Shown: positions 1 to 40,413 of the stretch, one piece after another
Layout of the letters: every line of letters starts with the position of its first letter
Position numbering within the stretch: position 1 is the stretch's first letter
Origin: Candidatus Kuenenia stuttgartensis
GTDB taxonomy: Bacteria > Planctomycetota > Planctomycetia > Planctomycetales > Planctomycetaceae
Length of the DNA stretch: 40,413 nucleotides
Reading direction: 5' to 3'
NCBI GenBank assembly: GCA_945904015.1
Contig: CAMDPK010000057.1
Location: forward strand, 1-40,413
The notes under the pieces: model-generated
What the model was told of the DNA's origin: nothing
Databases searched by the model: none
Seen by the model: the letters and a program-made list of their open reading frames with translations, nothing else
Made by a program: the position numbers and the translations under genes

Positions 1-229
1 TCAGGTCCGCCAGCTTCGCTTCATTGGTCTTGAGTTGCAGGTTTTTCTGATCCGCGAGCTTTCGCTGTTCCGTGTGTTTCGCCTTGGCCTGATCCAATTC
101 GGCCTGCCTCTTGGCCAGGACATTCTCTTTGGCCTTGATGAGTCGCGGGCCTTTCTCAAGCTCCTCCTGCACCCCTTTCAGCTTCTGCTGAAGGTCGTGA
201 AGAAACTGCAAACCATTCGAGACAGCCAT
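1..229 (-). CDS. Coiled-coil protein, N-terminal part (runs off window)
   Basis: On the minus strand an ATG at 227-229 opens a frame that stays open to the window edge, about 76 residues. It begins MAVSNGLQFLHDLQQKLKGV and continues as a Lys/Glu/Gln-rich heptad-like helix (LEKGPRLIKAKENVLAKRQ, QAKAKHTEQRKLADQ) with almost no helix breakers, so it is a coiled coil. A GGGAG purine run lies about 10 nt upstream of the ATG. It follows the lipoprotein gene on the same strand after about 105 nt. I do not recognise the family. Coiled-coil hairpin proteins with a C-terminal zinc ribbon begin similarly, but the C-terminus is outside the window. The frame on the opposite strand here is a shadow of this helix. 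Confidence 0.7.
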   Translation of the reverse strand, partial: MAVSNGLQFLHDLQQKLKGVQEELEKGPRLIKAKENVLAKRQAELDQAKAKHTEQRKLADQKNLQLKTNEAKLADL

Positions 230-334
230 GAGCAGACGGCTCCCAGAGGACAGCGATCATCAATCCAAACGCAATCGTGATGGCCGTGTGTTTTAACGGC
301 TCAGCCACGGAAGCAGTAGCCTTGGACCCTGGAA

Positions 335-1375
335 CTATTTCTGCGGCTCATCGGGCAGCAGCACTTCCGTGTCGGGCCGTTTGACGCGAATTGGCTTGGA
401 GGACGGCGGAGTCACGATCGGAACTTCTACCGACTGCGGCTGGTCGGGGATCGCCGTTCCGAACCAAGCCGCGGCGAGCCGCAACGCACCCGTTTGCCAC
501 ACTTGCCGCGTTTCGGCAAACGATTTCGTCTCGGCCAACTCGTCGAGCAACTGGTCAATCTCTCGCAAACGCGCGTGCCACGGTTCGGGGTGCGCGCGGA
601 GTTCGTCGGCCCAGGCGAGACATTGCTCGCGCACCAGCGGGAACTGAGTCGGCCATGCCTCGGCCAACGTCTGCGGAATCCAATGTTGCTCGACTCGCAC
701 AAACTTGTGCTGCGTCGCTGCTTGCCCCGGCCATTGCACGGTGAGCACTGCGAGCACAGCGGAATCGGTGGTGGATTCCAACAACTCAACTTTCACCTCA
801 CCGAACTGTGCGAACAAGTCGCCTCCCAGTCCCGTGTCGCCGAGTGCTCCCTGCGACAGTGCCGCGATCAGCCGATTGCCCGTCCCGCCGAGAAATCTGA
901 GTGCATCCAATTTGCGCAGTAGTACGACATTGTTGAGTTCACTCTCGCACAGAGCACTCAAAAGCTGTTCGACAGCGCGCAGATGTGCGGCCAACTCGCG
1001 ATCCGATGCGTTCGCCGCCTCACTAGCCTCATTAAACTTGCGGACGATTTGCGATGTGACCGTGTGAGCTTTTCGGCAAGTCGCGACAAATGGCTCCCAA
1101 GACTTTTCGTCCAAACGCTCTCCGAGGTCATGCAACAATTCTTGAACGTCGGCCTGGTACGACGGCGGCAGGAATTCCCACAACGCCTGCAGTTCTTGTC
1201 GCTGCAAACCCGCGAGCACATTGCGAACGGCTTCGTCGGCGGTCTTCGGAGCCTCGGCGCAGACAATGACATCGGACCCTGGTTTTGAGCAGCCGCCAGT
1301 CGTGACGACGATCAGACCGATGAGCACCGCGAAGAACTCAGTTCGACCCGCAAAAACTCGTCGCGACACAATCAT
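335..1375 (-). CDS. Predicted lipoprotein of unknown function
   Basis: This is a 346-residue protein with a classical lipoprotein signal: basic start (MIVSRRVFAGR), hydrophobic core (FFAVLIGLIVV) and lipobox TTGGC with Cys29. The mature part is mostly helical and Leu/Ala/Glu-rich. It has no catalytic motif that I recognise and ends in a Pro-rich, charged tail (residues about 315-346). Its ATG lies one base after the TGA of the PQQ propeller gene, so the two are almost certainly co-transcribed and probably translationally coupled. That suggests a shared envelope or periplasmic role, but no specific function can be given. The lipoprotein call is firm and the biological role is unknown. Confidence 0.8.
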   Translation of the reverse strand: MIVSRRVFAGRTEFFAVLIGLIVVTTGGCSKPGSDVIVCAEAPKTADEAVRNVLAGLQRQELQALWEFLPPSYQADVQELLHDLGERLDEKSWEPFVATCRKAHTVTSQIVRKFNEASEAANASDRELAAHLRAVEQLLSALCESELNNVVLLRKLDALRFLGGTGNRLIAALSQGALGDTGLGGDLFAQFGEVKVELLESTTDSAVLAVLTVQWPGQAATQHKFVRVEQHWIPQTLAEAWPTQFPLVREQCLAWADELRAHPEPWHARLREIDQLLDELAETKSFAETRQVWQTGALRLAAAWFGTAIPDQPQSVEVPIVTPPSSKPIRVKRPDTEVLLPDEPQK

Positions 1376-1376
1376 C

Positions 1377-2657
1377 TCAGTCTCGCTTCTCGATGCGATA
1401 CAGATGCGTCTTCGTCCGCACGATCAGTGACTTGCCGGCCACGGCGGGAGACGCGGTGAAGCCGTCCTCAAACTTGTTCTCGGAGATCAATTCAAACTCG
1501 CGGCCGGCTTTGAAGACCGGCACGTCCCCTTCTTGTGACCAGCAATAAATCAGACCGTTGGCCAGCAGCGGCGAGGACCAATACGTTCCCGCGATTCGCT
1601 TGGACCAGATTTCTTTGCCGGACTTCGCGTCGAGACACGACGCGACGCCGATGTCGTTCATCATGAAGAGCAAGTCGCCGACCAGAATCTGCGAGGGACG
1701 CTTGGGAATCTGTTTGGAACTTGTCCAGACAATGTTCTTGGTGATGTCCCCTTGGCCTTCGGGATTCACGGCCACGAGCGGGTTCGGACCGTCGGCGGTA
1801 TTGATGTAAAGCAATCCGTTGCCGAACAGGGGTCTTCCAGCGGCATTCATGCCTTTGTGGTAGACCGTCCAAATCGGCTCGCCAGTTTTCGGCTCATAGG
1901 CGATCGTCGCATAAGCGAATGGGCTGACGAGCAACTCGCGGCCACCGACTTTGATGATCGACGGCGTCGAGTAGCCTTTCTTGGCATCGCCGTCCGTCGT
2001 GTGGTAGTCGATGTCGCGATCCTTTTTCCAAACCGTCTTTCCGGTCTTCTTGTCGAGTGCCGCGATGTATTGGAAGTCGTAACCGTCGAACGTCAGATAC
2101 AGCAAATCGCCATGCACGATCGGCGACGAACCCGGCCCGCGGAAGTGATCACACTCCAAATCACGACGCTCCCAAATCTTTTCGCCAGTCTTGGTGTCGA
2201 GACACGCGGTGCCGTAGCTGCCGAAATGAATGTAGACGCGACCCTCTTCGATGAACGGCGTGGGCGAGGCGAACGTGTTTGTCGGATGCGTGATTTGCAG
2301 TTCCGACACCGCGAACAGTTTGAGATTGTGGATGACCTTTCCGCTCTCCAGGTCCACACAGACGGCGGACAGATCGATCGGCTTTTCGAGCTTGATCCTT
2401 TCCTTGGTGTTGCCCTGGATGTCCGGCGCGTTCGTCAGCCAGATTTGTTTTCCCCAGACGACCGGTGACGACCACGCTCGCCCCGGAATCGCCGTCTTCC
2501 AGACGATTTCCTTCGAGCCTTCACCGAATTGGACCGGTAGTCCTTTCTCGGTTGACGTGCCGTCGCCGCGCGGACCACGGAATTGATTCCACGGTGCATC
2601 GTCGGCGAAAGTGAGAGTGCCAATCATGCAAAGGCAGGCTGACGCAAGCAGACGCAT
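1377..2657 (-). CDS. Secreted PQQ-like beta-propeller protein
   Basis: A 426-residue exported protein starts at the ATG ending at 2657. This start has a GAGGA Shine-Dalgarno about 8 nt upstream and gives a clean Sec signal (MRLLASACLCMIGTLTFADD); the open frame extends 26 codons further upstream without such support. The body consists of PQQ-type propeller blades of the form 'A-x-D-x-K-T-G-x-x-x-W', for example CLDTKTGEKIWERR, ALDKKTGKTVWKK, AYEPKTGEPIWTV and CLDAKSGKEIWSK. N-terminal WNQFRGPRGDG is the usual planctomycete entry motif. Proteins of this type are often annotated BamB-like or as quinoprotein dehydrogenases, but no catalytic residues or cofactor ligands can be assigned here. The downstream lipoprotein gene begins one base after its stop. 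Confidence 0.9.
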   Translation of the reverse strand: MRLLASACLCMIGTLTFADDAPWNQFRGPRGDGTSTEKGLPVQFGEGSKEIVWKTAIPGRAWSSPVVWGKQIWLTNAPDIQGNTKERIKLEKPIDLSAVCVDLESGKVIHNLKLFAVSELQITHPTNTFASPTPFIEEGRVYIHFGSYGTACLDTKTGEKIWERRDLECDHFRGPGSSPIVHGDLLYLTFDGYDFQYIAALDKKTGKTVWKKDRDIDYHTTDGDAKKGYSTPSIIKVGGRELLVSPFAYATIAYEPKTGEPIWTVYHKGMNAAGRPLFGNGLLYINTADGPNPLVAVNPEGQGDITKNIVWTSSKQIPKRPSQILVGDLLFMMNDIGVASCLDAKSGKEIWSKRIAGTYWSSPLLANGLIYCWSQEGDVPVFKAGREFELISENKFEDGFTASPAVAGKSLIVRTKTHLYRIEKRD

Positions 2658-2708
2658 TTCGTGTCCTCGCGGGTAAGTGGAAATGGATGGAAACGTACGG
2701 CGAAGAAG

Positions 2709-2738
2709 TTTCACCACAAAGGCACGAAGACACAAAGG
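2709..2738. repeat. Low-complexity repeat word (CACCACAAAGGCACGAAG type)
   Basis: Between the PQQ gene start and the recJ stop lies a purine-rich stretch TTTCACCACAAAGGCACG followed by AAGACACAAAGG. It resembles half of an inverted pair; a degenerate partner (CTTCGTAACCTTGG) follows around 2753-2767. It is intergenic and shows no ribosome-binding or coding signal. It looks like the low-complexity element class at 4647-4734 and 28857-28962. Confidence 0.4.
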
Positions 2739-2777
2739 TCAACACGGCGGTGCTTCGTAACCTTGGTCGTTTCAAAG

Positions 2778-4559
2778 TTATCCGCCCGCCACCGTTTCGG
2801 CCAAGCGACTCGGTTCGACCTTGTCCGCTCGCCAGTCGATCAGCCGCAGTTCGACTTTTTCGTAGCCGTTGAAACTGTTGATCGTCGGCGCGAAGCAAAC
2901 CGAGATTGGGCCACCGACCGCCGCGATTTCGTCGGCCCAATCGCCGGCTCCGAAACAGACGGCCCGCATCACCGTGCCGTAGTGCTTCAGACGCAGCGAG
3001 AGATGCCGTTCGCCTTCGCCCATTTTTCTCGGCGGTTCGGCCAACTCGCAGCGAGCGGCGGAGAACACCGGCTTCGGATTCTCGCGGCCGAACGGGCCGA
3101 GCTTCGAAAGCATCATGACCGCCGTGTGCGTCAGATCGGCGAGCCGGACTTCGGCGTCGATCGACACTTCGCGATCGCTGGCGATGACCTCGTGAGTCCT
3201 CGCAAAGTGCTCACAGAAGTCGGTGCGGAAGGCCTCGATCCGATCCGCCTCGATCTTGAGCCCCGCCGCCGCGTGATGTCCCCCGAACGACTTCAGGTGA
3301 TGAGCACACGCCGCCAACCCACCGTGCAAATCAAACCGCGCGAACGTGCGGCCTGATCCTTGTCCCATTCGATCTTGCCGCGACAGCGAAATTAAGATCG
3401 TTGGCTTTTCGAACTGCTCGGCGACACGGCTGGCCACGATGCCGATGACCCCCGGATGCCACTCCTCGTGAGCGAGCACCAGCGCGGGGCTGTCTTGCCA
3501 CGCGGGATTTTCGGCGACCATCTCTTTCGCCTGTTTGAGAATCTTGCGTTCGACCACCTGCCGTTGCTGATTGAGTTCGTCGAGATACTTGGCCAGTGCG
3601 AGTGCTCGTTCGGGGTTGTCGGTCGTCAACAATTCAACCGCGAGCCGCGCCTGCCCCAATCGCCCCACCGCGTTGATGCGCGGGCCGATCGTGAAGCCGA
3701 TGTCGTCCGCACCGAGTTCTTTTTTGTCTCCCAAGCCGCTGACTTGCAGCAACGCTTTCATTCCCAGACTGCATCGCTCGACGAGACTGCCCAATCCGTA
3801 CCGCACGATCGCGCGGTTCTCGTCGACCAGCGGCACGCAATCGGCCACCGTGCCGATCGCGGCGAGTCCAACCGCGCTCATCAGGAACTCGCGCATCGAA
3901 GGCGACGCCTTCTTGCCGTCGCCGAGCCGCTGACAGATTCCCCAAGCGAGCTTGAACGCGACTCCCGCTCCGCAAAGTTGCCCGAACGGATACTGCGAAC
4001 CCGGCAACCGCGGATGCACGAGACATGTGGCCGGAGGCAACTCCGCCGCCATCTCGTGGTGATCGGTGACGATCAATTCGAGTCCGAGTTCTTTGGCGAG
4101 CGCCGCTTCCGCAACGCTGGAGATGCCGCAATCGACAGTGACCACCAACCGCCGTGGGTCTTCTTCGTGAAGCTGCCGAATCGCGTCGCAGTTCAGGCCG
4201 TAGCCCTCCTCCATGCGGTGCGGGATGTAGTAATCGACGGTCGCGTTTGCGAGCCGCAAGCAATGCCACAAGATGCTGGTCGCGGTGACGCCATCGACAT
4301 CGTAGTCGCCGTAGATCGTGATCCGCCGCCCCGACTTCACCGCCGCGACGATCCGGTCAGCAGCCTCGGACAGATTCGGCATCAAGTCCGGATCGTGCAG
4401 ATCCATCAAGCTCGATTGCAAGAACGTGCTGGCCGCCGAATCGCTGGTGTGCCCGCGAGCGAACAGCACCTGCGCCACCAACGCCGGCAAGCGCAACGTC
4501 CGAGACAGTTCCCTCACGGCGGCGGCATCATGCGGGGCAAACCGCCAAGTCTTCGGCAT
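2778..4559 (-). CDS. recJ: Single-stranded-DNA-specific exonuclease RecJ
   Basis: A 593-residue protein, the normal length for bacterial RecJ. RecJ is a DHH-family 5'-3' single-strand exonuclease acting in recombination and mismatch repair. The metal-binding motifs are intact: DYDVDG at residues 85-90, VDCGIS near 142-147 and the DHH signature at 166-168. The DHHA1 domain carries QGSGRTF and SFGGHHAAAG around residues 410-430, and an OB-like C-terminal region follows. The start is supported by a strong AAGGAG Shine-Dalgarno 8 nt before the ATG. It lies between the ABC permease and the PQQ gene on the same strand with small gaps, so it may share transcripts but has no obvious functional partner here. 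Confidence 0.97.
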   Translation of the reverse strand: MPKTWRFAPHDAAAVRELSRTLRLPALVAQVLFARGHTSDSAASTFLQSSLMDLHDPDLMPNLSEAADRIVAAVKSGRRITIYGDYDVDGVTATSILWHCLRLANATVDYYIPHRMEEGYGLNCDAIRQLHEEDPRRLVVTVDCGISSVAEAALAKELGLELIVTDHHEMAAELPPATCLVHPRLPGSQYPFGQLCGAGVAFKLAWGICQRLGDGKKASPSMREFLMSAVGLAAIGTVADCVPLVDENRAIVRYGLGSLVERCSLGMKALLQVSGLGDKKELGADDIGFTIGPRINAVGRLGQARLAVELLTTDNPERALALAKYLDELNQQRQVVERKILKQAKEMVAENPAWQDSPALVLAHEEWHPGVIGIVASRVAEQFEKPTILISLSRQDRMGQGSGRTFARFDLHGGLAACAHHLKSFGGHHAAAGLKIEADRIEAFRTDFCEHFARTHEVIASDREVSIDAEVRLADLTHTAVMMLSKLGPFGRENPKPVFSAARCELAEPPRKMGEGERHLSLRLKHYGTVMRAVCFGAGDWADEIAAVGGPISVCFAPTINSFNGYEKVELRLIDWRADKVEPSRLAETVAGG

Positions 4560-4646
4560 CGAGAGGCTCCTTCCAGATCGGAACGTTGACGCGGAATTAC
4601 AGCAGTCATGCGAGCGGCAGGGAAGCGTCCAGCGGCGAGTGGACGC

Positions 4647-4734
4647 AATGAAAAGTGGGAAATGAAAAATGAAAAATGAAAAATGCCAGACATCTCAATT
4701 TGCACTCTTCATTTTTCATTTCTCACTTTTCATT
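4647..4734. repeat. Inverted pair of AAAATG-type low-complexity words
   Basis: The left arm at 4647-4671 reads AATGAAAAGTGGGAAATG and continues with AAAAATG words. The right arm at 4710-4734 is its reverse complement with one mismatch in 25. The spacer is about 38 nt. The left arm carries extra direct copies of the GAAAAAT word up to 4685. It fills the gap between the recJ start and the ABC permease stop. A transcript would fold into a long AU-rich hairpin, but there is no U-tract typical of a terminator. Confidence 0.8.
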
Positions 4735-4743
4735 CCTCGCTTT

Positions 4744-5559
4744 TTATCCACCAAACGCGCCGTACCGCCGCACGCCGCGAGCCAGCGTCACTCGGCACAT
4801 CACGAACAGCACGACGACCCACAGAGCCTCGATGCCCAACTCCACGAGCAACTGCGAGTGATCGTACTTGCCGAGCATGATTGCCGCCGGAAAGTACGCC
4901 AGATATTGAAACGGAGCGTATCGCACCCACTCGCCAATCGGCCCCAGCCAATCCAGCGGGATCATGTGCCCCGACAAAAAATAGTTGATCATCATGTAGA
5001 TGAAGAGCAACGAACTGACCTCCAAAAACCAGAACGCGATCAGCCCAATCCAGGCTTCCAGCAGAAAGCCAACCAGAAAGCTCAAGGCCAGTGAAATCAC
5101 GAACGCCACGATCGTGAAGGCGTCCGGCCAGCCCGTGAAGTAGTCGCGACAGAGCCAGAAGACCAACGCGAACGGCCCGATCGCGATGACGTAATACACC
5201 AGCTTGTGTGCCACTCGATACCAGAACAGATAGCCCAGCATGTCGATCGGCTGCGTGAGATATTTCTTGATCGTCCCGTCGCGGATCTCGCGAGCGATCC
5301 CGCTGGCCAATCCCGGCATCGACGAGAATGCTCGTGCGATCATTACCAGCAAGGAGTACGCCACCATGTTGGCGTAGGTGTAGCCGTTGAGTTCTTTCCG
5401 CTCGTACGACGTCCCGGCCGCGAAGATCGCGCTCCACAAAAATACTTGCGTGACGATCGGCAGGAACCGCACCAACGTCGCGAACGCGAAGTCGCCCCGG
5501 TACACGAACCGCTCGGAAACGCAGGTCTTCAAGATGACCCATTGAACTTGCCAGGACAT
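4744..5559 (-). CDS. ABC-2 type transporter permease subunit
   Basis: A 271-residue integral membrane protein with about six hydrophobic spans ([65 protein letters not shown] and others). The layout and the motif '[21 protein letters not shown]' after the second span match ABC-2 permeases of the DUF990-type export group. The motif links the conserved 'R-x-G-x-i-x-x-y-L-x-x-P' cytoplasmic segment to the membrane core. No ATPase partner is encoded next to it, so the substrate is unknown and the ATP-binding subunit must be elsewhere. It is the last gene after the small basic protein gene, with a 41-nt gap. No strong Shine-Dalgarno is visible at the chosen ATG. Confidence 0.88.
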
Positions 5560-5600
5560 GGCATCATCCGTTTTGGAATCTCTGCCCCAACTGAGCTCGG

Positions 5601-5810
5601 TTAGCGAGACTTCGAGATCACTCGCCGGCGTTTCTTGGACGCTGGGGTCTCAGGCAACCCCAACATCTTCGCGACCGTCAGCGGTTTTTTGCGTTTCGCG
5701 GGCCGCAGTTTGCGAAGCTGTTCACGGAATTGCCTTTCATCAATTCCCGCTTCCTTGAGCCGCTCGGATATCTCTTTACGAATCTCGCTCAAAGTTTTTG
5801 TTCCGAACAT
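5601..5810 (-). CDS. Small basic protein, partner of the HExxH protein
   Basis: A 69-residue, strongly basic and mostly helical protein: an N-terminal amphipathic helix ([18 protein letters not shown]) and a Lys/Arg-rich C-terminus ([14 protein letters not shown]). Its ATG lies inside the end of the upstream HExxH gene, a 22-nt overlap in another frame, and a perfect GGAGG lies about 7 nt upstream. Start and reality are therefore well supported. The [11 protein letters not shown] segment might be part of a small DNA-binding or dimerisation helix, but this is only inference. Translational coupling implies stoichiometric production with the metalloprotease-like protein. I do not recognise the family. 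Confidence 0.7.
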
Positions 5811-6298
5811 AACACGACCTCCAAAGTTTTTCGGATGCCATTGAATGTCTGAGCGGCGTCGGCAGGATCAGAGCAGCCTTGCAAAGCCTCGCCGACTGCC
5901 TTGTCGAGTAGTGCATCATGGTCAGCGACGTTGGTGACGAGCAAGGCCCCAATAATTGACGCCGCAATCTCCTCAAGGTGAATCGACAAATCACGAGCGA
6001 ACAATCGCCTCAACATTGGATGGTGGTGAAATACTTGATGCCCGCATTCGTGGGCCAGCACAGCCTCGAGCGAAAAGTGTCGTGAATCTTCTTTCCAGTC
6101 AAATGCTTCCGCGAATACGAGCATCACGTCGTCGCCGATTTTTGCACCCAATCGAATTTGAGCCGGCCCCGAGGAATCGTAGCGATGTCGGTATTCCACA
6201 CGTCCGCAGAAGCCCACCTTTGCTGCCAATTGACGAACCAAATCGATTCGTCGCGCTCGCTCGGTGAAGGTGATCGCTGACGGTTGGTGGCTGCTCAT
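5789..6298 (-). CDS. ImmA/IrrE-like HExxH metallopeptidase-type protein
   Basis: A 169-residue soluble protein with HECGH at residues 83-87 inside 'LEAVLAHECGHQVFHH', the gluzincin zinc motif. It is followed about 25 residues later by EEIAASIIGALL (residues 109-120), where the second Glu is the likely third zinc ligand. This spacing and the helix that follows resemble ImmA/IrrE-type peptidases (M78-like), which usually cleave a repressor partner. No helix-turn-helix is visible in this protein. It starts three bases after the hisH stop with no clear Shine-Dalgarno, which suggests coupling, and overlaps the small basic gene by 22 nt. The metallopeptidase fold is likely; the substrate is unknown. 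Confidence 0.75.
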   Translation of the reverse strand: MSSHQPSAITFTERARRIDLVRQLAAKVGFCGRVEYRHRYDSSGPAQIRLGAKIGDDVMLVFAEAFDWKEDSRHFSLEAVLAHECGHQVFHHHPMLRRLFARDLSIHLEEIAASIIGALLVTNVADHDALLDKAVGEALQGCSDPADAAQTFNGIRKTLEVVLCSEQKL

Positions 6299-6301
6299 GA
6301 A

Positions 6302-6907
6302 TCACAACGCCGCGAAATTGGCCAATAGTTGCAAACCGTGCTTCTGGCTTTTCTCCGGGTGGAATTGAGTCGCCCAGAGATTGCCGCGTCCGATCGCGGC
6401 GACGAAGCGTTCGCCGTGTTCGGATTCTGCGATCACGACGCTGCGGTCGGTCGGCACGACGTGGTAGCTGTGGACGAAATAGAAGTGCGCATCGCGCGGG
6501 ATGTTCGCCAACAACGCCGGCTCGCCGGTGATCTGCAACTGATTCCAGCCCATGTGCGGAATCTTCAGGTCCGGCTGATCCTGAAATCGCACGACCTTGC
6601 CGGGCACGATGCCCAGCCCCGGCCATTCGCCGTCCTCGTAGCTGACATCGAACAGCATTTGCAGTCCGAGACAGATCCCCAAAAACGGTTTGCCGCTCGC
6701 GAGGTGATCCAAAATCGGTGTGACGAATTCTCGCCGACGGACTTCGTGAATCGCATCGCGAAACGCTCCGACTCCCGGCAGCACCAACTTATCGACGTCG
6801 CCGAGCTTCGACGGCTGATCGCAAATCTCCGCCGCGTGTCCGAGCTTCTCAAACGCCTTCTGCACACTGCGAAGATTCCCCATGCCGTAATCAACGATCT
6901 TGATCAT
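6302..6907 (-). CDS. hisH: Imidazole glycerol phosphate synthase, glutaminase subunit HisH
   Basis: A 201-residue class I glutamine amidotransferase, standard HisH length. HisH supplies ammonia to HisF in histidine biosynthesis. Visible motifs are the N-terminal [17 protein letters not shown] at 44-49, the nucleophile elbow [10 protein letters not shown] with Cys79, the HisH-specific FVHSYHVVP, and the catalytic pair in ATQFHPEKS (His183, Glu185). Its start overlaps the stop of the upstream WD40-oxidoreductase gene in an ATGA arrangement (6904-6907), so translation is coupled. hisF and other his genes are not in the window, which makes this an orphan his gene inside an unrelated operon. Confidence 0.96.
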
Positions 6908-8973
6908 TTCAAAGCTTTCAATTTCTCCGCCGCTTCCGCGCGAGCCTTCGCCATGACGCTTTCGAGCGTGACGCTCGCGCCGTTCTGGCGTTTGCTTTCG
7001 TCGGCGGCTTCCATGAAGGCGTAGATTTCAAGCGTCTCGGCCTCGCTGACCGGCGGCTGGCCGGAGCGAGCGAACTTGAGTACCGCGAAGAGCAGCGGCT
7101 CGTAGCCATCGTAGCTGCCGACCGGTTCCTCACCTTTTTCGCCAACCGCTTTGCCTTCGTAGCCTTTACCCTCACGGTAGATGCCGACTCGACCGCCATC
7201 CCAATCGCCGGTGACCTCGATTTTGCCATCGGCAGTCTTGCCACGCTTGACCGAAACGCAGCCGGTGCCCATCACCGTGAACAGCGATTCGACACCGTGA
7301 ATGCCGTACCAAAAGAGGTCGGGGTGCGTGGCCTCCAAGCTCGCGGGGCTAGACGTTTCACAGCGAGTAATCTTGCCGAGAGAACCACCTCGCACAGCCA
7401 GCGTATTCTTGCCGAACCGCAGCGACGACGACGAGAAAACTGGCACCTTGAACTTCTTGGCCGCTTCGAAGATCGCGACTGCGTCGGTCAGCGACCCAGC
7501 GATCGGCTTGTCGATGAAGCAGGGCTTGCCGGCTTTGAGGACCGGAATCAATTGCTCGAAATGCGGCCGGCCGTCGTTGGTTTCGAGGCAGACGACATCG
7601 ACTCGCTTCGCCAACTCCTCGATGGTGTCGACGATTTCGACCCCCTGTTTTTTCACGGCTTCCGTGTAGCTCGGAACTCGCTCGACACTCGATGGGATGT
7701 CCGGGCTGCCCTTCGGATACGCGGCGACCATGCGACTGCCGAACGCTTCGGGACGCTGCTTCTCACCGTTGAGGATGTTGGTGAAAGCCGTCGCGTGTGA
7801 CGTGTCCAAGCCGATGATGCCGACTTTGAGCGGCTTCGGTTCGGCGTCTTTCGCGGTCGCGGCCTGTTCGGCTTGCGCGAGATTCACGAACCCGTCCACC
7901 AGTTTCGCCGCAAGGGATTTCGCGGGTGGCTGCGAGTCGGACGCACTCGACAGCGAGACATCCCACAGCCGCACGCTGTTGTCGTAGCTGGCCGTCGCGA
8001 CGGTCTTGCCATCGGGTGCGAGCGCGAGGGCCGCGATCTTCGCTTCATGCTCCTCGGCCGTGCCGAGCACTTCGCCGTCAGCGATCCGCCACAGTTTGAG
8101 TTCGTTCTTCCCCTTCGCGCGTCCGCCGCTGCTGGTGATCGCCGTTTGGCCGTCGAGGCCCATCGCGATGCTCGTCACTGGTCGCGAGTGTCCGCCGAAG
8201 AAGCCGAGCGGCTTGCCCGATTCGACCTCAAAGACGTATGCCTTTTCGTCTGCGCTACCGACGATGAGCCGCGTGCCATTCGCTGCGAACGCGACCGAGG
8301 TCGCAACTTTCGTCATCCCCTCGAAGTCGCGGATCAGCTTGCCGGATTCGACGTCCCACAACTTCGCGATGCCCGGCCGAGTGACTCGCGTCTCATCGCC
8401 AGCCGCTGTCGCCAATGTTTTGCCGTCCGCTGAGAACGCGACGCACTGCACCGGATCTCGATCATGTTCGAGCGTCCTCAGCAACGCACCGTCTTCGAGA
8501 CGAATCAACCGAGCCGCCTCGTCATCGCAGCCGGTTGCCAGCAGTTTCCCATCGGGCGAGATCGCCAACGAGGTGACGAATCCGCGATGCTTTGGCAGAT
8601 CGCGCTCCTTCATTCCGCTCGCGACGTCCCAGACGCTGACCGATTGATAGGCTCCGATCACAAGCTTTTGGCCGCCGGGAAGGAACGCCAGCGACCTCGC
8701 ATAGCCGCTGCCGGTTTTCCAAACGGCGGTGGACTTCTTCTCGGCGACGTTCCACAACTGCACGGAGTTGTGAGTCCCCACCGCCAACGTTTTGCCGTCG
8801 GGCGAGAACGCCACGCTGGTCGCCCAGTTGTCAAAGCCGTCGAAGTGCGCCGTGCTTTTCAATTCCTTGGGCTTGCTCGCCGCCGGCTTGGAGTCCTCGG
8901 CCGTCGTGAATGGCAACGCACACAGCGAGAGGAACAGTCCGAAACCCAACAGCCAACGTTGTCCGAGCGACAT
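6904..8973 (-). CDS. Secreted WD40 propeller fused to Gfo/Idh/MocA-type oxidoreductase
   Basis: A 689-residue fusion protein. The start at 8973 is chosen because AGGAGAA lies just upstream and it opens a Sec signal ([26 protein letters not shown]). Residues about 45-345 hold WD40 blades with repeated 'F-S-P-D-G-K-T-L-A' and 'L-W-D-V' motifs. After an Ala/Lys-rich linker (about 350-377), residues about 380-689 are a Gfo/Idh/MocA oxidoreductase: [10 protein letters not shown] (Rossmann turn), [14 protein letters not shown], and [12 protein letters not shown], which contains the EKP-like lysine motif. The usual GxGxxG glycine pattern is altered to GIIGLDTSH. The fusion is a single uninterrupted frame. 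The stop overlaps hisH by 4 nt. The substrate is unknown; a periplasmic sugar or polyol derivative is a guess. Confidence 0.88.
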
Positions 8974-9047
8974 GGAAGTTCTCCTGATCAGGTTGAGAAG
9001 TTCGCGAGGCCGGATTATCCCCCGCAACGCTCGAAACGCAACCGGTT

Positions 9048-9135
9048 GTAGAACGGACGCCTACATCCGTTCTGTTTTCGATCTGCGATCGACATCATTC
9101 ATGAAATTTCGAACGGACGTCGGCGTCCGTTCTAC
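9048..9135. repeat. Double-hairpin element (GAACGGACG family)
   Basis: The outer 14 nt GTAGAACGGACGCC (9048-9061) is a perfect inverted copy of 9122-9135. Each arm is also a hairpin: GAACGGA with TCCGTTC in the left arm and GAACGGACG with CGTCCGTTC in the right. The intervening 35-45 nt are AT-rich and could hold promoter elements for the rightward oxidoreductase gene. It lies in the divergent gap between two genes. The outer GTAG...CTAC ends are shared with the elements at 18918 and 30177. Confidence 0.85.
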
Positions 9136-9154
9136 GAACTCTTGAGGACTCACC

Positions 9155-10153
9155 ATGAAAGCCGCGTTCATTCGTCAAACAGGAACTCCCGACGTCATCG
9201 AGTACGGCGATCTTCCGACTCCGGAACCGGGACCGACCGAGGTTTTTGTCAAAGTCGGCGCGGTCTCGGTCAATCCGATCGACACCTACATTCGCAGCGG
9301 GATGATCAAAGTTGCGACCTCTTTCCCGTACATCATCGGCTGCGACCTGGCAGGGACGGTCGAGCGAGTCGGCTCGCAGGCAACTCGGTTCAAGACCGGC
9401 GACCGAGTCTGGGGCAGCAATCAAAGTCTGTTCGGCCGACGCGGATCGTTCGCCGAGTACGCCGCTGTGGACGAGAAATGGCTGTATCCAACCCCTGCTC
9501 AGATGCTCGACGCGCAGGCGGCGGCCGGAGCACTGACCGGAATCACCGCGCATCTTGGTCTGTATTTGAACGCAGGTCTCAAGTCCGGCGAAGTCGTGTT
9601 GGTGAACGGCGGAGCTGGCGGCGTCGGCTCGGCGGTCATTCAATTGGCGAAGGCGGCCGGAGCGAAAGTCATCGCGACGGTGGGCAACTCGGACAAGAAG
9701 GCGTTGTGCGAAAGTTGGGGAGCGGACTGTGTCCTCGATTACCACTCGGCAACGCTCGACGAGCAGATCGCCACGTTCACTTCGGCCAACGGCGGTTTGC
9801 AGGTGTGGTACGAGACACAGGTGCCGACGAACTTTGATCGGACGATCGGACTGATGTCCCCACGCGGCAGGATCATCGTCATGGCCGGACGGAATGCTCG
9901 GCCGGAATTTCCGAACGGGGCGTTCTACGTCAAAGACCTGCGGCTGTTCGGCTTCGCAATGTTCAACGCGACGTCCGAAGAGCAGCGAGCGTGCGCGGAG
10001 GCAATCAACTCACTGGCGACGCGAGGCGGATGGAAGCCACAGATCGGTCGCACACTACCGCTCGCCGAGGCTGCCGCCGCGCATCGCTTGCAGGAAGAAA
10101 ACACGCTCCAGAAGCAGGGGACTCTCACGGGCAAGATCGTGTTGGTGCCGTGA
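9155..10153 (+). CDS. Zeta-crystallin-like NADPH:quinone oxidoreductase (MDR family)
   Basis: A 332-residue medium-chain dehydrogenase/reductase. The start has GAGGA about 8 nt upstream. The N-terminal GroES-like half opens MKAAFIRQTGTPDVIEYGDLP, and GCDLAGTVERVGS follows. The NADPH-binding Rossmann half carries VNGGAGGVGSAVIQLAKAAG (about residues 148-167), the AxxGxxG variant typical of quinone oxidoreductases. The cysteines of zinc-binding alcohol dehydrogenases are absent at the catalytic positions, so this is a non-zinc member. The reaction is NADPH-dependent reduction of quinones or enones in the cytosol, inferred from the family. It is monocistronic, followed directly by a repeat element two bases after its stop. 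Confidence 0.92.
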   Translation: MKAAFIRQTGTPDVIEYGDLPTPEPGPTEVFVKVGAVSVNPIDTYIRSGMIKVATSFPYIIGCDLAGTVERVGSQATRFKTGDRVWGSNQSLFGRRGSFAEYAAVDEKWLYPTPAQMLDAQAAAGALTGITAHLGLYLNAGLKSGEVVLVNGGAGGVGSAVIQLAKAAGAKVIATVGNSDKKALCESWGADCVLDYHSATLDEQIATFTSANGGLQVWYETQVPTNFDRTIGLMSPRGRIIVMAGRNARPEFPNGAFYVKDLRLFGFAMFNATSEEQRACAEAINSLATRGGWKPQIGRTLPLAEAAAAHRLQEENTLQKQGTLTGKIVLVP

Positions 10154-10155
10154 GT

Positions 10156-10205
10156 GTCGTCTTTCGCTCCGCGAAAGAAACTCCTTTCGCGGAGCGAAAG
10201 GCGAC
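10156..10205. repeat. Double-hairpin element (CTTTCGC/TCC family)
   Basis: The left hairpin at 10161-10177 has stem CTTTCGC and loop TCC; the right hairpin at 10184-10200 is its inverse with loop GGA. The outer GTCG...CGAC ends also pair. It starts two bases after the oxidoreductase stop. It shares the GC-TCC-GC core with the elements at 15309 and 30177, although the stem sequences differ. Confidence 0.85.
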
Positions 10206-10233
10206 AAAAAAGGCCCGACTTTTCGCCGGGCCT
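10206..10233 (-). terminator. Rho-independent terminator of the alkyltransferase-like gene
   Basis: Read on the minus strand, the stem AGGCCCG (10227-10233) pairs with CGGGCCT (10211-10217) across a 9-nt loop and is followed by TTTTT (10206-10210). It lies about 30 nt downstream of the 10263 stop. On the plus strand there is no U-tract, so it serves the minus-strand gene. Confidence 0.85.
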
Positions 10234-10262
10234 CTTCGTCATCGTACTGCAATTCTCGCAAC

Positions 10263-10637
10263 CTACTTCGCCGCAGCGACGGGTGCTGGTGCCGCGACAG
10301 CCGTGGCCGGAACTTCGGGCCATTCCATCAGGACGTCTTCCGGGGCGGCCAGTGTCATCGTATCGTCTTTACCGGCCTTCAAGCCGATGCCGGCTTCGGC
10401 CAGTTTCTTGGCCTGCTCAGAATCTTTCACGACCAGGCTCGTGTCCGAGACCGCTCGCCACCATTGCAGGTGCGGCCAGTCGCGGCGAACGGTCTTGAGG
10501 CAGGTGTCCATCGCCTTGCCGTTGGCTCCCGCGCTGAAGCCTGCTCGCTTCGCGATCACGCTGTACTTGGCGACCTTTGCGGCTCGCTTCAATTCCCACA
10601 ACAGTTCCGCCACTTCTTCCGCACGAGTCGATGCCAT
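10263..10637 (-). CDS. Alkyltransferase-like (ATL/MGMT DNA-binding) domain protein
   Basis: A 124-residue protein starting at the ATG ending at 10637, where the family similarity begins (MASTRAEEVAELLWELKRA); the longer frame upstream has no support. The segment KYSVIAKRAGFSAGANGKAM resembles the winged-helix DNA-binding part of O6-methylguanine methyltransferases. Where true methyltransferases have the acceptor motif PCHRV, this protein reads QWWRA, so Trp59 stands in place of the nucleophilic Cys. That substitution marks ATL proteins, which bind O6-alkylguanine and recruit nucleotide excision repair without transfer. The Arg-finger position aligns with Gly36 or nearby, which would be atypical. 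The C-terminus is an Ala/Pro tail. A strong terminator follows. Confidence 0.65.
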   Translation of the reverse strand: MASTRAEEVAELLWELKRAAKVAKYSVIAKRAGFSAGANGKAMDTCLKTVRRDWPHLQWWRAVSDTSLVVKDSEQAKKLAEAGIGLKAGKDDTMTLAAPEDVLMEWPEVPATAVAAPAPVAAAK

Positions 10638-10822
10638 GTCTTGCGCCCTTTCACAATGAGCCAACAAAAGAAGCCCTGCCGAGTCACCGCGCCGATCAGG
10701 TTCACTTGCCTGTCGTGCCTCCGCGACCGAGGGCCTTGAGTTTGATGTGCGTTCGCCATCCAATTCCGAACCCAACGGGGTCGAACTTAATCGAACCCCC
10801 ACGAGGGATCAAGACCCACGGA

Positions 10823-11299
10823 ATGCTCATGGATAGCGTCTTTGAAGGCCACGGAATTCGCTTTGAATACCCCGACGATTGGATTCTGCACGAACAGTCC
10901 TCGCCGGACGAAATCACCCTGACGGTGCATAGCCCGGACACCTCGTTCTGGTCGCTGACACTGCTGTTCGACCGCCCCGATCCGCAGCGAGTCATCGACT
11001 CGGTCCTCGACACCTTTCGCGAGGAGTACACCGAGATCGACGTCTATCCCAGCGACGTCTCGCTGAACGATCAGCCGTCAATCGCCTGCGAACTCGACTT
11101 CGTCTGCCACGATCTGATCGGCAGCGCGTTCCTGCGAGCGGTTGTCGCACCGGACTTCACGGTGCTGGTGCTGTACCAGGGAGCGGACTTGGAACTCGAC
11201 ACGCTTCAGACGCTGCTTGAAAAAATCACCGCTAGCCTGAAATGGGAGAGCGACTCGGACGAACCACCCGGTGAGCCGGAGTGGATGGACATCGTCTGA
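10823..11299 (+). CDS. Conserved-looking hypothetical protein
   Basis: About 158 residues, soluble. The frame is open upstream, but the upstream part overlaps the divergent gene and lacks a ribosome site, so the start is placed at ATG 10823 (10829 is equally possible). The core reads as an alpha/beta protein: FEGHGIRFEYPDDWILHEQ, then alternating hydrophobic strands (FWSLTLLFDRP, IACELDFVCHDLIGSAFLRAVV, FTVLVLYQGADLEL) and a terminal helix (LLEKITASLKW). The 'F-x-Y-P-x-x-W' opening resembles PsbP/DcrB-like folds, but I cannot assign it. It is convergent with the GT39-like gene across a repeat element. Confidence 0.7.
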   Translation: MLMDSVFEGHGIRFEYPDDWILHEQSSPDEITLTVHSPDTSFWSLTLLFDRPDPQRVIDSVLDTFREEYTEIDVYPSDVSLNDQPSIACELDFVCHDLIGSAFLRAVVAPDFTVLVLYQGADLELDTLQTLLEKITASLKWESDSDEPPGEPEWMDIV

Positions 11300-11319
11300 G
11301 AAAGAGGCCCCGTATCGTG

Positions 11320-11443
11320 CCTTCTCCCCTTGGGAGAAGGTGGCCGAAGGCCGGATGAGAGATTCATTGGACGTGGCGATTCCATTGAGGGAACTCAATG
11401 ACAATTGGCTCCCTCACCCCGACCCTCTCCCAAGGGGAGAGGG
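11320..11443. repeat. Double-hairpin element (CCTTCTCCC/CTT family)
   Basis: The left hairpin at 11320-11340 has stem CCTTCTCCC and loop CTT, exactly 9+3+9. The right hairpin at 11423-11443 has stem CCCTCTCCC and loop AAG, also 9+3+9. The arms are roughly inverted copies, continuing outwards into CCGGATGAG and CTCACCCCG. It sits between two convergent genes and may stop transcription from both sides. Confidence 0.85.
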
Positions 11444-11474
11444 AGAAAAACGGGATCACGACCTCTGACCGACT

Positions 11475-13391
11475 CTATCGAACACCAAAAAGCACATGCT
11501 GCTCGGATTCCCAAACGACTCGCAATCGGCCCTGTCGTTCGCATTCGTCGATGCTGCGAAGAAGTGGCGACATTCGGTCCCACCACTCCGGTGCTCGATC
11601 GGGACCGACGGCGGACTTCGCGACAACCAGATGCGTGATCTGGTTTCGTTCGAGGACTTCCAGCACTCGGTCGGGCGTCGCGAACTCTTCCGAAGGCGTG
11701 AAGATCGCCTCTTGGAAAAAGGGGGTGCCGATGACATTGGCTCGCGGCAGGTACAACACACGATGTTCGATCAACAGCAACAGCTTAGCCTCCGGCGGAG
11801 TGTGCTCGCGGATCGCATTCACGAGAGGCAGATAGCGTTGATCTGTGCCGTCGTCGACATAATCGCTCCACGTCCAGAAACCGAGCACGGTTTCCCATGA
11901 CCCCAAGTAGTATCCGACCGTCTTCCAGGGGAGGCTCGCAAACGTGGTCGCGAGCAGCAGCACCAACACCCAGCGACGCAGAGTCCGATGCAGCAACCGT
12001 AATCCAAAGCTCGCCAGCACCACGGCCGCAACCAGCGTCGGCACCGCAAAACGAGCTTGCTGAGCTGTCAGATACCAGAAGACGTAAAGCGTCGCCGAGA
12101 CGATGGCTGGCCAAAGGGCTAAGCGACCCACTCGTCTGCAAAAGATGGACACCAGGGCGACGATCGCCAGACCGAGGATCACCAGAGCCTGCCAGCCGAA
12201 CGAACCGTCGAAGAGTCGATCATTGAACGCCAGCAGGACCGGACCAGTGATGAACGTCTCCACGCTGCGCACGCCGAAGAACGAACCGCCGATGTCGTGG
12301 TGAAAACGACTCATCTCCAGCCGAGCGAGGTCGCTGCTGAACCACTCGCCGAAGTACGGATAAAACGGATTCCCCGTCGCCGACCAGGCTCGCCAGTAAA
12401 ACGGCAAACAGATGCCGATGGCGACCGCCAGGTAAACCGACATCCGACTCGCCATCACACGCCACGTTGAACGATCCTGCCACACCCTGCCGAAGTACCA
12501 CAGGCACGGCAACAGAAGCACTGTCAGCCCCGTCAACTTCACCGCCGCCGCCCCTCCGGCCAGGATTCCCAAAAGCAGAGGCGGAGCACGCTCGGCGGTA
12601 GTGCCACTGTCACTCGACTTCAGACTAACGGCCAGCAGGATCGCGGCGACGTTCAGCAATTGGATCGATTCTACGTAGCAGTTCGCGCTGATCATCAGCG
12701 TCGCGGGGCTGAGCATGAACGCGCATGTCACAATGACGCTCGCCTCGCCCGCCACTTGCCTTCTCACCAAGCGGTCGAGGACCATCAGGCCGAGTATCCA
12801 GCAGACCCAAATCAACAGCCGCGGTGCAATCACGCTTTCGAGCGGTGCCATCAACCAAAACAAGACTTCACACAGCGACGGAAATGCGGAATACGGAAGA
12901 TCGGCGTAGAACTCCGGCCCCCCATCCGCCTGCCAACGCCGAGGCAGGACTCCGTGATAGACGAGTTCATCCCACCCAGAAGGGTAAGCCAACGCCGGAC
13001 CAAGGGTGACGCCGGCCGCAAGCAACGCGAGCCACAAACTCCGCGGCCAGCGACTTCGGTCGATCGCACGCCAGTCACCTCGCAACAAGGCACCGACGGG
13101 ACGCGCGGGCCGAATTCTTTCGACCATCAACGGCAAAAAGCTCAGCCCCGCGAGCAGCCACAGCGACCTCCACCCGTTCAGCCATCCCAACTGTCCGAAG
13201 ACCACGCCCGCGAAGGCCACTAGATTCAGTCCAACCACGATCCGCAATAGAGCCAAGTCGAACTCACGGCCATTCCGAAGCCTCACGAAAGAGACCAGCA
13301 CTCCGCCTGTCCCGTAGGCCGCCGTCAGCAAAAACGCGACGCTCAGAATGGCGAGCGGGACCGATCCGAGAGATTCAAACTCCATCGCCAT
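11475..13391 (-). CDS. Polytopic membrane protein, GT39/PMT-like glycosyltransferase
   Basis: A 638-residue protein with about a dozen hydrophobic spans across residues 10-480 and a soluble C-terminal domain of about 130 residues. The first extracytoplasmic loop contains PSGWDELVYHGVLPRRWQ, where the acidic pair matches the catalytic Asp/Glu loop of GT-C enzymes (ArnT/PMT/GT39 type). These transfer sugars from polyprenyl-phosphate donors outside the cytoplasmic membrane. A polyprenyl-phosphate mannose synthase-like gene at 25469 could supply such a donor, but the link is speculative. The start at 13391 (MAMEF) or two codons later (MEF) cannot be separated by ribosome sites. Confidence 0.75.
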   Translation of the reverse strand: MAMEFESLGSVPLAILSVAFLLTAAYGTGGVLVSFVRLRNGREFDLALLRIVVGLNLVAFAGVVFGQLGWLNGWRSLWLLAGLSFLPLMVERIRPARPVGALLRGDWRAIDRSRWPRSLWLALLAAGVTLGPALAYPSGWDELVYHGVLPRRWQADGGPEFYADLPYSAFPSLCEVLFWLMAPLESVIAPRLLIWVCWILGLMVLDRLVRRQVAGEASVIVTCAFMLSPATLMISANCYVESIQLLNVAAILLAVSLKSSDSGTTAERAPPLLLGILAGGAAAVKLTGLTVLLLPCLWYFGRVWQDRSTWRVMASRMSVYLAVAIGICLPFYWRAWSATGNPFYPYFGEWFSSDLARLEMSRFHHDIGGSFFGVRSVETFITGPVLLAFNDRLFDGSFGWQALVILGLAIVALVSIFCRRVGRLALWPAIVSATLYVFWYLTAQQARFAVPTLVAAVVLASFGLRLLHRTLRRWVLVLLLATTFASLPWKTVGYYLGSWETVLGFWTWSDYVDDGTDQRYLPLVNAIREHTPPEAKLLLLIEHRVLYLPRANVIGTPFFQEAIFTPSEEFATPDRVLEVLERNQITHLVVAKSAVGPDRAPEWWDRMSPLLRSIDECERQGRLRVVWESEQHVLFGVR

Positions 13392-13461
13392 CTCAACAGG
13401 TCCAGCCTCAGGTTTGCGACTTGCCTCTGTCCCGTAAATCAGCCGCAGGGCGCTAGCCCAA

Positions 13462-13626
13462 ATTATTCAAGAAGGAACCACGGATCACACGGATGTCACG
13501 GAGTCATCAGGATCTTGATTGCGTGACAGCAAAACAGACTGTCGAAACGACTGATGGCGAATTCTCGGCGCAACTTCTTTCATCCCCGAATAATCCGTGA
13601 ACTTCGTGTGATCCGTGGTGAATAAT
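13462..13626. repeat. Inverted pair of ACCACGGATCACACG words
   Basis: The left arm ATTATTCA...ACCACGGATCACACG (from 13462) is matched in inverse by CGTGTGATCCGTGGT followed by GAATAAT (to 13626). The arms agree over about 30 positions with a small insertion in the left arm. About 80-90 nt of non-repeated sequence separates them. It belongs to the low-complexity inverted-pair class. Confidence 0.8.
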
Positions 13627-13733
13627 CCAAGCTAGCCCCGGTTCTCGTCACACAAACCGAGGGCGAGCGCCCTACGGCTGATGTGGTGAAAGTCGTGTCG
13701 CGGCATTAGCCCGCCATTGGACCGGCTCGACAA

Positions 13734-13765
13734 CAAAAATGCCCGCTCGATTTCGAGCGGGCATT
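13734..13765 (-). terminator. Rho-independent terminator of the DUF1559 gene
   Basis: A 12-bp perfect stem (AATGCCCGCTCG, 13738-13749, with 13754-13765) encloses loop ATTT. On the minus strand it is followed by a T-run (complement of the A-run at 13734-13738). It lies about 30 nt past the stop at 13797. Confidence 0.9.
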
Positions 13766-13796
13766 GAATTTCTTCCAAACCGAAAGTTGGCGTGGG

Positions 13797-14906
13797 TCAA
13801 TTGGCTGAAACCGGTTCATTTCCTTTCCGGGTTCCTAAGGCACCCCACACACCATAGGGGCTCCTTCCGCCAAGTGTGGCTGCCACACCTAAATTGCCAG
13901 TGTTGACGTTGTTGCTCATGAACCGGACGGCTCCATCGATGAACAAGCAATGCACACCACCGGTGTGATGACTGCTCGCTGACAACACCGGGCTTGTGGC
14001 ATCCGCATTGCCGTTTGTGTCATTGGTGCAGGACGGTGCATTCGGCGGCAACACCGTCAGGAAGGCAACATTTTCTGACTGACCGTCGTAACACAGCGAA
14101 CTGAATTTGCCTTTGACGGTACTCCAATTGGTGTAGGTTCCGTTACTTGATACGGCTGCGACCGCTCCCAAACAGGATCCCGGATTCGCCACGATCGTTC
14201 CAATGTTGGTGAGAGTGCCTTCCCGAATATCCGGACCCGCTTTGCCGTTGATGCCAAAGCTGGCAATCACGCGTTCGCTGAAAGCGATGGTGTTGCTAGT
14301 GCCATCCCGGCAGTCACGCGTGCCGAACGTTCTGATGGCGGCAAACATCCCGTTCGTGTCGAGAGAATCTCGATTGTTACTCACAAAGTCACCCAAACAA
14401 AACGCATAGTTGACGTTGCCCTGCGGCCTCAAAGTCGCGGAATCGCTGGGACAGCTCAAGCCGGGACTTCGTTGCCGATAGTTGTTCGACGCATAGGTGC
14501 CCCACGGCGCGGGTCCACCCTCGGGGATTGGATAAACCGGGGTTCCTCCACCGACTGGGTTAGCGACTGCACTTTGATAGTTCTTGTAAGCCGGTGTTTG
14601 GTCCATGTAGGGCAGTAACGACACGATCCCAGAACGACGCTGGTAATTGCCTGAATAACGAGCGGTATCGGTCCCCGACGCCAAGGCATTACCGGTACCC
14701 CCCTTTCGATAAACGAAAGTGTTCTGCGTGTCGTGATAGTTTTGTAAAGCAAGGCCAATCTGTTTGAGATTATTGCGACACTGCGAACGCCGAGCGGCCT
14801 CGCGAGCTTGCTGAACAGCCGGCAACAGCAGAGCGATCAGAACTGCGATGATCGCAATCACGACCAGCAATTCGATCAAGGTAAAACCACGAGCGTTAGA
14901 CTTCAT
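13797..14906 (-). CDS. DUF1559 domain protein with prepilin-type N-terminus
   Basis: A 369-residue protein of the family expanded in planctomycetes. The start is set at ATG 14906 by a GGAGG six bases upstream. The N-terminus [19 protein letters not shown] is a type IV prepilin/pseudopilin signal with cleavage after Gly and conserved Glu5 of the mature chain. It is followed by [20 protein letters not shown], the DUF1559 hallmark. The C-terminus carries the H-x9-DG-type signature, [18 protein letters not shown]. The family is exported by a type II secretion or pilus-like route and its role is not established. A strong terminator follows. The gene is divergent from a small lipoprotein gene; such pairs are common in this phylum, usually in tandem. 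Confidence 0.95.
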
Positions 14907-15507
14907 ATCGGCCTCCAATTGACAGGAGTTGTGAGAACATCAAGACAACAGGCAATTCGAAATATCGCCCGAGGCCCGATCCAAGAAAGGAAATGAAACG
15001 TCGTGCTGATGTGTTTGTCAGAATTTGTCGAGAATCGAATGCCACAGAATTCTGGCGTCACTGACCTGAAGAGAACATGAAGCCGCCGCTGCAATTGGAC
15101 TCCGCGTGAAGTCCATCGCGAAATACTCCGAGACTTCGGATTTTGCCTTACAACGCAGACTCTCGATTCATCATTCTTGGGAACCTGTCAGAGTTCGAAC
15201 AACGGTCTTCAACACCGCTGGCTGATTTGCCAGATCGCCCGACTTCATCGAGCTTCAGAGCCTGATTCTTGTTGACTCGGAGCCTGAATCACGGAACGAC
15301 CCAACGACGTAGCCGAGTTGCTCCGCAACTCGGATTGAATCCGGACTGGGTTCGTCGGCCGTCAGGCAAACCAATCGTGGCAACGACATCACACTCACTT
15401 CCCGAAACCGCATTCATCGGTAACATGCCCGTTCATCGCGTCGGCTTTCTTTCACTGAAAGCCCACTGACCTCTTTGTGTTCCATTTCGGAAGGATTGTT
15501 GCACATC
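14907..15507. other. 600-nt divergent intergenic region
   Basis: No gene is supported on either strand. The region must hold promoters for the DUF1559 gene (leftward) and the lipoprotein gene (rightward). A solo hairpin of the TCC-loop family lies at 15309-15333. The rest shows no recognisable operator, riboswitch or RNA. Confidence 0.5.
15309..15333. repeat. Solo hairpin element (CCGAGTTGC/TCC)
   Basis: GTAG is followed by a perfect 9-bp stem CCGAGTTGC (15313-15321), loop TCC and the complementary GCAACTCGG (15325-15333). It has the same GTAG lead and GC-TCC-GC centre as the element at 30177 but a different stem, and no inverted partner nearby. It may be half of an element. Confidence 0.75.
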
Positions 15508-15993
15508 GTGCGAAATTGCATTTTCACAATCGGGTTAGTGTTGGCGTCTCAATTCTTGACCGGCTGTGGCGGCGGCGGACCAGTGGCAAATCGCGAACCG
15601 GTTTATCCGGTTTCCGGGACCGTCACCTACAAGGGCCAACCAGTGGTCGATGCTGACGTGACATTCCTCTGCAAAGAAAAAAACATGAGTTCGTTTGCCC
15701 GGACTGACTCGCAAGGAAAATTCAAATTGACTTCGTATGCTGCTTTTGATGGAGCTCCGGCTGGGAAGCATGTTATCACTGTCTCGAAGTTGGCATCGTC
15801 AAAATCCACGACTAAAGAAGTCGATGTGACCGACACGGCATACGATCCAATCAAGTTGCTTGAGGATGCCAAAGACCCCCCTCCGAAAAGCTCATTTCCT
15901 GAGAAATACGCGGATGCCAATTCCACCGACCTCTCTGCTACTGTCACTCCCGACAGTCAGACTCCGGCCGTCAATTTGACACTTCAAGATTGA
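15508..15993 (+). CDS. Small lipoprotein with carboxypeptidase-regulatory-like domain
   Basis: About 161 residues. The GTG at 15508 is chosen because a GGAAGGA purine run lies about 11 nt upstream and it gives a compact lipoprotein signal (VRNCIFTIGLVLASQFLTGC). TTG codons at 15475 or 15499 are alternatives. After the lipidated Cys comes a Gly run and then PVYPVSGTVTYKGQPVVDADV, the start of a carboxypeptidase-regulatory-like beta sandwich, with ARTDSQGKFKL and GAPAGKHVITV strands. Such small lipoproteins accompany DUF1559 genes in planctomycetes; the role is unknown. It is divergent from the DUF1559 gene here. Confidence 0.85.
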   Translation: MRNCIFTIGLVLASQFLTGCGGGGPVANREPVYPVSGTVTYKGQPVVDADVTFLCKEKNMSSFARTDSQGKFKLTSYAAFDGAPAGKHVITVSKLASSKSTTKEVDVTDTAYDPIKLLEDAKDPPPKSSFPEKYADANSTDLSATVTPDSQTPAVNLTLQD

Positions 15994-16318
15994 ACGTCAC
16001 GAGGACATGAGATCGCCGAACGAGAAGTCTCCGAAAAACTTCGCGGCGATTTGCCAACGATTGTTGCAAGCCCCGTTGACAGCGCTTCGAGTGGCTTCCA
16101 GCATGTGCCGCGTTCAATCCACGCGAGCGATGATCCCGATGGGATACACGAACCACAGGTCAACCAGGGAAGGCTGACACGGGGCTGGCGGGCCAAGCCA
16201 CCCGGACAATCGCGATTGCTTTCGGATTGAACCTTCGAGGAATTTGGACAGCGCGGGCCACAGCGTTTGACCTCCTTCTTTCGGCCACGTCGGCCAACTC
16301 TTGCGAGGACTGTGTGCC
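15994..16318. other. 325-nt intergenic region
   Basis: No convincing gene was found. A short open frame from an ATG at 16008 (about 58 codons) has no family resemblance and its GAGGA is too close to the ATG. The end of the region carries the GAGGA ribosome site of the RTX-like gene (16305-16309). Confidence 0.5.
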
Positions 16319-18916
16319 ATGCGCGTTGCATCGTGGTTGAGCTTTCTGGGTGTCGGTGCATTGCAGACGAAATCGGTGCGAAGCCGTTCAACTCGCCGAC
16401 GAGTTCGTCGCGGACATGGCACAGCAGCGTTTTCGGGTTCGCCGATGATGCGGGAGTCGAACAATTCGCTCGGCTCCGCGATTGAATCTTTGGAGCAGCG
16501 GACCGTCCCGTCGGCCTTCGCGCTGTTCATCGACACGACCGGTGAATTGAACATCTCGATGACTTCTGCGGACAACGTCACGATCGGCGTGGATCCCGCG
16601 ACCAGCAATGTCCAAGTGCTGGCGAATGGTTCTCCGCTACTTTCTATGCCGACGATCACTCCGGACCTCGTACTGACGCTGATCGTCACCGGCAGCGATG
16701 GGAACAACACGCTCGACCTGAGCGGTGTCGACAGCAGCTTCTCGAATCTTACGTCGATTCAAGTCAGCGGCGGCGATGGCAACGACACAATCCTCGGCAG
16801 CGCGACGATCGCGAGCATTCTGAATGGCGGCAACGGAGCGGACACGATCACCGGTGGCACGGCGGGCGATTCGCTGCTCGGCAGTGACGGTAACGACCGC
16901 ATCAACGGTGATGCAGGCAACGACACGATCAATGGCGGCAACGGAGCGGACACGGTCAACGCCGGACTCGGCAACGATTCGGTGCTTGGCGGCGATGGAA
17001 CCGACAGCCTCAACGGTGAGGACGGAGACGACTCGGTCTACGGCAACAATGGAAACGACGTGTTGAATGGTGATTCGAATGGCGGCACCGGCAACGATGT
17101 GCTCGACGGCGGTTCTGGCAACGACACGCTCAACGGTGGCGATGGCAACGACAATTTGAATGGCGGTCTCGACAACGATTCGCTGCGCGGCGGCGATGGC
17201 AGCGACACGCTCTTCGGTGGAGCCGGCAACGACATCGGTCTCGGCGAAGCGGGCAACGACACCGTCAACGGCCAGGCGGGCAACGACACACTCGAAGGGG
17301 GAGCCGACAACGATTCGGTCGATGGCGGCACGCAGGACGACAAGATGTTCGGCGATGACTCCGCGGGAACCGGAAACGGCACCGACACACTCGCGGCCGG
17401 CGACGGGAACGACATGGCCGATGGCGGGGCGGGGGACGACACGATCGGCGGCGGCATCGGAAACGATGCGTTGCTCGGCGGTGATGGCAACGATTCAGTC
17501 TCCGGCGAAGGGGGCAACGATACGATCCAGGGAGGCAACGGAAACGACACGACGCTCGGCGGCGACGGCAACGACAAGGTTTTTGGCGATGACTCACTCG
17601 GTCTGACAACCGGCGATGACCTTATCAACGGCGGGGCAGGCAATGATTCGCTCGTCGGGGGTGGCGGCAACGACAGCTTCTTCGGCGGTAACGGCAACGA
17701 CACGCTCGAAGGAGGCAGTGGGGACGACACGCTCAACGGACAGGGGGGCAACGACAGCAACAACGGCGGGACTGGTTCGAACTCCATCGTCTTCGATCCG
17801 AACGACGGGACCGACACAGCCGGTAACGGCAGCGGCGGCGGATCGGACACGCTCGTGCTGGCCGGCACGAACGCGGCCGACTCGATTTCGATCACGCAGT
17901 CTGGCGGCTTCGTCAAGGTCGCGGTCGGAGCGAACTCGATCACGGTGGCTCCGAATGTTTCGCACGTCATCATCAACGGCGGCAACGGCAACGACACCAT
18001 CACGATTGGGGCTCTGGATTCCGTCAGTCCGGTGTTCATCGAGATCAACGGCGAATTGGGCAACGATGTGCTCAACGGCGGCGGCTCGGCGATCGGTGGT
18101 GTGCGGCTGCTGCTCAACGGCGGCGAGGGGAATGACGTTCTCACCGGCACGGGAGCGATCGATTCGCTGTTTGGCGGCAACGGGAATGACTCGATCCTCG
18201 GCGGTGGCGGCAACGACATCATGCTGGGAGACGGCGGCAACGACACTCTCAAGGGCGAGGCCGGCAACGACAACATCACCGGCGGCGACGGCGACGATGT
18301 TGTCCAAGGCGGAGCCGGCAACGACACGATCGACGGCGGCATCGCCAACGACAACCTTGATGGTGGCGAAGGCAACGACACGATCTCCGGCAGCGACGGT
18401 GCCGACACGATCACCGGAGCGAACGGCAACGACTCGCTGCGCGGCGGAGTCGGCGGTGATTCGATCAACGGCGGCAATGGCAACGATTCGATCGACGGCG
18501 GCGAGAGCGACGACACGCTGATCGGACTGGCCGGCAACGACAAGCTCTTCGGCCGTGACGGCAACGACTACATCGACGGCGGCGATGGTGATGACACTGC
18601 AAACGGCGGCAACGGCGATGACACGGTGATCGGCGGTCTCGGCAACGATCTGCTCGGCGGCGAGGACGGCAACGACACGCTCAACGGCGGAGCCGGCAAT
18701 GACTCGATGCTTGGCGGTGACGGCGATGATTTGATGTTCGGTGGAGCGGGCATTGATTCGATGCTCGGCGGCGACGGAGACGACACACTCAATGGTCAAG
18801 GCTCAGTCGATGTGCTCGCCGGCAACGAAGGTGACGACACGATTTCCGACGAGGCCGAGATCAACGAGTCGTTCACGTTCCCGGCCTCAGTGCTGTCGGC
18901 ACTCGACACGCTGTGA
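16319..18916 (+). CDS. RTX-like calcium-binding repeat surface protein
   Basis: About 865 residues. ATG 16319 is preferred because GAGGA lies 9 nt upstream; an earlier TTG is in frame. The N-terminus is basic and contains [17 protein letters not shown], the 'LE-x-R-x-x-PSA' motif common near the start of planctomycete surface proteins. Residues about 140-480 and 575-840 are arrays of the calcium-binding nonapeptide GGxGxDxUx (for example [11 protein letters not shown]), which form Ca-loaded parallel beta rolls. They are separated by a non-repeat segment (about 485-570, [19 protein letters not shown]). No type I secretion genes lie nearby and no classic C-terminal secretion signal is visible. 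The repeat bias creates a long antisense open frame that is not a gene. Confidence 0.92.
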
Positions 18917-18917
18917 C

Positions 18918-18969
18918 GTAGGATGGGCACTCTTGCCCGTTACGGGTCGGGCAAGAGTGCCCAACCTAC
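18918..18969. repeat. Double-hairpin element (GGGCACTCTTGCCC family)
   Basis: Arms GTAGGATGGGCACTCTTG (from 18918) and its inverse ending at 18969 pair almost perfectly around an 8-nt centre. Each arm contains its own GGGCA...TGCCC mini-hairpin. It begins one base after the RTX gene stop, shares GTAG...CTAC ends with other elements, and precedes cstA by about 75 nt. Confidence 0.85.
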
Positions 18970-19045
18970 ATCAATCTGGCTCGACACCATCGGACGACGA
19001 CAGGATCATAGCCGCGTGATCCCGTCGCCCTCCGAAAGGTGAGCC

Positions 19046-20827
19046 ATGAGTCTGCTGCCTGTCGTGTTGTTGTCAGCCATCGTGCTGTCGATTGCCTACG
19101 TCACCTACGGCCGATTCCTCGTACGCCTGCTGCGGCTCGATCCGAACAAGCCGACGCCGGCGGTCGAACTCAACGACGGCGTGGACTTCGAGCCAATCGA
19201 GTCGAAGTTTCTGCTCAGCCAGCATTTCTCGGCCATTGCGGCGGCAGGGCCGATCGTTGGGCCGATCCTGGCGGGAGTCGCGTTTGGCTGGGTGCCCGCG
19301 CTGATTTGGATTCTGATCGGCAGCATCTTTATCGGTGGCGTGCATGACTTGTTCTCGCTGACTGCGTCGATCCGCCACAAGGCTCGGTCGATTGCCGAGG
19401 TCGTTCGCGACCACATGACTCGGCGGTCCTACATTCTCTTTCTGAGCTTTGTCTGGATCGCGCTGGTTTACATCATCGTGGCGTTCACGGACCTGACGGC
19501 GCGCGCCTTCATCGGCCAACAGACGTTGGAGAACGGCGAAGTGGTCACGGGGGGCGGCATCGCGACCTCGTCGCTGATGTATCTTGTGCTGCCGATCATC
19601 ATGGGCTGGTTGCTGCGATACACCAAACTGTCGATCGGCTGGGCGACGGCGATCTTTCTGCCGCTGGTCGGGTTGTCGATTTGGGCGGGGCAGTTGCTGC
19701 CATTCGATTTGGAGTCGCTGCTGGGAGTGTCACGCGACAACGCTCGCCGTATTTGGGACGTGCTGTTGCTCGTCTATTGCGTCGTGGCCGCGATCCTTCC
19801 GGTGTGGTTGCTGCTGCAACCGCGAGGGCATCTGGGAGGCTATTTCCTGTACGTCGCGCTGGGTGGCGGCGCGCTGGGATTGATTCTGGGAGGTGATCCG
19901 GTCGCGTATCCCGCATTCACGGGCTTTGAGAGTTTGCCGATTCTCGGCCAAACGCAATCACTCGTGCCGATGCTGTTCATCACCATTGCCTGTGGTGCGT
20001 GCAGCGGCTTTCACTCGCTGATCTGTTCGGGGACGACCTCCAAGCAACTGGCCACGGAAACCGACGCTAAGCCCATCGGCTACGGAGCAATGTTGCTGGA
20101 AGGCATGGTCGCCATTGTGTCGCTGTGCTGCGTGATGAAACTGGCGGTGGATGCTCCCGTGCTGTTCAACAAAGACGGCATCCGTGATCCTCAACCGAAT
20201 CTGATTTATGCGCTCGGGATCGGCAGCTTTCTCAAGGTCTTGCACATTCCGCCGCATTTCGGTGTGTCGTTCGCGTTGATGGCGTTCACGACGTTTATCT
20301 ACGACACGCTCGACGTCTGCACGCGATTGGGACGTTACATCGTTCAAGAACTCACCGGCTTGCAAAACCGCTTTGGCCGCTGGCTGGGAACCGTGTTGAC
20401 CGGCGGAGCACCGCTGTACTTCCTGCTGCAACCTGGTATCGATGCGGATGGAAAAGCACTGCCACCCGTCTGGAAAGTCTTCTGGAGTTTGTTCGGTGCG
20501 AGCAACCAACTGCTGGCCGCGTTGACGCTGCTGGGTGTCACGGTCTGGCTGTGGCGGACTCGCGGCGAGAAGTGGGTCTGGTTCGTCACTGGCATCCCGA
20601 CCGTGTTGATGTACGTCATGAGCACCTGGGCGTTGATCTCGATGACGTGGCCGAAGTTCTTCGACAAGGCCGGCTCGTTCACGGCACCCAGTGAGGTCGT
20701 GCCGTGGATTGGCGTCGTGCTGCTGGCGCTCGCTGCGTTGATGCTCGTTGAAGCGATTGCCGTGCTCGCTGGCGGTCGATCGTCAACTCCGCCGCAAACC
20801 GGTTCGCTGCCGGCCGTACCGGCGTGA
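19046..20827 (+). CDS. cstA: Carbon starvation protein CstA-type transporter
   Basis: A 593-residue, multi-span inner-membrane protein. The N-terminus (IAYVTYGRFLVRLLRLDPNK) and the family hallmark QHFSAIAAAGPIVGPILAG around residue 55-73 match CstA. Later motifs include GGVHDLFSLTASIRHKARSI and CGACSGFHSLICSGTTSKQL, and about 14-16 hydrophobic helices run through the chain. CstA proteins take up peptides or pyruvate under carbon limitation. This protein is shorter than the 701-residue E. coli form, as in many other phyla. An AAAGGTGAG ribosome site precedes the ATG. It is monocistronic, convergent with an oxidoreductase gene 64 nt downstream. Confidence 0.95.
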   Translation: MSLLPVVLLSAIVLSIAYVTYGRFLVRLLRLDPNKPTPAVELNDGVDFEPIESKFLLSQHFSAIAAAGPIVGPILAGVAFGWVPALIWILIGSIFIGGVHDLFSLTASIRHKARSIAEVVRDHMTRRSYILFLSFVWIALVYIIVAFTDLTARAFIGQQTLENGEVVTGGGIATSSLMYLVLPIIMGWLLRYTKLSIGWATAIFLPLVGLSIWAGQLLPFDLESLLGVSRDNARRIWDVLLLVYCVVAAILPVWLLLQPRGHLGGYFLYVALGGGALGLILGGDPVAYPAFTGFESLPILGQTQSLVPMLFITIACGACSGFHSLICSGTTSKQLATETDAKPIGYGAMLLEGMVAIVSLCCVMKLAVDAPVLFNKDGIRDPQPNLIYALGIGSFLKVLHIPPHFGVSFALMAFTTFIYDTLDVCTRLGRYIVQELTGLQNRFGRWLGTVLTGGAPLYFLLQPGIDADGKALPPVWKVFWSLFGASNQLLAALTLLGVTVWLWRTRGEKWVWFVTGIPTVLMYVMSTWALISMTWPKFFDKAGSFTAPSEVVPWIGVVLLALAALMLVEAIAVLAGGRSSTPPQTGSLPAVPA

Positions 20828-20887
20828 CGCGATTGCCCGGCCGAATGCCGTCAGCCGAAGGCCGATTGCCGTGATACCGTTTTTCGA
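20828..20887. repeat. Half element (GCCGAT/ATACCGTTTT family)
   Basis: This fills the gap between two convergent stops. It is built of GGCCGAA, GCCGT, AGCCGAAGGCCGATTGCC words and ends with GTGATACCGTTTTTC. The same order of words and the ATACCGTTTT end recur in the element at 31540-31636. Only one half is present here. Confidence 0.65.
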
Positions 20888-20891
20888 TTTA

Positions 20892-21983
20892 TCAGACGGC
20901 TTCCACTGCACCGCTTCGCCCCGAACGCAGCGCCGCTTGCGTGAAGTCGAACACCGGCAGAGCACATTCGGGCGGAGCAACCGGCGGCGCGCCGAGCAGC
21001 AGTTGGTCGAGGAACGCGCTGACCGGATTGCCGAGGCGATCCAGTTCGGGATGCGTCAGCGGGCTGATTCCCATCGCGGCTTGCATTCGCTGATCGGCGA
21101 CCGTCAGCGGCTCGAGCGTGTTTTTGCGGCCGAGCCAGATTTGCCAGTCGCGCACGAGCAGATCGGCGTGCTCGCAGTGAAAATGAAAGTCCTCGCGAAA
21201 CGTCTGGGCGTGCCCGGTGAAGTGCATCGTCAGCAGCACGTCCCGTTCGAGCTGAGCGGAGAGGGACGAGACGATCTCGACTCGGCTGCCGCACGTCTGA
21301 TTTCGCGCGAATACGTCCAGTGGATTCAGACCGGTGAGAAAAAACGCGAGGTCGATCTTGTGGCTGCCGGCATCGCCGATGAACCCGCCGAGATTGATCG
21401 CTGGATCATCTCGCCACGTCCCGCCGATCGTTTGTTGCCAGCGTTCCGAGTTGATCGACGTCACGGCTCGCACCGCTCCCCAGCGGCCGGATTGGATTTC
21501 GTCTCGCAACACGCGATAGACCGGCCAGGTCCGCCGTTGATACGCAACCGACAGCACCGGCCCGTTCGAGTGGGGCAGGTTTTCAACCTGCCCGGCCACC
21601 GGAGAACGGGCAGGTTGAAAACCTGCCCCACGACATTCGTCGATCAGTGTCAGTAGATGCTCGCGCCGATCAGCGAGCGGCTTTTCGCAGAGCACATGCC
21701 AGCCGCGTGCTCGGCAGGCGCGGATGTGGTCGAAGTGCAGCGACGTCGGCGTGCCGATGATCACAGCGTCCACTTCGGTCTGAGTCAGTAAATCCTCGAA
21801 CTTCGTGAAACCGCAAGCATCCGGCGCGAGTTCGCGACGCAGCGACTCCGCCGCGTCCGCTTGAGTGTCGAACAGGGCAACAACTCGGCCTCGGCCGTCG
21901 GCGATCAGACGTTCGATGTGCAGTCGCCCCATGCGGCCACAGCCGAGGATCGCGAAACGCAGGGGTGCCGGTGAGTCCGTCAT
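20892..21983 (-). CDS. Gfo/Idh/MocA family oxidoreductase (carries an in-frame repeat)
   Basis: A 363-residue NAD(P)-dependent oxidoreductase. The N-terminal Rossmann motif is FAILGCGRMGRLH (about 10-22), the second-strand region VVALFDTQADAAESL, then DAVIIGTPTSLHFDH and the catalytic WHVLCEKPLADRR with the family lysine. The C-terminal half (INLGGFIGDAGSHKIDLAFF) holds the conserved Asp/His of the substrate side. Between LIDECRG and VLSVAYQRR there are about 20 extra residues (GFQPARSPVAGQVENLP) encoded by a palindromic element (21570-21631) that reads through in frame. The gene starts 10 nt after the redoxin-cytochrome gene stop and is probably co-transcribed with it. The substrate is unknown; inositol or sugar derivatives are typical. 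Confidence 0.9.
   Translation of the reverse strand: MTDSPAPLRFAILGCGRMGRLHIERLIADGRGRVVALFDTQADAAESLRRELAPDACGFTKFEDLLTQTEVDAVIIGTPTSLHFDHIRACRARGWHVLCEKPLADRREHLLTLIDECRGAGFQPARSPVAGQVENLPHSNGPVLSVAYQRRTWPVYRVLRDEIQSGRWGAVRAVTSINSERWQQTIGGTWRDDPAINLGGFIGDAGSHKIDLAFFLTGLNPLDVFARNQTCGSRVEIVSSLSAQLERDVLLTMHFTGHAQTFREDFHFHCEHADLLVRDWQIWLGRKNTLEPLTVADQRMQAAMGISPLTHPELDRLGNPVSAFLDQLLLGAPPVAPPECALPVFDFTQAALRSGRSGAVEAV
21570..21631. repeat. GGGCAGGTT double-hairpin element inside an oxidoreductase gene
   Basis: A 25-nt left arm (21570-21594, GTGGGGCAGG...CTGCCCG) and its perfect inverse (21607-21631) flank a 12-nt spacer. Each arm is also a hairpin, with stem GGGCAGGTT and loop TTC or GAA. The copy lies wholly inside the Gfo/Idh coding region without creating a stop. 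Sister copies are at 25393, 28034 and 29896. Confidence 0.95.
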
Positions 21984-21993
21984 GGCGGCGGGA

Positions 21994-23988
21994 TCATCGT
22001 TTCTTTTCGATGGCTTTGCGAACTTCTTCGACGGTCAGTTTTTCGTCGCCGTCGATATCAAGCCGCTTGAAGATCGGCATTAACTTGGGCGGAACTTCGC
22101 TCGGCGTGAGGATGCCGTCTTTGTTCACATCGAGTTGCTGAAGTTGTTCCACGAGTTGTTTGAGGATGGCCGGCGGCAAGTTGGAGCCGAGGGCTTTTGG
22201 TTTGGATTCCGCCGATGGCTTGCGACTCGCCTCAAAAGCGTCTCGCGGGACCGCGACGTCGAAGTAGCCGATCAGCATCTCATCCCATGTCTGCTCGCCC
22301 CAGCGGACGGTTGCGTTGGGGTTCGGGTTGTTGAGGTTGTTCTCCGAGTTGTCGTAGTGGGCGACGACATGCATCGAACTGCCAGCCGGGATGCTCAGCG
22401 GCTCGGCGAGCTGATACGACGTCTGCCAATTGAAGTCGTAGCGCGGCACATCGAGCACCCTCTCTTTGCGGCCGTCGGCTGTTTGCAACTCGTAGCGGAA
22501 CGATCTGCCGCGGACGTGCATGTGCGGCATCAAATTCAGCAGTTGCACATCGACCGGGGATTTCGGCGAACTCGCTTCGTGGCGTGAATTGTTCGCGTTC
22601 GGCGGAATGATCAAGCCCCCCGTCTTGCGAGCCTCGCTGGTCATCACCGCGTGAGTGACCGAAGCTTCATCGGCGAACAGCAAACCGATGCGACTGGTGT
22701 CTTTCGTCGCTTTTCCGTTGGGCGTGTAGTGGACTTGGAAGATCAACTTCGCTCCGGCCGGCAGCAGCTTGGCCATGCCGGTTGGGTATTGCTGCGGCAG
22801 AAATCCGGGGACGTAGGCGGCGAGAAACGCTCCCTCGCCGTCGAACTTGCGCAGCTCGGAATCGGTTTTCGCGAAGACCAAAACGTGATGCACGACCGAG
22901 CGTTCGCCCGGCTGAATCTCGGCGGCCGTGACCCATTTGTCCTCGGTCAACTTCGGGTCCACGGAGAAGTATTGATACCGCACTGTCCCGGAGGCAGGCA
23001 CGTCATACGGCTTGTCACGCATGGCGACGATCAGGTCCGGCTCGCGCGGCAACTGCCAGCCGTCGGTGAACGACTTCGGCGTCGGCAAGTCGTTGCGGTC
23101 CCCTTCGGGAGCACCCGCTTTGACCCAATCAAGCAGCATTCGCTTTTCGTTATCTGGCAGGTTGCGAGCGTTCGCGAACTTGCCGTGATCGGGACTCGCG
23201 TGCCAAGGTGGCATCCGGTTGTCTTCGACCACTTCAGCGATCGTCTCGGCCCAACCGGCGACTTCGTCGTAGCTGGTCATCGCGAACGGAGCGACCTGAC
23301 CCGGCCGATGACAATTCACGCAGCGGTTCTGCAAAATCGGAGCAACGTGCTTCGAGTACGTCACCTCGGCCCCCCGCTTCGGCTCGCGGACTTTGCCGAT
23401 GAAGCAACCTTCGACCTCGGTTGTCGCGACGCTGACGGGCTTGCCGGCGAGCAGTTCTTCGATCGCAATCTTCAGATCGCTCCGCTTCGCAGTCTCGCGG
23501 CGATAGCCGATGCCGTCTTGATCGTCGATGCGGCCGACGTACCGGATCGCTCGCTGCTGATCGAGCACCACGACTTCCGGCGTGCGGATCGCTCCGGCGG
23601 CATCTGCCAATTTGTTGCCAGCATCTTTGAGCAACTGGAAGGCGACATCTTGCTCTTTCGCCTGCGCGGCAAGATCGGCGAGCGAGTCTTGCCGGTTCGA
23701 GTTGATGCCGAGTACGGCGACGCCGCGCGGCTCGAATTCTTTGGCCAGCGTGTTGAGCTTCGTCACCGCCAACTTGGCCAGCGGGCATTCGGTGCCGAGA
23801 AACGCCAGCACGATGACCGGCTTGTCCTTCAACTCCGTCAGCGACACGCTTGCGCCGCGATAGTCGGTGAGAGCCGCGTCGGAGACAACTCGTCCCAAGC
23901 GATCTTTGCCAGAGGCTTCTGCAGGCTGAGTCAATCCATTCGACAACACCAGAACCAAACAGACGCAGATCGCAAAACCGTGACGCAT
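21994..23988 (-). CDS. Exported redoxin / cytochrome c-like / copper-monooxygenase-like protein with EF-hands
   Basis: A 664-residue multi-domain exported protein with a strong AGGAGG site before the ATG. It has a Sec signal (1-25). Residues about 30-190 are a thioredoxin-fold redoxin with a single Cys68 (FLGTECPLAKL). Residues about 208-300 are a cytochrome c-like segment with heme motif CVNCH (223-227) and RMPPWHA (about 259-264), possibly providing the Met ligand. Residues about 315-590 resemble the copper type II monooxygenase (PHM-like) fold: VVHHVLVFAK, FQVHYTPNG and LMPHMHVRG give the His/Met ligand pattern. The end has two EF-hands (DVNKDGILTPSE, DIDGDEKLTVEE). Electrons could pass from heme to copper in one chain (inference). 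The oxidoreductase gene follows after 10 nt. Confidence 0.88.
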   Translation of the reverse strand: MRHGFAICVCLVLVLSNGLTQPAEASGKDRLGRVVSDAALTDYRGASVSLTELKDKPVIVLAFLGTECPLAKLAVTKLNTLAKEFEPRGVAVLGINSNRQDSLADLAAQAKEQDVAFQLLKDAGNKLADAAGAIRTPEVVVLDQQRAIRYVGRIDDQDGIGYRRETAKRSDLKIAIEELLAGKPVSVATTEVEGCFIGKVREPKRGAEVTYSKHVAPILQNRCVNCHRPGQVAPFAMTSYDEVAGWAETIAEVVEDNRMPPWHASPDHGKFANARNLPDNEKRMLLDWVKAGAPEGDRNDLPTPKSFTDGWQLPREPDLIVAMRDKPYDVPASGTVRYQYFSVDPKLTEDKWVTAAEIQPGERSVVHHVLVFAKTDSELRKFDGEGAFLAAYVPGFLPQQYPTGMAKLLPAGAKLIFQVHYTPNGKATKDTSRIGLLFADEASVTHAVMTSEARKTGGLIIPPNANNSRHEASSPKSPVDVQLLNLMPHMHVRGRSFRYELQTADGRKERVLDVPRYDFNWQTSYQLAEPLSIPAGSSMHVVAHYDNSENNLNNPNPNATVRWGEQTWDEMLIGYFDVAVPRDAFEASRKPSAESKPKALGSNLPPAILKQLVEQLQQLDVNKDGILTPSEVPPKLMPIFKRLDIDGDEKLTVEEVRKAIEKKR

Positions 23989-24200
23989 CGGAACCTCCTG
24001 AAATGTGATCGGCCAACTCGGCGATCATGAAACACCGCTCATACCCGGAATGTGTCGTCACGGATTCAACGGATCAAGCGACATCTGCTTCCCCGAATGT
24101 GCTCCGCCACCCGGAAATCCGATTTGACCTGATTGGCCCGCAGACTCGATAATCCGCCGCGAGCGACGGTCAAAAATCTCATGGATCGGGAGAGTTCAAC

Positions 24201-25391
24201 ATGCGAAACGGTTGGATGAGCGTGCTGATTCTGGCGGCCTGCCTGAGCGTTCCGGCTCAGCAGACGCAGGCCGGGCATCTGCACTTTGGGATGAATTACT
24301 ACGCACAGCCGCATTGCGTTTCCAACTATTACGGCTGGAACGCTCCGTGGTCGGGCTACGGATACGGCAGCGGCTTCTCGGTTTCGACGGGTGGGTTTTC
24401 GAGCGGATTTTATCGCTCCGGTTTTTACGGCGGTGGATATTCGCCTTGGGGTTGGGCACCGACGGTCTATCCGGTTTATCCCGGAGTCATCGTGCAGCAG
24501 ACGACCGTGCCGATCGCCCTGACGATTGTGAATCCCCCACGCGATCCAGCGTTCGTTCGGCCACGAGTGGTGGCCGCCGATCCGTTCCAGCCGAAGCAGC
24601 CCAACGTGTTTGACGTCGTGCAACAACACGCCGAGCGGCGCGGGAACCTTCCCCCTCCACCGGATGACGAGACCGTCGTTCGGACGGTCAGCGGATCGTC
24701 ACGAGTGGGCAAGGAACGCAGTAAAAAGTTCCAAGCCGAAGGGGATCGCTGGCTGCACGAAGGCCAAAACGTCAAAGCGTATTTGCGATACCTCGAAGCT
24801 CAGCGCGAGGCCGAGGATCGGGGCGAGGTTTATTTCCGCCAGGCGTTCGCGCTGGTCGCGATGGGCCGGTACTCGCACGCGGTCTCGAAACTGAAGCGCG
24901 GGTTGCAGGTCGATCCGCAGTCGGCCCGAACCGGTCAGACGCTCGACGCTGTGTTCGGCGTCGAGAATGTCGATCACAAAGTCGATTACCTGCAACGTGT
25001 CGCCGATTGGGCAAACGCCGACGTTCGCGATCCCGATCGCCTGTTCCTGATGGGTGTGCTGCTGCACTTCGATGAGGACTCGCGATCTGGTGAGTTCCTC
25101 AACGCCGCTTGGAAATTGGCCGGACGCGGGCCGCACATTCAAGCCTTTCTGCAAGCTCCGGGTTCACCGCCGAAGGAAGCTCCCGCCGCACCGATCGCGA
25201 ACCGTCGTGAGTTGCCGCCTCCTCCGGTGCCACGAGAAGAGCTGCCGGTCGAGGTTGAGGTTCGCCAGCCTCAGCCGCTCCCGCAACGGGATGCTCGTGG
25301 TCCCAAACTTCCCGCGCTGGAGGTTCCTCCGGAACCGGCTCGACGCCAGTTGATCCTGCCCGACGTCTACCTGCCGGAAGAGAACCGTTAA
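24201..25391 (+). CDS. Secreted protein with Gly/Tyr-rich N-terminus and TPR-like C-half
   Basis: A 396-residue protein with a GGGAG ribosome site and a Sec signal (MRNGWMSVLILAACLSVPAQ). Residues about 30-110 are rich in Gly, Tyr, Ser and Phe (YYGWNAPWSGYGYGSGFSVS) and look disordered or surface-exposed. Residues about 165-315 form helical TPR-like pairs (RWLHEGQNVKAYLRYLEAQR, YFRQAFALVAMGRYSHAV, KRGLQVDPQSARTGQTL), a protein-interaction scaffold. The C-terminal 70 residues are Pro-rich with charged spacing. There is no catalytic motif. A repeat element begins two bases after the stop. Likely envelope-associated; function unknown. Confidence 0.85.
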   Translation: MRNGWMSVLILAACLSVPAQQTQAGHLHFGMNYYAQPHCVSNYYGWNAPWSGYGYGSGFSVSTGGFSSGFYRSGFYGGGYSPWGWAPTVYPVYPGVIVQQTTVPIALTIVNPPRDPAFVRPRVVAADPFQPKQPNVFDVVQQHAERRGNLPPPPDDETVVRTVSGSSRVGKERSKKFQAEGDRWLHEGQNVKAYLRYLEAQREAEDRGEVYFRQAFALVAMGRYSHAVSKLKRGLQVDPQSARTGQTLDAVFGVENVDHKVDYLQRVADWANADVRDPDRLFLMGVLLHFDEDSRSGEFLNAAWKLAGRGPHIQAFLQAPGSPPKEAPAAPIANRRELPPPPVPREELPVEVEVRQPQPLPQRDARGPKLPALEVPPEPARRQLILPDVYLPEENR

Positions 25392-25392
25392 C

Positions 25393-25463
25393 GTGGGGCA
25401 GGTTTTCAACCTGCCCGGCTCTTTTTGAGGAAGCACAACGGGCAGGTTGAAAACCTGCCCCAC
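25393..25463. repeat. GGGCAGGTT double-hairpin element (intergenic copy)
   Basis: 25-nt arms at 25393-25417 and 25439-25463 are identical to those at 21570, separated by a 21-nt spacer. It starts two bases after the upstream TAA and ends 5 nt before the ATG of the glycosyltransferase gene, so it occupies the place where a ribosome-binding site would be. Confidence 0.95.
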
Positions 25464-25468
25464 GACTT

Positions 25469-26224
25469 ATGCCGCGAATGCTCATCACGCTCTGCACGTT
25501 CAACGAGTGCGAGAACCTGCCCAAGCTGATCCCCGACATCCACGCGGTCGCGCCGGATGCGGACGTGTTGGTGATTGATGACAACTCGCCCGACGGGACC
25601 GGACGGTTGGCCGATGAGCTGGCGACCCAAGACTCGCGGATCAAAGTTCTGCATCGGGCCGGCAAGTTAGGACTCGGCACCGCGACGGTTGCCGGATTTC
25701 GATTCGCCATCGAACAGGGCTACGAGCAAGTGCTCAACATGGATGCCGACTTCAGTCATCATCCGCGGCATCTGCCGGCGATCCGCGACTGCCTGAACCG
25801 CGTCGATGTCGCGATTGGCTCGCGCTACGTCCCCGGCGGCGGAGTGGTCGGTTGGAATTGGCGGCGGCACTTCATGAGCCGCGGCATCAATTTTTACGCG
25901 CGGCTGTTTCTCGGCCTGCGAACGCGCGACAACAGTGGCAGCTTCCGCTGTTATCGAGTCGCCAAGTTGGCCGAGATCGACTGGAGCCGCATTCGTGCTC
26001 GCGGCTACGCCTTTCAGGAAGAGTTGCTGTACCGCTGCCGCGCCGTCGGTTGCTCGTTCGAGGAAACGCCGATCACGTTCGAGGATCGCCGCTTCGGCAC
26101 GTCGAAGATCAACTGGAAAGAGTCCGTCGCCGCGTTGTGGGTGATTTTTCGGCTGGGTCTCGACAGACTGTGTCGCGTGCCTGTGCGTGCCCCTCACCCC
26201 TCGCCCCTCACCCCTCGCCCCTAG
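25469..26224 (+). CDS. Polyprenol-phosphate mannose synthase-like glycosyltransferase (GT2)
   Basis: A 251-residue GT2 enzyme of the DPM1 type, which transfers mannose (or another sugar) from a GDP/UDP donor to polyprenyl phosphate at the cytoplasmic face. Motifs are LITLCTFNECENLPKL at 5-20, DDNSPDGT at 37-44, MDADFSHHP at 91-99 (the DxD-like metal site) and RFGTSKINWKES near the end. It lacks the C-terminal transmembrane segments of longer relatives. No Shine-Dalgarno precedes the ATG because a palindromic element ends 5 nt upstream. The last about 10 residues (APHPSPLTPRP) are encoded by a 14-nt direct repeat rather than by family sequence. The histidine kinase gene starts two bases after the stop. 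Confidence 0.9.
   Translation: MPRMLITLCTFNECENLPKLIPDIHAVAPDADVLVIDDNSPDGTGRLADELATQDSRIKVLHRAGKLGLGTATVAGFRFAIEQGYEQVLNMDADFSHHPRHLPAIRDCLNRVDVAIGSRYVPGGGVVGWNWRRHFMSRGINFYARLFLGLRTRDNSGSFRCYRVAKLAEIDWSRIRARGYAFQEELLYRCRAVGCSFEETPITFEDRRFGTSKINWKESVAALWVIFRLGLDRLCRVPVRAPHPSPLTPRP
26190..26224. repeat. 14-nt direct repeat at the glycosyltransferase stop
   Basis: The unit CCCCTCACCCCTCG occurs at 26190-26203 and 26204-26217, followed by a partial third unit ending in the TAG stop. It encodes the C-terminal Pro-rich tail of the glycosyltransferase and immediately precedes the kinase ATG. It looks like one arm of a low-complexity element. Confidence 0.75.
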
Positions 26225-26226
26225 CC

Positions 26227-27246
26227 ATGTCTTACGCCCGCAAACGTCGCACGCTGCATTTGCCGATCACGCTGAGCATCGTCTTGATGGTGCTCAACGT
26301 CGTGCTGATGGTCTGTTGGATCGTCCTGCTGGCGAATTGGAGTGCCTGGAGCGCACTGACGATCGGGACGGTCGTGTTCGCACTGATCTTGGTGGTCTCT
26401 GGGTTTTATTTGTTCCTGACCGTGAAAGAGGTGCGGCTCAATCAGCGGCAGTCGAACTTCATCGACAGCGTGACGCACGAGTTGAAGACGCCGATCGCCT
26501 CGCTGCGGCTGTATCTCGACACGCTGCGGATGCGGCATGTTGAGCCTCGGCAGCAGGAAGAGTTTTTGAAGGTCATGGACGGCGAGTTGATCCGGCTGGA
26601 TCACTTGATCAACCAGTTGTTGGAGGTCGCTCGGCTGGACGCGATCGGGCAGGAGGCGGACCCAGAGGACATCGAACTCGAACCGCTGCTGCATCGCTGC
26701 GCCGAACTGGCGGCTCGGCATCACAAACAAGTCGTGGACGAGGTCTTCACGTTCGACATCGAGCCGGCGGTGATCCGAGCGAGGCGGATGCCGCTGGAGA
26801 TGATCTTCGGAAACTTGATCGACAACGCGATCAAGTACGGCGGAAATCCACCGCGAATCGACGTGCAAGTCCGCCTGACCGAAGACAGCCGAGTCATCAC
26901 GCAGATCACCGACAACGGCGAAGGAGTCGCTCCGCACCTGCGCAGCCGCATCTTCAAAATCTTTTACCGAGGCGGCAGCGAACTGGAACGCCGGCAGAAA
27001 GGGACCGGCGTCGGCCTGTACATCGTGCGAACGCTGGTCGGTTTGCTCAAAGGCAAGGTGCGCGTGCTGAATCGGCAAGTTGGGTCGGGCAGCCTGTTCG
27101 AGGTCAACCTTCCCGGCCGAGCGATCATCAGTGAGTCGCTCGACTCGTCGTCGTCAGAAGTCTCCGGTGAGCCGGAGGGCGTCAGCCCCCGGACCATCTC
27201 AAATTTCAAATCTCAAATTTCAGATCTCAAATCGTCCGGGGGCTGA
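26227..27246 (+). CDS. Membrane histidine kinase
   Basis: A 339-residue sensor kinase. The start at 26227 follows the glycosyltransferase TAG by two bases, so translation is probably by coupling; no ribosome site is visible. Two close transmembrane segments (about 12-36 and 44-66) leave almost no periplasmic sensor loop. HisKA begins at FIDSVTHELKTPIASL with phospho-acceptor His84. The ATPase domain has the N box NLIDNAIKYGG, G1 DNGEGVAP and G2 KGTGVGLYIV. The short loop suggests it senses the membrane or acts with another protein. The last about 26 residues (from GEPEGVSPRTI) are encoded by a palindromic repeat and are not kinase sequence. It is paired with the regulator gene 57 nt downstream. 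Confidence 0.94.
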   Translation: MSYARKRRTLHLPITLSIVLMVLNVVLMVCWIVLLANWSAWSALTIGTVVFALILVVSGFYLFLTVKEVRLNQRQSNFIDSVTHELKTPIASLRLYLDTLRMRHVEPRQQEEFLKVMDGELIRLDHLINQLLEVARLDAIGQEADPEDIELEPLLHRCAELAARHHKQVVDEVFTFDIEPAVIRARRMPLEMIFGNLIDNAIKYGGNPPRIDVQVRLTEDSRVITQITDNGEGVAPHLRSRIFKIFYRGGSELERRQKGTGVGLYIVRTLVGLLKGKVRVLNRQVGSGSLFEVNLPGRAIISESLDSSSSEVSGEPEGVSPRTISNFKSQISDLKSSGG

Positions 27247-27262
27247 CGTCGCCCGGCTCGCC
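27166..27262. repeat. Inverted repeat forming the kinase C-terminus
   Basis: The 29-nt left arm (27166-27194, GGTGAGCCGGAGGGCG...) is an imperfect inverse of 27234-27262, with about four mismatches. The spacer is a run of TCTCAAATTT-type direct words. The left arm and spacer are translated as the last residues of the kinase, and its TGA lies in the right arm (27244-27246). Confidence 0.9.
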
Positions 27263-27302
27263 AGTTGGTTTGCGGGCATTGCCCGTGTCAGGCGCACGTT
27301 TC

Positions 27303-28031
27303 ATGCGAATCTTGATCGTCGAGGATGAATCCGCACTGGCGGACGGCTTGAAGTTCAACTTCGAGCAGGAAGGCTTTGAAGCGGTTGTCGCCGGCGACGG
27401 AGATGTCGCGCTCAAGGCCTTCCGCCAGGCCGAGTCGCGGTTCAATCTCGTGTTGCTGGATTTGATGCTGCCGGGAATGAGCGGCTACGACATCTGTCGC
27501 GAGATTCGGCTGATCGACAAGCAAGTGCCAATCCTGGTCCTCAGCGCACGCACGCTCAGCGAGGATCGCACGGCCGGGTTCGACGCTGGCTGCGATCAAT
27601 ACATGAGCAAACCCTTCAATCTGAAGGAACTACTCAGCCGAGTTCGCAACTTGATCGAGCGGCACCCGATCGACAACTCGTCGCTGCCGGCCGTGCCACG
27701 CGAACCGGAACTGGAGTCAGACGTCCGTCAGTTCGGCGACGCCAAGATCGACTTCAGCCGCTTCGAGCTGACGGTTCACGGTCAAACGCACGACTTGACC
27801 ACGATGGAAGTGCAACTGTTGCGGTACTTCCTGGACAACGACGGCAAAGTGCTGTCGCGCGGACAAATCCTGGAGGACGTGTGGGGCAGCGATTCGAACG
27901 TGATGCCACGGACCATCGACAACTTCGTGCTGCGGCTCCGCAAGCTGATCGAGCCAAATCCGTCGGCCCCGCGCCACATCCTGTCCGTGCGAGGCACCGG
28001 CTACCGCTTCCTCACCAAGCCGGAAGCGTGA
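27303..28031 (+). CDS. OmpR/PhoB-family response regulator
   Basis: A 242-residue two-component regulator starting at ATG 27303 (MRILIVEDESALADGL). The receiver domain has the acidic pair Glu7/Asp8, phospho-acceptor Asp53 in LLDLMLPGM, the Ser81 switch and Lys103 in MSKPFNLKELL. The C-terminal winged helix ends with the usual PRTIDNFVLRLRKLIE recognition region and SVRGTGYRFL wing. It should be the cognate partner of the kinase gene just upstream, binding DNA as a dimer on phosphorylation. Targets cannot be told from the sequence. Its TGA is two bases before a GGGCAGGTT element. Confidence 0.96.
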   Translation: MRILIVEDESALADGLKFNFEQEGFEAVVAGDGDVALKAFRQAESRFNLVLLDLMLPGMSGYDICREIRLIDKQVPILVLSARTLSEDRTAGFDAGCDQYMSKPFNLKELLSRVRNLIERHPIDNSSLPAVPREPELESDVRQFGDAKIDFSRFELTVHGQTHDLTTMEVQLLRYFLDNDGKVLSRGQILEDVWGSDSNVMPRTIDNFVLRLRKLIEPNPSAPRHILSVRGTGYRFLTKPEA

Positions 28032-28033
28032 CC

Positions 28034-28087
28034 GTGGGGCAGGTTTGTAACCTGCCCGTGTGTTGGCAGGTTAAAAACCTGCCCCAC
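28034..28087. repeat. GGGCAGGTT double-hairpin element (diverged copy)
   Basis: The left arm at 28034-28058 has loop TGT instead of TTC. The right arm is diverged at its inner end (TTGGCAGGTTAAAAACC) and ends GCCCCAC at 28087. It lies two bases after the regulator stop and 7 nt from the convergent membrane-protein stop. The divergence suggests an older copy. Confidence 0.9.
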
Positions 28088-28094
28088 GAGACCG

Positions 28095-28664
28095 CTACTT
28101 CTTCTTTTTCTTGGCCTTCGTGTCCTTGGCTTTCTTTTTTGGAGCCTCTTCTTCTTCCTCCTCGTCCTCCATGTCCAGGTCCGCGAATTCATCGTCGCCG
28201 AGATCGAAGTCGGCGGTCTCGGCGCTGTCGATCGATTCCTCGTCGAGGTCGAACTCGGAACCTTCTGCGGCTTCCTCAAACTCGTCGCCTTCATCGGCAC
28301 CGGGCTTGATGCCTTCGCGTTCGAAGGCGTCGATGTCCTCTTCCTCGAAGCTTTCGCCGCGCGGAGTCTTGGGCGTTTCGACTCCTGCCTGTGCAGCGAC
28401 GCCTTCACCGTCCTCGCCAGCCTCAGCTTCCTCGGACTTCTTGCCTTTGTTGGGATCGTCGTAGAACGCGACCGCGTACAGCAGCGGCCAAACCACCGCC
28501 GCCAGCAAGACCAGCAAGCCCGTTGAGACCACGGCGATGCCCAACAGCGGCTTGTTCCAAAGGTCGTGCCGTGGAACGGTCAAGGCCGTCCCCAGCAAAT
28601 AACACAAGTAGCCCCCCGGCACCGCGGCGACGAGCGACAGCAGAATCAGATGCAGCTTTCTCAC
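28095..28664 (-). CDS. Membrane protein with long acidic tail ending in poly-lysine
   Basis: A 189-residue protein with a GTG start (a GGAAA lies about 7 nt upstream). Two hydrophobic spans occupy residues about 5-29 and 40-67. The remainder is extremely acidic (EEEDIDAFEREG, DLDEESIDSAETADFDLGDD, MEDEEEEEE) and then switches to a basic end (KKKAKDTKAKKKKK). No catalytic motif is present. The acidic and basic segments could bind each other, cations or ribosomal and nucleoid components, but this is only inference. It is convergent with the response regulator. I do not recognise the family. Confidence 0.75.
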   Translation of the reverse strand: MRKLHLILLSLVAAVPGGYLCYLLGTALTVPRHDLWNKPLLGIAVVSTGLLVLLAAVVWPLLYAVAFYDDPNKGKKSEEAEAGEDGEGVAAQAGVETPKTPRGESFEEEDIDAFEREGIKPGADEGDEFEEAAEGSEFDLDEESIDSAETADFDLGDDEFADLDMEDEEEEEEAPKKKAKDTKAKKKKK

Positions 28665-28705
28665 GGTCGGTTTCCGGCAAGGTCGGACGGCGAATCTCAG
28701 GACAT

Positions 28706-28799
28706 CAAGCTAGACGGAGGCTCCCCGATCCGGCAAGAGCCTGGTTCGAGACACACCATTCCGTGTCTTCGACTTCGGAGCCACGACGGCTCCAGCTTG
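28706..28799. repeat. Imperfect inverted repeat (CAAGCT...GGCTCC)
   Basis: CAAGCTAGACGGAGGCTCC at the left is matched in inverse by GGAGCCACGACGGCTCC plus AGCTTG at the right. The right arm is itself a hairpin (GGAGCC, loop ACGAC). It lies in the 304-nt divergent gap between the membrane protein and cinA, which contains no gene. Confidence 0.6.
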
Positions 28800-28856
28800 C
28801 GAAAACTTCTCGCCGCTTGAGCCACACGGATGACCGATACGACCGGCCGCGACGGC

Positions 28857-28962
28857 ACAGAAGGCAGAATGCAAAAGGCAAAAGGCAGCGAGGGCAGACA
28901 GGATGGCGGTCATTCATCAACATGCCGCTCTGACTGCCTTTTGCCTTCCGCCTTCTGACTTC
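28857..28962. repeat. Inverted pair of AAAAGGCA-type words before cinA
   Basis: The left arm ACAGAAGGCAGAATGC followed by AAAAGGCAAAAGGCAG is matched in inverse by CTGCCTTTTGCCTTCC followed by GCCTTCTGACTTC. The right arm ends about 7 nt before the cinA ATG, and no Shine-Dalgarno remains there. Confidence 0.8.
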
Positions 28963-28968
28963 CCAACC

Positions 28969-30180
28969 ATGCACGCTGAAATCATCGCCATCGGGACCGA
29001 ACTGACCACCGGAGCCAAGCTGGACACGAACAGCCAGTGGCTGAGCATCGAACTCGCCTCGGTCGGCATTCCGGTCTTGCTGCACACGACCGTCGCCGAT
29101 GACCTGCCGGCAAATTTGGAAACTCTGCGAGCGGCCGTGCGGCGATCGGACATCGTGCTCATCAGCGGTGGACTTGGCCCAACGCTCGACGATCTCACGC
29201 GACAGGTCTTGGCCGAGCTAGCCGGAGTGGAACTGGTGCTGCATGAGCCAAGCTTGCAGCACATCCGCGACATGTTCGCCAAACGCAAACGAATCATGCC
29301 GGAGCGCAACGTCATCCAAGCGATGTTTCCCGCCGGAAGCGAACCAATCGACAACCCGCATGGCAGCGCGCCGGGAATTTGGTGGGAATTTCCGCGGCCA
29401 GACGGGTCGAACTGTCTCATCGCCGCGATGCCGGGCGTTCCCAGCGAGATGAAGCCCATGTTCCGCGATCGCGTGCTGCCGCGACTTCCACGCTCCGACA
29501 AAGTCATCCGCCGCGCGCGAGTCAATTGCTACGGAGTCGGCGAATCGGCCTGCGAAGAGATGCTCGGCGACGTGACCGCTCGCGGCCGAGACCCCGAAGT
29601 CGGCATCACCGTCCACGAAGGAACGATCACGCTCCGCATCGAAGCTCACGGCGCGACCGAGTCCGAATGTGACGCGAAGATCGCCGCCACGAAACAACTG
29701 ATTCACGAGCGACTCGGCGAACTCGTCTTCGGCGAAGAGGACGAACAACTCGAAGAGATCATCGTCCGCGAGTTGAACCGCCGAGGTCAGACGGTCGCGT
29801 TCGCCGACGAAGTCACAGGCGGAGTGCTGTCGTTGTGGCTGACGGCTGTACCAGACAGCGAGACCTGTTTTTTGGGCGGAGTGATTGGCTCCGCCGTGGG
29901 GCAGGTTTTCAACCTGCCCGTTCCGGCCGGGCAGGTTGAAAACCTGCCCCACGAACGCGCTCGCCAACTGGCACAACAAACCCGCGAGCGATTCGGCTCT
30001 GACTTCGCGATTGCGATTGCCGGCTCATTGAAGACGGATGGAATCCCTCGACTCGGCCTCGCGCTGGCGGACTCGAACGGAGTCGAAGTGCAGGAGCACA
30101 TTCCCGTCGCCGATATCTCGTTTGCCCGCAACCGCGCAGCGAAGTCGGCCCTCGATCTGCTGCGGCTACGCCAATCGTAG
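28969..30180 (+). CDS. cinA: CinA-family protein with a repeat-invaded C-terminal domain
   Basis: About 403 residues, a usual CinA length. The start is ATG 28969, where similarity begins (MHAEIIAIGTELTTGAKLDTNSQ). The N-terminal MoaB/COG1058 domain is intact: VLISGGLGPTLDDLTRQVLAE, then NPHGSAPGIW and AMPGVPSEMKPM. The C-terminal domain should be a nicotinamide-nucleotide amidase, but the usual ESCTGG nucleophile motif reads DEVTGG, so the catalytic Ser/Cys are missing. Right after FLGGVIGSA it contains 19 codons (VGQVFNLPVPAGQVENLPH) encoded by a GGGCAGGTT element instead of the conserved 'YSNEAK' segment. The TAG stop is part of another element. Amidase activity is probably lost; the pyrophosphatase-like N-domain may still work. 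Confidence 0.88.
   Translation: MHAEIIAIGTELTTGAKLDTNSQWLSIELASVGIPVLLHTTVADDLPANLETLRAAVRRSDIVLISGGLGPTLDDLTRQVLAELAGVELVLHEPSLQHIRDMFAKRKRIMPERNVIQAMFPAGSEPIDNPHGSAPGIWWEFPRPDGSNCLIAAMPGVPSEMKPMFRDRVLPRLPRSDKVIRRARVNCYGVGESACEEMLGDVTARGRDPEVGITVHEGTITLRIEAHGATESECDAKIAATKQLIHERLGELVFGEEDEQLEEIIVRELNRRGQTVAFADEVTGGVLSLWLTAVPDSETCFLGGVIGSAVGQVFNLPVPAGQVENLPHERARQLAQQTRERFGSDFAIAIAGSLKTDGIPRLGLALADSNGVEVQEHIPVADISFARNRAAKSALDLLRLRQS
29896..29952. repeat. GGGCAGGTT double-hairpin element inside cinA
   Basis: 25-nt arms at 29896-29920 and 29928-29952 are identical to those at 21570 and 25393, with a 7-nt spacer. At 57 bp it is exactly 19 codons, so it stays in frame in cinA. No stop arises in the frame used. 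Confidence 0.95.
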
Positions 30181-30292
30181 CCCTGTTGCTCCGCGACAGG
30201 ACCGCCGAATGTCGAGCGGCCCTTCCGACGTCTCACAGCTTCATCGAGGTCTTTGGCCCTTCGGCTTTCCTGTCGCGGAGCGACAGGGCTAC
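30177..30292. repeat. Double-hairpin element shared by the cinA and pepT stops
   Basis: The outer GTAGCCCTGT (from 30177) and its inverse end ACAGGGCTAC (to 30292) flank two hairpins: stem CCTGTTGC with loop TCC at 30182-30200 and stem CCTGTCGC with loop GGA at 30269-30287. The outer TAG of each arm is the stop codon of a flanking gene: 30178-30180 for cinA and 30289-30291 (minus strand) for pepT. Confidence 0.9.
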
Positions 30293-31524
30293 TCCTCTTC
30301 GCGGCCCCACGCGATTGCCAACTGAACCAGGACGTTGACGGCAGATTGCATCTCTTCCAGGCTCGTCCATTCCAGCGGCGAGTGCGGATTGTGTTCGCCG
30401 GTCGAAAGGTTCGGAGTCGGCAGCCCCAGCGCGGTCAGCATCGATCCATCCGTGCCGCCACGAATGATCGAGAGTTGCGGCTCGATTCCAGCCGCTTCGG
30501 TGGCTTCCACCGCTTTCGAGATCGCTCGTGGTTCTTTGGCGAGACCCTCGCGCATGTTGCGGTACTGCTGTTTGATCGTGACGTCGATGCTGGCCTTGGG
30601 ATTCGCTTTCCGTTGATCGGACGCGATCCGTTCGAGCAGGCTCGCGTATTCAGACAATTGTTCAACCTCGAAGTCCCGCAGAATCATGCGAGCTTCCGCG
30701 CGAGCGACTCCCCCTTCGATCGAATACGGATGAATGAAACCCTCACGGCCATCGGTCGTTTCCGGGCTGAGATGATCGCTCGGCAGCGCGGCGATGAAGC
30801 TGGACAGAATGCGGATCGCATTGACCATCGCTCCTTTGCCGACCGACGGATGTATGTTGATGCCGGTGACGGTCACGATCGCGAGATCCGCCGAGAAGGT
30901 CTCATTGTCAATTTTGCCTTGTCCGTCGCCGTCCAACGTGTAGGCACACGCCGCGCCGATTTCGTTCAGGCTCAGGTGCTGAGTCCCTCGGCCGATCTCT
31001 TCATCGCAGGTGAAGACCAACCGAATCGGGCCGTGAGCCAGGTCGCGGCGTTTCATCAATTGCTCGGCGGCGGACATGATGACCGCAACACCCGCTTTGT
31101 CGTCGGCCCCTAGCAGCGTCGTGCCGTCGGACGTGATGATTGTCCCGCCCAGCAAGTTGCAGAGATCGGGGTTCTCTTCGCCGCGAATGACTTTCGTCGG
31201 ATCACCCGGCAGGACGAGATCGCTGCCGTCGTACTCGCGATGCACGATCGGTTTGACGTTCGTGCCCGATGTCTCCGGAGACGTATCGACGTGGGCGACC
31301 CACGCGATTGTCGGCGCGTGATGCGTGACCGTTTGCGGGATCGTCGCCAGCACGACGCCGTGTTTGCTGAGCGAGATATCCTTGAGTCCGAGCTGCTTGC
31401 ACTCGTCCGCCAGCAAGCGGCTGAGATCAAGCTGTTTAGCGGTGCTCGGCGAAGACTCGCTGTGGTCGTCGGCTTGCGTGTCGATCTGGACGTACTTCAG
31501 AAATCGGTCGAGAAGTTCAGGCAT
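30289..31524 (-). CDS. pepT: Peptidase T (tripeptide aminopeptidase)
   Basis: A 411-residue M20-family zinc aminopeptidase that removes the N-terminal residue from tripeptides in the cytosol. The start at 31524 is supported by GGGGAA upstream and by the typical opening MPELLDRFLKYVQIDTQAD. Zinc ligands and catalytic residues are in place: AWVAHVDTSPE with His78 and Asp80, GADDKAGVAVIM with the Asp141/142 pair, and TCDEEIGRG with Glu175/176. Length and motifs match E. coli PepT. It follows kdgK after a 110-nt gap holding a repeat. Its TAG stop is contributed by a palindromic element shared with cinA. Confidence 0.96.
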   Translation of the reverse strand: MPELLDRFLKYVQIDTQADDHSESSPSTAKQLDLSRLLADECKQLGLKDISLSKHGVVLATIPQTVTHHAPTIAWVAHVDTSPETSGTNVKPIVHREYDGSDLVLPGDPTKVIRGEENPDLCNLLGGTIITSDGTTLLGADDKAGVAVIMSAAEQLMKRRDLAHGPIRLVFTCDEEIGRGTQHLSLNEIGAACAYTLDGDGQGKIDNETFSADLAIVTVTGINIHPSVGKGAMVNAIRILSSFIAALPSDHLSPETTDGREGFIHPYSIEGGVARAEARMILRDFEVEQLSEYASLLERIASDQRKANPKASIDVTIKQQYRNMREGLAKEPRAISKAVEATEAAGIEPQLSIIRGGTDGSMLTALGLPTPNLSTGEHNPHSPLEWTSLEEMQSAVNVLVQLAIAWGREEE

Positions 31525-31539
31525 GAGGTTCCCCAGTTT

Positions 31540-31636
31540 GAAAAACGGTATCACCCGCCGCGGCGGGTCGGCCATCGGCTCACGGCGTACGGCCGAAAGC
31601 CGATGGCCGACAGCCGATCGCCGTTATACCGTTTTA
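31540..31636. repeat. Nested inverted repeat carrying the kdgK stop
   Basis: The outer AAAACGGTATCAC near 31540-31554 pairs with the inverse GTTATACCGTTTT (to 31635). An inner 14-bp perfect inverted repeat GTCGGCCATCGGCT (31567-31580) pairs with 31598-31611. The kdgK stop TAA (31634-31636, minus strand) is the outer edge of the element. The half element at 20828-20887 is related. Confidence 0.85.
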
Positions 31637-32731
31637 TCGCTGAACACGACCGGAACCAGAACCGGCCATCAGCGATTCGATCTCGGTGCGGGTGACGGTG
31701 TTGAAGTCTCCCTTGATGCTGTGCTTCAGACAACTGGCGGCGACGGCATAACGGATCGCGGTTGCGGGAGACGACAACTCTGGCGTGTTGAGTGCGAAGA
31801 TCAAGGCACCGCCGAAACTGTCGCCCGCTCCGACTCGATCCACGATGTTGTGAATTTCATACGGTGAGTAATTGCCGTTCGCGTCAGTCGGCGCGAGAAA
31901 CACGTTGTTCGCGGCGACGTCGAACAGCAGCGCGCCCCAATTGTTGTGCGATGCGGAAAAGCTTTCCCGCAGCGTGATCGCCACCTGCCGGACGTTCGGG
32001 AACTCGGCGACGATCTTTCGAGCGACCGCTTCGTAGCCGGCGATGTTCAACTCGCCGGCGTCCACGTTGGTCGATGCGGCGTGAATGCCCAGAGCTTGTT
32101 CGGCGTCTTCTTCATTCGCGATGACGACGTCAATGAACGGCATCAACCCGCGCATCGTCTCGCGGCACAAGTCGGTGGATTTCGTGCCGGGCCGCCAGTT
32201 CCACAACTTCTTGCGAAAGTTCAGATCGCACGACACAGTCAGCCCCTGTCGCTTGGCAGTCTGCACGCTGAGCTTTGCGGCTTCGGCCGCGTTCGCGCTG
32301 ATTGCGGGGGTGATGCCGGTGATGTGAAACCAATTCGCGCCGCGAAACGCCGTCTCGAAGTCATACGACTCCGCCGGTTGCAGCGCGATCGAGCTTCCTT
32401 CACGGTCGTAGGTCACCGTACCGCCGCGCTGATTGGCTCCGGTCTCGACGAAATAAATTCCGAAGCGGCCGAATTTCACCCGACGGATCAGTTCCGTGCC
32501 GACTCCCAACTTCTGAGCTTCCTGCACCAAGCAGTCGGTGATCGCGTTGTCCGGCAGAGCCGTCAAATACGACGCGCTGCCACCTTGCAGTGCGACCGAG
32601 ACTGCGACGTTCAGTTCACCGCCGCCGAACGTCGCTTCCAATCGGCCGGGGATGACCTGCGATAGCCGCAAGAATTCTTCAGGGCACAGGCGAAGCATCA
32701 CTTCGCCGAAGGTCACGAGCTTGAGCGGCAT
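31634..32731 (-). CDS. kdgK: 2-keto-3-deoxygluconate kinase (PfkB family)
   Basis: A 365-residue PfkB/ribokinase-type sugar kinase. The N-terminus VTFGEVMLRLCPEEFLRLSQ and FGGGELNVAVSVALQG match KDG kinases. DLNFRKKLWNW is a further typical KDG kinase motif, and VDRVGAGDSFGGALIFAL (about residues 302-319) holds the catalytic Asp and anion hole. KDG kinase phosphorylates 2-keto-3-deoxygluconate in pectin/uronate or semi-phosphorylated Entner-Doudoroff breakdown. An AAGGA ribosome site lies about 8 nt before the ATG. No aldolase or uronate genes are adjacent, so the exact substrate is inferred. The last codon and stop abut a repeat element. Confidence 0.87.
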   Translation of the reverse strand: MPLKLVTFGEVMLRLCPEEFLRLSQVIPGRLEATFGGGELNVAVSVALQGGSASYLTALPDNAITDCLVQEAQKLGVGTELIRRVKFGRFGIYFVETGANQRGGTVTYDREGSSIALQPAESYDFETAFRGANWFHITGITPAISANAAEAAKLSVQTAKRQGLTVSCDLNFRKKLWNWRPGTKSTDLCRETMRGLMPFIDVVIANEEDAEQALGIHAASTNVDAGELNIAGYEAVARKIVAEFPNVRQVAITLRESFSASHNNWGALLFDVAANNVFLAPTDANGNYSPYEIHNIVDRVGAGDSFGGALIFALNTPELSSPATAIRYAVAASCLKHSIKGDFNTVTRTEIESLMAGSGSGRVQR

Positions 32732-32751
32732 GGAGCGTCCTTGTCATTCAC

Positions 32752-32815
32752 CTCCTACTCCTACTCTTACTCCTACTCGAATTGGTCCGAGTAGGAGTAA
32801 GAGTAGGAGTAGGAC
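32752..32815. repeat. Perfect inverted pair of CTACTC words
   Basis: A 28-nt left arm (32752-32779) made of CTCCTACTCCTACTC-type words pairs with 32788-32815 with only the outermost base mismatched. The spacer is the 8-nt AATTGGTC. It ends 4 nt before the stop of the cyclase-like gene and lies between that gene and kdgK. It could form a 27-bp hairpin in the mRNA, but there is no T-run. Confidence 0.92.
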
Positions 32816-32819
32816 TTTG

Positions 32820-33845
32820 TCAGCGTTGAAAAATCGGCAAATAGTTATTCGGCATCTGCAAAATGATCAGAGCCATCGCGGTGCCGTACTCGATGCAGAC
32901 GGTCGAGTCGGTCCAGGCTCCATCCGGAAGTTGATCGCGAAGCAGCGTGTCACGGATCGCGGGATACCAATCGTCCCACGCTTCGCCGCCAGCACGCCAC
33001 ATCGCTTGAGCGGCATAGTAATGGCCGTAGAAAAAATGTCCCTCGTACCGAGCCATTTGCCCCTGCGGAGCAAACCGGCGGAGATAGCCGAGTCCACGAT
33101 CAATCTCCTTCCCCTCGTACTGTCCGGCGGAATGCAACGCGACGACGCCGGCGGCCGAACGCGGGAACGCGCTCTCACCGCGACGGACCAGTTGATAGCG
33201 GAAGCCACCGTCGGAGTTCTGACACTTCTTGACGTACTCGATGCAGCGATCGACCGTCTCTTTGGGGACGTGCAATCCCGCGTTGCGAGCCGCTCGCAAC
33301 GCCATGATCTGGCAAACGGTGGCCGAGATGTCCGCCTCTTTCGGTTCAGGCTGATAGCGCCAGCCACCTTCGCTGTTTTGAGTTTGCACGATCAACCGGA
33401 CGGCGCGGTCGAGTTTTTCGCGCACGTCAACTCGGCGCGACATGCCGTAGACCTCGGCGAGGAACAGCGTCGCGAACCCGTGGCCGTACATCGGGCCGTA
33501 GGACTCTTGTTCTTTGACGTGCAGGAATCCATTGGGCTTCGCGACCGACAGCACGAAGTCCACAGTCTGGTTGACCTGCCGGCCATACGGCCCGCGACCG
33601 GGAGTGCTCCCGGACGATAAGAGCGCGATGCCGCCCAGCGCCGACACGGCCACGTTGCGGCCGAAGCCGCCGCCCGATCCGAACGAGCCGTCTTCACGTT
33701 GCTTCGCCGCCAGCCAGGCGAGACCTCGGTCAATCGCCAACTGCGTCTGCGGCGTGACGAGGTTCTTCGGATTCGGTTGCGCGAGAACCGTGCGGCCCAG
33801 CGACGAGGCGAGGATCGCCAGCAGCATGTCTCGACGAGTCGGCAT
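32820..33845 (-). CDS. Tat-exported prenyltransferase/squalene-cyclase-repeat protein
   Basis: A 341-residue protein with a twin-arginine signal (MPTRRDMLLAILASSLGRTV, RRxxL pattern). The mature part is made of alpha-alpha barrel repeats as in terpene cyclases and prenyltransferase beta subunits: 'AIDRGLAWLAAKQREDGSFG', 'LDRAVRLIVQTQNSEGGWRY', 'CIEYVKKCQNSDGGFRYQ', each with the QxxDGsW/G-type turn. The catalytic DxDD motif of squalene-hopene cyclases is not seen, so a cyclase activity is doubtful. It is a common planctomycete exported protein of unknown role. It begins 9 nt after the clpS stop, and its Shine-Dalgarno GGAG overlaps the clpS end. Confidence 0.88.
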   Translation of the reverse strand: MPTRRDMLLAILASSLGRTVLAQPNPKNLVTPQTQLAIDRGLAWLAAKQREDGSFGSGGGFGRNVAVSALGGIALLSSGSTPGRGPYGRQVNQTVDFVLSVAKPNGFLHVKEQESYGPMYGHGFATLFLAEVYGMSRRVDVREKLDRAVRLIVQTQNSEGGWRYQPEPKEADISATVCQIMALRAARNAGLHVPKETVDRCIEYVKKCQNSDGGFRYQLVRRGESAFPRSAAGVVALHSAGQYEGKEIDRGLGYLRRFAPQGQMARYEGHFFYGHYYAAQAMWRAGGEAWDDWYPAIRDTLLRDQLPDGAWTDSTVCIEYGTAMALIILQMPNNYLPIFQR

Positions 33846-33854
33846 CGAACTTCG

Positions 33855-34232
33855 TCACTCCGGCAGCGGTTCGATGGTCACGCCCAGCGGGAAATCCACT
33901 TTCATCACGGCGTAGAAGTCAGGGCCGAAACCGCGAATCTGGTCCCGTTTCAATTCGGCCAATTCCAGCGTGCCGCTCCAGACGATGCTTTTGCCTTGCG
34001 TGTGAACTTGGTTCGTCAGCACGAACGCCTTTTCCAGCGGGTACGCGAACAGCTTCATCAGCAGGTCGATGACGTATTGAAAAGTGTGCTGCTCGTCGTT
34101 GTGCAGAATGACGGCATACGGCGGTTGCCGCTTCGGCTGCGATTTTGGTTCGGGACGTGTCGGCTTCGGACGAACGACAACCTGCGGTTCCATCACGGCA
34201 ACATCGGGGTCATCGTTGTCGAAATCGTTCAT
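33855..34232 (-). CDS. clpS: ATP-dependent Clp protease adaptor ClpS
   Basis: A 125-residue N-end-rule adaptor that delivers substrates to ClpAP or ClpCP. The start at 34232 has GGAGG about 9 nt upstream; a frame open further upstream has no support. The N-terminal about 38 residues are acidic then Pro/Lys-rich and disordered, as in other ClpS proteins. The fold begins PYAVILHNDEQHTFQYVIDLL (residues 38 onwards), containing the Asn-Asp pair that binds the alpha-amino group. His77 in VHTQGKSIVWSG contributes to the hydrophobic pocket. It lies first in a minus-strand run ahead of the Tat-exported cyclase-like gene, with no clp protease gene nearby. Confidence 0.93.
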   Translation of the reverse strand: MNDFDNDDPDVAVMEPQVVVRPKPTRPEPKSQPKRQPPYAVILHNDEQHTFQYVIDLLMKLFAYPLEKAFVLTNQVHTQGKSIVWSGTLELAELKRDQIRGFGPDFYAVMKVDFPLGVTIEPLPE

Positions 34233-34312
34233 CGCATGGCCTCCTTGGACGCGGTCATCGTAGCATCCCGCGCCAGGGAATCCCAAGAGTGATCTTCTCA
34301 ACTCGACGTCGG

Positions 34313-37300
34313 TCACATTTGCGAGACGTTCGACGACGCCGCGTTCAACTCGTATGCGTGCGAGTACCACTGGAAGCCGAGCGGGTGAAAGTTCGCCGAG
34401 TGTTGGGCTTCGACGATGTTGTAGGCTCGGTTGCGGAAGACGCTGGCGACGCTCAGCGGTTCGGTCATGACCAGCCCGGCGTGGATGGCCGGATGGAAGT
34501 AACGGCGGAGGTTGAAACCGTTCTCATGCGCGAGGTTGTTGACTGCCGGAGTGACGATGATCTCCATGCGGTGCGGGTACTCGTAGATGATGATGTTGGG
34601 GAACGAGACCAGCCAATTGCCGGCGGAATCGGCGACGACTTGGCGATCGCCGAGCAATCGGCCGTCCGCGTCGTAAATCCGAGCGACCAAGGTGCTGCCC
34701 GGTTCGGTCAAGCCGCTGAAGACCGGATCGACCGGCAGCGGCGCGAGCGGCCGGCCGACGGTTTGTGTCTGTGGCATCAGCCACGCGACGCGCATGTCCT
34801 TCCAGTCGTGGAAGCTGTCGTAGGCGTAAACCTGCACGCGGTCGAAGTCACTGCCCACATTGTTCAGCGGCGTCGGATCGGTGCCATTCAGACCGTCATC
34901 GGTGACGGTCGCGGTCAGCGTGATCGACGGCGTCTGAGTGCTGATGTTGCTGCGAACCTGAGTGCTGACCGTCAAAGTCGTCGCCTCACCGGCCGCGAGG
35001 TCGCCGAGGTTCCAAGTGATCGTGCCGGCAACCGCGTCCACGACTCCGCCGTTCGTGGCAACGACATTTTGCAACACCATCACGGGGAAGCTCACCGTCA
35101 CGATGACTCCGTTGCCGTCTTGGTTGCCGTTGTTCACGACGTTGATTGTGTAGTTCAACGTGTCGCCGGGGCGGACGAGCGTTTCGCCATCGTCGATTGT
35201 GATGGCGTAATCGGGTTCCGCGTCGAGCGTGTCGGTGTCCGACGCGCTGTTGTCGCTGAGGTCCGGATCAGGGCCGTTCGCGCCGTCGTCCATGATCGAG
35301 GCGGAGAGCGTGAGGTCGTTCAAGCCGGAGGGCACAGCCGAGCGAACATCCGCCGTGACGGTGAAGGTGCGCGGATCGTTGGCCGGTAAGGCTCCGACAT
35401 TCCAAGTGATCGTGCCGGCCACGGCATCGACGATGCCGCCGTCGGAGGCGACGACGTTCGTCAGGATCGCAGTCGGAAAGCTGGCCGAGAGGATGACTCC
35501 GGTGCCGTTCTGCAAGCCGTCGTTGTTGAAGTTCACGAAGTAGGTCAGCGTCTCGCCAGGAGTCGCGGTGAGTTGCAGGTCGTCGATGCCGATGTCGTAC
35601 ATCGGCAGGGCATCGAGCGTGTTGGTGTCGGTCGCGGAGTCGTTGGTTGGGTCGAGGTCCGGGCCGTTCGTGCCGTCGTCGGTGATGGTCGCGATGTTGA
35701 CGATATCGTCCTGGCCGGCGACGGCGGGGTTGTCGATCAGCACCGAGAAGTTGACGTTGAACGACGCTCCGGCCGGCAGGCTGATGATCGAAAACTCGTA
35801 AACGTTGCCGCCGACGCTCGTCCAAGCGGGATCGCTGAATGCGGCGTTGAACGACGTGCCGACCGGAACCGTTTCGCTGACGATGACGTTCGTGGCCCCC
35901 TGCGTTCCGAGGTTGCCGACATTGAGCGTGTAGACGGTCCCTTGGCCGGGGCTGATCGAGTTCGTGAAGTCGGTCTTCGTCAGCCGCAGATCGGGCGCGG
36001 CATCGAGCGTGTCGGTGTCGTTCGCCGAGTTGTTCGCCGGAGTCGGGTCGGTTCCGTTCGCGAGGTCGTCGGTGATCGACGTCGAGTGCGTGAAGTCGTT
36101 CAACCCAGCAGCGACAGAACTCAGCACATCAGCCGTGACCGTGTAGGTCAGCGAGGTTCCGGCCGCGAGGCTACCGACGTTCCATGCAATCGAGCCAGTG
36201 GTCATGTCCACGACTCCGCCATTTGATGCGACGACGTTCGTGAGGACCGCCAGCGGGAACGAATTCGCGAGGACGACGCCGGTGCCGTCCTGCAAACCGG
36301 CGTTCGCGAACGTGATCGAGTACGTCAGCGACTGGCCGGTGGTCGCGCTCAGCACGCCGTCGTCGATGCTAATTTGGTAATCGGGCTGCGCAGCGAGCGT
36401 GTCGATGTCGGCAGCCGCGTTGTCGGCGGGCGTCAGATCGGCACCGTTGGTGGCGTCGTCCGTGATCGACGTCGAGTGCGTGAAGTCATCGAAGCCGGCG
36501 GGGATCGTGTCACGGACCTTCGCGGTGACGGTAAAGCTCCGCGACTCACCGGCCGCGAGGTTGCCAACGTTCCAGGTGATCGTTCCGGCAACGGCGTCGA
36601 CGATGCCGCCGTCGGACGCGACGACGTTTTCGAGGATTGCCGTTGGGAACGTGTCGCTGACGACGACTCCGGTCCCCTCTTGATTGCCGGCGTTCAGGAA
36701 CGAAACCGAGTAGCTCAGCGATTGACCGGGAGCGACGGCACTCTCGCCGTCGGTGATGGCGATGCGATAGTCGGGGGTCGCGTCGAGTGTGTCCGTGTCG
36801 GCGGCCGCGTCATCGCTCGGAGTCGGGTCGGGGCCGTTCGCCAGGTCGTCCGTGATCAACGTCTCGTGCGTGAAGTCGTCGATGCCGGCCGGGACCGAGT
36901 CGCGGACTTTCGCGGTGACGGTGAAGCTCCGCGAATCGCCGACGGCGAGAGTGCCGATATTCCAAGTGATCGTCCCGTCGACCGCATCGACGACACCTCC
37001 GTCGGACGCAACGACATTTTCGAGAATCGTCGTCGGGAACGTGTCAGAGACGACGACGCCCGTGCCGTCTTGATCGCCGCCGTTCGAGAAGTTGATCGTG
37101 TAGCTCAGCAGTTGGCCGGGGACAACGACCAACTCGCCGTCGTCGATCGTGATCTGATAATCGGGCGACGAGACGAGTGTGTTCGTGTCGGTGGCCGAGT
37201 TGTCGCCGGGGTTGGGATCAGAACCATTCGCGCCGTCGTCGCTGATCGCCACCGTGTTGACGATGTCACTCTGACCGGGCACCGCGGGCGAGTTGACCGT

Positions 37301-40267
37301 GACTGAGAAGTTGACGTTGAAGCCGGCTCCGGCCGCGAACGTCGGCAAAAAAATCTGATACGTGTCGGGCGCGATCAGCGACCACAACGGATCGCTGAGC
37401 ACAGCGTTGTACGTTGTCCCGATCGGGACGGTCTCGGTGACGAGCACATTCGTCGCGGCTTGCGTGCCGATGTTCGAAATGTTGATCGTGTAGACCGATC
37501 CCGCACCCGGCGTGATGCTCGCGGTGAAGTCGGTCTTGGTGAGCCGCAAGTCAGGGGCGGCATCGAGCGAGTCGGTATCGGCGGCGCTATTGTTGGCGGG
37601 AGTCGGCTCGATATTGTCGTGCGTGACACTGACTGGGATCGTCACGTCGGTGATGCCGCTGGCCAATGAATTGTTGACCTGCACGGTCAGCAGCAGCGTG
37701 AGTGTGCCGCTCGGTGCGAGGCTGGCGACGGCAGGCGTCCAAGTGAAATTGCCGCTGCCGTCGATGCTGAAATTCGCCGCGTCGTCGGTCGACACGAACG
37801 TGACTCGGTCGATCGGCAGCGAACCGCTGAGCACAACGCCGGTCGCGAGGCTGTCTCCGTCGTTGGCGATCGTGATCGAGTAGCTCGCCGATTGCCCGGC
37901 GGTCAGTGTTGCGAGACCGTTGTCGATCGTGACCGACAGATCCGGTTCGACGACTGTCACGTCGAACGGATTCGAGCTGATCGGCGGCTGCGGGTTCGAG
38001 ACATCGGCGGTGACGGTGTTCGTCAGAGTCGGCGTTCCGGCGAGCGGATCGTGATTGCTCGGAATGTCACTGACGAACGCATGCACGAGCAGCACGAACG
38101 AGTTGTTCGTCGCGTTGCCGTCGGTCGCGATCGTGATCGCTCCGAACGTGAAGGTGACATCCTCGCCGTCGAGCGTGCCGCCGGAAACGCTGGGCACAGG
38201 GACGCTGCCGTTAGAGTCGGCAGCCAGCAAACCATTCGCACTGGCCGCGGTCGTGATCAACGTCCATGAGTCGTACCGCAATCCGTCCGGCAAGAGGTCG
38301 GTCAGGACCAAATCGGTCGAGTTCCCCTCGGACATCGTGACGAGCAGCGCGAAACAGAGTTCCTCACCGATTGTCACCTCGCTGCCGACCGTGTTCGGAT
38401 CGGACGAATCGAACAGCGACTTCGTCACGCTGACGGCGGTCGGAGTCACGTTGATCGTCAGCGTGTTCGACGCGACGGAAAACGAGTTGCCGTCGCCGAC
38501 GGAGAAGTCGAACGTCGTGTACGGCGAACCGTTCTCGTTCACGTCCGGTCGGAAGATCAACCTGCCTGCGTTGATGTCGGCGACGGAGATCACGTCGTTC
38601 GCGCTGATCGGCGTGCCGTTGAGCAGCAGCGTGCCGTCCGCCGGCAGCGAGTCGATGCGGACGTCTGTCAGCACATCGCCTCCCACATCGAAGAACGGGA
38701 AGTCGCCTGCCGAGAGTGTGAAGTCGGTGTCTTCTGGAGTCGTGACGGCGGAGTCGGCTCCGGTCGGCGAATAATTGACTGGGATGAGCGTGACACTGAC
38801 GTCGGCGGTGTCGGTCGCTCCCAGATCGTCGGCGACCTGATAGGTGATCGTCGTGACCGGGCCGGTGTAGTTCGCTTCGGGCGCGAACGTGATCTCGCCG
38901 GTGATGGCGTTGACGGTCCAAGCCCCCTCCCCTGGCACGATCAACGATTTTCCGTCCGGCGACAACGTCGCGCCGGGTGGTGTCGAGACGATGATGACCG
39001 ACGTTGGATCGAGCGTGCCGTCGATATCCGAGTCGCCGTTGAGCACGTCGATCACGACCGGAAGGTCTTGATCGGTGCTGACGCTGTCATCGTCCGAGTT
39101 CGGCGGATCGTTCACCGGAGTGACGTTGACCGTGAGCGTGTTCGACGACGCGGCGAAGAGCGTGCCGTCGCCGACAGAGAATCCGAACGTCGTGTACGGC
39201 GAACCGTTCTCGTTCGCGTCCGGCCGGAAGATCAGCAGGCCCGCGTTGATGTCCGCGACGGCAATCACGTCTTTCGCATTGACGGCGACCTCGTTGAGCA
39301 ACAGCGTCCCATCCGCCGGCAGCGAGTCGATGCGAACTGTGGCCAGCGAATCGCCGTCGACGTCGTTGAACGGAAAGTCGCTCACCGAGAACACGAAGTC
39401 CGTGTCTTCGGAAGTTGTCACGGAGTTGTCCGCCCCGATCGGCGCATCGTTGACCGGGATCAGCGTGATGCTGACGTCGGCGGTGTCGGTCGCTCCCAGA
39501 TCGTCAGCAACTTGATAGGTGATCGTCGTGACCGGGCCGTTGTCGTTGGCATTCGGTGTGAACGTGATCTGGCCGGTGACGGCATCCACGGTCCAAGTTC
39601 CCTCGCTCGGCACGATCAGTGACTTGCCGTCCGGCGACAAGGTCGCGCCCGGCGGTGTTGAAACGATGACGACCGACGTGGGGTCCAGCGCGCCGTCGAG
39701 ATCGGTGTCGCCGTTGAGCACGTCGATCACGACCGGCGTGTCTTCATTGGTGGTGGCGCTGTCGTCATCGGCGACCGGCGGATCGTTGATCGGCGTGACA
39801 TGAACGGTCAGCGTGCTCGGTGATGAGGCGAAGTCCGTGCCGTCGCTGACAGAGAAGTCGAACGTCGTGTACGGCGAGCCGTTTTCGTTCGCGTCGGGGC
39901 GGAAGATCAGCAGGCCGGCGTTGACGTCGGCGACGGAGATCACGTCGTTGGCGTTGACCGCGACTCCATTGAGCAACAGTGTGCCATCGACCGGCAGCGA
40001 TTCGATGCGAATGCCGGCCAGTGAGTTGCCATCGACGTCGTTGAGCGGGAAGTCGCTCGCGGCGAACACGAAGTCGGTGTCTTCGGAAGTCGTGACCGCG
40101 TGGTCCGCTCCGGTCGGAGCATCGTTGGCAGCGGTCACGGTCAAGCTGACCATCGCGATCGCGGTCCCGCCTTGGCCGTCACTGATCTGGTAGCGGAAGC
40201 TGTCGGAGCCGTTGAAATTCAAGGCCGGGGTGTAGGTGAATGTGCCGTTGGTGTTGAGTGTGAGCAC
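34313..40267 (-). CDS. Giant surface protein (cadherin-like and DUF11 repeats), 5' end cut by insertion sequence
   Basis: A 1984-residue open frame, but it starts mid-domain: the first residues (LTLNTNGTFTYTPALNFNG) are the middle of a cadherin-like repeat, and an in-frame stop lies at 40277-40279 just upstream, in insertion-sequence DNA. This is therefore the C-terminal remnant of a larger gene. Residues about 1-610 are cadherin-like/Ig-like units with an exact 225-residue period (675 bp): 'ADDDSATTNEDTPVVIDVLNG', 'SPYTTFDFSVSDGT'. Residues about 615-760 hold a related domain (VTKSLFDSSDPNTVGSEVT). Residues about 770-1815 are eight DUF11 repeats, at a fixed 130-residue period over at least the last six. 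The last 170 residues (SGLTEPGSTLVARIYDADGR) form a non-repeat end. It was probably a cell-surface adhesin or wall protein. Whether the remnant is expressed is unknown. Confidence 0.88.
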   Translation of the reverse strand: MLTLNTNGTFTYTPALNFNGSDSFRYQISDGQGGTAIAMVSLTVTAANDAPTGADHAVTTSEDTDFVFAASDFPLNDVDGNSLAGIRIESLPVDGTLLLNGVAVNANDVISVADVNAGLLIFRPDANENGSPYTTFDFSVSDGTDFASSPSTLTVHVTPINDPPVADDDSATTNEDTPVVIDVLNGDTDLDGALDPTSVVIVSTPPGATLSPDGKSLIVPSEGTWTVDAVTGQITFTPNANDNGPVTTITYQVADDLGATDTADVSITLIPVNDAPIGADNSVTTSEDTDFVFSVSDFPFNDVDGDSLATVRIDSLPADGTLLLNEVAVNAKDVIAVADINAGLLIFRPDANENGSPYTTFGFSVGDGTLFAASSNTLTVNVTPVNDPPNSDDDSVSTDQDLPVVIDVLNGDSDIDGTLDPTSVIIVSTPPGATLSPDGKSLIVPGEGAWTVNAITGEITFAPEANYTGPVTTITYQVADDLGATDTADVSVTLIPVNYSPTGADSAVTTPEDTDFTLSAGDFPFFDVGGDVLTDVRIDSLPADGTLLLNGTPISANDVISVADINAGRLIFRPDVNENGSPYTTFDFSVGDGNSFSVASNTLTINVTPTAVSVTKSLFDSSDPNTVGSEVTIGEELCFALLVTMSEGNSTDLVLTDLLPDGLRYDSWTLITTAASANGLLAADSNGSVPVPSVSGGTLDGEDVTFTFGAITIATDGNATNNSFVLLVHAFVSDIPSNHDPLAGTPTLTNTVTADVSNPQPPISSNPFDVTVVEPDLSVTIDNGLATLTAGQSASYSITIANDGDSLATGVVLSGSLPIDRVTFVSTDDAANFSIDGSGNFTWTPAVASLAPSGTLTLLLTVQVNNSLASGITDVTIPVSVTHDNIEPTPANNSAADTDSLDAAPDLRLTKTDFTASITPGAGSVYTINISNIGTQAATNVLVTETVPIGTTYNAVLSDPLWSLIAPDTYQIFLPTFAAGAGFNVNFSVTVNSPAVPGQSDIVNTVAISDDGANGSDPNPGDNSATDTNTLVSSPDYQITIDDGELVVVPGQLLSYTINFSNGGDQDGTGVVVSDTFPTTILENVVASDGGVVDAVDGTITWNIGTLAVGDSRSFTVTAKVRDSVPAGIDDFTHETLITDDLANGPDPTPSDDAAADTDTLDATPDYRIAITDGESAVAPGQSLSYSVSFLNAGNQEGTGVVVSDTFPTAILENVVASDGGIVDAVAGTITWNVGNLAAGESRSFTVTAKVRDTIPAGFDDFTHSTSITDDATNGADLTPADNAAADIDTLAAQPDYQISIDDGVLSATTGQSLTYSITFANAGLQDGTGVVLANSFPLAVLTNVVASNGGVVDMTTGSIAWNVGSLAAGTSLTYTVTADVLSSVAAGLNDFTHSTSITDDLANGTDPTPANNSANDTDTLDAAPDLRLTKTDFTNSISPGQGTVYTLNVGNLGTQGATNVIVSETVPVGTSFNAAFSDPAWTSVGGNVYEFSIISLPAGASFNVNFSVLIDNPAVAGQDDIVNIATITDDGTNGPDLDPTNDSATDTNTLDALPMYDIGIDDLQLTATPGETLTYFVNFNNDGLQNGTGVILSASFPTAILTNVVASDGGIVDAVAGTITWNVGALPANDPRTFTVTADVRSAVPSGLNDLTLSASIMDDGANGPDPDLSDNSASDTDTLDAEPDYAITIDDGETLVRPGDTLNYTINVVNNGNQDGNGVIVTVSFPVMVLQNVVATNGGVVDAVAGTITWNLGDLAAGEATTLTVSTQVRSNISTQTPSITLTATVTDDGLNGTDPTPLNNVGSDFDRVQVYAYDSFHDWKDMRVAWLMPQTQTVGRPLAPLPVDPVFSGLTEPGSTLVARIYDADGRLLGDRQVVADSAGNWLVSFPNIIIYEYPHRMEIIVTPAVNNLAHENGFNLRRYFHPAIHAGLVMTEPLSVASVFRNRAYNIVEAQHSANFHPLGFQWYSHAYELNAASSNVSQM
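34850..37970. repeat. DUF11 coding repeats, 390-bp period
   Basis: Eight DUF11 units are encoded. The landmark TTCCAAGTGATC-type word recurs at 35010, 35400, 36180, 36570 and 36960, all at exact multiples of 390 bp. Units at about 35790 and 37350 are a second subtype (LRLTKTDFT...). Confidence 0.85.
38436..40267. repeat. Cadherin-like coding repeats, 675-bp period
   Basis: The word AACGTCGTGTACGGCGA recurs at 38511, 39186 and 39861, spaced exactly 675 bp. About three units are present, the 5'-most cut by the insertion sequence. Segments such as TCGGTCGCTCCCAGATCG are nearly identical between units. Confidence 0.85.
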
Positions 40268-40413
40268 CCACCCCTTTCAAGGTCTTTGATAATTGCTACA
40301 ACCATTTCGATGACAGGGATTTGTCACGAACCGGGAGGGCACAGGGATGTTGCCGAGTGGCGTCTTGGACAAGTTCATTGAGCGGTGTCCGGCGGCGGTG
40401 ATGGTGCGGGGGA
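40268..40413 (+). mobile_element. Left end of an IS4-type insertion sequence (runs off window)
   Basis: From about 40268 the sequence changes character (CCACCCCTTTCAAGG, then an AT-rich leader) and leads into a transposase-like start at 40347. The giant surface gene breaks at this point. The exact IS end could lie a few bases either way (about 40262-40275), and the terminal inverted repeat and target duplication cannot be checked without the other end. Confidence 0.65.
40347..40413 (+). CDS. IS4-family-like transposase, N-terminal fragment
   Basis: The frame from ATG 40347 reads MLPSGVLDKFIERCPAAVMV and on to the window edge. The 'D-x-F-x-E/R-x-P-x-x-V-M-x-R' pattern is typical of the very start of IS4-family transposases, which use a DDE catalytic site further downstream (not visible). 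A GGGAGGG run about 9 nt upstream supports the start. Only about 22 residues are seen, so the family is a likely but unproven call. Confidence 0.6.
   Translation, partial: MLPSGVLDKFIERCPAAVMVRG

What the first reader, a model, noticed from the sequence alone, without database searches (positions are those of the whole stretch)
21570..29952. Multi-copy GGGCAGGTT double-hairpin element, four copies in 8.4 kb
Seen directly: copies at 21570-21631, 25393-25463, 28034-28087 and 29896-29952 share 25-nt arms (three copies identical, one diverged) in inverted orientation, each arm being itself a 9-bp stem with a 3-nt loop. Spacers are unrelated in sequence and vary in length (12, 21 and 7 nt in the three identical copies), so the arms are conserved but not the centre. 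This is the layout of BIME/REP pairs or MITEs. Identical arms imply recent spread or gene conversion. Two copies are inside genes.
Basis: partly seen in the sequence, partly recalled or inferred. Interest (0 to 1): 0.75.

Follow-up and report, generated by a model that had tools for sequence, protein, structure and literature searches.

The report
Palindromic DNA inserts coding protein linkers
A lake planctomycete genome carries many copies of a short double-hairpin DNA element that often sits inside genes without breaking their reading frame, so it adds a recurring peptide to unrelated proteins, and related species sometimes carry a different palindrome at the same spot.

Summary
The four pairs are real, at the stated coordinates, and belong to a large family: 318 hairpin arms in the 7.43 Mb genome. 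In 1.17 Mb read closely there are 100 inverted pairs and about 6 single arms. The anatomy is that of REP doublets (REPIN/BIME): GTGG foot, hairpin, inverted pairing, target WC^GW.

Recent spread is not the rule: 8 of 10 compared sites also hold such a pair in another species, and same-family arms there (0.93 identity) are better conserved than spacers (0.73) or flanks (0.76). At one site (E4) an arm changes between two sister families (CAGG/CACG) while the spacer stays. 43 of 99 testable pairs have coding flanks, and 39 of those 43 keep the frame (p=6e-15); 29 of the 39 read VGQVxNLP...GQVxNLPH or its sister form. At one site in an AcrB-like gene 9 of 9 relatives carry other inserts, frame kept.

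No RAYT transposase flanked by these arms was found in the loci read. Intragenic REP dimers and in-frame Rickettsia palindromic elements are in print, and GTAG doublets here do it too, less often, so this is a new variant of a known kind.

The parts
21570..21594 (+). E1 left arm (GTGG foot + hairpin)
21595..21606 (.). E1 spacer, 12 nt
21607..21631 (-). E1 right arm, reverse complement of left arm
   Evidence: empty site in 8 relatives, filled in G002
20892..21983 (-). Gfo/Idh/MocA oxidoreductase gene holding E1 in frame (net +63 nt against seven empty relatives, +60 against G001); read GAGFQPARSPVAGQVENLPH, so only one arm is in the common frame
25393..25417 (+). E2 left arm, 1 nt after the stop codon of ORF 24201-25391
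25439..25463 (-). E2 right arm
   Evidence: empty in 5 relatives, filled in G010 and G002, another family in G007
28034..28057 (+). E3 left arm, 2 nt after the stop codon of ORF 27270-28031
28065..28087 (-). E3 right arm (diverged loop)
   Evidence: same site holds CACG, GGACGCTG or GGAGTCGC palindromes, single hairpins, or nothing, in relatives
29896..29920 (+). E4 left arm
   Evidence: arm family differs in G005, G009
29921..29927 (.). E4 spacer core, 7 nt
   Evidence: with its edges identical in G009 and G007
29928..29952 (-). E4 right arm
28903..30180 (+). cinA-like gene; E4 encodes VGQVFNLPVPAGQVENLPH in frame

Best explanation
It is a GTGG-footed REP-doublet (REPIN-like) family. The unit is two perfect hairpins in inverted orientation, feet outward, round a free spacer. 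Shown: the unit is the pair; it sits between C and G of WC^GW; it is absent or filled at the same position in related species; inside genes it keeps the reading frame and is read mostly as VGQVxNLP...GQVxNLPH in either orientation, because the element is inverted-symmetric. Shown on few sites: at sites older than the species, arms stay near consensus in genomes with many copies and decay or collapse to one hairpin where copies are few; at E4 an arm changes family (CAGG/CACG) while spacer and site stay. Inferred: mobilisation on single-stranded DNA by a RAYT-type (HUH/Y1) transposase acting in trans, now or in the past; renewal of arms by exchange with other copies (ectopic gene conversion or foot-specific cutting and joining); purifying selection removing frame-breaking copies, so that tolerant protein linkers gather successive palindromes.
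For: 318 arms; 308 GTGG-footed readings of the pattern (148+160; a hairpin with a foot at both ends counts twice). 100 pairs against about 6 single arms in 1.17 Mb. Flank logo of 100 pairs: -2 A/T 85, -1 C 91, +1 G 89, +2 A/T 70. In frame 39 of 43 (p=6e-15), in the same direction in 12 flank/threshold settings, from 7 of 7 to 44 of 49; on random genome stretches the method reads the frame as continuous in 1797 of 1839. Across species, length differences at 7 coding sites are multiples of 3 in 60 of 64 comparisons, at 3 intergenic sites in 6 of 20. Same-family arms 0.93, spacer 0.73, flank 0.76 identity (n=42). Family dominance differs by species, e.g. CAGG:CACG 308:55 in G000, 55:239 in G004, 0:15 in G008, and only 21 of 1408 readings are mixed. 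E4 left arm is CACG in G009 and G005 but CAGG in G000, with spacer identical (G009) or one base different (G005). Copy number against arm mismatches: rho=-0.77, p=0.009, n=10 genomes.
Against: No RAYT with these arms as its own flanks at 8 of 8 Y1_Tnp hits of the own genome, at 54 of the 91 hits of the genus that were read (own 8 included), or at 30 of 34 in four other genomes; CASG hairpins do occur elsewhere in six of those loci (L054, L102, L106, L114, L117, L223). So the enzyme is inferred. Spacers are unrelated between copies, which is not expected of a freshly copied unit. In different-family species pairs the spacer is only 0.56 identical on average (n=51), so arm switch with spacer kept is the exception, shown at E4 alone. 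Apart from stem pair 9-19 (the family difference), 59 stem cells are broken and 7 compensated. The copy-number correlation has no phylogenetic correction and is not significant on E4 alone (p=0.28). E1 in G000 and G002 looks like two insertions. One of the 39 in-frame copies has a stop codon inside (L246:5079). GTAG doublets in genes are also more often in frame than not (11 of 17), so frame keeping is not special to this family.
Confidence: 0.65

Rival explanations
1. Re-insertion only: there is no arm conversion; tolerant sites (gene ends, protein linkers with WCGW) are hit again and again by whatever palindrome family is active, and old copies are lost by excision or slippage.
For: B1 in the AcrB-like gene carries other inserts in 9 of 9 relatives; E1 is filled only in G000 and G002, from different clades, with spacer identity 0.61; E2 and B2 carry another family in G007; spacers are only 0.56 identical when arm families differ; short intergenic gaps leave few places to insert.
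Against: E4 keeps its spacer while one arm changes family (G000 against G009, G005); arms are intact at sites old enough to have lost them (about 9 changes expected at four sites, 1 seen in G000).
Confidence: 0.33
2. The hairpins are kept for function: transcription terminators, mRNA-end stabilisers or DNA-topology sites at gene ends.
For: Several intergenic copies lie within a few bases of stop codons (E2 1 nt, E3 2 nt).
Against: At least 43 of 99 copies have coding flanks, 39 of them in frame; presence varies between close species; a terminator does not need arms of two discrete sequence families (inference).
Confidence: 0.1
3. The encoded peptide VGQVxNLP...GQVxNLPH is itself selected as a protein module.
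For: 36 of 39 in-frame copies read the first arm in the same frame, 29 of 39 both arms.
Against: WC^GW sites fall on codon boundaries in 65% of cases and other frames can meet stops; expected share about 0.80, p=0.03 only. The host proteins tested are of different families and other palindromes give other peptides at the same sites.
Confidence: 0.05
4. A MITE of a classical DDE insertion sequence with these terminal repeats.
For: Short inverted-repeat element without a gene.
Against: No target-site duplication visible at the E1 and E2 empty sites, though both have small further flank changes; each arm is itself a perfect hairpin. A full-length copy was not searched for directly.
Confidence: 0.07

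Closest known systems
REPIN / BIME (REP doublets; Bertels and Rainey 2011, PMC3116915, passages read)
   Same: Two inverted REPs with a spacer, pair as the unit, predicted single-strand hairpin, high copy number.
   Different: Spacer length and sequence are free here (whole element 47-112 nt, mode 57), where that paper reports preferred distances of 71 and 110 bp; at least 43 of 99 copies have coding flanks; no RAYT flanked by these arms found.
GTAG/GTGG REPs of RAYT (TnpA-REP) systems (PMC3733652, PMC6006769, PMC8266576)
   Same: Tetranucleotide foot (GT[AG]G) 5' of a hairpin; HH dimers; intragenic dimers encoding 20-30 residues reported; Planctomycetes named among hosts.
   Different: Sites compared across about ten species here show re-use by different families with frame kept, and at E4 an arm-family switch at a conserved spacer; I did not see this in the section and passages read (the nearest is two REPs at about the same place in recB of two Xanthomonas species, PMC3733652).
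Rickettsia palindromic elements (RPE; reviewed in PMC10969869, passages read)
   Same: Palindromic repeats inserted in frame in unrelated protein genes.
   Different: RPEs are about 150 bp according to the review; this element is mostly about 57 nt, GTGG-footed, doubly hairpinned; different phylum.

Membership tests
REP / REPIN | Short hairpin with 5' GTAG or GTGG foot | tested here: met
   318 arms; 308 GTGG-footed readings
REP / REPIN | High copy number, dispersed | tested here: met
   12 of 12 genomes of the genus, 26 of 150 genomes and 11 of 55 genera of the order have arms of the S..S pattern
REP / REPIN | Inverted doublets as the unit | tested here: met
   100 pairs against about 6 single arms
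REP / REPIN | Mainly extragenic | tested here: inconclusive
   Of 99: 50 intergenic or unclear (C2 and C3, coding by comparison, fall in this class), 6 with flanks on opposite strands, 43 with coding flanks on one strand; about 90% of the first 438 kb is coding by my model, so intergenic DNA is still favoured per base
REP / REPIN | Dedicated RAYT gene flanked by the same REPs | tested here: not met
   genome 91.7% complete and 37 of 91 genus hits not read, so absence is not proven. I therefore say it is built like a REPIN, not that it is a proven RAYT-borne one
REP / REPIN | Cleavage of the foot by TnpA-REP | not testable with these tools
   -
Rickettsia palindromic element | In-frame insertion in unrelated protein genes | tested here: met
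   39 of 43; host families
Rickettsia palindromic element | Sequence relation to RPE families | not tested
   No RPE sequences were fetched
MITE of a DDE transposon | Target-site duplication | tested here: inconclusive
   None visible at the E1 and E2 empty sites, but both sites have small further flank changes

The most novel reading that the evidence does not exclude
Protein linkers and gene ends act as docking places in which one palindromic element is exchanged for another, even of an unrelated family, by a foot-recognising single-strand nuclease, with arms of resident copies overwritten by the genome's dominant family; proteins of this genus are thus being re-written in frame by turnover of selfish palindromes.
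Probability: 0.2. Interest if true: 0.8.

Novelty: new variant of a known kind. Interest (0 to 1): 0.55.

Why it matters
It gives a setting in which gain, loss, collapse, arm switching and coding use of REP doublets can be followed at orthologous sites across about ten species, which makes the old question of whether REPs are kept by gene conversion (Higgins 1988, seen only in reference lists) directly testable. It also shows a route by which non-autonomous palindromes add and replace peptide segments in proteins such as DNA polymerase I, an AcrB-type transporter, a GTPase and CinA.

Tried and rejected
RAYT search: the 8 Y1_Tnp genes of the own genome were read with 1.5 kb flanks (one, L023, is cut short by its contig end); none carries these arms. 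One (L022) is flanked by GTAG-CCCTGTCGC REPs and is itself interrupted by a GTGGCACAG pair, another REP family. Relatives gave Y1 genes flanked by GTAG REPs (for example L102, L105, L108), none with CASG arms as their own flanks. CASG hairpins elsewhere in the loci read: L054, L102 (the nearest, about 0.3 kb beyond the gene's own GTAG doublet), L106, L114, L117. In G133 a CACG pair lies in frame inside a Y1 gene (L223); taken as one more insertion, not as a cognate REP.

General hairpin correction as the cause of arm conservation: rejected as the main cause, because outside stem pair 9-19 there are 7 compensated and 59 broken cells.

Selection on the peptide as the cause of the uniform frame: weakened by the codon-phase expectation.

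A test on element length alone (multiple of 3) is weak: Fisher p=0.007, on counts I entered by hand, opposite-strand cases pooled with intergenic ones; the flank-frame test is the one used.

Free element length is not unique to this family: GTAGGATGGGCACT doublets run 50-89 nt and GTAGACCGGACGCC 50-91, while GTAGGTCAG and GTAGCCACG are tight.

E4: three comparisons (G003, G004, G007) are not multiples of 3, but there the downstream anchor lies past the gene's stop codon; anchored nearer, nine of ten E4 copies are 57 nt and G001's is 63. G002 at C3 differs by 7 nt and is unexplained.

The tree has weak nodes (0.205, 0.687), so losses and gains were not counted on it. A search for a solved relative of the AcrB-like protein at E 1e-50 found none, so the place of B1 in that fold is not shown. 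One exact match in viral contigs was not followed. The AlphaFold2 model of cinA (12 sequences, mean pLDDT 76.7) puts the E4 residues (310-328) in a mostly coil stretch between a strand and a helix, pLDDT about 66-68: supporting only.

Full report
Observation. The four inverted pairs E1 (21570-21631), E2 (25393-25463), E3 (28034-28087) and E4 (29896-29952) are present as described. The arm pattern occurs 8 times in the window with 0.18 expected. Each pair folds as one long stem in single-stranded DNA.

Extent. The genome that holds the window (G000, 7.43 Mb, 286 contigs, 91.7% complete) has 318 arms GGCAGGTTnnnAACCTGCC and none in the reversed control; the pattern with GTGG before it has 308 readings, 148 + 160 (a hairpin with a foot at both ends counts twice, here and below). 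CAGG arms occur in 11 of 12 genomes of the genus and a sister arm, GTGGGGCACGTT...AACGTGCC, also in 11 of 12. CAGG:CACG counts differ strongly: G000 308:55, G010 163:39, G007 67:8, G006 63:65, G002 77:72, G004 55:239, G005 47:10, G009 42:22, G003 5:0, G011 8:1, G001 1:25, G008 0:15. Hairpins with one half of each kind are rare: 1408 readings in all, 836 + 551 pure, hence 21 mixed. In the order, 26 of 150 genomes and 11 of 55 genera have arms; outside the genus only G133 (146) and G134 (45) have many. Relatives with names are planctomycete MAGs, some with lake names in their titles.

Unit and target. In 1,172,194 bases of G000 (61 loci: the window and 60 stretches, most of them chosen because they hold known copies) there are 100 pairs with feet outward and about six unpaired arms. 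Element length runs from 47 to 112 nt, 57 nt being the mode (25 of 100). Two GTAG families in the same DNA are tight in length (GTAGGTCAG, 14 pairs, interquartile range 81-83; GTAGCCACG, 7 pairs, 65-65), others are not (GTAGGATGGGCACT 50-89, GTAGACCGGACGCC 50-91). Spacers are unrelated: 76 of 4950 spacer pairs share an 8-mer, many of those shown through the conserved CG-rich edges. Loops of the two arms agree in 75 of 100 pairs, 55.75 expected. Arm families within a pair: CAGG/CAGG 84, CACG/CACG 10, CACG/CAGG 4, other 2. The flanks read [AT]C^...^G[AT].

Coding insertion. A coding model that looks only at the 120 nt on each side finds coding flanks on the same strand for 43 of 99 testable pairs (one of the 100 lies at a locus edge; 6 have flanks on opposite strands, 50 are intergenic or unclear, among them C2 and C3, which comparison shows to be coding). 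The reading frame continues across the element in 39 of 43 (1/3 expected, p=6e-15); one of the 39 has a stop codon inside the element. The direction of the result holds over 12 settings, from 7 of 7 to 44 of 49, and on random genome stretches the method finds continuity in 1797 of 1839. Of the 39, 29 read both arms as VGQV[FS]NLP-linker-GQV[EG]NLPH or, for the sister family, VGHVxNVP...GHVxNVPH, small variants included; 36 read the first arm in that frame; E1 reads only its second arm so. This uniform frame is mostly what WC^GW target phase and stop avoidance would give (expected 0.80, seen 36 of 39, p=0.03). Control: seven GTAG families in the same DNA have 11 in frame and 6 out of frame of 78; the difference in in-frame share (39 of 99 against 11 of 78) has p=2e-4, but GTAG copies in genes also tend to be in frame (11 of 17). 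Hosts include a Gfo/Idh/MocA oxidoreductase (E1), cinA (E4), an AcrB-family transporter (B1), a glycosyltransferase (B2), a GTPase (C1), DNA polymerase I (C2), a secretin-like protein (C3) and BatA. In cinA the element stands where distant relatives have the YSNEAK-like stretch; the genus also has DEVTGG where they have ESCTGG, so the domain looks degenerate, and the outgroup genes L129 and L131 already lack that stretch (the catalytic role of these residues is recalled).

Orthologous sites. Ten G000 sites were compared with up to 11 relatives. E1: filled in G000 and G002, empty in 8. E2: filled in G000, G010 and G002 with related spacers, empty in 5, another palindrome in G007. E3, right after a stop codon: CAGG in G000, CACG in G009 and G004, GGACGCTG type in G002 and G007, GGAGTCGC type in G010, single hairpins in G005 and G011, empty in G003. 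E4: present in all ten genomes compared; arms CAGG/CAGG in G000, G011 and G007, CACG/CAGG in G005 and G009, CACG/CACG in G010, G002 and G004, decayed in G003 and G001. B1: a CASG pair in G000 only; 9 of 9 relatives carry other inserts, 7 of them called inverted repeats by my finder, G004 and G007 of one family, all differing from G000 by multiples of 3 nt; no empty form was seen. B2: pair in G000, collapsed single hairpin in G005, another family in G007, no insert in nine others. B3: G000 and G009 share it; other sequence in G006, G003 and G011. C1: CAGG pairs in G000, G006 and G010, CACG in G002 and G004, a decayed CACG-like pair in G009, collapsed or truncated in G005, G011 and G007, another family in G003, none in G001. 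C2: six genomes share it, three lack it. C3: five genomes have the pair, G005 has a truncated one, four lack it. Across the seven coding sites 60 of 64 length differences are multiples of 3, against 6 of 20 at the three intergenic sites (the four exceptions are discussed under tried and rejected).

Age and renewal of arms. Among same-family species pairs at shared sites (n=42) arms are 0.93 identical, spacers 0.73, flanks 0.76; among different-family pairs (n=51) arms 0.84, spacers 0.56, flanks 0.77. E4, C1, C2 and C3 have a pair or its remnant in both G000 and its sister G005 (tree). At 10% flank divergence about 9 changes would be expected in G000's arms at these four sites; 1 is seen (P about 0.001), whereas G005 has 2 and 6 changes at E4 and C2, a collapsed C1 and a truncated C3. 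The calculation is rough and the sites were picked in G000 by arms with at most four mismatches each. Over ten other genomes, mean arm mismatches fall with copy number (rho -0.77, p 0.009; no phylogenetic correction; unequal site numbers, four genomes with one site; not significant on E4 alone). The clean arm switch is E4: G000 and G009 have the same spacer and the same right-arm family, but the left hairpin is CAGG in one and CACG in the other, both halves changed. At C1 the spacer of G000 is the exact reverse complement of that of G006 and G010, 7 informative bases, so the element was probably inverted there. In 159 arms from the loci held at that time, 31 of 38 compensated cells come from the CAGG/CACG pair and the other seven stem pairs have 7 compensated and 59 broken cells, so two discrete families, not general compensation, explain the covariation.

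Mechanism. Foot, hairpin, pairing, no visible target duplication at the two empty sites read, and WC^GW insertion fit single-strand transposition by a RAYT-like enzyme (PMC8266576: outline and passages read; PMC6006769 and PMC3116915: passages). No RAYT with these arms as its own flanks was found among 8 of 8 Y1_Tnp hits of the own genome, 54 of 91 in the genus (own 8 included), and 30 of 34 in four other genomes; Y1 genes flanked by GTAG REPs are present in the genus. The enzyme is therefore inferred. Frame keeping is taken as purifying selection after insertion.

Known or new. Intragenic REP dimers that encode 20-30 residues, and REPs at about the same place in recB of two Xanthomonas species, are in print (PMC3733652, section 15 read in full, other parts as passages); in-frame Rickettsia palindromic elements are in print (PMC10969869, passages). 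Searches of the held library with the terms REPIN + planctomycet (7 papers, all listed), REPIN + in-frame + coding (12 of 15 listed), planctomycet + palindromic repeat + coding sequences (12 of 24 listed), and repetitive extragenic palindromic + planctomycetes + transposase (2 papers) gave, by title, abstract start and the passages read, no paper that describes this family or site re-use by different families with frame kept. Subscription papers are mostly not held. The verdict is a new variant of a known kind.

Noticed in passing
window 30177-30292 and 9048-9135: Two GTAG-footed doublets of other families (GTAGCCCTGT..., GTAGAACGGACG...).
   Followed up: partly
L022 1444-2262 (G000:C5): A RAYT-like Y1 gene in pieces, flanked by GTAG-CCCTGTCGC REPs and interrupted by a GTGGCACAG doublet.
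   Followed up: partly
L138 1059-1154 and the same site in L177, L179-L185, L187: In an AcrB-family gene each of ten species carries its own insert at one codon site, mostly palindromic, all keeping the frame; G004 and G007 share a family.
   Followed up: yes
L223 1942-1988 (G133): A CACG doublet in frame near the start of a Y1 transposase gene.
   Followed up: partly
window 16677-18841: 27-nt period repeats in a large ORF (16301-18916 +), 9-residue period, like calcium-binding RTX repeats (recalled).
   Followed up: no
window 34313-40267 (-): 1984-aa ORF with 390-nt repeats (8 copies listed) and 675-nt repeats (3 copies listed).
   Followed up: no
L142 1-79 (G000:C6 start): A roughly 75-nt repeat that sits at the ends of many contigs of several genomes, probably breaking assemblies.
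   Followed up: no
L021 1309-1977: Y1-type protein ending in repeated TRSVSEGERSPNAQ segments, another in-frame repeat.
   Followed up: no
L120, L121: Two contigs titled Candidatus Kuenenia stuttgartiensis match the window's cinA at 93% protein identity, so the titles look wrong.
   Followed up: no
regions of the window, L138 and L142 in relatives: Further inverted-repeat families (GGGGTCGGGAGTCTTTTT..., ACTAACCCGAAGCG..., TTTGGAGTGCGG..., GGCGAGCGGGGGGCG...) that take each other's place at the same sites between species.
   Followed up: partly
L267 11335-11357: One viral contig has a single exact arm of the family.
   Followed up: no
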